Source of the DNA: Leisingera aquimarina DSM 24565
Lineage (GTDB): Bacteria > Pseudomonadota > Alphaproteobacteria > Rhodobacterales > Rhodobacteraceae
Assembly (NCBI RefSeq): GCF_000473165.1
Contig: NZ_KI421504.1
Span: 308,595-372,594 of the forward strand
Direction: 5' to 3'
Length of the DNA: 64,000 nucleotides
Shown here: one piece after another, positions 1 to 64,000 of the stretch
Position numbering within the stretch: the first letter of the stretch is position 1
Layout: every line of letters starts with the position of its first letter
The notes under the pieces: model-generated
The model's database searches: none
Seen by the model: only the letters and a program-made list of their open reading frames with translations
Told to the model about the DNA's origin: nothing
Program-made: the position numbers and the translations under genes

Positions 1-214
1 AACCGGCGGTCACGGCCAGATCAACGCCCCGATCTACACGCTGGAACTGCTGGGTGATGCCACCATGATCTCGGTCCGCGTCGGCGGCGCTTTGGTCTCG
101 GTCAAGGCGGACAAAAGCTTCCGGGCCGAGATCGGAGACATGGTTTCGCTCTCGGTGCCCAAGGAAATCTGCCACCTCTTCCAGGCCGGAAGCGGTGCGC
201 GGCTGGAGAACTGA
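1..214 (+). CDS. ABC transporter ATP-binding protein, C-terminal fragment (MalK/UgpC type)
   Basis: Only the last ~70 codons are inside the window; the frame is open from base 2 to the TGA at 212-214. The visible part reads as the C-terminal OB-fold (TOBE) regulatory domain of a carbohydrate-type importer ATPase: IYTLELLGD followed by a beta-rich stretch with VKADKSFRAEIGD and ending near the typical 'hlF' element (CHLFQAG). The nucleotide-binding motifs lie upstream, outside the window. It sits 81 bases before a binding-protein gene and two permease genes on the same strand, so it is very probably the ATPase of that importer. Assignment to the MalK-type family is by domain shape and context, not by seeing the Walker motifs. 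Confidence 0.75.
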   Translation, partial: TGGHGQINAPIYTLELLGDATMISVRVGGALVSVKADKSFRAEIGDMVSLSVPKEICHLFQAGSGARLEN

Positions 215-295
215 ACCAGCATAACGCCGTCCTGCATGCAGGGAAGGTTCACCGGGCCAAACCCTTCATATGCGGCCCGAAACAGGGAGGAAACT

Positions 296-1531
296 ATGTC
301 GATCAAAAGCAAATTCATTCTAAGCGCTGCGGCTGTGTTCATGGGAAGCACCGCCTACGCTGGCTGCGGCCTCAGCGGCGGCAACGTCAGCATTCTTGGT
401 AATGAATTCGCCGCCATTCAGGCGGTTGCCGAAGGCGCCAAGCAATGCGCTGGCGGCGGCGTGACCGTGGAAAGCAACCTGAACAAGGACTACCGCGAGC
501 TGCAGGTAGCTGCGCTGACCGCCAATCCGGCACAGTACACAACGGTCACCACCACCAACGCAGCCATTGTGCCGCTGCTGAACAGCGACCTGATCCGCCC
601 GTTGGATGACCTGATTGCCAAACACGGCCAGCACCTCAGCAAAAACCAGATGATCACCGTTGACGGCAAGGTCATGGCAGTTGCCTTCATGGCCAACGCC
701 CAGCACCTGTTCATCCGCGAAGACATCCTGAAAGCAGCCGGTGTCGAGGCTCCCAAAACCTATGAGGAAGTGATTGCAGCTGGCAAGGCAATCCAAGAAG
801 CAGGCTTGATGCAATACCCCTTTGCTACAACCAGCCAAACCGGCTGGAATTTGGCTCAGGAGTTTGTGAACATGTACCTCGGCCACGGCGGCAGTTTCTT
901 CAAGCCAGGCACCGCCGAGCCAAATGTCAACAACGAGACCGGTGTTGCAGCGCTGAACACTCTTAAAGAGCTGGTGTCGCTGTCCAACCCCGACTACCTG
1001 ACCTTTGATTCCAATGCGGTCCAGTCCTCCTGGGAAGCGGGTGATGTGGCGATGGCTCATCTGTGGGGGTCGCGCGGCACCGGCATTCTGGACGACGAGG
1101 GGTCCACTGCGGAAATCGTCAGCAACACCGCTCTGATCTCCTCGCCGACCGTCGGTGGCGGCAGCACCCCGGCGTCGACTCTGTGGTGGGACGGATTTGT
1201 AATTGCCAGCAACGCCAGCGACGAAGATGCCGAGGCGAGCTTTGTCGCGATGGTGAACGGCATCAGCCCGGAAGTCGTGAAGGCCAATAACGACGCCGCC
1301 GTCTGGCTGGCCGAAGGCTATGAGCCCTCGCCGGCCTCCGCAGGGGTTGCTGCCACGGCGACCGGCGGCACCAAGCCCTATCCGATGATCCCTTTCATGG
1401 GCCTGATGCACACCGCGCTGGGGTCTGAACTGACCGAGTTCCTGCAAGGTTCGGAATCCGCAGAACAGGCTCTGGCCGATGTCGAGGCCTCCTATGTCGC
1501 CGCGGCCAAAGAAAAAGGCTTCCTGAACTAA
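296..1531 (+). CDS. ABC transporter periplasmic substrate-binding protein (carbohydrate/polyol type)
   Basis: A 411-residue extracellular solute-binding protein. I start it at 296 rather than at the longer open frame beginning at 236, because an AGGGAGGAAAC ribosome site lies just upstream and the resulting N-terminus is a good Sec signal (MSIKSK, then a hydrophobic run ending STAYA, cleavage predicted after residue ~22). A Cys directly after (AYA-GC) leaves open a lipoprotein, but the -3 Tyr is atypical. The mature protein has the mixed pattern of family-1 binding proteins (for example PYPMIPFMG near residue 360 and the C-terminal EQALADVEASYVAAAKEKG). It should deliver its ligand to the two permeases that follow. 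The ligand cannot be read from sequence; the LacI regulator and MalK-type ATPase point to a sugar, polyol or similar oxygenated compound. Confidence 0.88.
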   Translation: MSIKSKFILSAAAVFMGSTAYAGCGLSGGNVSILGNEFAAIQAVAEGAKQCAGGGVTVESNLNKDYRELQVAALTANPAQYTTVTTTNAAIVPLLNSDLIRPLDDLIAKHGQHLSKNQMITVDGKVMAVAFMANAQHLFIREDILKAAGVEAPKTYEEVIAAGKAIQEAGLMQYPFATTSQTGWNLAQEFVNMYLGHGGSFFKPGTAEPNVNNETGVAALNTLKELVSLSNPDYLTFDSNAVQSSWEAGDVAMAHLWGSRGTGILDDEGSTAEIVSNTALISSPTVGGGSTPASTLWWDGFVIASNASDEDAEASFVAMVNGISPEVVKANNDAAVWLAEGYEPSPASAGVAATATGGTKPYPMIPFMGLMHTALGSELTEFLQGSESAEQALADVEASYVAAAKEKGFLN

Positions 1532-1603
1532 GGAACCCGCCAATGCAGGCAGAGCCCACCATCACGGCTCTGCCCCATCCACCCGTCTAGGGGACGATCC
1601 GAG

Positions 1604-2632
1604 ATGCGCCATAAAACCTTCTTCTGGTTCATTCTGCCCAGCCTGGCAGCGATGATCCTCTTCATCGCGCTGCCGCTGGCATCAGTTGTGATCCAGTCGC
1701 TGCACATCGAACATGAGCAGGTGATCGTGACCACTGAGAACTGCGGCCCATTCGGCTGCACCGAGGAAAGCTCTGTCGACACCGAGGCTACTGCCGCATT
1801 GCGCGCCGAACAGCCGCTGGGCCGCTTTGCGGGCCTCACCACCTATTTCGACCGCGGCCACCTGGCCACCGCCGAGGTTGCCGAGGCTTGGCGCAGCCGG
1901 GACAGCCTGGGCGGGTTCTTCTCGGAACTCTATAACCTGCCGTTTTACAAGGCGCTGGCCTTCACGCTGACCTACACCTTCCTGGTGACGCCGCTGGTGA
2001 TCCTGCTGGGGCTGATGATTGCCCTTGGCGTTAACCGGCTGACCCCGGTGCTGAAGGGGCCAACCATCTTTGTGTCATTGCTGCCGATGATCATCACGCC
2101 GCTGATCGGCTCGCTGATCCTGTTTTGGATGATCGACGCGCAAGGGGTGATCGGCAAAAACTTGCAGTGGCTGTTCGACGACCCGGATCTGTCGCTGAAG
2201 GCTTCGCCGGTGCTGACCTGGATCACTCTGATGGTTTATGGCGTCTGGAGCTCCGCGCCTTTTGCCTTCGTGGTCTTTTATGCCGGCCTTCAAACAGTGA
2301 ACTCGGACTCGCTCGAGGCGGCGATGATCGACGGCGCCACCCGCTGGCAGCGCATCCGTTACGTGGTGATCCCGCATCTGTCACCGCTGGTAGTATTTAT
2401 CTCGCTGATTCAGCTGATGGATAACTTCCGGGTGTTCGAACCGATTGTCGGCTTCTCTGCCCAGGCCAATGCGACCTCGCTGTCCTACATCATCTTTGCC
2501 GACATGCGCAGCGACATCACCCGCTTCAACTCCGCCGCAGCCACCTCAGTTCTGACCGTGATCGGCGTGGCGATCCTGCTGTCCCCGGTTCTTGTCCGCA
2601 CCTGGCGGGATTTCAAAGGAAAGGCTGCCTGA
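1604..2632 (+). CDS. ABC transporter permease, MalF-like (CUT1)
   Basis: A 342-residue inner-membrane permease. Helix 1 is near residues 8-30. It is followed by a long soluble insertion (about residues 35-110, with a Cys-containing stretch ENCGPFGCTEES), then five further helices, as in MalF-type proteins. The cytoplasmic EAA loop that docks on the ATPase is visible as EAAMIDGATRW..IRYVVIPHL near residue 235. The stop codon shares its A with the start of the next permease (TGATG at 2630-2634), indicating translational coupling. It should form the heteromeric channel with that partner. Confidence 0.9.
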   Translation: MRHKTFFWFILPSLAAMILFIALPLASVVIQSLHIEHEQVIVTTENCGPFGCTEESSVDTEATAALRAEQPLGRFAGLTTYFDRGHLATAEVAEAWRSRDSLGGFFSELYNLPFYKALAFTLTYTFLVTPLVILLGLMIALGVNRLTPVLKGPTIFVSLLPMIITPLIGSLILFWMIDAQGVIGKNLQWLFDDPDLSLKASPVLTWITLMVYGVWSSAPFAFVVFYAGLQTVNSDSLEAAMIDGATRWQRIRYVVIPHLSPLVVFISLIQLMDNFRVFEPIVGFSAQANATSLSYIIFADMRSDITRFNSAAATSVLTVIGVAILLSPVLVRTWRDFKGKAA

Positions 2633-3513
2633 TGTCCAGCATTGCAAACCGCTCCTCCCGCTCTGTCATCATTTTCTCGTCCGCTTTTGTCCTTCTGTGG
2701 GTGGTGATCGCCTCCTTCCCGTTCATCTGGACCCTCTGGGGCTCGTTCAAGGTGCAGGCCGACTTCTTTTCCAAGGCCGACTGGCGCAACGCCCTGTGGG
2801 GCACCCGCACAATGATCGAGGCCGGCGGCACCTTCACCGGAGCCGGTTATGAAGGCGCCTGGATCCAGGAAGAATTCTGGCGCGCCGCGATCAATACAAT
2901 GATCGTCGTCGTCTTCACTGTAATCATTTCACTGACCTTCGGCACGCTGGGCGGCTATGCACTGGCGCGCTCGGGCCACAACTATGCCTTCTGGCTCTTG
3001 ATGATCGCTCTGGTGTTCCGTGCCATGCCGCATATCACGCTGGTCTCCGGCTACCTCCTGCCATTCTTCGAGTGGAACCTCTGGGGGCATCTGCCGACCT
3101 CGATCATCGTGCTGGTGGCGATCAACCAACCCTTCACGCTGTGGATGCTGCACTCCTTCTTTTTGAACATCCCAAAGGATCTGGACGAAAGCGCCAAGGT
3201 CGACGGCTGCACCCAGTTTCAAGCCTTCCGCCATGTGATCATCCCGGTGATGTGGCCCGGCGTGATAACCACCGGCCTGTTTTCCTTCCTGCTGGCCTAC
3301 AACGATTTTGCCGTCACCTCGATGCTGCTGAGCGAAGACAACCGTACTATGGTTCCCGCCATCGCCGCTTTCCTCGGTTCGACCCTGGAAGAAGGCAACG
3401 TGATGTTTGCTGTCGCTGCTGTGGTCTCGGCCACCGCCCCGCTGTTCGTGCTGGTGATGTTCTTCCAGCGCCAGATCGTCAGCGGCCTGACCGCAGGCGC
3501 GGTGAAAGGGTGA
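2632..3513 (+). CDS. ABC transporter permease, MalG-like (CUT1)
   Basis: A 293-residue permease, partner of the preceding one and overlapping it by one base. Helix 1 (VIIFSSAFVLLWVVIASFPF) is followed by a ~55-residue periplasmic insertion (DWRNALWGTR... to EEFWRAAINT), then five helices. The EAA loop reads ESAKVDGCTQFQAFRHVIIP near residue 190. The family imports sugars, polyols and glycerol-phosphate-like compounds. The following 133 bases hold a small hairpin (CGCCCG...CGGGCG near 3528-3545) without a U-tract and then a good AAGGA site for the next gene. Confidence 0.9.
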   Translation: MSSIANRSSRSVIIFSSAFVLLWVVIASFPFIWTLWGSFKVQADFFSKADWRNALWGTRTMIEAGGTFTGAGYEGAWIQEEFWRAAINTMIVVVFTVIISLTFGTLGGYALARSGHNYAFWLLMIALVFRAMPHITLVSGYLLPFFEWNLWGHLPTSIIVLVAINQPFTLWMLHSFFLNIPKDLDESAKVDGCTQFQAFRHVIIPVMWPGVITTGLFSFLLAYNDFAVTSMLLSEDNRTMVPAIAAFLGSTLEEGNVMFAVAAVVSATAPLFVLVMFFQRQIVSGLTAGAVKG

Positions 3514-3646
3514 TGAGTGCTTCCGCCCGCAATAACGCGGTCGGGCGCCATCCGGCGCTCAATCGTATGCCCCGAGACTTTCTTCATGCCCTCTCAGTTT
3601 CTGCAAACCGCCGAAAACTGACACGCAACTTTTAAGGACAAGACAC

Positions 3647-4177
3647 ATGAAAGGCTCCCGCCCCGAACAGGCCGTGCTGACCAAAGACACGGACATGAGT
3701 AAGACCGAAGACACCCGCCGCGTCATCGAAGGCATGGTCGACGGCCTGAACGACCACCGCATCAACGACATCGGCGAGTTCTTTTCCGAAGGCTTCCGTT
3801 GGCTCGGCAACCAGGGCTGTGGCACCAAGACCGGTCTGAAGGAATTCCAGGACAACTGGCAGCGCCCGTTCCAGGCGGCCTTCTCCGACAAGGTCTGCAT
3901 CGACGAAGCCCGCCTCTATATGGGTGAATGGGCCGCTGCCTTCGGCCGCCAGGAAGCCACCCACTCGGGCAGTTTCCTGGGTATTGAGCCCACCGGCAAG
4001 CGAGTCGAGATCCGCTACATGGACTTCTGGAAGGTTGTCGACGGAAAGATCGTCGACAACTGGGTCAACGTGGATTTTGCCCATGTCGCGGCCCAGCTGG
4101 GTGTCGATGTGTTCAACGGCGAAGGCTGGGAAGCCTATGATCGCGGTGAAAAGACTGCCCCCCGCCCGGACAAGTGA
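3647..4177 (+). CDS. SnoaL-like (NTF2-fold) polyketide-cyclase-type protein, single domain
   Basis: A 176-residue protein of the SnoaL/NTF2 fold: an N-terminal helix (TRRVIEGMVDGLNDHRINDIGEFFSEGFRWLG), the substrate-pocket region (FQDNWQRPFQAAFSDK), and the beta-sheet core with a TGKRVEIRYMDFWKV..GKIVDNWVNVDF segment typical of the family. Start at 3647 is supported by AAGGACAAG nine bases upstream; an internal ATG at 3695 is the alternative. SnoaL-like proteins catalyse aldol-type cyclisations, isomerisations or hydrations without cofactor, and many are uncharacterised. This is the first of three such proteins in this locus, which suggests unusual non-redox chemistry on the imported compound. 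No specific reaction can be assigned. Confidence 0.8.
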   Translation: MKGSRPEQAVLTKDTDMSKTEDTRRVIEGMVDGLNDHRINDIGEFFSEGFRWLGNQGCGTKTGLKEFQDNWQRPFQAAFSDKVCIDEARLYMGEWAAAFGRQEATHSGSFLGIEPTGKRVEIRYMDFWKVVDGKIVDNWVNVDFAHVAAQLGVDVFNGEGWEAYDRGEKTAPRPDK

Positions 4178-4231
4178 TCCAATGCCGGGTGGCGCCTCAT
4201 GCCGCCCGGCCCTCCAGCCTGAGGATACCCC

Positions 4232-5563
4232 ATGACCATCGAATACCTGAAACGCGGCAAACCCGAAGCCGACCGGGCCGAGGACGACGCAAAGACCCGC
4301 ACCGTGGTGGAAGCCACGCTGAAGGACATCGAAACCCGCGGCGACGCGGCTGTGCGCGAGCTTAGCGAGAAGTTCGACAACTACTCCCCCGCCTCCTTCC
4401 GTCTCAGCCAGCAGGAGATCGACGCTCTGATCGCCCAGCTGAGCGCGCGCGAGCTGGCAGACATCAAATTCGCCCAGGAGCAGGTACGCAATTTTGCCCA
4501 GGCGCAGCGCGACTCGATGCTGGACATCGAGGTCGAAACCCTGCCCGGCGTCATTCTGGGCCACAAGAACATCCCGGTTCAATCCGTGGGCTGCTATGTG
4601 CCCGGCGGCAAGTTCCCGATGGTCGCCTCCGCCCATATGTCGGTGGCCACTGCGTCCGTTGCAGGCGTGCCCCGCATCATCGCCTGCACCCCGCCGTTCA
4701 ACGGCAAACCGAACCCCGCAGTGATTGCCGCCATGCATCTGGGAGGCGCGCATGAGATCTATGTGATGGGCGGCATCCAGGCGATTGGCGCTATGGCGAT
4801 CGGCACTGAAACCATCGACCCTGTCCATATGCTGGTTGGCCCCGGTAACGCCTTTGTGGCCGAGGCAAAGCGCCAGCTGTTCGGCCGCGTGGGCATAGAT
4901 CTTTTTGCAGGCCCGACCGAGACTATGGTCATCGCCGATGAAACCACGGCTGACGCCGAGATTTGCGCCACCGATCTCTTGGGCCAGGCCGAACACGGTT
5001 ATAACTCACCTTGCGTCCTGCTGACCAACTCCCGCAAGCTGGCGGAAGAAACTCTGTCCGAGGTGGACCGGCTGCTGGACGTGCTGCCGACGGCCGGAAC
5101 AGCCAAAGTGTCCTGGGAGGAATACGGCGAGGTCATCGTCTGCGACACCTATGATGAGATGTTGCAGGTCGCGGATGACATTGCCTCTGAGCATGTGCAG
5201 GTGATGACGGACCGAGACGACTGGTTCCTGGAAAACATGACCTGCTACGGCGCGCTGTTCCTCGGCGCGCGCACCAATGTGTCCAACGGGGACAAGGTGA
5301 TCGGCACCAATCACACGCTGCCGACCAAGAAGGCGGGCCGCTATACCGGCGGGCTGTGGGTCGGCAAATACCTGAAAACCCACAGCTATCAGAAGGTTCT
5401 GACAGATGAGGCAGCGACCCTGATCGGTGAATACGGCTCGCGGCTGTGCATGCTGGAGGGGTTTGTCGGCCATGCCGAGCAATGCAACGTCCGGGTGCGC
5501 CGCTATGGCGGCATCAACGTGCCTTACGGAGAGGCGGCACCTTACCGCGAGGCCGGCGAATAG
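4232..5563 (+). CDS. Histidinol-dehydrogenase-family NAD-dependent dehydrogenase (HpsN-like, catabolic)
   Basis: A 443-residue zinc dehydrogenase of the HisD fold. The zinc and catalytic residues of the family are present: Gln252 and His255 in GQAEHG, the Glu320-His321 pair in ASEHVQV, an Asp in [14 protein letters not shown], and the C-terminal E-x4-H (EGFVGH). HisD and the sulfopropanediol 3-dehydrogenase HpsN both oxidise a primary alcohol to a carboxylate in two NAD+ steps. This copy is not the biosynthetic enzyme: a second, canonical hisD lies at 32879-34180 in its conserved neighbourhood, and this one is embedded in a transporter/catabolic operon. HpsN-type oxidation of a vicinal-diol-like substrate is the best guess, but a sulfonate substrate is not shown: the TRAP importer and HpsO/HpsP partners of described DHPS operons are not recognised here. 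Confidence 0.82.
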
Positions 5564-5570
5564 ACGCAAA

Positions 5571-5624
5571 GCGGGCTTTGGGGGCCCTGCCCCCAGGCCT
5601 GCGGCCTTCCCCTGGGAGTATTTG
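5571..5624 (+). repeat. Intergenic hairpin repeat ending GGGAGTATTTG
   Basis: A GC-rich palindromic stretch (GGGGGCCCTGCCCCC, then AGGCC..GGCC and CCC..GGG arms) ending in GGGAGTATTTG, directly after the HpsN-like gene. The same design occurs at 27465, 32817, 34262, 58745 and 62646 in this window. A strong hairpin with a short U-rich tail could act as a terminator or attenuator inside the operon. Confidence 0.6.
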
Positions 5625-5642
5625 AGACCAGAAAGAAGCTGG

Positions 5643-6686
5643 ATGCAGTCAGAGATGGAAACGGACGTACATAGCGGCAACAAAGCGCGGCTGGCGCCGC
5701 TGCGGGCTACAATGCGCGACTTTGAGGCAGCACCCGTGCGTGCGGCCTTGGAAGCTGTTGTAACGCCGGATGCTGCCGTCCATCTCAACCATCCGTTTGG
5801 CGATTTGCTTGGTCCCGGACCGTTGTTTGACAACGCCTATGCGCCGCTGCTGGCAGCCTGGCCGGATCTGGAGCGGCGCGACTGTATCGTTATGGCGGGC
5901 CGCGACGAGCACGGGTTCGACTGGGTTGGCTGCTGCGGCTTTTACACAGGGACTTTTCTGGCACCCTGGCTGGATATTCCGCCAACCGTTCACCAAGCGG
6001 CGATGCGGTTTCATGAGTTCTTCCGCTTTGAAAACGGCAAAGTGGCTGAGATGCAGGCGCTCTGGGATATTCCGGAGGTGATGATGCAGGCCGGCGCCTG
6101 GCCGATGGCCCCTTCGCTGGGGCGCGAGTGGCAGGTACCGGGCCCCGCCACCCAGGACGGGGTGCGGACCGGCCCATATGATGCAGGGCAAAGCACCGCC
6201 AGCTGCAACCTGGTTCTGGAGATGCTGGAGCATCTGCAGCGCTACCCCAGCCAGGGCGGGCCAGACGTGATGCAGATGGAGCGTTTCTGGCATCCGCGGA
6301 TGAACTGGTACGGGCCTGCGGGCATCGGCACTGCCCGGGGCATTGCAGGGTTTCGCAACTGGCATCAGATCCCGTTTCTGAATGCGATGCCGGACCGGGG
6401 GCGGCACTCCCGCGGTCTTACTTTTCATTTCTTTGTCGACGGCCCTTATGCTGCGGTCACCGGCTGGCCCAGCATGCGCCAGACCGTCACCGCCGATGGC
6501 TGGCTGGGCATTGCGCCTGCAGGCAAACAGATCGAACTGCGTTTGCTGGATTTCTGGCGGCTGGAGAATGGGCTGATCCGCGAGAACTGGGTGCTGGTGG
6601 ATCTTCTGGATGTCTACCGCCAGCTGGGCGTTGACGTCCTGGCCCGGCTGCGCGAGTTCACAAGGCCCGCAACATGGGTCCAATAG
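5643..6686 (+). CDS. Two-domain SnoaL-like (NTF2-fold) protein
   Basis: A 347-residue protein made of two SnoaL-like domains in tandem. Domain 1 covers about residues 15-160 (HPFGDLLGPGPLFDNAYAPLLAAWPDLERRD, then FRFENGKVAEMQALWDIPEVMMQAG). Domain 2 covers about 190-345 (VMQMERFWHPRMNWYGPAGIGTARGI, GFRNWHQIPFLNAMPDRG, GKQIELRLLDFWRLENG..RENWVLVDLLD). The C-terminal DFWRLENGLIRENWV closely mirrors the equivalent part of the single-domain protein at 3647, suggesting duplication within the locus. The open frame extends back to 5427 inside the previous gene; I choose 5643, after the hairpin repeat and an AGAAAGAAG site, with ATG 5655 as alternative. Reaction unknown. Confidence 0.75.
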   Translation: MQSEMETDVHSGNKARLAPLRATMRDFEAAPVRAALEAVVTPDAAVHLNHPFGDLLGPGPLFDNAYAPLLAAWPDLERRDCIVMAGRDEHGFDWVGCCGFYTGTFLAPWLDIPPTVHQAAMRFHEFFRFENGKVAEMQALWDIPEVMMQAGAWPMAPSLGREWQVPGPATQDGVRTGPYDAGQSTASCNLVLEMLEHLQRYPSQGGPDVMQMERFWHPRMNWYGPAGIGTARGIAGFRNWHQIPFLNAMPDRGRHSRGLTFHFFVDGPYAAVTGWPSMRQTVTADGWLGIAPAGKQIELRLLDFWRLENGLIRENWVLVDLLDVYRQLGVDVLARLREFTRPATWVQ

Positions 6687-6708
6687 CAATCCCGGATGGA
6701 ATGACCTG

Positions 6709-7473
6709 ATGCCAGAGCTGCCCCGCACTCCTTCTTTTGATCTGACCGAAAAATCCGCACTGGTCACTGGTGCCTCCTCAGGCATCGGCCAGGCTTGTGC
6801 CGCCGCATTGGCGCAGGCCGGCGCGCATGTCGTCTGTGCCGCACGGGGTGCGGAGCGGTTGCAGGAAACTGTTGATGCGCTGCAATCCGAAGGCGGTTCG
6901 GCGGAAGCGCTGGTGCTGGATCAAGCCGATCTCGCTACCTTGCGGCCAGCGCTGGAAACCCGCACCTTTGACGTGGTGGTAAACTCGGCAGGCCTGGCGC
7001 GTCATGGCCCTGCCGCGGAAACGCAGCCTGGGGATTTCGACGCTGTGATGGGCGTGAATCTCCGCTCGGCCTATTTCCTGTCGGCCTGGGCGGCACAGGC
7101 GATGATGGCCGCAGGAAAACGCGGCTCTATAATCCATATCTCCAGCCAGATGGGCCATGTCGGCGGCATCGACCGGGCGGTCTACTGCGCCTCCAAACAC
7201 GGCCTGGAAGGCATGGTGAAATCTATGGCCATCGAGTGGGGGAAATCAGGAGTACGGATCAACACCGTCTGCCCAACGTTCATCAGGACACCGCTCACCG
7301 AACAGACTTTTGCCAATCCCGAGCGCGTCGCCTGGATAATGGAAAAAATCAAGCTGGACCGCATCGGTGAAGTAGAGGACATCATGGGCGCGGTACTCTA
7401 TCTGGCCTCGCCGGCTTCTGGCATGGTCACCGGCACCTCGATGCTGATCGACGGCGGGTGGACGGCGGACTGA
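6709..7473 (+). CDS. Short-chain dehydrogenase/reductase (SDR)
   Basis: A 254-residue classical SDR with Rossmann motif TGASSGIG near residues 20-27, NSAG, catalytic Ser in IIHISSQMG, the YCASKHG active site (YxxxK), and the C-terminal MLIDGGWT element of the 3-oxoacyl-reductase/glucose-dehydrogenase-like group. It should oxidise or reduce a secondary alcohol with NAD(P)(H). The start at 6709 has a GGATGGAA site; the longer frame from 6610 lies inside the previous gene. Its stop shares a base with the LacI gene start (TGATG at 7471-7475), so the two are co-translated. In context it is likely the second redox step of the same pathway. Confidence 0.88.
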   Translation: MPELPRTPSFDLTEKSALVTGASSGIGQACAAALAQAGAHVVCAARGAERLQETVDALQSEGGSAEALVLDQADLATLRPALETRTFDVVVNSAGLARHGPAAETQPGDFDAVMGVNLRSAYFLSAWAAQAMMAAGKRGSIIHISSQMGHVGGIDRAVYCASKHGLEGMVKSMAIEWGKSGVRINTVCPTFIRTPLTEQTFANPERVAWIMEKIKLDRIGEVEDIMGAVLYLASPASGMVTGTSMLIDGGWTAD

Positions 7474-8501
7474 TGGCAGAGAAAATCACCTCACTTCAGG
7501 TCGCGGAACGCGCGGGTGTCAGCCAATCGGCAGTCTCGCGCGTGTTCACCCCCGGCGCTTCGGTCAGCAAAAAGACTGCCGACAAAGTAAAGAAAGCCGC
7601 CGCCGAGCTGGGCTACCGCCCCAATGTGCTGGCCCGCGCCATGGTGTCGGGGCGCTCACGCATCATCGGGCTGGTGGTGGCCTATCTGGAGAACCAGTTC
7701 TACCCCGAAGCCATCGAAAAACTGTCGAACGCGCTGCAGGAACACGGCTATCACGTGCTGGTATTTCTCGCCTCGCAAACTTCCGGCAATGTCGAGGACG
7801 TGATGGAGGAAATCCTGGACTACCAGGTCGATGGCATTGTCACCGCATCGGTCGCCATGTCCTCGGATATCGCCGAACGCTGCCAGGCTGCGGGCGTGCC
7901 GATGGTGCTGTTCAACCGATCGCAGGATATCGAGGGCATCACCTCCGTCACCTCCGACAATTATGCCGGCGGGCGCAAGGCTGCGGAATTTCTGCTGGCA
8001 GGCGGCCACCAGCGGATCGGCTATATCGCCGGCTGGGAGGGGGCCTCGACCCAGCGTGACCGCGAGGCCGGATTTCTGGCGGCCCTCCATGATGCGGGCG
8101 CGGATCTGTATTGCCGCGAAGATGGCCAGTTTCACACCGAGACCGCCCGCGAAGCCGCCCGCAAGATGTTTTCCCGGCCTGCCCTGGAACGCCCCGATGC
8201 TGTCTTTGTAGCCAATGACCATATGGCGCTAGCAGTCATGGATGTGATCCGCTTTGAGCTTGGCCTTTTGGTGCCCGGCGATGTTTCTGTCATCGGCTAT
8301 GATGATGTGCCGCCCGCCGGCTGGCCTGCCTACAACCTCACTACAGTGCGCCAGCGCGCCAATCTGATGGTCGATGAGACTGTCGCCGCGCTGATGGAGC
8401 ATATCAACACGCCTGAAACCGCCAACGCCAGACGGGTCGCCATCGACGGGCCGCTGATTGTGCGCGGCTCGGCACGGATACCCGAAGGATGGACCTCATG
8501 A
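7473..8501 (+). CDS. LacI-family transcriptional regulator
   Basis: A 342-residue repressor-type regulator. The N-terminal helix-turn-helix reads SLQVAERAGVSQSAVSRVFT (residues ~5-24), followed by the hinge GYRPNVLARAMVSGRSRIIGLVV and a periplasmic-binding-protein-like effector domain (FVANDHMALAVMDVIR, GYDDVPPA, LTTVRQ). Being inside the operon, coupled to the SDR upstream and overlapping the next gene by ATGA, it probably controls the locus autogenously in response to the imported compound or an intermediate. I could not identify a convincing operator palindrome by eye. Confidence 0.9.
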   Translation: MAEKITSLQVAERAGVSQSAVSRVFTPGASVSKKTADKVKKAAAELGYRPNVLARAMVSGRSRIIGLVVAYLENQFYPEAIEKLSNALQEHGYHVLVFLASQTSGNVEDVMEEILDYQVDGIVTASVAMSSDIAERCQAAGVPMVLFNRSQDIEGITSVTSDNYAGGRKAAEFLLAGGHQRIGYIAGWEGASTQRDREAGFLAALHDAGADLYCREDGQFHTETAREAARKMFSRPALERPDAVFVANDHMALAVMDVIRFELGLLVPGDVSVIGYDDVPPAGWPAYNLTTVRQRANLMVDETVAALMEHINTPETANARRVAIDGPLIVRGSARIPEGWTS

Positions 8502-9487
8502 AGGGTTTTGACCCGAAATTCCGCGACTTCCCGGACTACATCATCGGGATCACTCATGAAATCTGGGAAAGCCGCGGTTTTGCCACCTTGCATGACTATT
8601 ACGCACCCGAGATCGTGGTGCGCATGCCCGGATCGGTCTCCACCGGCAACCGGGGTGTGATCGCGGCCACTATGGCTACCCTAGCGGAGTTCCCCGATCG
8701 TACCCTCTTGGGAGAGGACGTGATCTGGTCCGGCAGCCCGGAAGAGGGCATGCTGTCCAGCCACCGAATTCTTTCGACTGCAACCCATCTGGGCGACGGT
8801 GCCTTTGGCAAGGCCACCGGCAAGCCGCTGGTTTACCGCATCCTGGCAGACTGCCACGCGCGCAACAATGCCATCGACGACGAATGGCTGATCCGCGACA
8901 ATGGCGCCGTGGTGCGCCAGATGGGCTGGGACCCGGTGGAGTTCTCCCGCGACCAGATTGGCCGCGAAGGCGGTCCCGAAGCTTGCGTCAAACCGCTCTC
9001 ACCAACCAATGATCTGGAAGGTCCCTACAAGGGACGCGGCAATGAAAATGAATGGGGCCAGCGCCACGCCGACTTGCTGAACCGGATCATGAATGCCGAC
9101 ATGACCGCCATCAAATCCGAATACAACCGCGCCGTGCAGTCTGAGTACCCCGGCGGTGCCACCGGCCACAGCTTTGACCCGGTGGAACGGTTCTGGATGG
9201 GACTGCGCGCTTCGCTACCCTCGGCCAAGTTCACAATTCACCACCAGATCGGACGTGACGATCCCAACATGCCGCCGCGATCTGCCATCCGCTGGAGCCT
9301 GCACGGCAAACATGACGGCTGGGGCAGTCTCGGTGCGCCCTCGGGGGCTGAGCTTTACGTGCTAGGCATTTCCCATGCAGAATGGGGCGAGCTGATCGGC
9401 GGTGACATCAAGCTGCGCCGGGAATGGACATTGTTTGACGAGACCGCGTTGCAAAAGCAGATCCTGCTGCACACGGGCGCGCTCTAA
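8498..9487 (+). CDS. Two-domain SnoaL-like (NTF2-fold) protein
   Basis: A 329-residue protein with two SnoaL-like domains. The first covers about residues 8-150 (ITHEIWESRGFATLHDYYAPEIVVRMPG, TLAEFPDRTLLGEDVIW, DEWLIRDNGAVVRQMG). The second covers about 185-320 (LLNRIMNADMTAIKSEYN, FDPVERFWMGLRASLPSAKFTIHHQIG, GAELYVLGISHAEWG). The EFPDR and SLPSAKF segments occupy the same place in each half. I start at 8498 because AAGGA sits eight bases upstream and the ATG overlaps the LacI stop (ATGA). It is the third SnoaL-like protein of the operon. It could be an isomerase, cyclase, dehydratase or a ligand-binding protein; no reaction can be inferred. Confidence 0.75.
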   Translation: MKGFDPKFRDFPDYIIGITHEIWESRGFATLHDYYAPEIVVRMPGSVSTGNRGVIAATMATLAEFPDRTLLGEDVIWSGSPEEGMLSSHRILSTATHLGDGAFGKATGKPLVYRILADCHARNNAIDDEWLIRDNGAVVRQMGWDPVEFSRDQIGREGGPEACVKPLSPTNDLEGPYKGRGNENEWGQRHADLLNRIMNADMTAIKSEYNRAVQSEYPGGATGHSFDPVERFWMGLRASLPSAKFTIHHQIGRDDPNMPPRSAIRWSLHGKHDGWGSLGAPSGAELYVLGISHAEWGELIGGDIKLRREWTLFDETALQKQILLHTGAL

Positions 9488-9650
9488 GTGATCGCGTTCG
9501 GCGCAAATCAACTGGATAACCGGCAATCCACTTGCCGCTATCACCGGCACCGTGCCTCGCTGCGCGCGCGTCGGCTGAACCTGCGGCCGCCGGGTTGATG
9601 GGGGCATTCTCCTCCCTCACTCATCATCCCGGCATAAAAGGAAACCCTTT

Positions 9651-10610
9651 ATGAGCACCATTCAATCCCGCATCGTCCGCTACGGCGAGCTGAAACCCTG
9701 CAAAACCGCCTTTATCGACGCCCACACCCCGGGCTCGGACCAGAAAGAAAACTTCACCATCATCGGCGGCGGCGTTTCGGAATCCCCGGATCAGCACGTC
9801 CACATTACCGACAAGATCGGCTTCAACATCGGCGCGGCGGGCCAGCCGCCGAAATGCCGCAACAGCCTGCACAGCCACACCACTGCCGAGGTTTTTTTCG
9901 TGGCCAAGGGCCGCTGGCGCTTCTTCTGGGGCCGCTACGGCACTGCGGGTGAGTTCATCGCCGAGGAAGGCGATATCTTCAACATCCCCACTGGCATCTT
10001 CCGAGGCTTTGAAAACGTCGGCCAGGACTACGGCATGATCATGTCGATCCTGGGCGGCGACGATGCCGGCGGTGGCGTCACCTGGGCGCCGCAGGTGATC
10101 GAGGACGCTCAGGCCCACGGCTTGATGCTGGGCAATAACGGGGTGCTGTATGACAGTAAAAAGGGCCAGGAACTGCCGCACAACGTGCAGCCGATGCCGG
10201 TGCTTTCCGAGGACGAACTGAAAGCTTACCCAGAGGTGCCGGTCGAGAACGTGGTGGGCAAATATGTCGCCCGCTACTGGGACCTGATGGCTTTGTCGGC
10301 GGAAAAGCCTGCCAAGGTCATCGGTGAAGATGCATTGATCAAGGACAAGCCAGGATTCGAGGTCGATTTCCTGGCCCGCGGCTCTGCCGTGGCGGACCAG
10401 GTTAAGGCGGAAAAGCCCGTGGTACTGATGCCCGCCAGCGGCCATTGGCGGATCACCATCAACGAGGTTGAGTCCACTCTGTCCAACGGCGACACCGCGC
10501 TGGTCCTGCCCGGTGAAAGCTACAGCACCGAACCGTCGATGACCGGAAACGCAGGCCTCTACCGCATCACCGCAACCGACGATCCCGCCGGCGCAACCTG
10601 GCAAGGCTGA
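9651..10610 (+). CDS. Cupin-domain protein
   Basis: A 319-residue protein with a clear cupin motif 1 near residues 73-90 (LHSHTTAEVFFVAKGRW: HxHxxxE). Motif 2 (GDIFNIPTGIFRGFENVG) lacks the usual His, having Phe/Arg there. Metal could thus be held by two His and one Glu, or the site could be degenerate. A second beta-rich half (about 230-319; HWRITINEVESTLSNGDTALVLPGESY) looks like a weaker second cupin repeat, so the protein is probably bicupin. AAAGGAAACCC precedes the ATG. Candidate roles are a dioxygenase, isomerase or hydrolase for a pathway intermediate. The preceding 163-base gap holds nothing I can identify. Confidence 0.8.
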   Translation: MSTIQSRIVRYGELKPCKTAFIDAHTPGSDQKENFTIIGGGVSESPDQHVHITDKIGFNIGAAGQPPKCRNSLHSHTTAEVFFVAKGRWRFFWGRYGTAGEFIAEEGDIFNIPTGIFRGFENVGQDYGMIMSILGGDDAGGGVTWAPQVIEDAQAHGLMLGNNGVLYDSKKGQELPHNVQPMPVLSEDELKAYPEVPVENVVGKYVARYWDLMALSAEKPAKVIGEDALIKDKPGFEVDFLARGSAVADQVKAEKPVVLMPASGHWRITINEVESTLSNGDTALVLPGESYSTEPSMTGNAGLYRITATDDPAGATWQG

Positions 10611-10701
10611 CCGCTGTTTCCTCCTGTGCGGCGCCGTCCGCTGCACAGGGGAATACAGGGGGTGTACGGATGCCACCCCGTGAAATCAGGGAGATTGGAA
10701 A

Positions 10702-11820
10702 ATGGTCAAGACAACCCATGTTGGGTCACTGCCCAGGACACAAGAGGTCGTGGATTACATATTTGCCCGCGAACGGGAAGAGCCGTTTGACCAGTCTGAA
10801 TTCGGCGCCTGCATGGCCGCCGCCGTTTCTGATACGGTCCGCAAGCAGATTGCGGCTGGCGTAGATATTGTCAGCGACGGCGAAACCTCCAAGATCTCCT
10901 ATGCCACCTACGTCAAGGATCGCTACACCGGCTTTTCCGGCGACAGCCCGCGCAATGCGCCAGCTGATCTAAAGATGTTCCCGGGTTTCCTGCAGCGGCT
11001 GGCGGAGGGCGGCGGCACACCGCAATACGCCCGCCCGATGTGTACTGGCGAGGTGCGTTCCCAAGGCCAGACTGAGCTGGAAAAGGACATCGCCAACCTC
11101 AAGGCTGCGATGGTGGAACACGGCGCCGAATGCGGCTTCATGAATGCCGCGTCGCCTGGTGTTATTTCTCTGTTTTTGCAGAATGATTACTACCCCACGC
11201 GCGAGGCGTACCTGGCCGCGCTGGCCGATGCGATGAAGGCAGAATATGAAACCATCGTGGCTGCAGGGCTGGATTTGCAGCTCGACTGCCCTGACCTGGC
11301 GCTGTCGCGGCACATGCTGTTCAATGATCTCAGCGACGCCGAATTCGTCAAAGTCGCAGGCATGCACGTGGAGGCCCTGAACCATGCGCTGCAGAACGTG
11401 CCACAAGAGCGCGTCCGAGTACATATCTGCTGGGGCAACTACGAAGGCCCGCATTGCTGCGACATTCCGATGGATAAGGTCTTCACTACCTTGATGAACA
11501 CCAAGTCGCGCTATGTGCTGTTTGAAACCTCCAACCCGCGCCATGCCCATGAATGGACAGTGTTCCGCGACCGCAAGGCGGAAATTCCGGAGGATAAGGT
11601 GCTAGTTCCCGGTGTTGTGGACACCACCACCAATTTTGTTGAACATCCTGAGCTGGTCGCGCAGCGCATTGAAAGATTTACGGAAATCGTGGGCAATGAC
11701 CGGGTGATCGCGGGCTCTGACTGCGGTTTTGGCACCTTTGCAGGCTTTGGCGCGGTGGATCCGGATATCGCCTATGCCAAGCTCGCGGCCCTTTCCGAAG
11801 GGGCGCGGATGGTCAAATGA
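10702..11820 (+). CDS. MetE C-terminal-domain-like zinc-dependent alkyl/methyl transferase
   Basis: A 372-residue stand-alone relative of the cobalamin-independent methionine synthase catalytic barrel, less than half the length of MetE. The N-terminal TTHVGSLPRT is the family signature. Zinc ligands appear as His-x-Cys in VHICWGNY (about residue 235), Glu in LFETSNPRH and Cys in AGSDCGFG (about 335). The family includes MetE, short methylcobalamin-dependent-like methyltransferases and epoxyalkane:coenzyme M transferase, all of which activate a thiol on zinc. It ends by overlapping the next gene (ATGA). Here it could transfer a methyl group or make/break a C-S bond in the substrate. It is unlikely to be the housekeeping methionine synthase. 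Confidence 0.82.
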   Translation: MVKTTHVGSLPRTQEVVDYIFAREREEPFDQSEFGACMAAAVSDTVRKQIAAGVDIVSDGETSKISYATYVKDRYTGFSGDSPRNAPADLKMFPGFLQRLAEGGGTPQYARPMCTGEVRSQGQTELEKDIANLKAAMVEHGAECGFMNAASPGVISLFLQNDYYPTREAYLAALADAMKAEYETIVAAGLDLQLDCPDLALSRHMLFNDLSDAEFVKVAGMHVEALNHALQNVPQERVRVHICWGNYEGPHCCDIPMDKVFTTLMNTKSRYVLFETSNPRHAHEWTVFRDRKAEIPEDKVLVPGVVDTTTNFVEHPELVAQRIERFTEIVGNDRVIAGSDCGFGTFAGFGAVDPDIAYAKLAALSEGARMVK

Positions 11821-12509
11821 CACCGCTCGTCCTGATCCCCGGCATGATGTGCGACGCGCGGCTGTTCACCCCGCAAGTCGCAGCCTTGTCCGGCCAGCGC
11901 TACCTGCATCTGGTCTCGCTGGCCCGCCACAGCAGCATTGAAGCCATGGCGCAGGCCATTCTGGAGACCGCGCCGCCGCGCTTTGCCCTGGCCGGTCTGT
12001 CAATGGGCGGCATCGTGGCAATGGAAGTCCTGCGCCTGGCACCCCAGAGGGTCGACCGGATCGCGTTGCTGGACACCAATCCGCTGGCCGAGCGGGAAGA
12101 GATCAAACAGCGCCGCTTGCCGCAAATGCAGGCGGTGCGCAATGGCCGTCTGGCAGAGGTCATGCGTGACGAAATGAAGCCGAACTACCTGGCCCCCGGC
12201 CCCCAGCGGAAAGACGTGCTGGATCTCTGCATGGCGATGGCACTGGGGCTGGGGCCGCATGTGTTTCTGTCCCAGTCCCGCGCCCTGATGGACAGGCCGG
12301 AGCAAACTGGAACCTTGGCCCAAGCCCGTCTGCCTGCGCTGGTGCTCTGCGGCCGCCAGGATGTACTGTGCCCGCTGGAACGGCATGAGCTGATGGCCGG
12401 GCTCATTCCAGGCGCTCGCCTAGAAGTGATTGAAAACGCGGGACATCTGCCCACACTGGAACAACCTGAAGAAACCACAGCGGCGCTTGCCCGCTGGCTG
12501 GAGGCCTAA
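11817..12509 (+). CDS. Alpha/beta-fold hydrolase
   Basis: A 230-residue soluble hydrolase. The catalytic triad is readable: nucleophile Ser in GLSMGG (about residue 61), Asp in CGRQDVLCP (about 180) and His in AGHLPTLEQP (about 207). The N-terminal LVLIPGMMCDARLF supplies the oxyanion hole. Overlaps both neighbours (ATGA upstream; TAATG downstream), so it is part of the operon. Short members cleave esters, lactones, thioesters or C-C bonds of 1,3-diketones. In this pathway a lactonase or ester hydrolase after the dehydrogenases is plausible. Confidence 0.88.
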   Translation: MTPLVLIPGMMCDARLFTPQVAALSGQRYLHLVSLARHSSIEAMAQAILETAPPRFALAGLSMGGIVAMEVLRLAPQRVDRIALLDTNPLAEREEIKQRRLPQMQAVRNGRLAEVMRDEMKPNYLAPGPQRKDVLDLCMAMALGLGPHVFLSQSRALMDRPEQTGTLAQARLPALVLCGRQDVLCPLERHELMAGLIPGARLEVIENAGHLPTLEQPEETTAALARWLEA

Positions 12510-13204
12510 TGGACAACTCTCTTCTGGACCTGCTGAAATCGGTCGACACCCCCACCGTCTGCAACGCAATCGAAGTTGCCCAGGGCAAGCGCGGGTTTGC
12601 AAATTTCACCCGTGGCACCATGCTATGCTCTGCGCCAGAAGAAGGCGCAATCGTGGGCTACGCCCGCACCGCCAAAATAGCGGCCGTCAATCCACCCGCT
12701 GAACCGCCAGAGATAATCCGAGAGCGGCGCATGGCCTACTACAAGCACATGTCCGAGGGTCCGCGCCCGGGCGTGGCGGTGGTGGAAGACCTCGACTACC
12801 CGGACTGCATCGGCGCCTACTGGGGAGAGATCAACACCACGGTCCACAAAGGGTTCGGTCTTTCCGGAGCGCTGACCAACGGCGTCATGCGCGATCTGGG
12901 AGACCTGCCGCATGGGTTCCCGGTCGTTGCCGGTTCGATCGGTCCCAGCCACGGTTTCGTTCATGTGCGTGAAATAGGTACTCCAGTCACTGTCTTCGGG
13001 ATGGAAGTGCAGGACGGGAGCCTGATTCACGCCGACCGCCATGGCGCGCTCGTCATTCCGGCGGACGTCGTGCCGCTATTGGGACGTGCCATCCAGAAGC
13101 TCTTGGAGACGGAAAAACTGATCCTGGAACCAGCGCGCCGCGAAGGTTTCGGCTTTGCCAGTTTCGAGAAAGCCTGGGCAGCTTTCGAAAAGGCACGAAC
13201 CTAA
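12509..13204 (+). CDS. RraA-family protein, probable 4-hydroxy-2-oxo-acid aldolase/decarboxylase
   Basis: A 231-residue protein of the RraA/DlpA fold. The conserved substrate/metal segments are seen: GALTNGVMRDL (G..G..RD, about residue 115-125) and LIHADRHGALVIP (about 170-183, with the Asp that holds Mg2+). Members with these residues act as 4-hydroxy-4-methyl-2-oxoglutarate aldolase/oxaloacetate decarboxylase; the true RNase E inhibitor RraA is shorter (~160 residues). The longer N- and C-termini resemble catabolic homologues. As the last gene of the operon it could cleave the final intermediate to pyruvate or another central metabolite. A GC hairpin (about 13209-13227) without a U-run follows. 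Confidence 0.82.
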   Translation: MDNSLLDLLKSVDTPTVCNAIEVAQGKRGFANFTRGTMLCSAPEEGAIVGYARTAKIAAVNPPAEPPEIIRERRMAYYKHMSEGPRPGVAVVEDLDYPDCIGAYWGEINTTVHKGFGLSGALTNGVMRDLGDLPHGFPVVAGSIGPSHGFVHVREIGTPVTVFGMEVQDGSLIHADRHGALVIPADVVPLLGRAIQKLLETEKLILEPARREGFGFASFEKAWAAFEKART

Positions 13205-13742
13205 AATTGGGGCGGCAAGTGCGCCCCAGCGCCGCTGACTAGTGAGTTGCCTGTATAGGTCAAGCAGTAGCTTCAGGAATAGTGCTTTAGTGTACGGCGG
13301 CCTGTCTTCTATCCGAATGTTGTGGAACTTGCCGAGTAGCTGGCGAAGGTCCGGTTTTTCAGACAGCCGAGCATATGCACGCAGGTGCAGAGAATGGCTG
13401 CTTCCCGCCCGCAGTAGTCGCTGCGAAGAACAAATTTAGCTGCGGTTAAGTCCAGCACCCACACAGGAGCCGTTCGACGCTCGCGTCGTCAAGTTTGCAC
13501 AGGCCTTGATAGCAGATGTCACTCTCGTCTCAGAGACTGATACACGAATCAGTCTAGCGGGCGGTAATAAAAACTGCACATTTGGCTTCTCTCGGTGAAG
13601 TTATAACAGTAGGTGAAAGATAATAGAGACCCCGATGGCTACGCGGGAGAAAGTGCGTCCCCAGTGCGTCCCCAATACAATATGCAGCTCTTGCAACATC
13701 ATCAAGTTTTGGAAAAACTTCAAACATTTCAATGATTTGAAG
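13205..13742. other. Gene-free stretch beside the island; possible ORF remnant and tandem 11-mer
   Basis: No intact gene. On the - strand a frame of about 75 codons (13433 down to 13205) opens just after a TAA, has no usable start and reads protein-like (for example FLKLLLDLYRQL), so it may be the stump of a lost gene. At 13652-13673 AGTGCGTCCCC occurs twice in tandem. The final ~60 bases are AT-rich (TTTTGGAAAAACTTCAAAC) and abut the left attachment core. Together this suggests residue of an earlier island at the same tRNA site. Confidence 0.35.
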
Positions 13743-13756
13743 TGGTGCCCGGGGGC
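13743..13756 (+). repeat. Left attachment core (attL) of the island
   Basis: Fourteen bases identical to the 3' end of tRNA-Phe at 25424-25437, same orientation. After the core the sequence leaves the tRNA and enters the island, as expected for the duplicated half-site. Confidence 0.75.
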
Positions 13757-13799
13757 TGTTCTAAATCTGGTCTAGATCCGTGTGCAATCCGGTTCAGTT

Positions 13800-14795
13800 C
13801 CCGTTACAGGCACCGCCGTGGCCATCTGCATCAGCAAAATAAGGGCTATCAGCCCCATGCGGTTGCGGTCAACAGGCACGATTTGGTCTACGGGATGTAC
13901 TACGGCCCAGAGAAGCCTTCTACAGACCGGACCGTGGCCTCCGTGCTGTTGACTGGCCTACAAGGTCTTCAGAAGCTGCAGACTGCCTTGGGCCGCATGT
14001 GGGACTCACAGAGAGCCGCAATGCTGGCAGAGGGTCCCCCCCTATCTGGGAGCCGCTAAAAGCGCTGTATGACTCACACCTGGACGCTCTGCGGACATTC
14101 TGCTTGCCGCCTAAGCAGGGGGGGGGGCGAGTGCCACCCCATCCCGTAGGGATAGCGTATACAGCCCCGCCCCGAGATTGGGTTGTGGAGGTCGTCAACC
14201 TGCAGCAGGCACTGGCATCCCCAAATGCCCGGATGAGGCCTCTGGCCAACCTTGACGGCTTCCCGTGCTGCAGCGGGTGGAGAGTGCATGTTCCTGCAGC
14301 CCCGACTAGGCCTCAAAAGCCAATGCACAGGGTCGCCATGCCACGGGCAGGGAGAAGGCCAGATTCCCCGCTGGTTGGCTGGCCTGGATGTCCAGGAGGC
14401 AGGGCCACGGGAAAGGGCTGCACTCCTGCAGGGTCCCACGGCACTGGATCCGACGGCGGGAGTTGATGCTGCTAAGTCATCTTAGTATGGGGAAGGGCGG
14501 CCCCCAGGGCCGCACCTGACCCTCACATATGAGGTCAGTAACTGCTCCAGCCGAGGTTACAGCCGTGGTCACAAACGCCCAGACCCAAGAGAATGCACGG
14601 GAACGCCGCTACCGGCGCTTCTTCCAGGTCGTTGATGGCCTGGTTGAGGAGATTCAAGGCCATCAGTGGGAGGCAACCGGTAAGGCAAAGCGCCGAGTGC
14701 GGGGAGAGCAGCTTCTCAAGCTGCGGGCTTCCGTGGAAACCTTGATCCGTGACAGCGTGGCCGTGGTCTACCAGCGCAAGCGGAAGGGTGAAGCC
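13800..14795 (+). repeat. Left copy of the 996-bp inverted repeat
   Basis: Runs from CCCGTTACAGG to GGTGAAGCC and reappears inverted at 23046-24041; both copies are 996 bases, and the encoded reading frames on both strands are identical. The ~45 bases between the repeat and the attachment core are still recognisably related in the two copies, but diverged. The first ~730 bases hold no clear gene: a protein-like frame (for example HDLVYGMYYGPEKPSTDR) breaks at a C7 run (14036-14042) and would continue in another frame through a G10 run (about 14118-14127). The last 267 bases are the 5' end of the polymerase-like gene. Confidence 0.9.
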
Positions 14796-14846
14796 AGACA
14801 GTACTTCAGGTTTGAATCTCGTTGGCCATCCGCATCGCTCGATTAA
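14529..14846 (+). pseudogene. Truncated 5' copy of the polymerase-like gene
   Basis: The first 89 codons are identical to the N-terminus of the full gene on the opposite strand at 21774-23312 (MRSVTAPAEV to KRKGEA). At 14796 the repeat ends and the frame runs into antisense hsdR sequence, stopping at 14846 after 16 unrelated residues. All polymerase-like motifs are missing. It is a by-product of the inverted duplication and not expected to be functional, although its start region is intact and could still be transcribed toward hsdR. Confidence 0.8.
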
Positions 14847-17778
14847 AGAAGTGCCGTGTGGCTTGGTCTCGGGCAACCTTATCCGTCATCACCGCACTCC
14901 GCATTTCGTTGTCCTGCTGGAACATCCGCACCATCCCTTGGAAGAAGGCACGCTCGAACGCTCCATAGACGACATCAGCGGGGTTGTTTCGCATCATGTC
15001 CGTCATCTCGTCATCCATGATGTCCCGATTGACCCGCTCGAACCGGAGAAAGTCCTCCCTTGAAAAATTGGTCCCATGCCGCTCGTTGAAAGAGTCGATT
15101 ATCTCAGACAGTGACCGCTCTTCCTCTTCCGTGTACTGGTTCACTCCGAACTCGGTGATGGCCGTCAGCTTGATGGCATCCCCAGGTTGGAGGGATGCAG
15201 ATCCCTCTTCCCCTTTCTGCACCCGAAATGCGGAGAGCTGCAGCATGTCCTCCGTGATCGAAATGTCTGCGGGGACTTCGCGTGACGGCAGCAGGCGTGA
15301 TAGCCACGAGACATAGGCAAACAGCTTTTCGAGCCAAGGGTCGCCCAAGGCTATGATCTGGGCTACGAACGAGTAGAAGCGCGTGTAGCTGCGAAGAAGC
15401 TGCCGGAATTCCTCCTGCTGCGCCTCGTCATCATCCATCTCGAAACGGCCCACGGCTTCCTTGACTAGGCCTTCGAGGCGGATCCGGTCCTGGCCGCTGA
15501 GATTGCCCTTGAAGAAGGCTTCGGCAAAACGCTCAACATCCTCGCGAATGATGTACGGCGAAGAAGAAATCCGGCATTCAAGATCGTAGATCTGATTGAG
15601 GTCAGTCCGTTCCTCCAGTTCCGTGGCCTCGAAGAAGGGGGCAAAGGCGTCACGGATCTCCTCCATCGTGTTCTGGAAATCGAGGACGAAAGTTCGCTCC
15701 TTTCCTGAGTAGGTCCGGTTCAGCCGGGCAAGGGTTTGCACCGCTTGCAGCCCTGCCAGCTTGCGGTCGACATACATCGCTACCAGTTTCGGCTGGTCAA
15801 ACCCGGTCTGGTATTTCTCAGCAACGACCAGCACCTGATATTCGTCCGTGTCGAACCGCTGCGGCAATTCCGTCTCCGGGAAGCCATTTGCTGCGGCCTC
15901 GGTCCAGTCGTTGTCGTCTATGCGCAGGTCGCCCGAGAATGCCACCAGGGCCTTCAGGTCGGAGTATCCGTTCTTGTCGATGTAGGCTTTGATCTGCTGC
16001 CAGTACCGGAAGGCGTGTTCACGGCTTTGCGTGACCACCATGGCCTTCGCTTGGCCGTCGAGTTCCTTCCACACATGCCGCCGGAAGTGTTCGACGATGA
16101 TCTCCACCTTCTGGGCTATGGTAGTCGCATGAAGGGAAGCATACCTCGCGACCGCCCGCTGTGCGTTTCTGCCCTTGAAGGCAGGATCATCTTCGATGGC
16201 CTTCTCTAGCTGGTAGTAGGCCGAATAGGTCATGTAGTTCTGGAGGACGTCCAAGATGAACCCTTCCTCGATAGCCTGACGCATCGAGTAGAGGTGGAAC
16301 GGGTGCGGGTGACCGTCTTCGCCCATGCGGCCAAATCGCTCCAGCGTCACGTTCCGGGGTGTCGCCGTGAAGGCTAGGAAAGAGATGTTCTTCTGCGGGC
16401 CTCGCGCGGCTTGATGGGCAAGGATCATGTCCTCGATATCTTCGGACGAAGTCTTCTCCCGTGTCAGCGCATCACTCATGGCCTGCGCGGCCTTACCCGA
16501 CTGCGAGGAATGCGCCTCATCGATGATTACCGCGAAATTCTTGGAGGACTGGCCTGAAATGGCTGCCAGATGTTCGGTCCCGAACTTCTGAATCGTGGTG
16601 ATGATAATCCGCTTGCCTTGCTCGATGGCCTGTTTCAGATCACGGGAGGTGCCATCGATCTTCTTCACCACGCCTTTGGTCTGGGCAAACCCGCTGATCG
16701 TGTTCTGGAGCTGGCGGTCCAGCACCAGACGGTCAGTGACAATGATCGCCGTATCGAACAAGGGCTGGTCGGCCTCGTCGTGCAGGTTGATGATCTGATG
16801 AGCGGTCCAGGCAATTGTGTTGGACTTGCCGGAACCTGCGCTGTGCTGGATCAGGTAGTTCTGCCCAGCGCCATTCACCCGTGCATCGGTCAGAACACGT
16901 CGTACAGCGTCCAACTGCTGGAACCGGGGGAAGATCAGCACCTCCTTGCCGCCAGACCGCTCCAGGTGAATGAACCGCCCAATGAGGTCCAGCAGCACCT
17001 CGCGGGAGAAGACAGCCTTTGCCCCCGGCAGATCCTTGTAGAGGTAGGCAACCCGGTTTTCCCCCGGCACATCCGCGTTGCCGGCCCCGCCGTTCCGGCC
17101 CCGGTTGAAGGGGAGGAAGCGTGTCTTGCCGTTCATGAGGCGGGTGGTCATCGATACGTTGTCCGGGTCCACGGCGAAATGAACGATAGCCCCGCGTTTG
17201 AACGTCAGAAGCGGCTCACCGGCGGGAGAGCGGTCCTTGCGGTACTGGGCTTCGGCGTGTTTGAAGGTCTGCCCGGTCAGCGGGTTCTTCACCTCCATCG
17301 TGGTCACGGGGATGCCGTTCACGAAGGTCACGATGTCGATGGCATTGGCGTTCTTCGCGGAGTACCGCACCTGCCGCATCACCGACAGGATGTTGGCCTC
17401 GTAAAGCCGGGTCAGTTCGGGGTTTAGGTTCGAGGCAGGTTTGAAGTAGCAGAGCTGGAAGCGGATGTTCGGAACCAGCTTGATCCCCTGGCGCAGCACC
17501 TGGTGGGTGGGTTGCTCCTTCAGGGCCTTTTCCAGCCGTTTCAGAACCTCGGCTTCGGCCTGGGTGCTGTAGTGATCCTCCAGCGTTTGCCACGCTTCGG
17601 GCTGGGTGTCGCGCAGGAAGCGGAACAGCAACTCGCGGTCCAGCGCGTAACCCGCGTCGTAGTCGGTGGCCGGATCGCGTTCGAGGTAGCCCAGTTCCGA
17701 GGTCAGGCAGCCTACGATATGGGCCTCGAAGACCTTTTCCTGATGGACGACTTCCGTTCCAAATGTACTTTGCGCCAA
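14806..17778 (-). CDS. hsdR: Type I restriction enzyme, endonuclease/translocase subunit R
   Basis: A 990-residue motor-nuclease of a type I restriction system, which cleaves unmodified DNA after ATP-driven translocation. The nuclease core is visible in GIPVTTMEVKNP (E-x-K, about residues 155-166). The SF2 helicase part shows Walker A HSAGSGKS (about 312-319), DEAH in VIIDEAHSSQ (about 418-424), motif III AFTATP and the C-terminal helicase lobe (VAEKYQTGFDQPK, LARLNRTY). The start is a TTG at 17776-17778 preceded by AGGACGGTGG. It lies 18 bases after orf118 in the hsd operon. The 3' end stops 10 bases from the left inverted repeat, so the operon occupies the interval completely. No frameshift or motif loss is seen, so the enzyme looks active. 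Confidence 0.95.
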   Translation of the reverse strand: MAQSTFGTEVVHQEKVFEAHIVGCLTSELGYLERDPATDYDAGYALDRELLFRFLRDTQPEAWQTLEDHYSTQAEAEVLKRLEKALKEQPTHQVLRQGIKLVPNIRFQLCYFKPASNLNPELTRLYEANILSVMRQVRYSAKNANAIDIVTFVNGIPVTTMEVKNPLTGQTFKHAEAQYRKDRSPAGEPLLTFKRGAIVHFAVDPDNVSMTTRLMNGKTRFLPFNRGRNGGAGNADVPGENRVAYLYKDLPGAKAVFSREVLLDLIGRFIHLERSGGKEVLIFPRFQQLDAVRRVLTDARVNGAGQNYLIQHSAGSGKSNTIAWTAHQIINLHDEADQPLFDTAIIVTDRLVLDRQLQNTISGFAQTKGVVKKIDGTSRDLKQAIEQGKRIIITTIQKFGTEHLAAISGQSSKNFAVIIDEAHSSQSGKAAQAMSDALTREKTSSEDIEDMILAHQAARGPQKNISFLAFTATPRNVTLERFGRMGEDGHPHPFHLYSMRQAIEEGFILDVLQNYMTYSAYYQLEKAIEDDPAFKGRNAQRAVARYASLHATTIAQKVEIIVEHFRRHVWKELDGQAKAMVVTQSREHAFRYWQQIKAYIDKNGYSDLKALVAFSGDLRIDDNDWTEAAANGFPETELPQRFDTDEYQVLVVAEKYQTGFDQPKLVAMYVDRKLAGLQAVQTLARLNRTYSGKERTFVLDFQNTMEEIRDAFAPFFEATELEERTDLNQIYDLECRISSSPYIIREDVERFAEAFFKGNLSGQDRIRLEGLVKEAVGRFEMDDDEAQQEEFRQLLRSYTRFYSFVAQIIALGDPWLEKLFAYVSWLSRLLPSREVPADISITEDMLQLSAFRVQKGEEGSASLQPGDAIKLTAITEFGVNQYTEEEERSLSEIIDSFNERHGTNFSREDFLRFERVNRDIMDDEMTDMMRNNPADVVYGAFERAFFQGMVRMFQQDNEMRSAVMTDKVARDQATRHFFNRAMRMANEIQT

Positions 17779-17796
17779 TTTACCACCGTCCTGTTT

Positions 17797-18153
17797 CTAC
17801 AAATGGGCGATAATTTTCTCTGCATACGACAGCAGAGCTTTTCGATCTTCGACCGTTATGCTCTCGAGCGGTTCCCAGCTTTCGACAACCTGTTCAATGA
17901 ACGCAATTTCACTGCCTGAAAGTACAGGGTGACGAAACGCTGCAGATTGAAGTTCGTGCAGAAAATCGATCAAGACTTCGTTCGAGTTAATAATGCGTTC
18001 AGGATGCTCGATCCAAAACTTTAGAGAGATATCCGCTTTGCCTGCGGCAAGACGAAGTTTTCGAAGAAGTAGCGTGAAATCATTATTTTCTGCAATCTCT
18101 TCTCGTTCTTTATCGATCTCTGCCTGAAGTTCCTTGGGTGTCTTGCGTGTCAC
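17797..18153 (-). CDS. Uncharacterised 118-residue protein inside the hsd operon
   Basis: I do not recognise a family. The GTG start overlaps the hsdS stop (GTGA, 18150-18153) and the gene ends 18 bases before hsdR, so it is translationally coupled into the restriction operon. The product is acidic and mostly helical, with a charged N-terminal helix (ELQAEIDKEREEIAENN), then LLLRKLRLAAGKADISLKFW and a C-terminal helix (DRKALLSYAEKII). No Cys pairs, nuclease or helix-turn-helix motif is visible. The DNA is more AT-rich than its neighbours. A role in assembly or control of the HsdRMS complex is an inference from position only; an independent antitoxin- or immunity-like protein is the alternative. 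Confidence 0.7.
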   Translation of the reverse strand: MTRKTPKELQAEIDKEREEIAENNDFTLLLRKLRLAAGKADISLKFWIEHPERIINSNEVLIDFLHELQSAAFRHPVLSGSEIAFIEQVVESWEPLESITVEDRKALLSYAEKIIAHL

Positions 18154-19511
18154 GCCTCCATCTCCTCCTGAATTTCGTCCAGCCGCCGGTCCATGATGCC
18201 GGATCCACCTCGGGTCTGCACATCGATCTGCCCCGTAACAGCGGCGGTGATCAGCGCGGAGCGGTATTCCTTGAGGCGATTGATAGATGCGTTTGTCTTC
18301 TGGGACAGCGCCTCCAAGGGCGAAACAAACTTATGAACTTTCTGAACGATGCTTTTCTGTTCCGCCAGTGGCGGCAAAGGGATTTTCACATTCAGAACGT
18401 CATCGTTTGACAAATTCGCTTGTTTCGTTCCTGACGGAAGAGCATAGAGCTGATCCAAATAAAAATTTGTCCTTAGCGCCAAAAGCAAGAAAGTGTTGGC
18501 TACGAGATGGTTTGATCTTATGCGAGCAACACGTTGGTTCAGCAGTAATGGCTTCTCCGGACCTACCAGCACCGAGAAGCCGTAGTCTCTCTTTCCAAGA
18601 GTGCCTGTGAGCGACATAAGGATGTCACCTTCTAGAATTTCGAACTCACTGTAATCACTCAAATATCTCTCCGGCAAAAAAACTGCCTGCCGGTCCAACT
18701 GAAGACTGTTTTCGTATAGATTTCCTATCCGTATCAGTTGAACACCCGTGTCAGTGAAATCATCCGAACTGAACGCGTATCCGCCGCGGATAGTAGCGAC
18801 ACGTTTCACAGGGGTCAGCGTCCATTCATCACGCTTGAGGCGTTTATCTGCTTGCACTTCAGCATGGGGGGCCGAACCGGGACCAGTTTTTCCTATGACA
18901 AGCATCTCGATGGTTGCAGAGACCTTTTCTGAAAGCACATGCAAAAACCGCTGCTTTTTCTCGATCAGCAGATCAATTCTTGCGGTCTCGCGGTCCAGAA
19001 AGTCGGCAATCTGGCGTTGGGTCGCGAGGTCGGGGAGAGGAAATGCTGCGTTCAGAAAGGTCTCAGTGCGGACTACTTTTCTCAGGCCCGTATAGAACGG
19101 TCTCAATCCCTTTCGCTCATCAATCGAAAGATAGAAGTAAGTCACAAATCGAGGATCGACGAGTTCCGTGCATCTGACAACCGTGTAGGCACCCGTGACC
19201 ATACCATCCAAGTCAGACAGACCGACTGTGCGGGGCGTCTCGTCTATATCGAAGAGACAGAAGACAATGTCGCCCTTCTTGACCTCTTGATAAGTGTCGA
19301 AACTTTCTGGGAACTTGCCTTTACCGCTGTCGAGATCGCGGGGAATGATCCCCTTCAGTGTCAAAGACAGCAGGGCATATTCTGAGGACCGCGTTCCAAC
19401 TTTCTTGGAAACGACACGGAATGCGTTCTTTGCACGTCCAAGTTTCCAAGCTGGCGAGACTTGTCCAAACCACGCTGCACGCAGGTCGGCATTCTGCGAA
19501 CTAGTGGTCAC
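18150..19511 (-). CDS. hsdS: Type I restriction enzyme, specificity subunit S
   Basis: A 453-residue DNA-recognition subunit. It has the usual two target-recognition domains (about residues 15-170 and 225-385), each followed by a conserved helix: LPDLATQRQIADFLDRETARIDLLIEKKQ in the first and PLPPLAEQKSIVQKVHKF in the second, then a C-terminal YRSALITAAVTGQIDV. The start is GTG overlapping the hsdM stop (GTGA at 19508-19511). The recognition domains are more AT-rich than hsdM and hsdR, as expected for exchangeable specificity modules. The bipartite target cannot be read from sequence. Confidence 0.93.
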   Translation of the reverse strand: MTTSSQNADLRAAWFGQVSPAWKLGRAKNAFRVVSKKVGTRSSEYALLSLTLKGIIPRDLDSGKGKFPESFDTYQEVKKGDIVFCLFDIDETPRTVGLSDLDGMVTGAYTVVRCTELVDPRFVTYFYLSIDERKGLRPFYTGLRKVVRTETFLNAAFPLPDLATQRQIADFLDRETARIDLLIEKKQRFLHVLSEKVSATIEMLVIGKTGPGSAPHAEVQADKRLKRDEWTLTPVKRVATIRGGYAFSSDDFTDTGVQLIRIGNLYENSLQLDRQAVFLPERYLSDYSEFEILEGDILMSLTGTLGKRDYGFSVLVGPEKPLLLNQRVARIRSNHLVANTFLLLALRTNFYLDQLYALPSGTKQANLSNDDVLNVKIPLPPLAEQKSIVQKVHKFVSPLEALSQKTNASINRLKEYRSALITAAVTGQIDVQTRGGSGIMDRRLDEIQEEMEA

Positions 19512-21532
19512 TCAACCACCTCCTGCAACAGGCCCGCGATCTCGGCTTCCAGCGCCTTCAGCTCGGCGTCGATCTCCGCCAGCGGGCGGGGCGGCACGTA
19601 TTTGTAGAAGTAGCGGTTGAAGTTGATCTCATAGCCGACACGGCCAACACCGCCGTCCTGCACGTCGGTATAGCTTTCGTCCACCCAAGCATCGGGGACG
19701 AAGGGCAGAACCTCGCGCTGCACGTAGTCCCGCCAGTCCTCCTCCAGCGGCACCAGCTCGTGATCGCGCAGATCGGTATCGGGTTCCGGCTTGCCATCCT
19801 TGCCAGTGCAGACCATGGCATCCTCGTCCCGTTCAGCCAGGGCCGACAGGATGGCCTTCTTCGCCGGGGCGGCGACCTTCAGACCCGCAGCCTTCAGCGC
19901 CGCAGTTAGGGCTTTGTCGAAGTCCGCCCGGTCCAGCCAGCGTTTACCCGCAGGGAGGCCATCCCGCAGCGTGGTCACAACCGCCTCCTGCTCGGCGGCA
20001 TCCAGCTTGGCAAAGGGCTTTGCCTCCTGCAGTGTTTGCAGGGCGTCTTCGGTTATCTCGAAGGCCAGTTTCAGAGGGCGTTCGACTCGGATCTCCCGGT
20101 AGCCGAAATCGGTGGTCTTGAAGATCTTGGAGTATTCGCCCCAGCCAGCCTCGCCATTCAGCATCCTGGCATAGATGCGGGTGATCTCGTCACAGGCTTC
20201 CGCCGGGATTTCCCGGCGTTTGGAGCCGAGCGACTTGCGCATCGACTTCCAGAAGCGGTCGCTGCTGGCATCGATCAGCTGCACCTTGCTCTGGCGGTCC
20301 CGTGTCTTGCGGTTGGTCAGCAGCCACACGTAGGTCTGAATGCCGGTGTTGTAGAAGAGATCCGTCGGCAGGGCGATGATCGCCTCGACCCAGTCGTTTT
20401 CCAGCATCCAGCGGCGGATCTCGCTTTCACCCGAGCCTGCGCCGCCGGTGAACAGGGGCGAGCCGTTCATGACGATGCCGATACGGGTTCCCTGTTCGTC
20501 ATCGCGCATCTTCGAGATCATGTGCTGCAGGAACAGCAACTGCCCGTCCGAGACGCGTGGCAGACCGGCCCCGAAGCGGCCCTCCATGCCCAATTCCTGT
20601 GCTTCGGCGACGATGTCGTCCTTGTACTTTTTCCAGTCCACGCCGTAGGGCGGGTTGGACAGCATGTAGTGGAAACCCCGGCCTTTGTGGGCGTCCTGAG
20701 TCAGCGTGTTCCCGAATGCGATGTTCTCGGGGTTGTGGCCGGTGACCAGCATGTCCGATTTGCAGATGGCGAAGGATTCCGGGTTCAGCTCCTGCCCGAA
20801 CAGCTCCACCCGGATCCGCTCGTTCAGGGCCTTCATCTCCATTTCGGCAATGGACAGCATACCGCCGGTACCCGCCGCCGGGTCATAGACTTGCCGGATC
20901 ACGCCACTGCCGGTTAAGGCGTCGTGGTCGTTGATAAGGAGAAGCGACACGATGAGGCGGATCACCTCACGTGGGGTATAGTGTTCCCCTGCAGTCTCAT
21001 TCGAGATTTCCGAGAAACGGCGGATCAGTTCCTCGAACAGGTACCCCATCTCGAGGTTCGAGATCGCCTCAGGGTGGAGGTCGATCTGAGAGAACTGCTC
21101 GAACACAGTGAACAGCAGGCCCGCGTCGTTCAGCCGCTTGAGCTGGTCCGTGAACAGGAACTTCTCAAGGAAGATATCGCGGACGTTCGGGGAGAACTTG
21201 GTGACGTAGTCCAGGAGGTTGCTGTGGATGTCTTTGGCATCCTGCCCCTTCAGTGTGGTGAAGGAGAACCGGGACAGGTTGTAGACCTGAAGATTTTGGC
21301 CGGCAGTCCCAAACAGGATCGTATCGCGGGCCTCATCGTCAATGTCTTCGGGCAGGCTGTCGGCCAAGTCGAGGACGGCATTCTTGGTTCCTTCGAGAAT
21401 GCAGTCCAGGCGGCGCAGGACAACGAAAGGCAGGATAACCTTGCCGTACTCCGACTGCTTGAAATCGCCGCGCAGTGTCTCAGCGATGGCCCAGACGAAT
21501 GCACTCAGAGATTTGATGTCCGTTCTGCTCAT
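19508..21532 (-). CDS. hsdM: Type I restriction enzyme, DNA methyltransferase subunit M
   Basis: A 674-residue N6-adenine methyltransferase. An N-terminal HsdM helical domain (SLSAFVWAIAETLRGDFKQSEYGKVILPFVVLRRL) precedes the SAM-binding motif DPAAGTGGM (about residues 212-220) and catalytic NPPY (about 290-293). The C-terminal extension contains DYVQREVLPFVPDAWVD and a coiled end. With HsdS it methylates the host sites. The open frame begins at 21583; I prefer ATG 21532 (MSRTDIKSL) because the extra 17 residues do not fit the family start and a GAGAAAGTGAGAA site precedes 21532. It is the first hsd gene, 190 bases after the polymerase-like gene; this gap probably carries the operon promoter, but I cannot define it. 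Confidence 0.93.
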   Translation of the reverse strand: MSRTDIKSLSAFVWAIAETLRGDFKQSEYGKVILPFVVLRRLDCILEGTKNAVLDLADSLPEDIDDEARDTILFGTAGQNLQVYNLSRFSFTTLKGQDAKDIHSNLLDYVTKFSPNVRDIFLEKFLFTDQLKRLNDAGLLFTVFEQFSQIDLHPEAISNLEMGYLFEELIRRFSEISNETAGEHYTPREVIRLIVSLLLINDHDALTGSGVIRQVYDPAAGTGGMLSIAEMEMKALNERIRVELFGQELNPESFAICKSDMLVTGHNPENIAFGNTLTQDAHKGRGFHYMLSNPPYGVDWKKYKDDIVAEAQELGMEGRFGAGLPRVSDGQLLFLQHMISKMRDDEQGTRIGIVMNGSPLFTGGAGSGESEIRRWMLENDWVEAIIALPTDLFYNTGIQTYVWLLTNRKTRDRQSKVQLIDASSDRFWKSMRKSLGSKRREIPAEACDEITRIYARMLNGEAGWGEYSKIFKTTDFGYREIRVERPLKLAFEITEDALQTLQEAKPFAKLDAAEQEAVVTTLRDGLPAGKRWLDRADFDKALTAALKAAGLKVAAPAKKAILSALAERDEDAMVCTGKDGKPEPDTDLRDHELVPLEEDWRDYVQREVLPFVPDAWVDESYTDVQDGGVGRVGYEINFNRYFYKYVPPRPLAEIDAELKALEAEIAGLLQEVVE

Positions 21533-21773
21533 ATTCTCACTTTCTCGATTGAATAGCCCTTGGTTCGACTGCACGGCAATCAATGACGAGAGCGAGTAAG
21601 GCTACCTTCAGCATTGGCTGAACCGCTGTTTGGCAATCTGCTTCCAAGATTGGTTTTCCACTCCCTTTGAGCATATGGGTGACCGCCTGCGCAACCATAG
21701 AGGCAAGCAGTCACGTCTTGGCTCTGGCACTGTAAAAGAGCCTTCCCCGAAAGCTGGGAGATAGACGCCCAGA

Positions 21774-23312
21774 TCAAGAAGTACCCAGAGACGCACTCGA
21801 GTAGAACGCATCCAGCCTCTTTTCGTGACCAGCACGGGAGGCGAGGATCTCACCAATATCCTGCGACACCTCGAGGCCGAAGCCCTCGGGGTCCTGCATT
21901 CGCTGCTCTTTAAGCTCGGCAAAAACCCGGCTGAGATCCGGCTCGACGAGCTTGAGCTTGGTCTCGACGCCACATACTTCCCGCAGTGCCTTTCGCATGC
22001 TGTCTTCCAGCAGGTCGCTATGCCCCTCGTGGACGAGAAAGCTGTCATGGATCGGCAGGATGGCGATGCCACGGTCGATGAAGTCGAGCATCACCCGTTC
22101 GGCTACATCGCTGTCCGCTCGCTGCAGGCGCTTACCGGCACCGGTATAGAAGTGATGGGCGATGGGTTTATGCGCTGCCAGCACGGCATCTGAAAGCTCC
22201 CGCCACTTCATGGAAAACTTGCCCGGCTCTACCCCCTTTGGGGCCTGCCGCAGCTCTTTCTCGGCATTCAGCATTGCGTTGAAGGCGGCTTTGACCGTGC
22301 TGCGCAATTCATTACCGCCCCGTGCCTCAACATCGGCGGCGAAGATACCACGGTAGCAGTCTACAGACGGCACAACACCTTCCTGGGCATATAGAAGCGC
22401 GGGGTGCAGGTTGGAGTAGTCGATCTCCACCATGCGCTTGCCGTTGACGATCAGGTGGCGGCGGTAAGCCTTCGGCACATTCTGCCACCAGCCCCCGTAA
22501 AACCGGCCTCCGGTCGTCAGGTCCCTGTCATTGAAGACACGGTGGAGAGTTCGCCGGTCCAGCGCCAGAGGCTTCGCCCCGTCCGGGTCCTCTGCCAGCC
22601 GAGCCTGCAAATCCGCCAGTTCGGCATCAGGGATATGCAGGTCATACCAGCGGGTAGCCAGCACCCGGTTGATCCGGGAAAGGTTATCCGCCATCTGCTG
22701 CACCTCTGCGGTCACGGGAGCAGCGAACAACTCGTCCGGGCCATCCGCACTCTTGATCCGCACCTTAATGGGGGCATGACCCCGCTCAGGAGGCACGATC
22801 ACGGGGAACACTTCCTGCTCTCTGGCTGTGAACTTGATGATGAGATGGTCAGTGGCCCTGAACCGGGTGAGGCGGCTACGGTTAGACCCGTCCTTCCTGC
22901 CCTGGCGGTCGTGGACGCCTCGTTGGGTTTGCTCCAAGTATCCCAGCTCCAGCATTCCCTGATAGGCCCGCTCGACATGGATGCTGTAGGTCAAATCCGC
23001 GGGTGAGGCCTCACCGCCATACCAGTTCCTGTTCAGGTGAACAGAGGCTTCACCCTTCCGCTTGCGCTGGTAGACCACGGCCACGCTGTCACGGATCAAG
23101 GTTTCCACGGAAGCCCGCAGCTTGAGAAGCTGCTCTCCCCGCACTCGGCGCTTTGCCTTACCGGTTGCCTCCCACTGATGGCCTTGAATCTCCTCAACCA
23201 GGCCATCAACGACCTGGAAGAAGCGCCGGTAGCGGCGTTCCCGTGCATTCTCTTGGGTCTGGGCGTTTGTGACCACGGCTGTAACCTCGGCTGGAGCAGT
23301 TACTGACCTCAT
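21774..23312 (-). CDS. Polymerase-like protein (family A / single-subunit RNA polymerase palm motifs)
   Basis: A 512-residue protein of no family I can name. Three motifs in the right order and spacing suggest a polymerase palm. Motif A is VEIDYSNLHPALLYA (Asp298; compare DYSQIELR in DNA polymerase I). A motif-B-like helix is RSTVKAAFNAMLN (Arg337, Lys341; compare RSVTKRSVMTLAYG in T7 RNA polymerase). Motif C is ILPIHDSFLVHE (Asp423; compare IHDSFG in T7 RNA polymerase). No 3'-5' exonuclease motifs are evident. The N-terminal third is basic and coiled (RERRYRRFFQ, GKAKRRVRGEQLLKLRAS), followed by a winged-helix-like segment. The ATG overlaps a near-palindrome (CCTCATATGTGAGG). Its first 89 codons lie in the 996-bp repeat. 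It may replicate or prime the element, or be a defence protein; this is inference. Confidence 0.6.
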   Translation of the reverse strand: MRSVTAPAEVTAVVTNAQTQENARERRYRRFFQVVDGLVEEIQGHQWEATGKAKRRVRGEQLLKLRASVETLIRDSVAVVYQRKRKGEASVHLNRNWYGGEASPADLTYSIHVERAYQGMLELGYLEQTQRGVHDRQGRKDGSNRSRLTRFRATDHLIIKFTAREQEVFPVIVPPERGHAPIKVRIKSADGPDELFAAPVTAEVQQMADNLSRINRVLATRWYDLHIPDAELADLQARLAEDPDGAKPLALDRRTLHRVFNDRDLTTGGRFYGGWWQNVPKAYRRHLIVNGKRMVEIDYSNLHPALLYAQEGVVPSVDCYRGIFAADVEARGGNELRSTVKAAFNAMLNAEKELRQAPKGVEPGKFSMKWRELSDAVLAAHKPIAHHFYTGAGKRLQRADSDVAERVMLDFIDRGIAILPIHDSFLVHEGHSDLLEDSMRKALREVCGVETKLKLVEPDLSRVFAELKEQRMQDPEGFGLEVSQDIGEILASRAGHEKRLDAFYSSASLGTS

Positions 23313-24041
23313 ATGTGAGGGTCAGGTGCGGCCCTGGGGGCCGCCCTTCCCCATACTAAGATGACTTAGCAGCATCAACTCCCGCCGTCGGATCCAGTGC
23401 CGTGGGACCCTGCAGGAGTGCAGCCCTTTCCCGTGGCCCTGCCTCCTGGACATCCAGGCCAGCCAACCAGCGGGGAATCTGGCCTTCTCCCTGCCCGTGG
23501 CATGGCGACCCTGTGCATTGGCTTTTGAGGCCTAGTCGGGGCTGCAGGAACATGCACTCTCCACCCGCTGCAGCACGGGAAGCCGTCAAGGTTGGCCAGA
23601 GGCCTCATCCGGGCATTTGGGGATGCCAGTGCCTGCTGCAGGTTGACGACCTCCACAACCCAATCTCGGGGCGGGGCTGTATACGCTATCCCTACGGGAT
23701 GGGGTGGCACTCGCCCCCCCCCCTGCTTAGGCGGCAAGCAGAATGTCCGCAGAGCGTCCAGGTGTGAGTCATACAGCGCTTTTAGCGGCTCCCAGATAGG
23801 GGGGGACCCTCTGCCAGCATTGCGGCTCTCTGTGAGTCCCACATGCGGCCCAAGGCAGTCTGCAGCTTCTGAAGACCTTGTAGGCCAGTCAACAGCACGG
23901 AGGCCACGGTCCGGTCTGTAGAAGGCTTCTCTGGGCCGTAGTACATCCCGTAGACCAAATCGTGCCTGTTGACCGCAACCGCATGGGGCTGATAGCCCTT
24001 ATTTTGCTGATGCAGATGGCCACGGCGGTGCCTGTAACGGG
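23046..24041 (-). repeat. Right copy of the 996-bp inverted repeat
   Basis: Inverted duplicate of 13800-14795, same length and same encoded frames, including the C7 and G10 runs (here G7 and C10 on the + strand). It contains the promoter region and first 89 codons of the intact polymerase-like gene. The two copies enclose 8.25 kb with the whole hsd operon, so recombination between them would invert that segment. Such perfect identity implies recent duplication or gene conversion, or an assembly artefact. Confidence 0.9.
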
Positions 24042-24073
24042 CCTAGAACCCGGTCAACACCGGATTCAGGACT

Positions 24074-24148
24074 GCCCCCGGGCACCATTACCCAAGTCTA
24101 AGCCATTGTGCCGCATCAGCTTTTGCAACGTGCAGAGCGAGGCGTAGT
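24074..24148 (-). repeat. Inner copy of the 75-bp inverted repeat with inverted attachment core
   Basis: 75 bases identical, in reverse complement, to 25363-25437. It starts with the inverted 14-base core GCCCCCGGGCACCA (24074-24087) and ends GAGGCGTAGT. It lies 31 bases beyond the integrase stop, so the integrase gene sits exactly between the two copies. A core in this orientation should allow integrase-mediated inversion against either flanking core. Confidence 0.85.
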
Positions 24149-24178
24149 CGTCAGCCGGAGACATGCTGCTCCAGCCGT

Positions 24179-25357
24179 CTAAGGTGCAATTCTATCCAGC
24201 CACTTTCTGAGAACCTCCAGCGGGTACCCTTTACCGTATCCCTGACCGACCCCATCCGTGTGCCATCCGCCAATCTGGTCAGCAACATCCGCTGGGCATT
24301 CTACCGCACGGAGCCGGTCTCGCATGGAGTGGCGGAACCCGTGCATAGTAGCCCCCTTCGGCACGTAGGCCTTTAGCCACTTGTTCAGGGCGGCGCTGGC
24401 CGAATTGGCGCTGGTCTTGTCTGAGGTATTGTAGCGGGGAAAGGCGAATTTGTTTCCATCCTGCTGGGTGTGGATGCGCCGGGCAGCCCACTCTGCCGAA
24501 CCAGCCAGCGGAACAACCCTGCTGCTGCTGTCAGTCTTCAGGCTTCTCCACGGGTGCGGGGTAATCTTGGCCGCCCATCTGCCATTTTCCTGCTGGAATA
24601 TGTCTTCACGCAGCAGACCTGCAGCCTCTGCTAACCGCATGCCGGTGTCGGCAACCAGTGCCACTAGCCAGCGCATTTCATCGTCCATCTGGTAGCACTG
24701 CAGTTGCACGGCACGCACAACATCTACTGGGATGGGGCTGCGGACGGCCACGCCTGCACTCCGATCATAATAGACATTGGCGAATGGGGAGGAAATGGAA
24801 AGCCCTTCCTCTGCCACGGCAAAGTTGAACACGGCGCGGACGGTGCCAAAGATCCGGGTAATGCTGCTCCCGGCAAGCCCTTTCTTGATCAGCTCATCCC
24901 GGAAGGCATTGGCGTCTGCCTTGGTGTAGTCCGGCAGAGGTTTATCTCCGCAGACGTCGATTACATAGCCGCAGGAGCGGTGTGCAGCCCGGTGGAAGGT
25001 CTCCGGCCTGCCAAGTCCTTTCAGGCGCAGGTATGTCAACACAGCCTCAGAGAGAGTCAGAGCATCAGTGTTGACATCTTGCCCGTCTCCCGGCGTCGGC
25101 ACGGGACGGGAGAGGCCATGGCGCAGAAGATGCTTGCCTGGAAGGTCCGCGTCCTGGGTCCGCAGGTGGTACCAGTATTCGTCCAGCTTGAAGGCGGCAC
25201 TGGCCGCTCTAGCCAAGGCTACAGGACGCGATCTGGTTCTCAAGGAATAGGAGATCCTGGGGGAGGAATAGTGCTTCCGAAGATCCGCCGGGACACGCCG
25301 GGTGAAGTAGAAGATGCCCTCTTTCACGAAGACATGCTGAGAAGATTTGTACTCCAA
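24179..25357 (-). CDS. Tyrosine recombinase (site-specific integrase)
   Basis: A 392-residue integrase. The N-terminal part begins with an Arm-type region common in Rhodobacteraceae integrases (FVKEGIFYFTRRVPADLRKHY), then a SAM-like core-binding domain (about 105-190). The catalytic domain has Arg241 in DTGMRLAEA, His339-x2-Arg342 in HGFRHSMRD, GGWH, and the nucleophile Tyr in GQGYGKGY (Tyr374 most likely). It is adjacent to its presumed target tRNA-Phe and transcribed away from it. The gene starts six bases from the outer 75-bp repeat, so that repeat probably contains its promoter. It should drive integration and excision of the island. All catalytic residues are present. Confidence 0.92.
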   Translation of the reverse strand: MEYKSSQHVFVKEGIFYFTRRVPADLRKHYSSPRISYSLRTRSRPVALARAASAAFKLDEYWYHLRTQDADLPGKHLLRHGLSRPVPTPGDGQDVNTDALTLSEAVLTYLRLKGLGRPETFHRAAHRSCGYVIDVCGDKPLPDYTKADANAFRDELIKKGLAGSSITRIFGTVRAVFNFAVAEEGLSISSPFANVYYDRSAGVAVRSPIPVDVVRAVQLQCYQMDDEMRWLVALVADTGMRLAEAAGLLREDIFQQENGRWAAKITPHPWRSLKTDSSSRVVPLAGSAEWAARRIHTQQDGNKFAFPRYNTSDKTSANSASAALNKWLKAYVPKGATMHGFRHSMRDRLRAVECPADVADQIGGWHTDGVGQGYGKGYPLEVLRKWLDRIAP

Positions 25358-25362
25358 AATGT

Positions 25363-25437
25363 ACTACGCCTCGCTCTGCACGTTGCAAAAGCTGATGCGG
25401 CACAATGGCTTAGACTTGGGTAATGGTGCCCGGGGGC
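25363..25437 (+). repeat. Outer copy of the 75-bp inverted repeat, including attR core
   Basis: Reverse complement of 24074-24148. Its last 14 bases are the attachment core and form the CCA end and acceptor 3' strand of tRNA-Phe. The rest includes the upstream region of the integrase gene, so promoter sequence is duplicated at 24088-24148, pointing the other way. Confidence 0.85.
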
Positions 25438-25498
25438 GGAATCGAACCACCGACACGAGGATTTTCAATCCACTGCTCTACCCCTGAGCTACCCGGGC
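25424..25498 (-). tRNA. tRNA-Phe (anticodon GAA)
   Basis: A 75-base tRNA with CCA encoded. Acceptor GCCCGGG pairs with CCCGGGC, followed by discriminator A; D arm GCTC..GAGC; anticodon loop TTGAAAA with GAA; T arm GGTGG-TTCGATT-CCGCC. The anticodon stem has one T-T mismatch. Its 3' 14 bases are the island's integration site, and the tRNA remains intact after integration. Confidence 0.95.
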
Positions 25499-25580
25499 AC
25501 GGGAAGGCTGATCGCCTTGGGTGGGGGCCTTCTATGCCGAGCGCGCGGCGGTGTCCAGAGGGTTTTGCAAAAGAAAATCA

Positions 25581-25784
25581 CTAATGCCGGGTTTGGGACG
25601 TTTTTTCTCCCATCTGCAGCGCCCGCCGCGTTTCTTCCGAAGCGTTTTCAATATCTTCCGGGTCCAGGCTGGGCACCGCATAGGCGCCGTTCAGCCATTT
25701 CCCGAGGTCAATATCAGCACAGCGTTTGGAACAGAAAGGCCGGTGTGTCTTTTGCGCTTCCCCGCCGCAGATCGGGCAACTCAT
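25581..25784 (-). CDS. yacG: DNA gyrase inhibitor YacG
   Basis: A 67-residue zinc protein with CPICGG (C-x2-C) at residues 3-8 and CSKRC (C-x3-C) at about 18-22, then DLGKWLNGAYAVP, the family signature. Known homologues bind GyrB and inhibit gyrase. The start overlaps the RNase gene stop (ATGA, 25781-25784), so it is translated with rng. Position before tRNA-Phe fits the conserved alphaproteobacterial gene order. Confidence 0.93.
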   Translation of the reverse strand: MSCPICGGEAQKTHRPFCSKRCADIDLGKWLNGAYAVPSLDPEDIENASEETRRALQMGEKTSQTRH

Positions 25785-26803
25785 CTAAGCACCTCCCGCA
25801 GGGCGATACGGCTGCGCTTACGCTGCAATTCGTAGTGGCCAAGATTGGTCCAGCCGACCAGCACCGTCTCCTCAGACTCAGACCGGACTGCAGCCCGCAA
25901 CGCGGTTTCAAAGCCGCGGCGGTCTTTCTTCGGCATCGGTGCAAGGTCAAGTACAATCTGTCCGCCCAATCCGCGCACACGCAAGACCCTGGGCAATGCT
26001 TTGGCTGCGGCCATGTTAGCTTTAACACCGGCCGCCAGCGAGGTGTCGGTTCCTGAATTCACATCCACCGCCACCAGCGCACGGGTCGACTCGACAAACA
26101 GGAAGCCGCCGCCTGGCAGCGGTTCGCGGATGCCCAGAGCAACGTCCAGTGCGTCCAGCACCCCCAGTCGCTCAAACCCGCCGGGGTCGCGTTCTACATC
26201 CGCAGGCTCTACCCAGTCGCGCCAGGCCAGGAGATGCGGCATGTCGCCTTCGGCCAGCACCTCAGTTGCGGAACCTTCGTCCTGCATCACCTGCGCGGCC
26301 AGCGCGGCCATTGCAGCGACGTCTTCGGCGATCTCTTCGCCGTCCGTACCGGCGCAGGCCGATCGCAGGATCAGACCATATCCGGTTTCACCCATTTCCT
26401 CATGAGCAATTTCCAACAGGCGGTCGCGCTCGTCTTCATCACGGATGCTGCGCGAAATGTTCAGGCCCGGCGCCTCAGGAGTCACAATAGCGTAACGGCT
26501 TTTGAACAGCAGTTTCTGGGTAACCGGGATCGCTTTGCCCGGCTCGGCAACACCGGAAACCTGCACCAGGAGCATTTGCCCGGGTGCAAGCCCCTTGACC
26601 TGACGCAGGAAGGCAGGCCCGTCAGGGGTAGTCAGGAACATGCCCCCCTGCCCCTTCACCGGCCGGTCGGCGCGGGCGCGGTAGATGGTGCCAGGCGACG
26701 GCGTGTCGCTGTCGATCAGGAAATCCTCCAGTTTGCCATCTACCATCAGCGCAGCGGCTTCACGGTCCTGGATGTGGTCGAGAATGATAGTGCGGCCCTT
26801 CAT
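25781..26803 (-). CDS. rng: Ribonuclease E/G family protein (short form)
   Basis: A 340-residue endoribonuclease for rRNA/mRNA processing. The catalytic Mg2+ Asp residues are in LVAVDVNSG and [10 protein letters not shown] (about residues 240-310). N-terminal S1-like region: [20 protein letters not shown]. The protein ends shortly after the catalytic domain ([13 protein letters not shown]) and lacks the CPxCxGxG zinc-link and small domain found in E. coli RNase G. A CPxCxG motif instead starts the overlapping yacG. Overlaps maf upstream by ATGA. A second, full-length RNase E is expected elsewhere. Confidence 0.88.
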
Positions 26804-27381
26804 GCGGCAGCCTCCTGATACAGCGGCAGCCCGGCGGCGCGCAGCAGATTTGCGGTTTCAGACAACGGCAGCCCGACAATGCCGGTGAAGGAGCCGCTGA
26901 TCCACGGAATAAAGGCGCCTGCGGGGCCTTGGATAGCATAGGCGCCGGCCTTGCCCTCCCAGTCGCCGGTGGCGAGATAGGCGTTCAGTTCTTCGTCAGA
27001 GAGATTCTTCATCTTCACCTGGCTGACCACATCCTTTTCCCAGACCCGGTCCCCGCGCCGCACCGCGACCGCAGTTATCACCCGGTGGCGGCGGCCGGAG
27101 AGGGCGAGCAGGAATTCCGCCGCCTCGCCTGCATCGCGCGGCTTGCCCAGGATGCGGCGGCCCAGGGCAACTGTGGTGTCGGCGCACAGAACAACATCCT
27201 CTGTCCCCGCGGGGACAGCCTGGTTTTTTTCCCGTGTCACCCGCGCGCAATAGGCCCGCGGCAGCTCATTCTTGAGCGGGGTTTCATCAATCTCCGGCGG
27301 GCGCACCTCGTCCGGATGCACGCCGAGCTGCGCCAGAAGCTGCAGCCGCCGCGGACTGCCGGATCCCAAAATGAATGCCAT
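26800..27381 (-). CDS. maf: Maf-like nucleoside triphosphate pyrophosphatase
   Basis: A 193-residue nucleotide pyrophosphatase that hydrolyses non-canonical NTPs. The family signature [15 protein letters not shown] is at residues 5-19; the catalytic EIDETP (Glu/Asp) and [11 protein letters not shown] follow, then [10 protein letters not shown] start at 27381 ([10 protein letters not shown]) with a GAGGG site; the frame extends to 27450 without homology to the family. It overlaps rng by four bases. Downstream of infA and a terminator, it has its own promoter or reads through. Confidence 0.93.
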
Positions 27382-27464
27382 GCCGTGGCCCTCTTGTCCG
27401 TTTGCGCCCGTCATAGGGTGAATTTCAGCGTTGGAAAAGCGCGTCTGCACCTTCCTCCTGTCAG

Positions 27465-27490
27465 AAATATCTCCGCCGGAGGCAGCGGCT
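27465..27490 (-). repeat. Short variant of the hairpin/GATATTT intergenic repeat
   Basis: On the - strand GCCTCCGGCGGAGATATTTC: a small CTCCGCCGGAG palindrome followed by ATATTT, related to the repeats at 58745 and 62646. It lies between the infA terminator and maf. Confidence 0.4.
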
Positions 27491-27500
27491 GAATGGCCGC

Positions 27501-27530
27501 AAAAACAAAAGCCCGGCAGAATGCCGGGCC
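27501..27530 (-). terminator. Rho-independent terminator of infA
   Basis: On the - strand GCCCGGC-ATTCT-GCCGGGC followed by TTTTGTTTTT, 25 bases after the infA stop. Confidence 0.88.
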
Positions 27531-27555
27531 TTGATATTTCTTCCAGATCAACAGC

Positions 27556-27774
27556 TTATTTGAAGCGATAGTTGATCCGGCCCTTGGTCAGGTCATAGGG
27601 GGTCATTTCCACCTGGACCTTGTCGCCTGCCAGAACACGGATGCGGTTCTTGCGCATCTTGCCTGCCGTATGCGCGATGATCTCATGGCCGTTCTCAAGC
27701 TCGACCCGAAACGTCGCGTTAGGCAGGAGTTCCTTCACGACACCGGGAAATTCGAGCGTATCTTCCTTGGCCAT
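27556..27774 (-). CDS. infA: Translation initiation factor IF-1
   Basis: A 72-residue S1/OB-fold protein: [51 protein letters not shown] and ending [10 protein letters not shown], the universal IF-1 pattern. It occupies the ribosomal A site in initiation. A strong terminator follows. Confidence 0.98.
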
Positions 27775-27857
27775 GTTGTCTCCATCATTGGGTTACCCCG
27801 CAAACTGCGGGACGTGCGCCTAAATGGGGGCATTTTTCCAATATTTCAAGGGCTCAA

Positions 27858-28736
27858 TCAGGAAAGAGCAGCCTTTGTGACCGATTTTACCCGCGGCATT
27901 TGCTCTTCCCAATGCAGCCGGTTCAGCACCCCGCCGTCGGCCCGCACATGGGCGATGGCCTTCAGGTTGGCCTCGCCGTAGGTCCAGCCCGGCTGGCTCA
28001 GTGTGCCTTCGGCCAGAACGCCAGTTCCGGGGAAGCCCTTGTCCGGCGGGCCGAAAATGCCGCCTGTGCCTGTGTTCATGTCCACTGCTTCGGACCATTC
28101 GTTGGCCCCGACGATGGAGGCCATGGCAGTCACACATTGGTTTTCCAGCGCCCGCGACATAGCGCCGATGCGCACCCGCCAGTAGCCAGCTAGCGCCTCG
28201 GTGCAGGAGGGGACGAGAATCACATCCGTTTCCGCCAGCGCGCGGCCCAAGAGCGGGAACTCGCTGTCATAGCAGATCAGCACCCCGATTCTGCCCAGCG
28301 CGGTGTCGAAGATCTTGAGAGGGCCGCCGCCCATGATGCCCCAGTCCTCGCGTTCAAACCGGGTCATGATCTGCTTGTCCTGATGGTCCCGCTTGCCTGC
28401 GGGCGTGTAAAGCTCAGCCCGGTTCACCGGCCTGTCCAGCCCGCTGTTCACCGGCGCGGAGGCGCCCAGTATATGCACCCCATGTTCGGCGGCCAGTTTC
28501 AGGTGCAGCGCGGCAGCGTCCTCCATCTTCTCCGACACGGAATGGATCGACTGCTCCAGATCTCCAGCCACCGCCGCGCCATCCAGCGTTGACAGCTCCA
28601 TCGCGCCGTATTCCGGGAATACCAGCAAATCGGCACCATTCCCGGCAGCCTCTGCCACCCAGGAGGCCAGCTTGTCCTCATACTGCGCCCAGCTGTCGAG
28701 CCAGTCGAGCGGATAGGCGGCGGTGGCGATTATCAT
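27858..28736 (-). CDS. Carbon-nitrogen hydrolase (nitrilase superfamily)
   Basis: A 292-residue amidase-type hydrolase with the Glu-Lys-Cys triad: Glu in FPEYGAME (about residue 42), Lys in HQDKQIM (about 120) and Cys in VLICYDSEFP (about 155). I start at 28736 (MIIATAAYPLDW), where GGAGACGCCGC precedes the ATG; the longer frame to 28919 adds 61 arginine-rich residues unlike the family. Members hydrolyse omega-amides, carbamoyl groups or nitriles; the substrate cannot be told. It is not part of the conserved infA block in other genomes as far as I know. The 258 bases between it and the next, divergent gene show no gene. Confidence 0.88.
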   Translation of the reverse strand: MIIATAAYPLDWLDSWAQYEDKLASWVAEAAGNGADLLVFPEYGAMELSTLDGAAVAGDLEQSIHSVSEKMEDAAALHLKLAAEHGVHILGASAPVNSGLDRPVNRAELYTPAGKRDHQDKQIMTRFEREDWGIMGGGPLKIFDTALGRIGVLICYDSEFPLLGRALAETDVILVPSCTEALAGYWRVRIGAMSRALENQCVTAMASIVGANEWSEAVDMNTGTGGIFGPPDKGFPGTGVLAEGTLSQPGWTYGEANLKAIAHVRADGGVLNRLHWEEQMPRVKSVTKAALS

Positions 28737-28994
28737 GCGGCGTCTCCGGCGGTCGGCAGCCGCATCCCGGTGCGGTCCTTCGCCAGCATTGCCCTGTAAA
28801 GACACCCGGCGCAAGGCGATGCGGCAAACAGATTGCGGATGCCGCCGGGCCAGGCCCCAGAGCCAGGTCGAAAAGGATGCGCATTTTTGCAACGGAAACA
28901 GCCGCGTCCTGCGTTCCATCTTGGTGTTGCGCGGCTATTTGGCCATTCTCAGGCGCAGACACTCATTTTATTAAATTGACAAAGGACCACTCCC

Positions 28995-29915
28995 TTGGCG
29001 ACCAAGCTTGATGACAAGAACCTGAAAGGCGTTATTGCCGATATTCCCAAAAAAGGTTTCCGCACCAAATTCTGGCGCGATTACCGCGCCGGCGCCTGCA
29101 AAGGCAGTGGCGTGGGCAAATACATGGATTTGCTGGAAAAACTGGGGGTACCGCCGTCGGGTGATCCGTCCAAGGCGGATCTGGACCAAATGCCGGAGAT
29201 TGTTCAGGCGTTCAGCATGCTGGCCAACGCGATGCTCAAGGCGCGCGGCAAATGCGGCAAGCTGCAGTCGCACAGCCGGGAGCTGTGCCTGGCCTATGCC
29301 AAGCAGATCGAAAAGCGCGAAGATGCGGCGGCTGAGCTGGCCCGCAATGCGGACAAGATCAAGCAAAAGCAGATGGCGCAGCAGCTGAAGGTCGAAAAGG
29401 CCAACGAGGAAACCGACAAGCATCTGGAGAAGCTCAAGAAGGAACATGACCAGAAGAACAAGCTGGTTTTGAAGGAACTGAAGGATCTTCACACCCGCGC
29501 CTGCAAGATCGAAGGCGCCTGCAACGACATCATCAAGGATGTGAAGCAGGCGGAAAAGGACATGGAGACCGTCCGCAAGGCCTGGAAGGCCCAGTACAAT
29601 AAGGAAGGCGTCAACCGCGAGGATATCGAGGGTAAAGCAGATGCGGCTCTGCGGGCGCTGATCAAGAAGAACAAGATCGCTCTTCACGCCAAGAACATCA
29701 AGGAAACCCTGCCAAAGATCCTGAAGGAGGCCACCAGCCTGCTGAAGCAATACGCCAAGCAGTCCGGCATAGAGAAGGAGCGGATGGCAACCGGCAAGGC
29801 GCTGGTCGCGGCGCAGAACAGCTTCAAGTCCGCTCAGGACGATGTGCGCTTCTTCCTGGCCCAGCACAAGCAGGCCCTGGACGAGCTGCAGAAAGCGCGC
29901 CCCGAAGGCGTCTGA
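28995..29915 (+). CDS. Coiled-coil protein of unknown function
   Basis: A 306-residue soluble protein I do not recognise. After a short N-terminal region (KKGFRTKFWRDYRAGACKGSGVGKYMDLLEKLG) it is nearly all helix, rich in Lys/Glu/Ala, with coiled-coil stretches at about residues 95-170 and 255-300. It has no signal peptide and no membrane segment. The start is TTG at 28995, with AAAGGA nine bases upstream. A hairpin terminator follows the stop. It lies alone between a divergent hydrolase gene and a convergent GNAT gene, so it forms its own transcription unit. Confidence 0.8.
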   Translation: MATKLDDKNLKGVIADIPKKGFRTKFWRDYRAGACKGSGVGKYMDLLEKLGVPPSGDPSKADLDQMPEIVQAFSMLANAMLKARGKCGKLQSHSRELCLAYAKQIEKREDAAAELARNADKIKQKQMAQQLKVEKANEETDKHLEKLKKEHDQKNKLVLKELKDLHTRACKIEGACNDIIKDVKQAEKDMETVRKAWKAQYNKEGVNREDIEGKADAALRALIKKNKIALHAKNIKETLPKILKEATSLLKQYAKQSGIEKERMATGKALVAAQNSFKSAQDDVRFFLAQHKQALDELQKARPEGV

Positions 29916-29926
29916 GCCTCAGGTTT

Positions 29927-29954
29927 CAGGCGCCCCGCAAGGGCGCCTGTTTCC
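29927..29954 (+). terminator. Hairpin terminator after the coiled-coil gene
   Basis: CAGGCGCCC-CGCAA-GGGCGCCTG followed by TTTCCT, 12 bases beyond the stop at 29915. Confidence 0.65.
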
Positions 29955-29955
29955 T

Positions 29956-30543
29956 CTACAGGTCCCGGATCCAGAACTGCAGAGGTTTGCTTGTTTCCGC
30001 GGCCTGATCCACGTCCTTCCAGGAAAAATGTGCGATGGCGCCCTCCAGCGGGGCATAGCCGCGTTTGCGCCAGAACGGATCCAGCGGCGCGTAGTCCGCC
30101 GGCCGCAGCGGGTGGTCTGCCGGGCGCTGCACGCCGCAAAAGGCGGTCTTGCTGAACCCATGCTTGCGGGCATGCGCCTCACGCGCGTCAAAGAAGCCGT
30201 GGCCGACGCCATAGCCGCGGCACTCCGGCAGCAGCACGGATTCGGCGCAGTAGAAGACCCCGTTCAGGTCAATACCAGTGCATTCAAATGCCGCCGAAAA
30301 GTCATCTGCGTGTTCCGCCAGCGGCGCGCCGGTGGAGGCGCCCACCAGGGTATCGCCGTCAAAGGCGCCAACCACCACGGCGCGGGTGCTGTCGCGGTAG
30401 TTTTTCAGGTACTCGCGCTCATACGCCAGGTCGCCGTCGTACAGGTACGGCCAGGCGCGGAACACCTTGATCCGCAGGCGCGCCACATCGTCCAGCGCGG
30501 CCTCCAGCGCCGCGCCGGTCATCGCCTCAACCCGGATCGTCAT
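29956..30543 (-). CDS. GNAT-family N-acetyltransferase
   Basis: A 195-residue acetyltransferase. The acetyl-CoA loop is seen as PECRGYGVGHGFF (about residues 105-117), preceded by the beta-4 strand YCAESVLL; the N-terminal half has the LRIKVFRAWPYLYDGD segment. It overlaps the next upstream gene (ATGA at 30540-30543). Substrate unknown. Confidence 0.82.
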   Translation of the reverse strand: MTIRVEAMTGAALEAALDDVARLRIKVFRAWPYLYDGDLAYEREYLKNYRDSTRAVVVGAFDGDTLVGASTGAPLAEHADDFSAAFECTGIDLNGVFYCAESVLLPECRGYGVGHGFFDAREAHARKHGFSKTAFCGVQRPADHPLRPADYAPLDPFWRKRGYAPLEGAIAHFSWKDVDQAAETSKPLQFWIRDL

Positions 30544-30938
30544 CCGGCGGAAACCTGGGCGATCCAGTCCGCAAGGTTGTAATAGGTGGTGACGCGGGAA
30601 ATCTTGCCGTCTTTCAGCTCAAAGAACGAGCCGCCTGGCAGCCGGTAGGTCTGGCCCTTGGCTTCCGGCAGGCCTTCGTCGGTCACAAGATAGGTGCCAT
30701 TCACAATGAACTCCGCCGCCGCGCGGGTGCCGTCGTTGTTGGAAAAGATCACCATGTCGGTCAGCTCTTCCTTGTAGCTGCGGCTCATATGGGTGCAGAA
30801 CTCAGCGAATTTCTCTTTGCCTACGCGGATTTTGCCCTCGTTGACGTGATGGGCAATCTGGTTGTCCAGGCAGTCCAGCATGGTGTCCGTGTCGCCGGCG
30901 TTGAAGGCCGCAAAGTAGCGCGCGATGGTATCGGTCAT
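30540..30938 (-). CDS. Ketosteroid-isomerase-related SnoaL/NTF2-fold protein
   Basis: A 132-residue NTF2-fold protein: TIARYFAAFNAGDTDTMLDCL, then NEGKIRVGKEKFAEFC and YRLPGGSFFELKDGKISRVTTYYNLADW, matching the ketosteroid-isomerase-related family. Overlaps the phosphatase gene upstream (30935-30938) and the GNAT gene downstream, so the three are co-translated. Function unknown; it is a distant relative of the SnoaL-like proteins in the first 10 kb. Confidence 0.85.
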   Translation of the reverse strand: MTDTIARYFAAFNAGDTDTMLDCLDNQIAHHVNEGKIRVGKEKFAEFCTHMSRSYKEELTDMVIFSNNDGTRAAAEFIVNGTYLVTDEGLPEAKGQTYRLPGGSFFELKDGKISRVTTYYNLADWIAQVSAG

Positions 30939-31393
30939 GTTCTCTCCGTCGGTTCACCCCAGCGGTTCTTCAGATGCTGGATGATTTGATCCCGTGTTTG
31001 ACGGTAAACGTCTAGCTTGGCTTGGCGCGTCTCGCCGAGCCCGGTAGGGTCCATAATCGGCCAATATTCGACATCGAGGTGAAAAAAACGGGTCAATTCC
31101 AGCGCCCGGCGTTGGCTGGCCGGCGACAGGGCCACCACCAGATCAAAGGACGACAGGTCATCCCCCCAACGCTCCATCTCGTCAAAGGAGCGCGACCGAT
31201 GGCGCGACAGCTCGACATCAATCTCCTGACAGACCGCAATCGAGAAGCCGTCGATCTCCATGTCGTTTTTGACACCGGCGGACTGCACATAGGTGCCGGT
31301 GCCATAGAATTTTTTCATGATGCCCTCCGCCATCGGAGAGCGGACCGAATTGTGGTCGCAACAGAACAGAATGGACTGCGGCAGTTCCTCCAC
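30935..31393 (-). CDS. Low-molecular-weight phosphotyrosine phosphatase-like protein
   Basis: A 152-residue LMW phosphatase/arsenate-reductase fold. The P-loop CDHNSVRS (C-x5-R) is at about residues 12-19 and the catalytic Asp in IMDPTG at about 118. In Rhodobacteraceae this gene typically sits between UPF0262 and infA, as here once the inserted genes are discounted. It could act on phosphotyrosine or arsenate; the family name is firmer than the substrate. Confidence 0.88.
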   Translation of the reverse strand: MEELPQSILFCCDHNSVRSPMAEGIMKKFYGTGTYVQSAGVKNDMEIDGFSIAVCQEIDVELSRHRSRSFDEMERWGDDLSSFDLVVALSPASQRRALELTRFFHLDVEYWPIMDPTGLGETRQAKLDVYRQTRDQIIQHLKNRWGEPTERT

Positions 31394-31396
31394 CCG

Positions 31397-31876
31397 TCAG
31401 CCTCCGAAATGCAAGACGCAGATCAAGGTGAACAGGCGCCGGGCGGTATCAGTGTCGACTTCCGCTTTACCTTCCAGCCGTTCCTGCAGAACCCGGCTGC
31501 CTTCGTTGTGAATCCCGCGCCGCGCCATATCAATGGTCTCGATCTGGCTGGGTGGCATGGTTTTCACCGCACTGAAGTAGCTTTCGCAAATCTGGTAATA
31601 GTCTTTGACCACCTGGCGGAACGGCGACAGCGACAGGTGAAACTCTGCTGCTTTCTCGCCTGCTTCCGTATTGATATCAAAGACCAGCCGCTTGTCACGG
31701 ATCGCCAGTCCCAAATGGTAGGGGCCGGCAGGCTGGTTATACCCTTCGCGAGGCGGCAAGGCGAAACTGTTGTCTTCGATCAGATCATAGATCGCAACTT
31801 TCCGCTCCTGCTCAATCTCAGGCGTCGGAGGCGGCAGGTTGCGGTCGTCAAGTTCGATATGGCTGATGCGGCTCAT
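31397..31876 (-). CDS. UPF0262 family protein
   Basis: A 159-residue conserved protein of unknown function found mainly in alphaproteobacteria. Signature stretches: ISHIELDDRNLPPPTPEIEQER at the N-terminus, LGLAIRDKRLVFDI and LSLSPFRQVVKDYYQICESYFSAV. It lies three bases before the phosphatase gene and downstream of hisD, its usual partners. The SDR gene inserted between it and hisD is divergent from UPF0262. Confidence 0.92.
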   Translation of the reverse strand: MSRISHIELDDRNLPPPTPEIEQERKVAIYDLIEDNSFALPPREGYNQPAGPYHLGLAIRDKRLVFDINTEAGEKAAEFHLSLSPFRQVVKDYYQICESYFSAVKTMPPSQIETIDMARRGIHNEGSRVLQERLEGKAEVDTDTARRLFTLICVLHFGG

Positions 31877-32033
31877 GGGTCTTTGTCTCTAATATGCGCT
31901 GAGGCGTCCGGCCATGAGTATCGCACCGGCGTGCCTGGGGCAATGCAGCAGCGGGCGTCAATGATATGCCGGTTTGCGGCAGTTCTTGACAGACCGCGCC
32001 TGCACGCCCAGCCTGCCCGGAGCGGGAGGCAGA

Positions 32034-32795
32034 ATGATGACAGGGCTTGATCGGTTTTCCCTCAAAGGCCAGCGCGGGCTGGTAACCGGTTCCACGGGCG
32101 GGCTTGGTTTTGCCGCTGCCCGTTTGCTGTCCGAAGCCGGGGCTGAGGTTTGGGTGAACGGACGCAGTAAAGAGAGGGTGGCAGAGGCCTTGAAACGGAT
32201 GCCTGGAAAGGCCCGGCCGCTGGTGCTGGATGTGGCTGATGAGGGATCTGCAACCGCGGCATTTGAGAGCATCGCTGATGAAGGCGGTCTCGACATTCTG
32301 GTCAATAACGTGGGTCAGCGAGACCGGCGCGGCCTGGCGGAATTCACGCGCTCCGATTTGCAAGCCTTGTGGGATGTTGATCTGATCGCCCCGTTCCGCC
32401 TTGCCCAATTGGCCGCCGCCCAAATGGCGCCAAAGGAGTATGGCCGCATCATCAACATTTCCTCAATTGCCGGCCTCATCGCGCAATCCGGCGACGCGGC
32501 CTATACAACAGCCAAAGCCGGCATCAATGGCATGACCAAGGCACTGGCGGCGGAGCTTGGCCCCAAAGGCATCACAGTGAATGCTATTGCCCCGGGTTTC
32601 TTCAAAACCACCCCCAACATGGCCGCGGCCGCCGATCCGGAAATTGCAGCGAAACTAAAAAATGCCACTTCGCTTGGCCGCTGGGGCGAACCAGAGGAAC
32701 TGGCCCCGGCCATCCTCTTCCTCGCCTCGCCCGCCGCCTCATACATCACCGGGCAGGTGCTGGCCGTGGATGGCGGGTATACTTCCCACTATTGA
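32034..32795 (+). CDS. Short-chain dehydrogenase/reductase
   Basis: A 253-residue classical SDR: LVTGSTGGLG (Rossmann glycines, about residue 15-24), NNVG, INISSIAG, YTTAKAG (YxxxK, about 155-161), and PEELAPAILFLASPAASYITGQVLAVDGGY. Resembles gluconate 5-dehydrogenase/3-oxoacyl reductase types. I choose 32034, preceded by GGGAGGC; the frame from 31974 lacks a ribosome site. It is inserted in the conserved hisD-UPF0262 interval. Confidence 0.88.
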   Translation: MMTGLDRFSLKGQRGLVTGSTGGLGFAAARLLSEAGAEVWVNGRSKERVAEALKRMPGKARPLVLDVADEGSATAAFESIADEGGLDILVNNVGQRDRRGLAEFTRSDLQALWDVDLIAPFRLAQLAAAQMAPKEYGRIINISSIAGLIAQSGDAAYTTAKAGINGMTKALAAELGPKGITVNAIAPGFFKTTPNMAAAADPEIAAKLKNATSLGRWGEPEELAPAILFLASPAASYITGQVLAVDGGYTSHY

Positions 32796-32816
32796 ACCGT
32801 CAGCTGCTTCTTTCTG

Positions 32817-32873
32817 GTTCAAAATACTCCGGGGTGAATGCGCGCGCCGCGCGCAGAGGGGCAGCGCCCCTCA
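32817..32873 (-). repeat. Hairpin/GGAGTATTTT repeat downstream of hisD
   Basis: On the - strand AGGGGCGCTGCCCCT and GCGCGC palindromes followed by ATTCACCCCGGAGTATT. The 17-base stretch AATACTCCGGGGTGAAT and the AGGGGC..GCCCCT palindrome recur inverted at 34262-34315 on the other side of hisD. Its place right after the hisD stop suggests terminator function. Confidence 0.6.
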
Positions 32874-32878
32874 ATTCC

Positions 32879-34180
32879 TCAACCGTTCAATGCATCCAGC
32901 CGTGCGGTGACAGACAGGCCGTGTGCCTCCAGGCTTTCGCTGCGAGCCAAAGTTTCTGCCGCCGGGCCAATTGCCCGCAGTGCGTCTGGTGTCATCTGGC
33001 TGAGGGTCGTGCGCTTGAGGAAGTCCAGAACAGACAATCCGGAGGAAAACCGGGCCGAGCGCGCAGTGGGCAGAACGTGGTTCGGGCCGCCGACATAGTC
33101 GCCGATGGCTTCGGGCGTGTATTGACCCAGGAAGATGGCGCCTGCGTGGATGGTTTTTTCGCTCAAGGCCACCGGATCGGCGACACACAACTCCAGATGT
33201 TCCGGTGCAATACGGTTGGACAGCGCTGCCGCCTCATCCAGGCCCCGCACGGTAATCACCGCACCATAGTCCCGCCAGGAGGGACCAGCAATTGCGCGGC
33301 GTTCCAGCGTTTCCAGGCGCTTGTCCACCGCGGTCGCCACAGCCAGGCCAAATCCTTCGTCATCGGTGATCAAAATTGACTGGGCGCTTTCGTCATGTTC
33401 GGCTTGGCTCATCAGATCCAGCGCGATCCAGTCGGGATTGTTGTCCTTATCCGCAATCACCAGAATTTCAGACGGTCCGGCGATCATGTCAATACCGACC
33501 TTGCCGAAGACCCGCCGTTTGGCGGCTGCAACAAAGGCATTGCCGGGGCCGGTGATCTTATCCACCGGGGCGATCGTTTCAGTGCCATAGGCCAGCGCCG
33601 CCACCGCCTGCGCCCCGCCGACCCGGTAGATTTCATCCACTCCTGCAATCTCTGCTGCCAGCAGCACCAACGGGTTGATCTGCCCGTCCGGGGTTGGAAC
33701 CGTGACCGCCAGCCGCTGAACACCTGCAACCTTGGCCGGAATTGCGTTCATCAGTACCGAAGAGGGATAAGAGGCCAGCCCCCCCGGCACGTACAGACCA
33801 GCCGCCGAGACCGCCGACCAGCGCCAGCCCAGCGTTGCCCCGGCCTCGTCAGTCCACTGTGCATCTTCCGGCATCTGGCGCATGTGATAGGCACGGATGC
33901 GTTCGGCCGCCAGTTCCAGCGCGTGACGCTCTTCTGCAGAAACCGTGGCGATGGCTGCCTCCACCTCTGCATCGGTAATCCGCAGTTGCGCAGGCTCCAG
34001 CTTCATCCGGTCAAATTTCGCTGTCAGCTCCACCAGTGCTGTATCACCGCGGGCACGCACGTCAGCGATGATCCCCGCCACGACAGCGTCCACATCCGGG
34101 CTATCCTCGCGCTTGGCGCCCAGCAGAGCGGCGAAGGATTGTTCGAAATCGGAATCGGCGGTGTTCAGAAACTGCGGCAT
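32879..34180 (-). CDS. hisD: Histidinol dehydrogenase
   Basis: A 433-residue enzyme catalysing the last two oxidations of histidine biosynthesis (L-histidinol to L-histidine). Zn ligands and catalytic pair are visible: SQAEHDESAQ (Gln, His), APEHLEL (Glu-His), GDYVGGPNHVLPT (Asp) and the C-terminal ESLEAHG (Glu-x4-His). The start at 34180 has AAGGAGAT upstream; the frame to 34228 is not family-like. Gene order with DUF2948 and murA upstream and UPF0262 downstream is the conserved one, which separates this biosynthetic copy from the catabolic homologue at 4232. Confidence 0.96.
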   Translation of the reverse strand: MPQFLNTADSDFEQSFAALLGAKREDSPDVDAVVAGIIADVRARGDTALVELTAKFDRMKLEPAQLRITDAEVEAAIATVSAEERHALELAAERIRAYHMRQMPEDAQWTDEAGATLGWRWSAVSAAGLYVPGGLASYPSSVLMNAIPAKVAGVQRLAVTVPTPDGQINPLVLLAAEIAGVDEIYRVGGAQAVAALAYGTETIAPVDKITGPGNAFVAAAKRRVFGKVGIDMIAGPSEILVIADKDNNPDWIALDLMSQAEHDESAQSILITDDEGFGLAVATAVDKRLETLERRAIAGPSWRDYGAVITVRGLDEAAALSNRIAPEHLELCVADPVALSEKTIHAGAIFLGQYTPEAIGDYVGGPNHVLPTARSARFSSGLSVLDFLKRTTLSQMTPDALRAIGPAAETLARSESLEAHGLSVTARLDALNG

Positions 34181-34261
34181 CGGGATCTCCTTTGGCCCTC
34201 GCATAGCTTTATGCCGGAGCGGCCTCAAGAACTATGGCGCAGGGCGGTGCAATTGGACGCA

Positions 34262-34315
34262 AGGAAGGGGCGCTGCCCCTATTGAGCCATATGGCCAATT
34301 CACCCCGGAGTATTC
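34262..34315 (+). repeat. Hairpin/GGAGTATT repeat upstream of hisD
   Basis: AGGGGCGCTGCCCCT, the ATTGAGCCATATGGCCAATT palindrome, then CACCCCGGAGTATT: inverted relative to the copy at 32817-32873, so hisD is bracketed by the pair. It lies between hisD and the GNAT gene. Confidence 0.6.
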
Positions 34316-34340
34316 AGGACCGGAAAAAAGTCAGTCCCTG

Positions 34341-34853
34341 TCAGAGAAGGGATTTTCGCATCGGGATGCATGGTGTGCCGCAGCCCTCCTGAGGGGCATC
34401 ATCGCTTTGCCAGCCCCTGGTCCGATAAAACCCCTGCGCTGTGCGGGTCGCGTTCAGCCGTCCTTCGCTATGGCCAGCCCCGCACAGCTCCATCTCAAGA
34501 TGCCTCAGCATAACAGACCCGGAACCTTGCCCAACTGCGCCTGGAAAAACATAGAGCAAGGAGATCAGTCCCTCAGGGGCCAAACCCCCGACCGCTTCGG
34601 GTCCGCCGCCCCGTTCTGCCAGCCAGTAGCGGCCGGGTCCATCTATCCAATTGCGAATCTGCGCAGGCGACTTGTTTGCAGTCCAATCGGCTATCTTTCC
34701 GGCGTCGCCGCCGTGATCCGCCTGGCACAGATCGCGGATCGACGCGATGAGCACCTGGCTGATGGCGAATACATCAAAGACAGTGGCTGGGCGGATCACC
34801 AGTTCCGCTGCAGGACGGGCAAATGCCTGGGAAATGCCGCGCTTGTTCTGCAC
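34341..34853 (-). CDS. GNAT-family N-acetyltransferase
   Basis: A 170-residue acetyltransferase: VIRPATVFDVFAISQVLIASIRDLC at the N-terminus, acetyl-CoA site VFPGAVGQGSGSVMLRHLE (about residues 102-120; the usual Q/RxxGxG/A), then FYRTRGW near the C-terminus. It follows DUF2948 by three bases, suggesting co-transcription. Substrate unknown. A duplicate family member lies at 29956, but the two are not close. Confidence 0.8.
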   Translation of the reverse strand: MQNKRGISQAFARPAAELVIRPATVFDVFAISQVLIASIRDLCQADHGGDAGKIADWTANKSPAQIRNWIDGPGRYWLAERGGGPEAVGGLAPEGLISLLYVFPGAVGQGSGSVMLRHLEMELCGAGHSEGRLNATRTAQGFYRTRGWQSDDAPQEGCGTPCIPMRKSLL

Positions 34854-34856
34854 GGG

Positions 34857-35333
34857 TCACGCGCCATGATCCGGTGCGTGACCCGACGGTGCAAGATAAG
34901 GCCGGGTGACATCCCGCAGGGACACCTCCAGCGCCTCGACTGCCAAGCGCACCGCGCCGTCGCCGGCCAAGGTCAGCAATACGTTGCCGGCACCGTCCTC
35001 ATCCGGCTCGAAAACAACCGAGAGCAGCGACAGAACCAGATCTTTGTCCTTGCGGTCCACGCCCTGCGACGCAACAGCCAGCACATTGTCCACCACCAGC
35101 AGCGACTGCACCCGCTCAAAAGCCCGGCCACGGCGTTCCGCAGCCTCGCGGTCTTCCCAGCGGAAGCGGTTCACCAGCAGTGCAAAGCGGCGCTCCGAGG
35201 CGCGCCAGCTCATTTCAGTGACCGGAAACACCGCATCCTGCACCAGCGAGGACAGGATCTTGAGATCCTCTGCCTCCAGCGCGCCCAGATTCAGAGCCGC
35301 CTCGCGGCCGTCTTCGAAGCTTGCATCCGCCAT
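34857..35333 (-). CDS. DUF2948 family protein
   Basis: A 158-residue alphaproteobacterial protein of unknown function. LNLGALEAEDLKILSSLVQDAV, RRFALLVNRFRWED and the C-terminal DVTRPYLAPSG are its hallmarks. The start codon shares a base with the murA stop, so it is translated with murA, its constant neighbour. Confidence 0.92.
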   Translation of the reverse strand: MADASFEDGREAALNLGALEAEDLKILSSLVQDAVFPVTEMSWRASERRFALLVNRFRWEDREAAERRGRAFERVQSLLVVDNVLAVASQGVDRKDKDLVLSLLSVVFEPDEDGAGNVLLTLAGDGAVRLAVEALEVSLRDVTRPYLAPSGHAPDHGA

Positions 35334-36601
35334 TACTCTTCCCTGATCCGTTCGATTTTGGCCCCGACGCCGGACAGTTTGCGCACCACATGCTCATAGC
35401 CGCGATCGAGGTGGTAGACCCGGCTTACCTTGGTTTCACCTTCCGCCGCCATGCCAGCAAGAATCAGCGAAACCGAGGCGCGCAAGTCGGTTGCCATCAC
35501 CGGAGCGCCTTTCAGCGTTTCAACGCCAGTCACAGTTGCATGGCCGCCGTGCACTTCGATCTGTGCCCCCATACGGGTGAGTTCCGGGGCATGCATAAAT
35601 CGGTTCTCAAAGATCTTTTCTTCCAGAACAGACGTGCCTTCAGCGGTACACATCAGCGCCATCATCTGCGCCTGCAGATCGGTCGGAAAGCCGGGGAACG
35701 GTTCGGTGACCACGTCCACAGCCCGGATCCGGCCGTTCTTGCGGCTGACGGTCAGACTGTTCGTGCCCTCGGTGATCTCGACGCCTGCGGCCTCCAGCTT
35801 GTCGCAGAAGCTTTCCAGCAGGCTGCGGCGTCCGCCCAGCAATTCTACCTCGCCGCCGCAGATCGCCGGTGCCAGCATATAGGTGCCCAGCTCGATCCGG
35901 TCAGTCACCACCTGATGCGTTGCGCCATGCAGCCGGTCGACGCCTTGAATGGTGATGTCCGGGGAACCGTCGCCCTCGATCTGCGCACCCATTTTCCGCA
36001 GGCAATCGGCCAGATCGACAATCTCCGGCTCGCGCGCAGCATTCTTGATGACGGTGGTGCCCTTTGCCAGGGTGGCAGCCATCATGATGTTTTCGGTGGC
36101 CCCGACCGAAGCAAAGCTCAGCTCAATTACCGCGCCTTTCAGCCCCCTCGGGGCCTTGGCGTGCAGATACCCGTCTTTCAGCTCAATCTCGGCGCCCAGC
36201 GCCTCAAGACCATGGATGTGCAGATCCATCGGCCGGGCGCCAATTGCGCAGCCGCCGGGCAGCGACACCACCGCCTGCCCCAGCCGCGCCAGCATCGGAC
36301 CCAGCACCAGGTTGGAGGCGCGCATTTTCCGCACGATGTCATAATCAGCCACATGGCTGGTCAGGTCATGGCTAGACATAGCCAGCACTTGACCGTCCTG
36401 CAGACTGGACACTTCGGCGCCCAATGACTGCAAGAGCAGTGTCATTGTCTTGATATCGCTCAACCGTGGCGCATTGGTCAGCGTCAGCGGTTCCTCGCTC
36501 AGGAGCGTCGCAGGCATCAGGGTGAGGCAGGCGTTTTTAGCCCCTGCGATTGGAATCTGCCCGTTCAGCGGGCCGTTACCAGTTACCAGAATCGAATCCA
36601 T
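35333..36601 (-). CDS. murA: UDP-N-acetylglucosamine 1-carboxyvinyltransferase
   Basis: A 422-residue enzyme transferring enolpyruvate to UDP-GlcNAc, the first committed step of peptidoglycan synthesis. The two-fold inside-out barrel pattern is clear; [10 protein letters not shown] is at residue ~22. The catalytic, fosfomycin-sensitive Cys is in [14 protein letters not shown] (about residue 117), and the C-terminal domain has [12 protein letters not shown]. Preceded by a small conserved ORF and followed in overlap by DUF2948. Confidence 0.97.
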
Positions 36602-36607
36602 CTGCCC

Positions 36608-36763
36608 TTACTCTCCGTCTTTGCCCGTATCCTGGTCCGGCTTTTCCGCCCGCGCCTTGGCCTGAGCCTTGCGCCGGGCCATGTTTGCCTTGAGCGCTGC
36701 CTTCAGCCGGTCTTCGCGCGATGCCGCTGACCTGTCGTTTTTCGGTGTTTTCTTTTCAGCCAT
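36608..36763 (-). CDS. Small basic conserved protein upstream of murA
   Basis: A 51-residue, Lys/Arg/Ala-rich peptide (MAEKKTPKNDRSAASREDRLKAALKANMARRKAQAK, shown in part). I start at the ATG at 36763, where the charged, protein-like sequence begins; the frame reaches 36844, but the extra part looks like intergenic DNA. The ribosome site is weak. It ends six bases before murA, so it is probably the first gene of the operon. No function known; it resembles short hypothetical proteins often annotated in front of murA in this family. Confidence 0.6.
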   Translation of the reverse strand: MAEKKTPKNDRSAASREDRLKAALKANMARRKAQAKARAEKPDQDTGKDGE

Positions 36764-36848
36764 AAGACTTCTGTAACTGAGTGGGAAAAAACCGTCCAGA
36801 ATGCTCTTGCGCCCCTCAGCGTTTATGCCTAAAAGCCCCCTCACCGGC

Positions 36849-36923
<75 letters not shown>

Positions 36924-37393
36924 TCTTTCAAAAAATGAATGTTTTCAGAATACTGGACGGATAGTGCCGGTATTTCGGCAACCTGCCCCAGTATGACGAG
37001 CGCTGCAAACACGCAAAATTACCGTGTGTACTGGGATTTTCACGACCTAAGCTTCGCAGCCAGCCTGTTCTGCCACCCCTGAGCATAACTTGGCCTAGTG
37101 CAGCAGATATCGAAGCCTGCACATGAGATTCGCTGCCATCCCAAGACCCAGCAGAAGGGCGGCACGGCTCGGTGATTCGAAACCAACTCGTAAGGCCACA
37201 GATAAAAATGGATCTGCTTTTTTACTGCATCTGACCTGCCAAATGCAGCAAATCAGGGATTTTGGCACATAATTTAACGCTGCGGCAATGAATCCCATCA
37301 AGTGTTTTGCCATCAGGCGCCACCCAACTGGCACCATTCACGGCTGCTCCCAGGCTGCCGGCAGACACAAATGTTGATGGGAACTACGCTGCA
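36924..37393. other. Gene-free stretch between tRNA-Thr and the chemoreceptor
   Basis: About 470 bases, AT-richer than the surroundings. No reading frame looks protein-like on either strand, and I see no repeat shared with the rest of the window. It must hold the chemoreceptor promoter; no clear consensus was found. Confidence 0.5.
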
Positions 37394-39742
37394 ATGACTC
37401 GACTGTTCAAATTCTGGGCGAATATGCCATTGGGCCGCAAACTGCCGCTGTCTATCGCCGCCCCCACGATACTTCTGACCCTCGCCTCTGGCATTTTCTT
37501 TGCTTGGGAAGCTGGGCAAGCATTGAAGGCTAACCGGGAAGCCGCCTATGCGACGCTGCTGGAAGAGCGTAAGGAAGCACTGGAAAACTGGGTAGCCGAT
37601 CTGCGCTCTCAGACCCGGACACTGGTTGCCAGTAAAGCAGTTGAAACGGCATTGCGGGATTTTTCCAACGGTTTCTATTCTCTGGGTGATGATCCCAGCG
37701 GGCATCTGCGCGCCGCCTATGCAGACGGCAACCCCAATCCTGCAGGTGAACGCTACAAACTGCTCGATGCCAAAGACAAATCCGCCTGGTCTATCCGCCA
37801 CAAGATGAACCACACTGGATTTGTCACCTTTCTGGAAGAACAGGGGTTTCTGGACGCCTACCTTTTGGATGTGCAGGGCAACATGGTCTATGCGGTGCAA
37901 AAGAACGATGATTTTGCGCTGAATTATTTGGATGGGCCATATCAGGACAGCGGGTTAGGCGTGGCATTCCGCGCTGCGCTGGAACTGGAGCGCGGCCAAG
38001 TGTTCTTGTCGGAAATGGCTGCCTACGAAGCCGATGACGGCCGCCCGGCAATGTTCATCTCTGCTCCAATCCTGAAGAAAGGCGCAATGATGGGGGCGCT
38101 GGTGCTGCGCGTCCCGGTTGAAGACATTTCCGAGCTTCTGTCCCACTCCAGCCTGCTGGGGGAAACCGGCCAGGCCTACCTGGTGCGCGGCGATGGCGTG
38201 GCATTGACTGCTTCAAACCGCGGCGGCGGGCATCAGGCATTGTCGGATCTGCCCGGTTTGACACAGATTACGGCGGCACTTGGCGGCGGGAAAAGCAGTT
38301 TTTCCGGAACTCCGGGTCTGGCGGGCCAACCAGTCGAGGCCATGGCTGCAGGCGTCGCCCTCGAAGACCGGACGTGGGGCATTGTCCTGGAAGTTGACAG
38401 CGCCGAGGCGCTGGCGGCCCAAAACAGCCTGTCCAACGCCGCCATGCTGCAGGCCGTTGGCGTGGCACTGGCTGTGGCACTACTGTCCTGGGTGGCAGCC
38501 CGCAGCATTGCCCGCAAGGTTTCGGCCCTGTCCGACAGTGTCGAACACATCGCAGCCAAGGATTACAATCACCCTGTCGCGGGTCATGGCACCGGCGATG
38601 AGTTCGGCAATATTGCCGGTATCCTCGAAGGTTTCAAAACTGACTTGCAAAATGCCCGGACGGCAGAAGAGGAACGGGCTGAATTGCAACGCCAGCAGGA
38701 TCTCGTGGTTGGTGAACTGCGCAACGGCCTGAAGCATCTGGCAAACGGGGACTTTTCGAACCCGATAACAGAACCCTTCCCCGAAGCTTATAAAGGCCTG
38801 CGCCTCGACTTCAACCAGACAACTGACACATTGAACAATACGGTGCGCGAAGTGGTGGAAGCCACCACCAGCATCCGCAACGGCACCTCGGAAATCAGCC
38901 AGGCCTCAGACGACCTGTCGCAGCGCACCGAAAGCCAAGCCGCTACGCTGGAACAAACCGCTGCTGCACTGGATCAGATGACCGCCAGCGTCAAGGCTGC
39001 TGCCGATGGCGCACGCCGGGTCGAAACCGCCATGAATGAGGCCCGGGACGAAGCCGAGGCCAGCGGTGAAGTGGTGCGAAACGCGGTATCTGCGATGAAC
39101 GGGATCGAAGCATCCGCTTCCCATATTTCACAAATCATCGGAGTGATCGACGATATCGCCTTTCAGACAAACCTGCTGGCGCTGAATGCAGGCGTCGAGG
39201 CGGCGCGCGCAGGCGATGCCGGGCGCGGCTTTGCAGTTGTTGCCTCCGAAGTGCGGGCACTGGCACAGCGATCCTCGGATGCGGCCATGGAAATCAAGGC
39301 GCTGATCTCCAATTCCGGTGACCAAGTGGCAAAGGGTGTGGATCTGGTCGACAAAGCCGGCGAGGCGCTGACCAGCATTGTCTCCCAGGTCACTCATATC
39401 TCGGGTCTTGTCTCGGGGATTGCCGAGGGAGCAGCAGAACAATCCACTGGCATTGGTGAAATCAACACCGGCGTCATGCAACTGGACCAGGTGACCCAGC
39501 AGAACGCCGCAATGGTGGAGCAGATGACAGCAGCAGGCCAGTTGCTGAACGGCGACGCCTCCAAGCTGGCCGGGCTGGTGGACAATTTCAATGTCGGAAT
39601 TGACACACCTTCACCCCGCCAGGTGCCGGAACCAGTCCACCCATCCGCTCATGGCTCTGGCTGGGATGATTTGCCAGAGACGCATTCCGCCATTCCGGCC
39701 ACGGACGGCTCGGCCGCATTGGCAAAATGGCAGGACTTCTGA
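37394..39742 (+). CDS. Methyl-accepting chemotaxis protein
   Basis: A 782-residue membrane chemoreceptor. Helix 1 is at about residues 18-40 ([21 protein letters not shown]), followed by a large periplasmic double-Cache-like sensor (about 45-350; [34 protein letters not shown]). Helix 2 ([16 protein letters not shown]) leads to HAMP and the cytoplasmic coiled coil. The hairpin tip is canonical ([37 protein letters not shown]). The protein ends in AKWQDF, resembling the xWxxF pentapeptide that tethers CheR/CheB. I start at the ATG at 37394; the frame extends to 37307 without membrane-protein character. No che genes are adjacent. Confidence 0.93.
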
Positions 39743-39789
39743 TCCTGACTGGAGCGGGGCACATTGAGGCAAAGACAACAGCCTAAGCT

Positions 39790-39842
39790 GCAAAACCCGT
39801 TTTGCAATGGCCCGCTGCGGCCGCCGCGATGGCGGCCGCAGC
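39790..39842 (+). terminator. Two adjacent perfect inverted repeats after the chemoreceptor gene
   Basis: GCAAAAC-CC-GTTTTGC at 39790-39805, then a 12-bp-stem hairpin GCTGCGGCCGCC-GCGAT-GGCGGCCGCAGC at 39814-39842. There is no U-tract, so a terminator or mRNA-stability structure is inferred. Confidence 0.45.
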
Positions 39843-39977
39843 ACCGCTCAGCCTGCACCGGTGTTGTGAAAACCTAATTTTCAGACTTTAAGAGGACATT
39901 GGGGCTGAACCGAACACTTGGCATACATTCAGGACACGGATGCCAGCGGTGTTTCGCGCAAATGCAAAGGTAGCAAG

Positions 39978-42935
39978 ATGGCCGTGCCTAAAATTCCTGC
40001 ACGCTGGCTGCGCGCTTTCAGCAACCGGACTTACCTGCCTGCCCTGCTTGCCTTGGCGGTAGTCTGTGCCGCAGGATTTTATGCTGAGCAGCAAAACGCC
40101 ACAATCCACCACCAGTCCGAACGCGCCAGGGTCCAGCAAGAAGCAGGGATGCTCAAGTCCCGGCTGGAAGGTCAGGTCAATGGCGACTATCAGCGGCTGC
40201 GCGGGCTGGCCGCGATGCTGGCCACCGAACCGGACATGGAGCAGGCACGGTTCAGCCGGATAGCTGCGCAGGTGCTCGAGGGAAAGACCACCATCCGGCA
40301 CATCGCTGCGGCCCCCGGCTTAGTGGTTTCGCTGGTCTACCCAGTGAAAGGGAACGAACCCGTCATCGGACTGGACTACAATCAGAATGCCGCGCAGCGC
40401 GCAGCGGCGCACCGGGTGCGCGATAGCGGTGACATGGTGCTGGCCGGACCGGTAAACTTGGTACAGGGCGGCTCCGGGTTTATCTACCGGCTGCCTATTT
40501 TCACCGGGTCAGGGACTGACCGGCAATTCTGGGGCATTCTCTCAGCGGTGGTCGCCACTGGCACTCTTTATACAGAGACCGGGATCAACGGAAACAAGGG
40601 CGGCCTGGAAATAGCGCTAACTGGCCAAGACGGGACAGGCCCCTCTGGCCGCCAGTTTTTCGGCGTGCCGGACATGCTGACCGGAGATCCCGTTCTGCTG
40701 GACATAAACCTGCCAGTTGGCTCCTGGAAACTGGCCGCCCGCCCCCAAGGCGGCTGGCAAAGCGTTCCTGGCAACCTGTGGAAGCTGAGACTGGGTCTGC
40801 TGGCGGCGGCAGCACTGGTCGTTTTCCCGACGTTTCTGGCCGGCAGGCTGTCTGCTGCTCGGCAAACCGTGATCGGCAAGCTGCGGCGCAGGGAAGCCGA
40901 ACTTGAGGCAGTCTCGCGGCGGTTGGAAATTGCGGTCAAAACATCCAGGGTCGGCATTTGGGAATGCGACTCGGAGAACCAGAAAGTGAGCTGGGACAGC
41001 CGCATGCATGAGCTTTACGGCGTTCCCGTGGAACAGGGGCCGCTGGAGGGGGCGGAGTGGATGGCCATGCTGCACCCCGGCGACCGGGTCCGGGCGGCCA
41101 AGGCACTGCAGTCAGCTGAGCGGAACAAGACACACTTTGCCTCGGACTTCCGGATTGTTCTGGAAGATGGCACCTTCAAGCATATCCGGGCGCTGGCCAG
41201 CCCGTTTACTGATGCGCAAGGCCGCGACTGGATGATCGGCGTCAACTGGAATGTGTCGGAAGATGTCCATCTGCGCGAAGAACTGATCCGTGCGAATCAG
41301 ACTCTGTCCGAGCGGAACAGCGAACTGAAACACGGCAAACGCGCACTGGAAGACGCCCATGCCGAATTGCAAAAACAACAGGCGGAACTGCACCGTCTGT
41401 CGCTGGTCGCAAAACACGCGTCCGACAGTATCATCCTGACCGATGCAGAGCGGCAGATCCTTTGGGTCAACGAGGCCTTCACCCGCGTCACAGGCTATGC
41501 CGCCAGCGAGGCGATTGGCCGGACACCTTCAGAATTGCTGGACGGCCCGGATACCGATCTTGGCGTGATCCGGGAAATGAACCGCCACAAAGACCTTGGC
41601 ATCCGCTATCATAACGAAGTGCTCACCTATACCAAATCAGGGGAAGAAGCCTGGTTCGATACCAATATCGTCCCGGTGACCGGCGAAGATGGCACAGTCG
41701 ACCTGATTATCGGCATTGAGCGCGACATCACCCATAGCAAACTGCGTGAACGGGAACTGGCAGAGGCCAAGGTTGCCGCTGAACAGGCCGATCGGGCCAA
41801 ATCGGAGTTCCTGGCCAACATGAGCCACGAAATCCGCACTCCGATGAACGGCATCATCGGCATGGCCGACCTGCTGGCAGAGGCCGAGCTTCCGCCGGAT
41901 GAACAGCAGAATGTGGAAACCATCCGCAGCTCGGCACAAGCACTGCTGAAGATCATCAATGACATTCTCGACCTGTCGCGGCTGGAGGCAGGGAAATTCT
42001 CCATAGTCGAGGAGGATTTCAATCTGCGTGACTGCATTGCCAGTGCGGCGGGGCTGTTCCGCCCGAAAGCGCTGGCAAAAGGTTTGTCGCTGCAGGTCTC
42101 CTACGCTGACGGACTGGCGGAACGGCTGCATGGCGATGACGGGCGCTTGCGGCAGATTCTGGTCAATCTGATCGGCAATGCTGTCAAGTTCACGCCGCAA
42201 GGCAGAATTGACGTCCGCGTCTCGCATGCCGACGGAAACCCATGCCGCCTTGTCGCTGAAGTTGAGGACAGCGGGATCGGAATTTCCGAATCTCAAGCGC
42301 GCCATATCTTTGACCGCTTCACCCAAGCAGACGCGGCGACGACAAAGGCGTTTGGCGGAACCGGGTTGGGGCTTACTATTTCCAGCATGCTGGCCAAGCG
42401 GATGGGTGGCAGCATTTCGGTAAAATCGGATCCCGGCCAAGGCTCTTGCTTCCGGCTGGAGCTGCAGATGGCGCCAGCCAAGCAAGCGCGCCCCCCGGCC
42501 GCGGAGATTTCGCTGGACACAGCACCTCAGATCAGACCTTGCAAAGTTCTGCTGGCTGAAGACAACCAAACCAACAGGCTGCTGATCCGCAAATTCCTTC
42601 GCGGCCAGCCGGTTGAGCTGGCTGAAGCCGGCAATGGCCGAGCGGCAGTTAACATGTTCAAGGAACAGCAGCCGGATATTATCCTGATGGATATGTCGAT
42701 GCCCGAGCTGGACGGCATTGCGGCCACCCGGGAGATCCGCAACCTGCCCATGCCCCAGCCAATAATCATTGCCCTTACGGCAAACGCGTTTTCCAGCGAC
42801 CGGCAAGCTTGCCTGGATGCGGGCATGGATCACTTCTTGGCCAAGCCGGTCAAAAAGGCAGTTCTGCTGCACACCTTGGCATCATTTCTGACAGATACTG
42901 CCTCCCTTGAACTGCAGTCCAGGGCAAGTGCCTGA
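39978..42935 (+). CDS. Hybrid sensor histidine kinase (CHASE-PAS-PAS-HisKA-HATPase-REC)
   Basis: A 985-residue membrane sensor kinase. Helix 1 (YLPALLALAVVCAAGFYA) is followed by a periplasmic CHASE domain (about residues 70-235; AAPGLVVSLVYPVKGNEPVIGLDY) and helix 2 (LLAAAALVVFPTFLAG, about 275-290). Two PAS domains follow (about 310-420 and 465-585). The phospho-acceptor His is in NMSHEIRTPMNGI (about 617); the ATPase boxes are NLIGNAVKFTP, EDSGIGIS and FGGTGLGL. The C-terminal receiver has its Asp in IILMDMSMPELDG (about 920). CHASE domains bind small extracellular ligands. TTG 39918 would add 20 residues; I prefer ATG 39978 with AAAGGTAGCAAG. No partner regulator is adjacent. Confidence 0.92.
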   Translation: MAVPKIPARWLRAFSNRTYLPALLALAVVCAAGFYAEQQNATIHHQSERARVQQEAGMLKSRLEGQVNGDYQRLRGLAAMLATEPDMEQARFSRIAAQVLEGKTTIRHIAAAPGLVVSLVYPVKGNEPVIGLDYNQNAAQRAAAHRVRDSGDMVLAGPVNLVQGGSGFIYRLPIFTGSGTDRQFWGILSAVVATGTLYTETGINGNKGGLEIALTGQDGTGPSGRQFFGVPDMLTGDPVLLDINLPVGSWKLAARPQGGWQSVPGNLWKLRLGLLAAAALVVFPTFLAGRLSAARQTVIGKLRRREAELEAVSRRLEIAVKTSRVGIWECDSENQKVSWDSRMHELYGVPVEQGPLEGAEWMAMLHPGDRVRAAKALQSAERNKTHFASDFRIVLEDGTFKHIRALASPFTDAQGRDWMIGVNWNVSEDVHLREELIRANQTLSERNSELKHGKRALEDAHAELQKQQAELHRLSLVAKHASDSIILTDAERQILWVNEAFTRVTGYAASEAIGRTPSELLDGPDTDLGVIREMNRHKDLGIRYHNEVLTYTKSGEEAWFDTNIVPVTGEDGTVDLIIGIERDITHSKLRERELAEAKVAAEQADRAKSEFLANMSHEIRTPMNGIIGMADLLAEAELPPDEQQNVETIRSSAQALLKIINDILDLSRLEAGKFSIVEEDFNLRDCIASAAGLFRPKALAKGLSLQVSYADGLAERLHGDDGRLRQILVNLIGNAVKFTPQGRIDVRVSHADGNPCRLVAEVEDSGIGISESQARHIFDRFTQADAATTKAFGGTGLGLTISSMLAKRMGGSISVKSDPGQGSCFRLELQMAPAKQARPPAAEISLDTAPQIRPCKVLLAEDNQTNRLLIRKFLRGQPVELAEAGNGRAAVNMFKEQQPDIILMDMSMPELDGIAATREIRNLPMPQPIIIALTANAFSSDRQACLDAGMDHFLAKPVKKAVLLHTLASFLTDTASLELQSRASA

Positions 42936-42986
42936 AGTCTCACCCCAATCCCATTGATTGCTCCAGCGCATCAAGCCGCACAGGAT

Positions 42987-43826
42987 CTAGACAGCCATTC
43001 CGATCAGGGCCACACCGCAGGCCATCAATACCGCAGAACCAAGCCGCCGCATCCAGTATCCTTCTTTGAGGAAGAAAAAACCGATCAACGCGGCAAAGAT
43101 CACAGAAGTTTCCCGCAGCGCGGACACCGCGCCCAGCGGGGCAAAGTTCTTGGCATAAAGCACCAGCCCGTAAGCCGTCATAGATACCAGCCCTCCGGCA
43201 ATCCCCAGGATCCATGTTCGCTTGGGCAAAGCCGCCAGCGTGCGGCGCTTGCGCACTGCTATGAACATGGCAATGAAAATGTGCAGAAATGCCCCCCAGG
43301 CCCAGTAGCTGAGTGTGTTTCCGGACAAACGCACGCCGATACCATCGACCAATGAATAAATCGAAATGCAAAAACCGGTCCCCGCAGCAAAGCCGAGGGC
43401 CGCGCGCCCGACACCCGAGCGCAGCGCCTTCCAGCTGCTGAGCTGGATGCCAAGGGCAATCACCGCAATGCCTCCCCAGGCCTGCAACGGCAAAACCTCG
43501 CCGGCAAAGATCATCGCCCATATGCCGACCAACGCCGGCACGATACCCCTGGCAATCGGGTATACGACGCTGAGATCACCGTGCTGATAGGCGCGGCCAA
43601 GCATGTAGTAGTACCCGAAATGAACTACCGTTGAGAGCAGGATATAGACAAAGCTTTCAGCAGAAGGCAGCGGCAGAACTGTGATCATCACGGCACTGGG
43701 GATCACTTGGCCAAAGGCAACCAGCCCGAGTGTGGTGGTGCGGTCTGCAGCCGTCTTCACGATGGCGTTCCACACAGCATGCAACAGCGCTGCCGACAAG
43801 ATGATAGCGATGATAAAAAAGGTCAT
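42987..43826 (-). CDS. EamA/DMT-family transporter
   Basis: A 279-residue inner-membrane protein with about ten helices in two EamA repeats (MTFFIIAIILSAALLHAVWN starts repeat 1; TGFCISIYSLVDGIG starts repeat 2). VYPIARGIVPALVGIWAMIFAGE is the typical end of repeat 1. Such proteins export or exchange small metabolites. It ends near the kinase gene, convergent with it. Substrate unknown. Confidence 0.88.
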   Translation of the reverse strand: MTFFIIAIILSAALLHAVWNAIVKTAADRTTTLGLVAFGQVIPSAVMITVLPLPSAESFVYILLSTVVHFGYYYMLGRAYQHGDLSVVYPIARGIVPALVGIWAMIFAGEVLPLQAWGGIAVIALGIQLSSWKALRSGVGRAALGFAAGTGFCISIYSLVDGIGVRLSGNTLSYWAWGAFLHIFIAMFIAVRKRRTLAALPKRTWILGIAGGLVSMTAYGLVLYAKNFAPLGAVSALRETSVIFAALIGFFFLKEGYWMRRLGSAVLMACGVALIGMAV

Positions 43827-43867
43827 GTTCCGGACAGGTCTTTAGGCAGGCGGCTGGGTTTCAAGCG

Positions 43868-45544
43868 TCACTCGGCGTCTTCCGGCAGCATTTCATTTAT
43901 CAGCCGGGTCTCCAGCAGCTGGCCATTCTGGTACAGAACCGGATAGGCTACCGCCGCAATGTGGCTGTTGAACTCACGTAAGGCACGCAGCGTTTCCAAA
44001 TGGATGTCGGACGTGTCAAAGCTTTCCCGGGCACCATTCTGCAACCGTTTCAGGTGACGTTTCCGGCTGTCGTGCTCCATCCGCTTCAATTCGGTTTTTT
44101 CCAAGCTCAACAGCCGCGCACTTTCCAAGTCATCAGAGATCAGCACATTGGAGGCCAGCTGCATATTGGCCAGGATTGCCTCATGCATCCGGGTGATCTC
44201 CATCCAGCCGTCCCGGGAAAAGCTCAGATTCCTTTTGTTCAAATCCCCCGCCAGGACTGTCAGACGACGGGCCACCACATCGCCGGCGGTTTCCAGGCGG
44301 ATCGCATATTCCATCAGGCCGCGGGCTGTCTTCAACTGCTCTTTTTCAAAGCCGTCCTCGGGGATCGCAGCGACATATTTCCGGATACCAGAGAGACAAG
44401 CGTTGACCTCATCATCCATCGACTGAACGGTCTTGATCTGCTCTTTGCCGCCTGATTGGTACAGTTCCAGTACCGGTCGGAACATGGCATTGACCTGGTC
44501 CGACATCCGCAGCAGTTCACGCTTAAGGTTCGAAACAGACACGGCTGCTGAACCATAGCTGCCCTGCTCCAGCGCACTGACAGGCCGCCCCGGATGGTTC
44601 ATCTCTGTCTGCGCTGGTTTGGGGAACAGCCGGGTAAAGATATCTCCCAACGGCGCGCAAACCGGCAGCGCGAGCACCAGCAGTGACGCATTGAAGGCCA
44701 GATGCGCATTGACCAGCATCTGGCCGCCCTGCGGATCCCCCAACACCCCTTGGCGCAGCGCCAGATTGGCGCCGAACAGGCAGATCACTGCCCAGGTGCC
44801 GCGCAAAGCCAGGTTGGCATATGGGATGCGGCGTGCCCGCAAGTCCATTCCGCGGCTCAGCCAGACGGGAATGAAGGCAGAACCGAAATTCGCCCCCAGT
44901 ACCAGTGAAAGACCGGCAGCAAAGGGTATCGCCCCGATTTGCACCAGCGTCACGCACATCAGGATAGCGGCAACTGACGAATGCATCACAAAAGCCAGCG
45001 CGCCACCGACCAGAAACGCCGTGATGTAATCCCGCGCCAAATAGCCCGCAACCGCCGGCAGAAAGGCGCTGTCGCGGATCGGGTCCATCGCTTCGCGCAG
45101 AAATCGCAACGAAATCAGGATGAAGGCGACCCCCATCAAGATCCTGCCAAGCTGCCGCGCCTTCTTGGCCTCCGTCTTGACGAACAGATACCCGCCGGCA
45201 GCCAGCAACACCGGCACCAGCCAATCGAGATCAAAGGAGAGGATTTGAATGATCAGCGCCGAACCCAGATCGCCGCCCAGCACGATAGCCAGCCCAGTGG
45301 GAAAGGCCAGATAGCCGCTGGCCGCAAACCCGGAGGTGAGCAGCGCCACGGCAGCCGAACTTTGTAGTACGATCGCCAGCATCAGCCCCATCAGGCCCGC
45401 CTGCAGATGGCTTTGCCGTCCGGTCAACAGCCGCTGGAACGAGGCGCCATAGCTGCGTTCGATCCCGGTGCGCACCATCCGCACCGCATAAAGAAGCAGC
45501 ATCGTGGCTCCCGCCAGACTGATCAAGAAAGTCAAAATTGCCAT
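43868..45544 (-). CDS. Na+/phosphate cotransporter family protein with PhoU-like C-terminus
   Basis: A 558-residue protein. The first ~310 residues hold two inverted Na/Pi-cotransporter repeats; the conserved glutamine/serine motifs are LQSSAAVALL (about residue 61) and MHSSVAAILM (about 190). The last ~230 residues form a helical, PhoU-like soluble domain (LKRELLRMSDQVNAMF, LKTARGLMEYAIRLETAGDVVARRL). Family members import phosphate with sodium, though several bacterial ones have other roles, including phosphate export-like function. Its promoter must lie in the 160 bases before it; it is 41 bases from the EamA gene downstream. Confidence 0.9.
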   Translation of the reverse strand: MAILTFLISLAGATMLLLYAVRMVRTGIERSYGASFQRLLTGRQSHLQAGLMGLMLAIVLQSSAAVALLTSGFAASGYLAFPTGLAIVLGGDLGSALIIQILSFDLDWLVPVLLAAGGYLFVKTEAKKARQLGRILMGVAFILISLRFLREAMDPIRDSAFLPAVAGYLARDYITAFLVGGALAFVMHSSVAAILMCVTLVQIGAIPFAAGLSLVLGANFGSAFIPVWLSRGMDLRARRIPYANLALRGTWAVICLFGANLALRQGVLGDPQGGQMLVNAHLAFNASLLVLALPVCAPLGDIFTRLFPKPAQTEMNHPGRPVSALEQGSYGSAAVSVSNLKRELLRMSDQVNAMFRPVLELYQSGGKEQIKTVQSMDDEVNACLSGIRKYVAAIPEDGFEKEQLKTARGLMEYAIRLETAGDVVARRLTVLAGDLNKRNLSFSRDGWMEITRMHEAILANMQLASNVLISDDLESARLLSLEKTELKRMEHDSRKRHLKRLQNGARESFDTSDIHLETLRALREFNSHIAAVAYPVLYQNGQLLETRLINEMLPEDAE

Positions 45545-45704
45545 GTCAGTTCCTGCTTGCAGCCTGTAGCGGGGCTGTATCTGTCACAGTTGCAGCCAAT
45601 GCAACCTTACCCCGTTCTTGAGGCAGCTGCTGCGGGCATTTCCAGCGGCCGCCCATCAAGCGGGCTGCATTTCAGGCTGCCTCGGAAGCGGTGTCAGGTG
45701 TTCG

Positions 45705-46496
45705 TTAGTCATCCTTGCCACCCGGAGCAACGTCCACTTTCACCCCCCAGCCTGCCAGCGCTGAAGAGAGTTTCTTGTCAGGTCTGCGGTCGGTAAACAG
45801 CAGGCTGATCTTGCGCGGAGAGGGTCCGCAATTGGGCGCAGTTTCTGCAAACTTGGGATGGGCCATGGCCACGGCCACCTGCTCTGTGCAATCGGCAACC
45901 ACCCCAGCCAACTGCGCCTCGGCCGCACTGTGATAGAGCACTCCCTGTTTGGCAGATAATGCGTCCGCAGACAGTATTGCCAGATCCAGCGCAAACCGGC
46001 GAACTTGCTGCTCAGCCACAAAACCAAAGGTGCCGCGCTCATTGCTTTGCAATTCGCCACCCAGCAAATGCACCCTGTTGCCATTGTGGTTTGCCAGTGC
46101 CTGCGCAGCTCCGATAGAATTGGTGACCACGATCAACCCGGTCTTCTGCCGCAGCTCCTCGGCAATAAATGCGGTAGTAGATCCGACATCCAGAAACAGC
46201 GCCATGCCATCACGGGCATGTGCAGCGATCCGAGCCGCGATCCGGGCTTTTTCCTTCTGGTTCTCAGAAATCCGCCGGGCAAAGCTGGTCGCACTCTGCG
46301 GCCCTGCCAGAAAAGCTCCGCCATGCACCCGCTGCACTGCTCCTGCCTTGTCCAATGCCTTGATGGTGCGGCGCACAGTTTCCTCGGAAACATCCAACAT
46401 TTTTGCAAGCTCCGCGCTGCGGGCTGATCCGCCCAAACGCCGCAAAGCGTCCACCAGCTCCAATTCGCGGTGAGAAAGAGAAAGTGAGTCCGACAA
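45705..46496 (-). CDS. DeoR/GlpR-family transcriptional regulator
   Basis: A 263-residue regulator with an N-terminal winged helix (SRSAELAKMLDVSEETVRRTIKALDKAGAVQRVHGGA, quoted in part from residues ~22-60) and a sugar-phosphate-binding C-terminal domain (IFLDVGSTTAFIAEEL-like: MALFLDVGSTTAFIAEELRQ). Such proteins respond to phosphorylated sugars or polyols. No obvious target operon is next to it: the Na/Pi gene downstream is on the same strand, and upstream lies an intergenic repeat region. Target unknown. Confidence 0.9.
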   Translation of the reverse strand: MSDSLSLSHRELELVDALRRLGGSARSAELAKMLDVSEETVRRTIKALDKAGAVQRVHGGAFLAGPQSATSFARRISENQKEKARIAARIAAHARDGMALFLDVGSTTAFIAEELRQKTGLIVVTNSIGAAQALANHNGNRVHLLGGELQSNERGTFGFVAEQQVRRFALDLAILSADALSAKQGVLYHSAAEAQLAGVVADCTEQVAVAMAHPKFAETAPNCGPSPRKISLLFTDRRPDKKLSSALAGWGVKVDVAPGGKDD

Positions 46497-46829
46497 GATT
46501 GAGCCTGTTCGCGTTTAACTGCCTTGTGCCATAAGGCATGGATTTTTTCCGGCTTACAAGGTCAGCCCACATTTTCCCACAATTTTCTGGATTTCCCCGC
46601 TTTCTGGCGGGCATTATCCGGCAAACGGGCACCTGCGAGTCCGGCCACCAGCCGCTCCCGCCCCTTTCCAGCCTGCCGGAGGCAGACCTGAAAGCGTTGA
46701 GCATGGCGCCGCGCAGGTGCACGGCGCGGGCAGCGCCCCAGTGGGGCGCTGCCGGGCCCAAGGCCCGTGCCGGGGCATCTTTGATGCACCTGCGGGGCGC
46801 GGGAGCCTCGCCTTTGCGGCAACAGAAAA
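46497..46829. repeat. Intergenic region with GC-rich palindromes
   Basis: No gene. It contains a near-perfect palindrome GGCAGCGCCCC-AGT-GGGGCGCTGCC at about 46728-46752, then CGGGCC..GGCCCG and other GC arms. The CAGCGCCCC unit matches that seen in the hairpin repeats around hisD, so it is probably another, more degraded member lacking the GTATTT end. Confidence 0.5.
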
Positions 46830-46857
46830 CCGCCGCGGCTGTGTGGGGCCGCGGCGG
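46820..46857 (-). terminator. Terminator of the glyA end of the serine-cycle operon
   Basis: Hairpin CCGCCGCGGC-TGTGTGGG-GCCGCGGCGG (46830-46857), followed in the - direction by GTTTTCTGTT, 27 bases after the glyA stop. The + side also has a CCTTTTCT run, so it may work in both directions. Confidence 0.75.
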
Positions 46858-46883
46858 TCCTTTTCTCTCAATCCTGCAGAGGC

Positions 46884-48167
46884 TTACAGGTTCGGGTACA
46901 GCGGGAACCGGGCGCAGAGGCCGGCCACTTTGGCGCGGACGGACGCTTCCACATCGGCATTGCCGTCTTCACCGTTGGCGGCCAGGCCGTCGATCACCTC
47001 GATGATCAGGTCGGCGATCTGGCGGAACTCAGCCTCGCCGAAGCCGCGGGTGGTGCCTGCGGGCGTGCCCAGGCGCAAACCGCTCGTCACGGTGGGCTTT
47101 TCCGGGTCGAACGGGATGCCGTTCTTGTTGGTGGTGATATGGGCGCGCCCCAGCGCCTTGTCGGCGATGTTGCCGGTGACGCCCTTGGGGCGCAGGTCGA
47201 CCAGCATCACGTGCGTGTCTGTGCCGCCGGTGACGATGTCCAATCCGCCCTGGATCAGCTGGTCTGCCAGCGCTGCCGCGTTGGCACGCACCTGCTTCTG
47301 GTAGATCTTGAACTCCGGCTTCAGCGCCTCGCCAAAGGCGGCCGCCTTGCCTGCGATCACATGCATCAGCGGACCGCCCTGGATGCCGGGGAAGATCGCC
47401 GAGTTCACTTTCTTGGCGATGGCCTCGTCATTGGTCACGATCATGCCGCCGCGGGGGCCGCGCAGGGTCTTGTGGGTGGTGGTGGTGGCCACATGCGCAT
47501 GGGGGAACGGCGAGGGGTGTTCACCCGCCGCGATCAGACCCGCGATATGGGCCATGTCGACCATGAAATAGGCGCCGACGCTGTCGGCGATTTCACGGAA
47601 CTTGGCAAAGTCGATCTGGCGCGGGATGGCGGAGCCGCCGGCGATGATCAGCTTGGGGCTATGCTCGGTTGCCAGCGCCTGGATCTGGTCGTAGTCGATC
47701 AGGTTGTCGCTTTCGCGCACGCCGTAATGCACCGCATTGAACCACTTGCCGGACTGGTTCGGACGCGCGCCGTGGGTCAGGTGGCCGCCGGAGGCCAGAT
47801 CCATGCCCAGGATGGTGTCGCCGGGCTGGATCAGCGCCTGGAACACGCCCTGGTTGGCCTGGCTGCCGGAGTTCGGCTGCACATTGGCAAATTCGCAGCC
47901 GAACAGTGCTTTGGCACGGTCGATCGCCAGGTTTTCGGCCACGTCCACATACTGGCAGCCGCCGTAATAGCGGCGTCCCGGGTAGCCTTCGGCGTATTTG
48001 TTGGTCAGCACCGACCCTTGCGCTTCCATCACCGCGGCGGAGACGATGTTCTCGGAGGCGATCAGCTCGATCTCGTCGCGCTGGCGCCCCAGTTCGGCTG
48101 TGATCGACGCATAAAGCTCAGGATCGCGCTCAGAGAGGGACTGAGTGAAAAAGAGGTCTTTGGACAT
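46884..48167 (-). CDS. glyA: Serine hydroxymethyltransferase
   Basis: A 427-residue PLP enzyme converting glycine plus methylene-tetrahydrofolate to serine, the carbon-entry step of the serine cycle. PLP-Lys is in [13 protein letters not shown] (about residue 229). Also visible are [43 protein letters not shown] and the C-terminal [20 protein letters not shown] 48167 is preceded by AGGAG; the frame to 48197 reaches into ppc's end. Last gene of the - strand operon, 13 bases after ppc. Confidence 0.97.
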
Positions 48168-48180
48168 TCGGGGCTCCTGT

Positions 48181-50840
<2,660 letters not shown>

Positions 50841-50841
<1 letters not shown>

Positions 50842-51812
50842 CACATCACCCGATCACGCGGTTCGCGCCCTGCAAAGAAATCGGTCAGATTGTCGAGGAC
50901 ACGGAACCCCATCGCCTCGCGCGCCTCGCGGGTGGCGCTGCCCAAGTGCGGCAGCATCACCAGGTTGTCGCAGTCCATCAGATCCGGGTTGATGCGCGGT
51001 TCGCCGTCGAACACATCCAGCCCGGCGCCGCCGATGGTTTCGAACCACAGGGCGCGGGACAGGGCCAGCTCGTCGACTATCTCGCCACGGGCCGTATTAA
51101 TTAGGAATGCGTCCGGCTTCATCAGGTTCAGCATCCGGGTGTTGATAAGATGCCGGTTTGCAACTCCGCCCGGGCAGTGCAGCGAGACAAAGTCGCTCTG
51201 CGGCATCAGCTCTTCCAGGCTGTCGGCCTGAGTGGCGTTGTAACGGGCCAGGATATCGGGCGACACGCGAGAGCGGTTCTGCACCACGATCTTCATGCCA
51301 AAGCCATGATGCGCGCGGCGGGCCATTTCCTGGCCGATACGGCCGAAACCGACGATGCCCAATGTCTTGCCGGAAACTTTGGTGCCGACCAGATGGGTCG
51401 GACGCCAGCCGGTCCATTCACCGGCACGCACTTCACGCTCACCTTCACTTGCGCGGCGGGCCACCATCAATAGCAGCGTCATGGCGATGTCGGCAGTGCA
51501 TTCGCTAAGAACATCGGGAGTGTTGGTCACAGTCATGCCGTGACCTGCCGCACTGGGCATATCAATATGAGAGTAGCCAACGCCGTAGTTGGCCAGAATG
51601 CGGGCCTGGGGCTTAGTGATATCAAACGCACTGGCCGGGATCTTGTCGGTCACCGTCGGCAGTACAGCGTCATAGGATCTCATTGCGTCGCGCAGTTCCG
51701 CTTCGCTCAATGGCTTGTCGCCAGTGTTCAGCACAGCATCAAAGGCTTCAGAAAGCTGCGCCTCAACTGCGGCGGGCCAGCGGCGGGTCACCAGAACCTT
51801 GGGCTTTGCCAT
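50841..51812 (-). CDS. hprA: Hydroxypyruvate/glyoxylate reductase (D-2-hydroxyacid dehydrogenase)
   Basis: A 323-residue NAD(P)H-dependent dehydrogenase. Rossmann GFGRIGQEMARR (about residue 155-166), catalytic Arg in NTARGE (about 240), Glu in DVFDGEPRIN and His in LPHLGSATREARE (about 288). In this operon it reduces hydroxypyruvate to D-glycerate. GGGAGATGAAATC precedes the ATG. It is separated from mtkB by 99 bases containing a hairpin. Confidence 0.92.
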
Positions 51813-51853
51813 GATTTCATCTCCCTGTCGTGCTTATGCTTTATTAATTCGCC

Positions 51854-51885
51854 CCACCCCTGCCATTGCCCCAGGCCAGGGGTGG
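51854..51885 (-). terminator. Intra-operon hairpin between mtkB and hprA
   Basis: On the - strand CCACCCCTG-GCCTGGGGCAATGG-CAGGGGTGG followed by GGCGAATTAATAAAG. There is no continuous U-run, so partial termination, an RNase processing site or an mRNA stabiliser are all possible. It is the longest gap in the otherwise tight operon, apart from the one before sgaA. Confidence 0.4.
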
Positions 51886-51911
51886 AGCGTCGCACCTGTT
51901 CCGTGGCCGGA

Positions 51912-52805
51912 TCAGGCGGCGTTCTTTTTCATCACGCTTGCGATGGTTTCACCGATCACAGCGGGGTTTTCGGCAACGGTCACGCCGGCCGCCGACAGGA
52001 TCTCCACCTTCTCGGAAGCGGATTCGCCAAAGGCCGAGATGATCGCGCCCGCATGGCCCATGGTGCGGCCCTTAGGAGCGGTCAGACCCGCGACATAGGC
52101 CACCACCGGCTTGGTCACGTGGTTTTTGATGTAATCTGCCGCTTCCGCTTCCTGCGGGCCGCCGATTTCACCAATCATCGCGATGACCTCGGTTTCCGGA
52201 TCCTTCTCGAACCACTCAAGAATGTCCTTGAAGGAGGAACCGTTGATCGGGTCGCCGCCGATGCCGACCGAGGTCGAGATCCCCAGGCCCAGCTCTTTCA
52301 GCTGCGCTGCGGCCTCGTAGCCCAGCGTGCCCGAACGGCCGATGATGCCAACCGTGCCCGGCAAGTAGATGTGCCCCGGCATGATCCCCAGCAGTGCCTT
52401 GCCCGGCGAGATGGTGCCCGCGCAGTTCGGCCCCGTGAGGATCATCCGCTTGTCCTTGGGATAGCGGTACATGTAGCGCTTCACGCGGATCATGTCCTGG
52501 GCCGGGATGCCGTCGGTGATGCAGACACAGTAGTTGATGCCCGCATCCGCCGCTTCCATGATGGAGTCAGCTGCAAACGGCGGCGGCACAAACACCAAGG
52601 ATGCATTGGCGCCGGTTGCCTCCACCGCTTCTTTCACGGTGTTGAAGACCGGCACGCCCTCGACGGTTTCGCCGCCCTTGCCCGGCACAACGCCGCCCAC
52701 GACGTTGGTTCCGTATTCGATCATGTCTTTGGTATGGAACCGGGCGATTTTGCCGGTGATGCCCTGGACGATGACTTTGCTTTCGCGATCGAGAAGGATG
52801 CTCAT
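51912..52805 (-). CDS. mtkB: Malate-CoA ligase (malate thiokinase), alpha subunit
   Basis: A 297-residue CoA-ligase alpha subunit of the SucD/MtkB family. CoA-binding N-domain: [27 protein letters not shown]. The phospho-His is in [13 protein letters not shown] (about residue 248). Context, not sequence alone, distinguishes it from succinyl-CoA synthetase: the gene is inside a serine-cycle operon, and its length matches MtkB (about 296). The start overlaps the mtkA stop (ATGA at 52802-52805). Confidence 0.92.
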
Positions 52806-54001
52806 TTGATTGCCCTCACACGAGTGTTCTGGTCGAGGTCGTTCTTCCACGCGCCGACGGCCCGTTCAGCGGCTTCCATCAGCGAGGTTGCGCGGATAAG
52901 CGGCAGACCGGACTGAGCCAGGATCTTCTGGCCTTCCTCCACGTTGGTGCCTGCAAGGCGGACCACCACGGGCACGTCCACTTCGACCTCGCGCAGCGCC
53001 TGCACGACGCCCTCGGCCACCCAGTCGCAGCGGTTGATGCCGGCGAAGATGTTGACCAGAACCGCCTGCACATTGCTGTCGGACATCACCAGACGGAAAG
53101 CCTTGGCGACCCGTTCCGGGGTGGCGCCACCGCCGATGTCCAGGAAGTTGGCAGGTTCGCCGCCGGCCAGCTTAATGGTGTCCATGGTCGCCATTGCCAG
53201 GCCTGCACCGTTCACGATGCAGCCGATGTTACCCTCAAGTCCGACATAGGACAGGCCACGGTCGGCGGCGCGGCTTTCGCGCGGGTCTTCCTGGCTTTTG
53301 TCGCGCAGCTCCGCGATCTGCGGGTGGCGGAACAGGGCATTGTCGTCAAAGGTCATCTTTGCGTCCAGCGCAATGACCCGGTTGTCTGAAGTGACCACCA
53401 GCGGGTTGATCTCAACCATGGTGGCGTCCAGTTCCGAGAACGCCTGGTAGCAGCCTTTAAGGGTGCGCACCATCTGCTGCGTCATTGCCGGTTCGATGCC
53501 CAGGGCAAACGCAATCTCACGCGCCTGGAAGTCCTGCAGGCCAACAGCAGGCTCAACGGTCGAGCGCACGATGGACTCGGGGCGCTCGGCAGAGATCTCC
53601 TCAATCTCCATGCCGCCTTCAGACGAGGCAACGATCATCACGCGCTGGCTGGACCGGTCCAGCACAAAGCCCAGGTAGATCTCGCGGGCAATCGGCACTG
53701 CACTCTCGACATAGACACGGTAGATGCCTTTGCCTTCGGGTCCGGTTTGGTGTGTCACCAGCTTCTTGCCGAACAGGTTTTCGGTCGCCTCATAGATCTC
53801 GGCTTCCGAGTTGCACAGCTTGACGCCGCCCGCCTTGCCGCGGCCGCCTGCGTGAACCTGAGCCTTGACGATCCATCTGTCGCCGCCTAGCTCCCGCGCG
53901 CGGTAGGCCGCTTGCTCGGGGCTGTAGGCCAGTGCGCCGGGCGGAACCGTCACGCCAAAGTTGCTGAGAACTTCCTTGGCCTGGTATTCGTGGATATCCA
54001 T
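52802..54001 (-). CDS. mtkA: Malate-CoA ligase (malate thiokinase), beta subunit
   Basis: A 399-residue ATP-grasp subunit: [32 protein letters not shown] (ATP site, about residue 46-60), MVEINPLVV (Mg2+), [21 protein letters not shown] and [13 protein letters not shown]. With MtkB it makes L-malyl-CoA from malate, CoA and ATP. GAGGAGAGGACC precedes the ATG. SucC is the alternative, but its usual neighbours mdh and sucAB are absent. Confidence 0.92.
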
Positions 54002-54033
54002 GGTCCTCTCCTCCTCATGGATGCGGAAATCTA

Positions 54034-55284
54034 TTACTCAGCGGGCTCGAGAGCTGCTGTGTAATGCTTGTCGAGAAGGGCGTTGATCTCCTCCATATCG
54101 ACGCCTGCGCCCATGTCGTTCATCGCCTTGCCGAAGCGGTTGACGATGTCAGTGATGGCCGCCGGGGTGATCTGGTTCAGGATGCCGATACGGACCTGGA
54201 CCGGCTCCGACAGGGTCGGCCAGATGCCAAAGCCTACGGCGCGGCAGTTGCCCACCAGCTCTTTTTCGCGGCCAGCCAGATCGCCGGGCAGGTTCAGCAC
54301 AATCAGGCTGGTCATGTTGCTGGTCACGTCGCAGCCCATCGCGGTCACGGCATCGCGCAGCGCTTTCTCGTGGAAGGCATAGTCGCGGGCCTTTTGGGCG
54401 CGGCCATGCTGCAGGGTAATGCGCAGCGCCTCGTGGAAGGCAGCAACCGCATAGCCGGAATGGGTGCGGTGGTAGGTGCCGGCGGCAACGTCCTGGCCGT
54501 CCACGATGCCCCAGTGGCGGGCTTCCAGGATCGGGTTGTGAACATAGGAATGGCAGCCGTTTTCACGCACGGTCTGGATGTACTGGTCGGTGAAGGACAC
54601 CGGCGCATAAGTCAGCGGCAGGCACAGCACGCCTTTCTGCGGGCAAGAGGCCCAGCCGGCAACGCCCGGGTAATCGTCGATCGAGAAATCCTCGATGCCC
54701 AGCGAGGACACCGCGTCGATCAGGCCCATCACGCCGTGCTTTTCGCAAGCGTCCGAAAACCCTTTGAGGTCGTTGATGCGGCCCGAGCCGGTTTCCCAAT
54801 GCGCCATGAAGGCCCACTTCGGTTTTTTCTCTGCCAGCACCTGCTCAACCAGCTTGCCGGAGACCGACTCGCCGTGCGGCACGTCGATCACGGTGACCGA
54901 GGCAGGCTGCGGGTTCATCGCATCGGCAGCCAGCTCCTCGCGGGTGGCGGCCTTCATGCGGATGGTCATCGCGTCGATGCCCGAGAAGGTGCCGTTCTGG
55001 AAGGCCACAACAGTGTCGCCCGGCAGGATCGCGTTCAGCATGCAGTCCAGGCCCGAGAAACCGGTGCCGCCGACGCCGTAGGTGTAGGTATTGGCGGTGC
55101 CCCACAGATCGCGCAGCATCTGCTTGCACTCGATCATGCCGCGCAGCACATCGGCCTGCATGTGGTCGGCCAGGCCGGTGTTGGCAAATGCCTGCAGCAC
55201 ACGCGGGTCGGTATTGCCCGGGCCAGGGCCAGCGGCCAGTGTTTCCGGGATTTCCAGGCTGGGGAAGATCGTGGGTTCTGTCAT
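54034..55284 (-). CDS. sgaA: Serine-glyoxylate aminotransferase
   Basis: A 416-residue class V PLP aminotransferase converting serine plus glyoxylate to hydroxypyruvate plus glycine. [15 protein letters not shown] near the N-terminus, Asp in LIDAVSSLG (about residue 180), PLP-Lys in [11 protein letters not shown] (about 206) and [11 protein letters not shown] near the end. I start at 55284 ([10 protein letters not shown]), preceded by AGAGAGG; the frame reaches 55356 with a basic, non-conserved stretch. First gene of the - strand serine-cycle operon, divergent from the response regulator. Confidence 0.95.
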
Positions 55285-55554
55285 CGGGTCAAACCTCTCT
55301 GGTGTCCGTTTGCCGATGTGCCGGAGGTCACGGGCCTTCATCACGGTGGTCTTCACTGCGGGAAGGTTTGTTTCCTGACGTGCAACATCTGTTAACCCAA
55401 GGAAACCCTAGGTCGACAAAACCCGCAACATTCCTATATCCTGCTTTTGGGTATCTAATTGGATGGTTAGAAACCTACCCAAATCGGTAAAAATACCGTT
55501 GCATACCAAAATTGACCCTATCCATATGGGTAGTTTTTAACAAAAAGGCACCAA
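55285..55554. promoter_or_regulatory. Divergent control region between sgaA and the response regulator
   Basis: 270 bases, markedly AT-richer than its neighbours. It carries clustered dyads: TTTGGGTA (55446-55453) with TACCCAAA (55476-55483); CGGTA-AAAA-TACCG (55485-55498); and ACCC-TATCCATA-TGGGT (about 55515-55532). All share a GGGTA/TACCC-like half-site. They lie between the two divergent starts and are good candidates for operators of the adjacent LuxR-type regulator or of another serine-cycle regulator. No firm -35/-10 boxes can be assigned. Confidence 0.6.
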
Positions 55555-56208
55555 ATGACTCCTATAAGCGACAAAGTTTCCCCGATTTCGGTCATGCTTG
55601 CTGACGCAAATCCGCTGGTGCTGTCGGCGATGTCCGAAATCTTCGACAAGGACCCGCGATTCTCGCTGGTCGCCACCTCCGCCACCGCCGAAGGCTTCCT
55701 CGGAACGGTGATGCGGGTACCGGTGCAGGTCGGGATCATCGACTGGAACCTGCCCGCGCTTGGCGGCGCCAAGCTGATCGAGGTGCTGCGCGAGCAAGCC
55801 AACGCGCCGCGGCTGGTGGTCTACGCCGACGAAAGCGGCGACGTGCCCCGCAAGGCGATGGGCGCGGGCGCTGCCGGCTTCGCGCCGCGTTCCAGTGCTG
55901 TCGAAGACGTGTTGGACACCTGCCTCGCCGTCGCCGAGGGCAAGATGGTGTTCCCCTTCCTCGACGTGCGCGGGTTGCAGACCGATCCGATCGAGCAACT
56001 GTCCCGCCGCGAACGCACCATGCTGGAGGCGCTGTCGAAAGGGCTGACCAACAAGGAGCTCAGCAAGGAGCTGGAAATCTCCACCAACACGGTGAAGTTC
56101 CACCTCTCGAACCTTTACGAAAAACTCTCGGTCAAAAACCGCGCACAGGCGATTGCGTTTTACTACGCCAACCGCGCCGCCAAGGGTGATTTCCACCTCG
56201 AGGAATGA
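55555..56208 (+). CDS. LuxR/NarL-type response regulator
   Basis: A 217-residue two-domain regulator. The receiver has its phospho-Asp in GIIDWNLPALGG (about residue 63) and the acidic LADAN pocket near residue 17. The C-terminal LuxR helix-turn-helix is LSRRERTMLEALSKGLTNKELSKELEISTNTVKFHLSNLYEKL (cited in part; about residues 148-195). The receiver's switch positions are weak (YADESGD in place of the usual T/S and K surroundings), so activation may be unconventional. No kinase is adjacent. AAAGGCACCAA precedes the ATG. Position at the divergent promoter makes it the likely local regulator of the serine-cycle genes. Confidence 0.9.
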   Translation: MTPISDKVSPISVMLADANPLVLSAMSEIFDKDPRFSLVATSATAEGFLGTVMRVPVQVGIIDWNLPALGGAKLIEVLREQANAPRLVVYADESGDVPRKAMGAGAAGFAPRSSAVEDVLDTCLAVAEGKMVFPFLDVRGLQTDPIEQLSRRERTMLEALSKGLTNKELSKELEISTNTVKFHLSNLYEKLSVKNRAQAIAFYYANRAAKGDFHLEE

Positions 56209-56394
56209 TCCCGTAGCGGCACCCGGCGCCTCACGCGCGTGCATGTGCGCCTGTACGCACGCGAGGGCGCGTCGCGCCCGCGTAGGCACGTGCGAATGTA
56301 TTTAAATGAAGATTTTTTTCTTGACAGGAAACACCTTCGTGAGGAATGCCTAAAGGGGAGAGGACAAAACCCATCACGAGTGAGGAGAGAACCC
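56209..56394 (+). promoter_or_regulatory. Upstream region of mcl
   Basis: Contains CGCGTGC...GCACGCG arms (about 56233-56261), a second GC palindrome (GGGCGCG..CGCGCCC) and, after an AT-rich run, TTGACA at 56321-56326, a good -35-like box; the -10 is unclear. A GAGGAGAGAACCC ribosome site follows. An mcl-specific promoter is likely. Confidence 0.45.
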
Positions 56395-57372
56395 ATGTCA
56401 TTTCACACCATTGAACAAGCCCCCGGCCGCCTGAACCGCAGCGAGTTGGCGATCCCAGGATCACAGCCGCAAATGTTTGAAAAGGCAGCGAAATCTGATG
56501 TAGACGTGATCTTCCTGGATCTCGAAGACGCGGTTGCGCCGGACGAAAAGGAACAGGCCCGCAAGAACATCATCGAGGGACTGAACGACATCGACTGGGG
56601 CAACAAATCCATGTCGGTCCGAATCAACGGCCTCGACACCCACTACATGTACCGCGATGTGGTCGATGTTGTTGAACAGGCAGGCGAACGTCTCGATCTG
56701 ATCATGGTTCCCAAAGTGGGCACCGCAGCCGATGTTTACGCCGTCGACATGCTGGTCACCCAGATCGAAGACGCCAAGGGCCTGAAGAAGCGGATCGGTT
56801 TTGAGCACATCATCGAAACCGCGCTTGGCATGCAGAACGTGAGTGAAATTGCCGCAGCCTCCAAACGCAATGAATCGCTGCATTTCGGCGTTGCCGACTA
56901 TGCCGCCTCGACCCGCGCCCGCACCACCATCATCGGCGGTGTGAACCCCGATTACTCAGTGCTGACCGACCCGGCCGCAGACGGCTCGCGCGAGGTGCAC
57001 TGGGGCGACATGTGGCACTATGCGCTGGCCCGCATGGTGGTTGCCGCGCGCGCCAACGGCCTGCGTCCGATTGACGGCCCGTTCGGCGATTTCCAGGACC
57101 AGGAGGGCTATAAAGCCGCGGCAAAACGCGCTGCAGTTCTGGGCTGCGAAGGCAAATGGGCCATCCACCCGAGCCAGATCGAACTGGCAAACGAAGTGAT
57201 GTCCCCGTCGGATGCCGAAATCACCAAGGCACACCGCATTCTGGAAGCCATGGCCGAGGCCGAAGCCGCGGGCAAAGGCGCGGTGTCGCTTGATGGCCGC
57301 CTGATTGACTACGCCTCGATCCGTCAGGCAGAAGTGCTGGTGGAAAAGGCTAAACAGATCGCCGGCAACTAA
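56395..57372 (+). CDS. mcl: L-malyl-CoA (beta-methylmalyl-CoA) lyase
   Basis: A 325-residue CitE-family lyase splitting malyl-CoA into glyoxylate and acetyl-CoA, closing the serine cycle. VIFLDLEDAVAPDEKEQAR (Mg2+/substrate Asp-Glu), SVRINGLDTHYMYRD, IMVPKVGTAADVYAVD, HFGVADYAAST and KWAIHPSQIELAN are all present. ATG 56395 is chosen over the frame start at 56239 because of GAGGAGAG and conserved length (homologues about 320). It probably also acts on beta-methylmalyl-CoA if the ethylmalonyl-CoA pathway operates. Confidence 0.94.
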   Translation: MSFHTIEQAPGRLNRSELAIPGSQPQMFEKAAKSDVDVIFLDLEDAVAPDEKEQARKNIIEGLNDIDWGNKSMSVRINGLDTHYMYRDVVDVVEQAGERLDLIMVPKVGTAADVYAVDMLVTQIEDAKGLKKRIGFEHIIETALGMQNVSEIAAASKRNESLHFGVADYAASTRARTTIIGGVNPDYSVLTDPAADGSREVHWGDMWHYALARMVVAARANGLRPIDGPFGDFQDQEGYKAAAKRAAVLGCEGKWAIHPSQIELANEVMSPSDAEITKAHRILEAMAEAEAAGKGAVSLDGRLIDYASIRQAEVLVEKAKQIAGN

Positions 57373-57452
57373 GCCGCCGTTCGCTTTCAAGACCTTACGC
57401 CGTCCCGGTTCTGGCTGGGGCGGCTAAGCGCCGCTATGCCAGGGAGATGCAG

Positions 57453-58715
57453 ATGACCGGATTGCTGACCACCGCCAAGGCCCTGTTTCAGGCCGCTGTT
57501 GACCGGGCCGATCCGGCCCAGGCCCTGCGTACCCATCTGGCTTCCTCGCCTCTGGCCCCGCTGCCCGAGGGCGGCAGAAACGTGCTGCTCGCCGTGGGAA
57601 AAGCTGCCATCCCGATGATGCGCGAGGCGTTGCAGCTTGTTCCCGCCCCTTCCCAGGCATTGGTCATTACAAACTCTGAAAACTACACGGAAATCCCCGG
57701 CGCCACAGTAATTTGCGGTGCCCACCCGGTACCCGATGAAAACAGTGCTGCCGCAGGCCAGGCGGCCATTGAACTGGCCCGCTCGCTCGGCCCCGATGAC
57801 AGGCTGATAGCCCTGATTTCCGGTGGCGGTTCTGCCCTGATGGTAGCCCCCGCGCCTGGCCTGACGCTTGCGGATAAGGCCGCAGTGAACAAACTGCTGC
57901 TCGCATCCGGCCTGGAAATCAACGAGATGAACCTGATCCGTCAGCAGCTGTCGGACACCAAGGGCGGCGGGCTGCTGCGCCACGCCGCACCGGCCCAAGT
58001 GCAGGCCTTCATCCTCTCGGACGTGATTGGCGACGACCTGCGCGCCATCGCTTCCGGCCCTACCGTGGCGCCCATCGGCACACGCGCTCAGGCTCGGGAG
58101 ACACTGCAACGGGCAGGCATTTGGGACAGCACTCCAGAGACCGTCAGAGCCCGTCTCAGCGCCGTTGATGAGACTCACAAGGCGCCGCCCCCGGCCATAA
58201 ACACGCTGATCGGGTCGAACCGTCACAGTCTCAAAGCCATGATGAGCGCAGCAGCTGAGGAGTGGTGTCCAATACTGGTCTCTCACCGGCTGGTCGGCGA
58301 TGTATCTGAGGCAGCAGAAACCATTATCAAAGCCGCAGAATCTGCCCCGCGGGACAAACCCGCCGCGCTGATCTTTGGCGGCGAAACCACTGTCCTGCTC
58401 CGCGGCACCGGCCTGGGTGGCCGCAACCAGGAGCTGGCCCTGCGCGTCGCCAAACTGGGTGCCGAGCGCCTGAGCGGCGACTGGCTGTTCCTCTCCGGCG
58501 GCACTGACGGGCGGGATGGTCCCACTGATGCAGCCGGCGGTATTGCCACGTCAGCCACTTGGGAGGCCATCAAGGCTTCCGGCCAAGACCCGGACGCATT
58601 GCTTGCTAACAACGACAGCTATGCAGCTCTGAAATCCGCGGACGCGCTGCTGATGACCGGTGGTACCGGCACCAATGTGGCCGACGTGCAGATATTCCTA
58701 AAACGGCCTGGCTGA
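57453..58715 (+). CDS. gckA: Glycerate 2-kinase (MOFRL-type GckA)
   Basis: A 420-residue kinase phosphorylating D-glycerate to 2-phosphoglycerate. DUF4147 N-domain (LLAVGKAAIPMMREAL, about residue 48; LISGGGSALMVAPAPGLTLADK; LSDVIGDDLRAIASGPT) and C-terminal MOFRL domain (LIFGGETTVLLRGTGLGGRNQELAL; LSGGTDGRDGPTDAAGG). AGGGAG lies six bases before ATG 57453, so I prefer it to ATG 57447. It completes the hydroxypyruvate-glycerate branch with hprA on the opposite strand. Confidence 0.93.
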   Translation: MTGLLTTAKALFQAAVDRADPAQALRTHLASSPLAPLPEGGRNVLLAVGKAAIPMMREALQLVPAPSQALVITNSENYTEIPGATVICGAHPVPDENSAAAGQAAIELARSLGPDDRLIALISGGGSALMVAPAPGLTLADKAAVNKLLLASGLEINEMNLIRQQLSDTKGGGLLRHAAPAQVQAFILSDVIGDDLRAIASGPTVAPIGTRAQARETLQRAGIWDSTPETVRARLSAVDETHKAPPPAINTLIGSNRHSLKAMMSAAAEEWCPILVSHRLVGDVSEAAETIIKAAESAPRDKPAALIFGGETTVLLRGTGLGGRNQELALRVAKLGAERLSGDWLFLSGGTDGRDGPTDAAGGIATSATWEAIKASGQDPDALLANNDSYAALKSADALLMTGGTGTNVADVQIFLKRPG

Positions 58716-58744
58716 AATCCCAAGGCACCCGCAGCTTCTTCATT

Positions 58745-58780
58745 GCAAAAATACTCCCGCCGCTGCACCCGGCGCCGCAG
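58745..58780 (-). repeat. Hairpin/GGGAGTATTTTT repeat after the haemoglobin gene
   Basis: On the - strand GCGGCGCCGGGTGCAGCGGC followed by GGGAGTATTTTTGC, directly after the glbO-like stop: a GC hairpin with a U-rich tail, consistent with termination. Confidence 0.55.
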
Positions 58781-59197
58781 TTAGGCAGTTGCGCGTTTCT
58801 CGCCCCACTCGGCCAGATCATTCACCAGCATCAGTGCTACCCGCCGGAACACCTGGCGCAGCCGCTCCACATGCGGCCCTTCCAGCGACAATTCCGCCAG
58901 CGCCTGGTCCATGCATTTCAACCAGTTCTCGGCATCTTCCTCGGTGATCGGCACATGGGCGTGCATCAGTTTCACGTCCATATGCCCATACTTTTCCTCG
59001 TAGTAACGCCGCCCGCCCATGAAGCCCGCCAGGAAGTTGAACTGCTCAATCCGGGCATGATCCATCCCATGCCCGCGTTTGTGCAGCTTGACGATCTGCG
59101 CGCCGGTCTCAGTCTCTTCGACAATGTCGTAGAACCGCTCGACCAGGGCGCGCAGCGCCTCCTCGCCACCAATCTGCTCAATCAGCTTCTGAACCAT
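58781..59197 (-). CDS. glbO: Group II truncated haemoglobin
   Basis: A 138-residue 2-over-2 globin. LIEQIGGEEALRALVERFYDIV starts the fold with B10 Tyr; FLAGFMGG, the proximal His region LMHAHVPIT and the G8 Trp in AENWLKCMDQAL identify group II. These bind O2/NO and may protect or supply oxygen. It ends the fusion-protein transcription unit: the DUF1989-GcvT gene stops 30 bases further left on the same strand but is read after it, so glbO is downstream-independent and likely upstream of that gene's terminator. Confidence 0.9.
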   Translation of the reverse strand: MVQKLIEQIGGEEALRALVERFYDIVEETETGAQIVKLHKRGHGMDHARIEQFNFLAGFMGGRRYYEEKYGHMDVKLMHAHVPITEEDAENWLKCMDQALAELSLEGPHVERLRQVFRRVALMLVNDLAEWGEKRATA

Positions 59198-59226
59198 TTC
59201 ACCTCCCTGCCCCGAACCGGGCGGCC

Positions 59227-61596
59227 TCAGGACTGAGGCCGGGTTTTCTTGGGGTCGTAATGCGCAAAGGGTACAATCTTGGCAGGCAGCCGTTTTTGAT
59301 GTCCGTCAAGTTTGCCGATTTCCACCTCGGTCCCCACTTCCGCGCAAGACACATCCACCCGTGCCAGCGCGATATTCTTGCCCAGCAGCGGTGAGCGCAT
59401 CGACGAGGTCACCTCGCCAATTTGCGCGCGGCCAATGTGGACACAGTCGCCATGCTCCACGTCAATTGCGGAATCGATATCCAGCCCTACCAGCTTGCGG
59501 GCGGGCGTGGTCTTGCGCCGGATCAGCGCGTCGCGGCCAACAAAGTCATCCTCTTTCGACTTCAGCGGCACGGTAAAGCCGATGCCAGCCTCAAACGGGT
59601 CGGTCTGATCACTGAAGTCATACCCGGCAAAGATCAGGCCGGCCTCAATCCGCACCATATCCAGCGCCTCCAGCCCCATAGGGCGGATGCCATGATCCTG
59701 ACCGGCCTCCCAGACCGCGTCGAAGACATCACCAGCATGTTTCGGGTGACAGAATATCTCATACCCTAGTTCGCCGGTGTAGCCGGTCCGCGAGACGACT
59801 ACCGGAACGCCATGCTCACCGCCAATTCGCGCAGGGGTGAAGCGGAACCAGCCCAGCTCCTCCAGTTTGGGATTATGCGGCATCGTCCAGATGATCTTCT
59901 TCAGCAGATCCCGGCTTTCGGGGCCTTGCACGGCGATATTGTGCTGCATGTCGGTTGACGAGCGCACCAGCACGTTCAAACCCAGCTTTTCCGCCTGCTC
60001 GCGGATCCACTCTCCGCCATAGTCCGAGCCGCCGATCCAGCGGAAATTGTCCTTGCCCAGGCGGAACACGGTGCCATCGTCAATCATGCCGCCATGCGGA
60101 TAGCACATCGCGGTATAGACCACCTGCCCCACAGCCAGCTTCTTGATATTGCGGGTAAAGATGTACTGGCAGAGTGCCTCGGAATCCGGACCGGTGATCT
60201 CGAATTTGCGCAGCGCCGTGAGATCCAGAACAATGCATTTTTCTCGGCACGCCCAGTATTCCTCCAGCGGCCCGGACTCGGCATAGCAATTGGCCAGCCA
60301 ATATCCGTTATACTCGATGAAATTGCGGGTCATCTTGCTGAGGCGGTCGTGGAAACCGGTTTCCTTGGTCATTTTGGGCTCCGATTCAGGGGTCGCGCGG
60401 AACGCTATCGCCCGCTTGAAGGTCTCTTGGCCGCTGTAAGTGCGGACGTGAATGTCGGTGGGGTTCCAGCCATTGGCCGCGCTGGTATCATCCGGGCAGG
60501 CCGAGCTGACACAGACCAGATCGGTCAGCGCCCTGAGCAGTACGTAATCGCCGGGCCGGGTCCAGGGCTCATCGGCATACATAACGCCATGGTCGTCGAG
60601 CCCGGTGTTGAAGAAGAAGTTGATCGCCATCCAGCCCGCGCGCGGCGTCACCCCGTGCTGGGCCAATACACCATTGAAATTGTCCGAACAGTTTGCGTGT
60701 CCGGGATAGCCGATGTCGTCATAGTATTTGGCAGCGCAGGCCAAGGCAAAAGCATCGTGACGGCCAACAGTATCCTGCACCACCTCGACCAGCGGCAGCA
60801 TGTCCTGGTCATAGTATTTTGCGTGCAGCCCCGGCATCGGATATGCATGGCCCATCAGCGTCCGGGTTGTGGTCACGTCCAGCGCATGCTCGATCCCCTT
60901 GTCCAGCTTGCGGGCCGCAAAACACTGAAAATCAGTACATTGGCGCCCATCAACATCAAGCACCTGGATGTAGTCGCCAGCCTTCACAAAATAGGCTTCG
61001 GCAGTTGCACTTTTGATCCGCAGGTCCAGCACCGGATCAGCCAGCGGATCAGGCAATTCAAACCGCGCGACCTGCTTGATCACTGCCCGCTTAACCATGA
61101 CCGTCAGCGGTGTCGCTGTGTCCTGCTGTTCAAAGTCCATGATCCCGCCCGGTGCGGCGATGATCACCACACCGTCTCGCTGCGCGGTAAAGCTCTCCTC
61201 GGTCTTTGCAGGCGTCGCCGCATCAAACAACCGCACCGCACCGCCCTGCGCCAAGTCGATACCGCGTGCTTCCATCCCCAGCCGCAAGCCGCGCAAGGAC
61301 TGGTCCGTCGAGGTCAGCAGCGCCTTCAACCCTTCGGCATCGCAGTTGGCTGCCGCGCCGATGACACCCGCATCAATGCGCCCCTTATCCTCAACCGCAA
61401 CGATTTCGCAGGGCTGACCGCCCTCGTCATTGGTCACCGTCACCGTATCGCCGGTTTCAACCCGGATCAGGATCGCACCGCAACCTTCGACGACGTAACG
61501 CTCAGTCCCCTTGGGCAGTGAAAACACCGACGGCTGATACAGTCCGGACGGCTTGGGCGGCCCTTTGACAACTTCAGGGAAGCTCATGTCATTCAT
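59227..61596 (-). CDS. DUF1989-GcvT fusion protein (aminomethyltransferase-like)
   Basis: A 789-residue two-part protein. Residues ~195-375 form a DUF1989 (urea-carboxylase-associated) domain: YFVKAGDYIQVLDVDGRQCTDFQCF, HANCSDNFNGVL, INFFFNTGLDDHGVMYADEP, VCVSSACPDDTSAANGWNPTDI, with Cys/His/Asp residues that may bind metal. The first ~190 residues are a related half. Residues ~415-789 are a GcvT-like T-protein domain: YWACREKCIVLDLTALRKFEITGPD, VYTAMCYPHGGMIDDGTVFRL, GYTGELGYEIFCHP, GLEALDMVRIEAGL. GcvT-type domains move a methylene or methyl group to tetrahydrofolate. A demethylase or aminomethyltransferase feeding the THF pool is inferred. ATG 61596 has AGGAG seven bases upstream. Confidence 0.85.
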   Translation of the reverse strand: MNDMSFPEVVKGPPKPSGLYQPSVFSLPKGTERYVVEGCGAILIRVETGDTVTVTNDEGGQPCEIVAVEDKGRIDAGVIGAAANCDAEGLKALLTSTDQSLRGLRLGMEARGIDLAQGGAVRLFDAATPAKTEESFTAQRDGVVIIAAPGGIMDFEQQDTATPLTVMVKRAVIKQVARFELPDPLADPVLDLRIKSATAEAYFVKAGDYIQVLDVDGRQCTDFQCFAARKLDKGIEHALDVTTTRTLMGHAYPMPGLHAKYYDQDMLPLVEVVQDTVGRHDAFALACAAKYYDDIGYPGHANCSDNFNGVLAQHGVTPRAGWMAINFFFNTGLDDHGVMYADEPWTRPGDYVLLRALTDLVCVSSACPDDTSAANGWNPTDIHVRTYSGQETFKRAIAFRATPESEPKMTKETGFHDRLSKMTRNFIEYNGYWLANCYAESGPLEEYWACREKCIVLDLTALRKFEITGPDSEALCQYIFTRNIKKLAVGQVVYTAMCYPHGGMIDDGTVFRLGKDNFRWIGGSDYGGEWIREQAEKLGLNVLVRSSTDMQHNIAVQGPESRDLLKKIIWTMPHNPKLEELGWFRFTPARIGGEHGVPVVVSRTGYTGELGYEIFCHPKHAGDVFDAVWEAGQDHGIRPMGLEALDMVRIEAGLIFAGYDFSDQTDPFEAGIGFTVPLKSKEDDFVGRDALIRRKTTPARKLVGLDIDSAIDVEHGDCVHIGRAQIGEVTSSMRSPLLGKNIALARVDVSCAEVGTEVEIGKLDGHQKRLPAKIVPFAHYDPKKTRPQS

Positions 61597-61777
61597 CGCG
61601 CATCTCCTGTTGGACACCGGCCAAAATTTGCACAGCCGGAATATTTATTTATTGCAAAGAATATTCCGTTCCCCCACTCTAATCAACAAACATGTTGATT
61701 TTCTGCAGTAAAATGGCAAATGCCCGGGATGCGTCATTTTCCTGGGGGTGAATGCCGCAAACAAAAGGATAAGCCCG

Positions 61778-62620
61778 ATGCACTCGCTGATTTTAGGCTT
61801 GGCCGCAGCCCTTGCCTGGGGAATCCATGACCTGTGCGTGCGGTTGGTCTCGCAAAGAACCGGTATATTGCCGGCCATGCTGATCGTGTTTTCCACCGGG
61901 GCGATTCTGGTTGCGTCGGCGGCATTGGCTCTGGGGGATTGGCAGGCAATGACCCCGCAGGCGGCCCGGCTGGCAGGGATTTCGGGGGCTGTTTTCGCCT
62001 TGGGGTCTTATGCCCTCTACCGCGCTTTTGCGCTGGGGCCGGTGAAATTGGTTGCACCGCTGGTCGGCGCTTATCCCGTGTTGTCGCTGGGTATGGCAAT
62101 GCTGCAAGGGCAACCGGTCGGTCCGGGCCACTGGATTGCCGTTGCGGCGGTGGTTGGCGGTGTCGGCTGCATTGCCGTGTTTTCAACCGAGGACGACGGC
62201 AGCCCGGTCAACCTGCGGGCCGCGGCCTGGGGCCTTGCGGGGGCCATCGGGTTTGCTCTGACCTTTGCGATCGGCCAAGCCGCCACCCAAGCCGGCGCCG
62301 AATTGCCGGTACTCATCGTGACCCGCTTGGCAGCCATACTGATCGTTCTGGGGCTTGCGCTTTTTGCCCGGATGGTTCAGCTGCCCTGTCGCAAAATACT
62401 GCCTCTTCTCTGCCTGATGGGCGCGCTGGATGCCTTTGCACTTGGCCTGGTGATCTACTCCGGCTCCTTGCCCCGCCCGGAATTCGCCTCAGTCAGCGCC
62501 TCGCTTTTCGGCCTGGTCACCGTAGTGCTCGCCTGGCTCTTACTTCGCGAAAGCATGAACCGCGCGCAGTGGATCAGTGTCGCCGTCACATTTGGCGGGA
62601 TCGCCTACCTGGGTTTTTGA
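61778..62620 (+). CDS. EamA/DMT-family transporter
   Basis: A 280-residue membrane protein with ten helices in two EamA repeats (MHSLILGLAAALAWGIHDL; AAWGLAGAIGFALTFAIGQAA). GSYALYRAFALGPVKLVAPLVGAYPVLS and WLLLRESMNRAQWISVAVTFGGIAYLGF are typical repeat ends. AAAAGGAT precedes ATG 61778; the frame to 61748 is less likely. It is divergent from the DUF1989-GcvT gene with an AT-rich 180-base control region between, so the two may be co-regulated. Substrate unknown. Confidence 0.88.
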   Translation: MHSLILGLAAALAWGIHDLCVRLVSQRTGILPAMLIVFSTGAILVASAALALGDWQAMTPQAARLAGISGAVFALGSYALYRAFALGPVKLVAPLVGAYPVLSLGMAMLQGQPVGPGHWIAVAAVVGGVGCIAVFSTEDDGSPVNLRAAAWGLAGAIGFALTFAIGQAATQAGAELPVLIVTRLAAILIVLGLALFARMVQLPCRKILPLLCLMGALDAFALGLVIYSGSLPRPEFASVSASLFGLVTVVLAWLLLRESMNRAQWISVAVTFGGIAYLGF

Positions 62621-62645
62621 ACGCCCGCCCTTTTTCATCTTAGAA

Positions 62646-62678
62646 CAAATACTCCCGCCGGAGGCGTCCGGCGGGAGC
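62646..62678 (-). terminator. Hairpin/GGGAGTATTTG repeat acting as terminator of folD
   Basis: Perfect 11-bp stem CTCCCGCCGGA-GGCG-TCCGGCGGGAG (62652-62677). In the folD (-) direction it is followed by TATTTGTTCTA. It also lies after the convergent EamA gene. It is the cleanest member of the window-wide repeat family. Confidence 0.7.
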
Positions 62679-62714
62679 AGGTAATCTCAGCCAATGCTGT
62701 TGTGCGGCGCGGTT

Positions 62715-63605
62715 TCAGGCGGTCAGGCCTTCGGGCTCTTTCAGACCGTTGGCGCGGCAGCAGGCGGTGACGGTATTGGCCAGAAGGCAGGCGATGGTCA
62801 TCGGGCCGACGCCGCCCGGCACCGGGGTGATGGCGCCGGCGCGTTCGGCTGCAGAGGCAAAATCGACGTCGCCCACCAGCTTGGTCTTGCCGTCGCGCTC
62901 GATCCGGTTGATGCCGACGTCAATCACCGTGGCGCCTTCCTTGATCCAGTCGCCCGGCACCATTTCCGGACGGCCCACGGCGGCCACAACGATGTCGGCG
63001 CGGCGCACAACATCCGGCAGGTCCTTGGTGCGCGAATGCGCGATGGTCACGGTGCAGCTGTCGCCCAGCAGCAATTGCGCCATCGGCTTGCCGACGATGT
63101 TGGAACGGCCGATCACAACCGCATCCATGCCCGACAGCGACCCATGGTGGTCGCGCAGCATCATCAGGCAGCCCAGCGGCGTGCAGGGCACCATCGATTT
63201 CTGGCCAGTGCCCAACAGGCCCACATTGGAGATGTGGAAGCCGTCCACGTCCTTTTCCGGCGCGATCGAGTTGATCACCAGATCCTCGTTCATATGCTTC
63301 GGCAGCGGCAGCTGCACCAGAATGCCGTGGATCGAGGGGTCGTTGTTCAGCTGCTCAACCACCGCCAGCAGATCCGCTTCCGAGGTGTCCGCATCCAGCT
63401 TGTGCTCAACCGAGTTCATGCCGACCTCGACGGTCTGCTTGCCCTTGGAGCGCACATAGACCTGGGAGGCCGGATCTTCGCCCACCAGAACCACGGCGAG
63501 GCCCGGGGTGATGCCGTTTTCTTCTTTCAGCCGCGCCACGTGTTCGGCCACCTGGCCGCGCACCTTGGCCGCAAAGGCCTTGCCGTCAATCAGAGTTGCT
63601 GCCAT
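62715..63605 (-). CDS. folD: Methylene-THF dehydrogenase / methenyl-THF cyclohydrolase
   Basis: A 296-residue bifunctional enzyme interconverting methylene-, methenyl- and formyl-tetrahydrofolate. [24 protein letters not shown] (with the catalytic Tyr/Lys pair), [49 protein letters not shown] and [13 protein letters not shown] are complete. It links formate-level carbon to the methylene-THF used by GlyA. It is followed by a hairpin terminator. Confidence 0.97.
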
Positions 63606-63653
63606 TTGATCTCTTCCTCTTTGCCGCAGGCCCGGATCGCCCCTGGCGCCTGC

Positions 63654-63959
63654 CTATTCCTCACGGATCACCCGCGCCTCGCGGGCAATCGACCACTCCA
63701 CCAGCTGCCGCCACAGGCGCTCGATCAGATCAGGGTCCAGCCCCTGGCTCTCAGCGGCGGCGCGGGCCTTCATGACCACGTCTTCAACCCGTTCCGGGAT
63801 CCGCGCCGGCCAGCCGTTTGCCTGCTTCAGCGCAATCGCCCGGTCAATGTAGCCGGCCCGTTCCGCCAGCAGCGCCACCAGCTCCCGGTCCAGATGATCG
63901 ATCTGAAGCCGGAGGCTGGCCATATCGCTGCAGGCATCTGGCGGGGTGCGTGTGCTCAT
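63654..63959 (-). CDS. Chorismate mutase (AroQ type)
   Basis: A 101-residue all-helical mutase converting chorismate to prephenate. LRLQIDHLDRELVALLAERAGYIDRAIALKQANG shows the AroQ N-terminal helix, with Arg/Lys residues lining the site; RVEDVVMKARAAAESQGLDPDLIERLWRQLVEWSI is the C-terminal helix pair. It is the single-domain form. It lies 48 bases upstream of folD on the same strand, so the two are probably co-transcribed. Confidence 0.92.
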   Translation of the reverse strand: MSTRTPPDACSDMASLRLQIDHLDRELVALLAERAGYIDRAIALKQANGWPARIPERVEDVVMKARAAAESQGLDPDLIERLWRQLVEWSIAREARVIREE

Positions 63960-63972
63960 GTCTTAAAACTCT

Positions 63973-64000
63973 CACGGCCCAGGATGGGTCCCGGGCCGTG
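63973..64000 (-). terminator. Probable terminator of a gene beyond the window end
   Basis: On the - strand CACGGCCC-GGGACCCATCCT-GGGCCGTG followed by AGAGTTTTAAG, just before the chorismate mutase gene. It would end transcription of a - strand gene lying to the right of the window. Confidence 0.6.

What the first reader, a model, noticed from the sequence alone, without database searches (positions are those of the whole stretch)
13743..25437. Type I RM island with palindromic architecture: 996-bp inverted repeats and three attachment cores
Seen directly: 996 bases (13800-14795) recur inverted at 23046-24041 and enclose the entire hsdM-hsdS-orf118-hsdR operon. A 14-base core (TGGTGCCCGGGGGC) occurs directly at 13743 and 25424 and inverted at 24074. 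Type I RM phase variation is known to work through hsdS inversions; an entire hsd operon bracketed by long inverted repeats that also carry att cores is not something I recognise. Inference: the cassette can flip as a unit by homologous recombination or by the island integrase, changing its orientation relative to the tRNA-Phe side, or the structure arose from two head-to-head insertions.
Basis: partly seen in the sequence, partly recalled or inferred. Interest (0 to 1): 0.75.

Follow-up and report, generated by a model that had tools for sequence, protein, structure and literature searches.

The report
Mobile island with mirror-image attachment sites
An 11.7-kb piece of DNA inserted in a bacterial tRNA gene carries a restriction system and keeps both its integrase gene and its cargo between mirror-image copies of its attachment site, a layout whose integrase half was found at 47 other places, and which likely lets a single DNA strand fold on itself and insert.

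Summary
All three 'att cores' equal the last 14 nt of tRNA-Phe; a relative of the same genus has the empty site, so the element is 13743-25423 (11,681 bp), laid out tRNA> int < TIR cargo TIR' >. Restriction is incidental. The layout marks an integrase clade: mirrored arms bracket 26 of 31 intact relatives of a first set and 16 of 21 of a set chosen by integrase alone, against 0 of 20 outgroup integrases with such tRNA-tail arms. It occurs in Alpha- and Gammaproteobacteria, at many tRNAs, and in the finished TM1040 megaplasmid, so it is no assembly fold-back. Arms stay near-identical within elements while differing between them; the internal site copies the host tRNA tail; cargo occurs both ways round; the integrase was never seen reversed. 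My paper searches found no description. Most likely mechanism (inferred, 40%): the mirrored sites pair in single-stranded DNA into a double-stranded attP, as in CTXphi. Main rival: an invertible double-stranded circle like yeast 2-micron.

The parts
25424..25498 (-). tRNA-Phe (GAA), host attachment gene; its last 14 nt (25424-25437) are core site 1 (>)
25363..25437 (-). integrase-side arm, copy 1 (core + 61-nt leader of int)
   Evidence: 75 bp, identical to the inverted copy
24179..25357 (-). tyrosine integrase gene (392 aa; DUF6538 + Phage_integrase)
   Evidence: predicted fold nearest to Tn1549 and lambda integrases
24074..24148 (+). integrase-side arm, copy 2 (inverted), with core site 2 (<) at 24074-24087
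24042..24073 (.). near-core spacer of the cargo-side arm at site 2 (differs from 13757-13799)
23046..24041 (-). long inverted repeat (TIR), copy at site 2; holds the first codons of the pol-like gene
21774..23312 (-). polymerase-like ORF (512 aa); weak fold match to family-A DNA polymerases, stronger to phage proteins of which one is called DNA polymerase
19508..21583 (-). hsdM
18150..19511 (-). hsdS
17797..18153 (-). orf118, no family match
14806..17778 (-). hsdR; its stop codon lies 10 bp from the long repeat
13800..14795 (+). long inverted repeat (TIR), copy at site 3; contains a truncated start of the pol-like gene (14529-14795)
13757..13799 (.). near-core spacer at site 3
13743..13756 (+). 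core site 3 (>, same orientation as in the tRNA), far end of the element
   Evidence: empty-site comparison

Best explanation
This is an 11,681-bp integrative element in the 3' end of tRNA-Phe whose integrase gene and cargo each lie between mirror-image copies of its attachment site, and it is predicted to insert as one folded DNA strand in which the mirror-image copies pair into a double-stranded attachment site. Shown: the order tRNA > int < long repeat, cargo, long repeat' >, the empty site in a relative, the mirrored integrase module in 47 other loci, arm identity within elements, cargo in both orientations among relatives, the integrase with its start toward the tRNA wherever a tRNA was called. 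Inferred: recombination of sites 1 and 3 would release a circle in which integrase-side arm, core and long repeat form two mirror copies of one complete attP. In a single strand of that circle these would pair into a stem holding one double-stranded attP, with int in one loop and the cargo in the other. The integrase would exchange one strand with the tRNA gene and replication would finish the job. That yields three sites (> < >) and a heritable integrase orientation. Pairing of the arms, or exchange between them in the circle, would keep them alike, carry the host tRNA tail to the internal site, and let the cargo flip.
For: (1) In 12 elements all three cores can be read, in the order > < >; all three are identical in 11 of 12. 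They were picked because three cores were readable; of 22 arm-bearing loci with at least about 8 kb held downstream of int, these 12 had the third core (L142 with one mismatch), L134 its last 12 nt, 3 a long repeat without a third core found, and 6 neither (my count). (2) Mirrored arms bracket 26 of 31 intact integrases of the first set and 16 of 21 of a set fetched by integrase similarity alone. By the same rule 1 of 20 outgroup integrases has any such pair, a 37-bp, 84% match 17 kb apart without the tRNA tail (L169), so 0 of 20 have tRNA-tail arms. (3) With an intact integrase arms are 90.6-100% identical, 26 of 41 at 100%; with a broken one 91.2-98.5% (n=7; Mann-Whitney p=2e-4 over both sets; 3e-5 in the first set alone). 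Among 9 pairs of related elements, 146 arm positions differ between elements; in only 20 do the arms of one element disagree, all 20 in pairs with L064 or L127. (4) The internal site matches at least 14 nt of the host tRNA tail in 33 of 38 loci over 22 different tails, also between elements with 87-96% identical integrases and different tRNA tails. (5) Of 48 loci with arms, 38 have a tRNA called on the integrase's 5' side and 0 one on its 3' side; a double-stranded circle with two equal attP sites predicts half reversed. (6) CTXphi: two inverted att copies pair in the single-stranded genome, one strand pair is exchanged, and three att-like sequences result (PMC3089051, passages read).
Against: No single-stranded form was or could be observed. 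The near-core spacers of sites 2 and 3 differ in the window's element and in L063, which would leave a bulge beside the core in a folded strand. Arms of two intact second-set integrases are only 91% identical (L177, L229). The integrase resembles Tn1549/lambda integrases, which act on double strands (recalled), more than integron integrases (2a3v, lower rank). I found no gene in the element that would make single strands. In the nearest strand-biased system (SE) the circles turned out to be nicked double strands (PMC10214605, passages). Five of 21 second-set integrases show no arms (L225 ends 92 nt after int; L231 has one stop; L220, L232, L235 have no such excuse). The fixed integrase orientation could come from selection on int expression, and in the outgroup islands too int starts at the tRNA where one was called next to it.
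Confidence: 0.4

Rival explanations
1. Double-stranded invertible circle, like the yeast 2-micron plasmid: two unique segments (int; cargo) are separated by two inverted copies of a repeat that carries the recombinase site. RecA or the integrase recombines the arms, flips int and cargo and keeps the arms alike; the element integrates as a double-stranded circle through either attP, and reversed integrase inserts are unstable, for instance because int stays joined to a promoter in the long repeat.
For: Cargo inverted between related elements (5,053 bp at 89.4% between L126 and L130; 2,385 bp at 98.0% between L115 and L062). Long repeats of 197-3,183 bp at 97.8-100% in 10 of 12 complete elements. 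lambda/Tn1549-like integrase fold. Each att site in the window is whole as double-stranded DNA although the near-core spacers differ.
Against: Two equal attP sites predict both integrase orientations; none of 48 loci was seen reversed, 38 of them with a tRNA called. No sigma-70-like promoter was found in window 23800-25600, and one with 9 of 12 matches, pointing into the cargo, in L082 14700-16700, about the chance number.
Confidence: 0.33
2. Natural cassette exchange: inverted sites 2 and 3 frame the cargo so that cargo can be swapped and turned while the integrase module stays (as in engineered cassette exchange with inverted attP sites).
For: L063 and L115 share the integrase module (93%) and the flank downstream (93% over about 1.5 kb beyond site 3) but hold mostly different cargo.
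Against: The sequence upstream of their tRNA did not match (only 0.8 kb was held in L115), so the same locus is not certain. Does not explain why the integrase itself is bracketed by mirrored arms, nor their identity.
Confidence: 0.12
3. By-product: two head-to-head insertions or a local inverted duplication without function.
For: Tandem accretion does occur (L224: > int < > int < >; L221). Some intact integrases of the clade lack the arms (L129, L132, L220, L232, L235).
Against: Mirrored arms at 48 loci over diverse integrases and tRNAs, homogenised within elements, and no tRNA-tail arms at 20 outgroup integrases.
Confidence: 0.04
4. Assembly fold-back in the window's genome.
For: Perfect long repeats are a known source of assembly errors; several draft contigs of relatives end at these arms.
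Against: Both copies sit inside a 4.25-Mb contig with different neighbours, and the same layout stands in the complete TM1040 megaplasmid record and in single-contig genomes G045, G970, G1124.
Confidence: 0.01

Closest known systems
CTXphi single-strand integration (attP1/attP2; PMC3089051, passages read)
   Same: Two att copies in opposite orientation that can pair in one strand; three att-like sequences after integration.
   Different: CTXphi uses host XerC/D at dif, att copies about 90 bp apart and a filamentous phage genome. Here there is an own integrase inside the loop, tRNA targets and loops of 1.1-5.6 kb with intact integrases; no single-stranded form has been shown.
Conventional tRNA-targeting genomic islands with a tyrosine integrase
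   Same: Integrase next to the tRNA, direct repeats of the tRNA 3' end at both ends, empty site in a relative.
   Different: A third, inverted, complete att site inside; integrase and cargo each between mirrored arms.
Yeast 2-micron plasmid / FLP (recalled, not read; one search found no paper)
   Same: Inferred circle: two unique segments separated by identical inverted repeats that carry the target of a tyrosine recombinase.
   Different: Chromosomal integrative element; no evidence here of autonomous replication or amplification.
[quoted passage not shown] PMC5991714: passages)
   Same: Tyrosine-recombinase element with evidence for exchange on one specific strand and capture of flanking bases.
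   Different: SEs need intA, tfp, intB and srap and have 13-19 bp imperfect terminal repeats; here one integrase, long near-perfect arms and an internal att.
Tn916/Tn1549 integrases
   Same: Closest solved structures by sequence profile and by fold; capture of flanking overlap bases (coupling sequences) is stated for Tn916 in PMC5991714 (passages).
   Different: Those elements are not tRNA-specific and have no mirrored internal att (recalled).

Membership tests
tRNA-targeting integrative element | tyrosine integrase next to a tRNA gene | tested here: met
tRNA-targeting integrative element | direct repeat of the tRNA 3' end at the far end | tested here: met
   14 nt at 13743 and 25424
tRNA-targeting integrative element | empty site in a relative | tested here: met
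   L238 (G772, same genus): left flank joins tRNA-Phe directly; 1 of the 12 tRNA-Phe loci of the genus that were fetched shows this, the left flank was not matched in the other 11
tRNA-targeting integrative element | only two att sites after integration (conventional form) | tested here: not met
   third, inverted core with both arms at 24074
CTXphi-type folded single-strand integration | two inverted att copies able to pair in one strand | tested here: met
   integrase-side arms 75 bp identical, long repeat 996 bp identical, but with unequal near-core spacers
CTXphi-type folded single-strand integration | single-stranded circular form is the substrate | not testable with these tools
   needs strand-specific experiments
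CTXphi-type folded single-strand integration | uses host XerC/XerD at dif | tested here: not met
   own integrase, tRNA site; use of host Xer proteins as well was not tested
Integron gene cassette | short attC hairpin site and integron-type integrase | tested here: not met
   long near-perfect arms; integrase closest to Tn1549/lambda
SE (strand-biased circularizing element) | two tyrosine recombinase genes in the element | tested here: not met
   one integrase among the element's six long ORFs scanned with Pfam
2-micron-like invertible circle | unique segments separated by identical inverted repeats with the recombinase site | tested here: met
   in the inferred circle; perfect through the core in TM1040
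2-micron-like invertible circle | both orientations found | tested here: inconclusive
   cargo yes, integrase never
Type I RM phase variation by hsdS inversion | inverted repeats within hsdS genes | tested here: not met
   the inverted repeats found in 12000-28000 lie outside hsdS (minimum 25 bp)
Type I restriction-modification system | HsdM, HsdS and HsdR domains | tested here: met

The most novel reading that the evidence does not exclude
A widespread family of bacterial integrative elements that move as folded single strands: the integrase gene sits in the loop of its own attachment site, mirror-image arms give a double-stranded attP in a single strand, and such elements can therefore insert straight from DNA that enters cells as single strands, while their cargo is a turnable, exchangeable cassette.
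Probability: 0.35. Interest if true: 0.9.

Novelty: new variant of a known kind. Interest (0 to 1): 0.75.

Why it matters
A recurrent, strongly maintained palindromic architecture shows that tyrosine-integrase islands are not all 'one attP, two direct repeats'. If the folded-strand reading holds, it would join integron cassettes and CTXphi as a further, self-sufficient route of single-strand integration and would help explain how small islands without transfer genes spread. Even if the double-stranded reading holds, it would be a 2-micron-like inverting circle in bacteria. Practically, several draft assemblies of relatives break at these arms, so such elements are probably under-reported.

Tried and rejected
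Tried: (a) RM-specific reading: dropped, since relatives with the same layout carry TPR/sulfotransferase, RTX-repeat or collagen-repeat proteins. (b) The polymerase-like gene as the defining part: dropped, since it was matched in only 6 of the 88 loci of this integrase clade held (window, L062, L115, L119, L227, L235; many of the loci are cut short), while its homologues also sit in other kinds of element. (c) Promoter-decoupling support for the rival: promoter scans gave nothing above chance. (d) Literature: ten searches were answered. Five looked for this architecture or this integrase domain and listed nothing that describes it by title and abstract start; five looked for known systems to compare. 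The held library lacks most subscription journals, so absence from print is not shown. PMC4792948 (abstract seen) is not used. (e) Virus contigs gave only 2 loci; the plasmid collection gave one close relative, TM1040. (f) Control caveats: L169 has a weak 37-bp pair (see evidence); L158 has a lone inverted 12-nt copy of its tRNA tail 16 kb downstream, outside its two direct copies; one of 14 further control loci (L032) has a 91-bp inverted repeat around an integrase-like ORF, without an inverted tRNA tail.

Rows dropped before counting: L151 (same contig as L075). L072 shows a 67-bp arm pair but was not picked up and is not counted. L062/L115 and L064/L067 are alike over the integrase start (97-98.5%; 95% over about 1 kb) and are counted separately. 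'Intact' in the first set means at least 340 aligned residues in one open frame; L132 counts as intact though one search reports one in-frame stop. Two of the 21 second-set integrases have one stop (L231, L234). Only 4 candidates per genome were scored in most genomes, so prevalence is a lower bound.
Full report
WHAT IS IN THE WINDOW. The long inverted repeat is 996 bp exact (13800-14795 / 23046-24041). A second perfect inverted repeat of 75 bp (24074-24148 / 25363-25437) brackets the integrase gene at 24179-25357. The three cores are the last 14 nt of tRNA-Phe. Read on the minus strand the order is: tRNA-Phe with core > (site 1), 61-nt arm, int, inverted 61-nt arm, core < (site 2), 32-nt spacer, 996-bp repeat, polymerase-like gene, hsdM, hsdS, orf118, hsdR, inverted 996-bp repeat, 43-nt spacer, core > (site 3). 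The left copy of the long repeat carries a truncated start of the polymerase-like gene and lies 10 bp from the hsdR stop codon. A genome of the same genus (G772, L238) has the left flank joined directly to tRNA-Phe, so the element is 13743-25423, 11,681 bp. In the other 11 tRNA-Phe loci of the genus that were fetched the left flank was not matched.

IT IS A FAMILY. The integrase led to 23 loci in named genomes, the TM1040 megaplasmid, 2 viral-collection contigs and further loci from a sample of 394 genomes of the family. TM1040 has the same layout at tRNA-Phe with different sequences: arms 85 bp, long repeats 1,148 bp perfect and each holding a BRO gene, cores +, -, +. Of 31 intact integrases in this first set 26 are bracketed by mirrored arms of 75-264 bp; of the five others L066, L068 and L084 lie 17, 188 and 145 nt from a contig end, L129 and L132 truly lack them. 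As an independent test I took 21 integrases from class- and phylum-wide searches by integrase similarity alone: 16 have arms, of 64-127 bp. Twenty outgroup integrases (27-38% identical) have no tRNA-tail arms; the same rule picks up one weak pair (37 bp, 84%, L169), and 10 of the 20 loci show a second, direct copy of the tRNA tail as ordinary islands do. The integrase tree separates the ten outgroup sequences used in it with support 0.995. Hosts include Rhodobacterales and marine Gammaproteobacteria such as HTCC2207. tRNA genes used by loci with arms include Phe, Thr, Leu, Ser, Arg, Gly and SeC.

COMPLETE ELEMENTS. Twelve elements with three readable cores run > < > and measure 4.3 to 13.3 kb from core to core; all three cores are identical in 11 of 12. 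Their long repeats run from 197 to 3,183 bp and are 97.8-100% identical in 10 of 12; L063 (94%) and L142 (77%, broken integrase) are lower. Not every arm-bearing locus has the far end: of 22 with about 8 kb or more held downstream, 6 showed neither third core nor long repeat. Cargo varies: type I RM (window, TM1040), TPR/sulfotransferase protein with a protein of about 1,080 residues of no family (L126, L130), RTX-repeat proteins (L117), collagen-repeat protein (L067). Tandem arrays occur: L224 reads > int < > int < >.

WHAT THE ARMS DO IN EVOLUTION. Arms are alike within an element while they differ between elements: over 9 related pairs 146 positions differ between elements, and in 20 of these the two arms of one element disagree, all in pairs with L064 or L127, whose arms are 97% identical. 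In the first set arms are 96.3-100% identical when the integrase is intact and 91.2-98.3% when it is broken (26 against 6 loci, p=3e-5). The second set blurs this: two intact integrases (L177, L229) have arms of 91%; over both sets it is 41 intact loci (26 at 100%) against 7 broken, p=2e-4. The integrase-side arm reaches to within a few bases of the integrase start in most elements, and in L123, L126 and L127 about 100 to 182 nt into the gene. The internal site carries at least 14 nt of the host tRNA tail in 33 of 38 loci, over 22 different tails; the five misses are L065, L118, L119, L133 and L137. This holds between elements whose integrases are 87-96% identical but which carry different tRNA tails (L124/L125, L064/L067, L123/L127, L082/L083; for L064, L067 and L083 no tRNA was called next to the integrase), so the core changes at the internal site too. 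Simple attP x attB exchange would leave the old core there (inference); some exchange or pairing between arms is needed.

ORIENTATION. Two pairs show cargo turned relative to int and tRNA: L126/L130 (5,053 bp, 89.4%) and L115/L062 (2,385 bp, 98.0%, same type of tRNA-Leu). The integrase does not turn: of 48 loci with arms, 38 have a tRNA called on the 5' side of int and none has one on the 3' side; 10 have no tRNA called near. A circle made by recombination of sites 1 and 3 would contain two equal, inverted attP sites, so double-stranded integration should give both orientations.

MECHANISM. The best fit is strand-polar integration of a folded strand. In CTXphi two inverted att copies pair in the single-stranded genome, one strand pair is exchanged, replication or repair finishes, and three att-like sequences remain (PMC3089051, passages). 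The present elements would do this with their own integrase in the loop. The predicted integrase structure (mean pLDDT 80.8) has a small N-terminal domain ahead of the catalytic part and is closest in fold to Tn1549 and lambda integrases, so both arms would have to be double-stranded for binding, which mirrored arms on both sides of the core would provide (inference). Strand-biased exchange by a tyrosine recombinase is described for SEs (PMC10214605, PMC5991714), although their circles are nicked double strands. Against it stand the unequal near-core spacers of the window and L063, the lambda-like integrase, and the lack of any observed single strand. The main rival is a double-stranded, 2-micron-like inverting circle with selection for one integrase orientation. 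I give 0.40 and 0.33.

NOVELTY. Five searches of the paper library aimed at this architecture or integrase domain listed nothing that describes it; many of the listed hits for 'inverted attP' were Drosophila papers, such as the MiMIC tagging cassettes (search listing). I file it as a new architecture within integrative elements.

LIMITS. Prevalence is a lower bound: 58 of 394 family genomes match the integrase profile at E 1e-30, of which 18 reach E 1e-110 (my count); at E 1e-80 it is 10 of 385 in the class sample and 4 of 398 in the phylum sample, the window's own genome included. Many relatives are draft genomes, and several contigs end at the arms. The polymerase-like protein's fold match to family-A polymerases is weak (TM about 0.28 to solved structures; 0.43-0.47 to the best phage models; mean pLDDT 72.5). 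The 2-micron and hsdS-inversion comparisons rest on recall.

Noticed in passing
L039 8345-10825; L037 5300-11163; L036; L031; L032: Elements at tRNA-Gln that carry the polymerase-like gene have their own perfect or near-perfect inverted repeats (51-447 bp) and no integrase of this clade; L039 and L036 have an inverted tRNA-Gln tail as well. A second, differently built palindromic family may exist.
   Followed up: partly
L029 (G076:C13, 5,870 bp): A whole contig bounded by a 235-bp inverted repeat with polymerase-gene fragments in both arms; possibly the missing middle of the element whose integrase end is L119 of the same genome.
   Followed up: partly
L061, L246, L152, L236: Copies of the last 47-48 nt of tRNA-Phe in the window's genus, in L246 and G238:C11 next to truncated or decayed integrase copies (96% identical to the window's over 249 residues in L061/L246); possibly another island that inserted between tRNA and an older element.
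   Followed up: partly
L117 2245-5427 / 10557-13739 (integrase-forward orientation): The longest perfect inverted repeat seen, 3,183 bp, holds a complete 633-aa ORF in each arm next to RTX-repeat proteins.
   Followed up: no
L220 (G970): An integrase of the clade at tRNA-Phe without integrase-side arms but with two other perfect inverted repeats of 383 and 931 bp downstream.
   Followed up: no
L138, L141, L143, L149, L153, L154 and others: Truncated integrases that keep only the 5' part, several of them beside a tRNA, are common.
   Followed up: no
cargo-side arm near the core, window about 24028-24042 and 13799-13813: A motif CCCGTTACAGGCAC lies some 10-45 nt from the core in many of the alphaproteobacterial elements; possibly an integrase arm site.
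   Followed up: no
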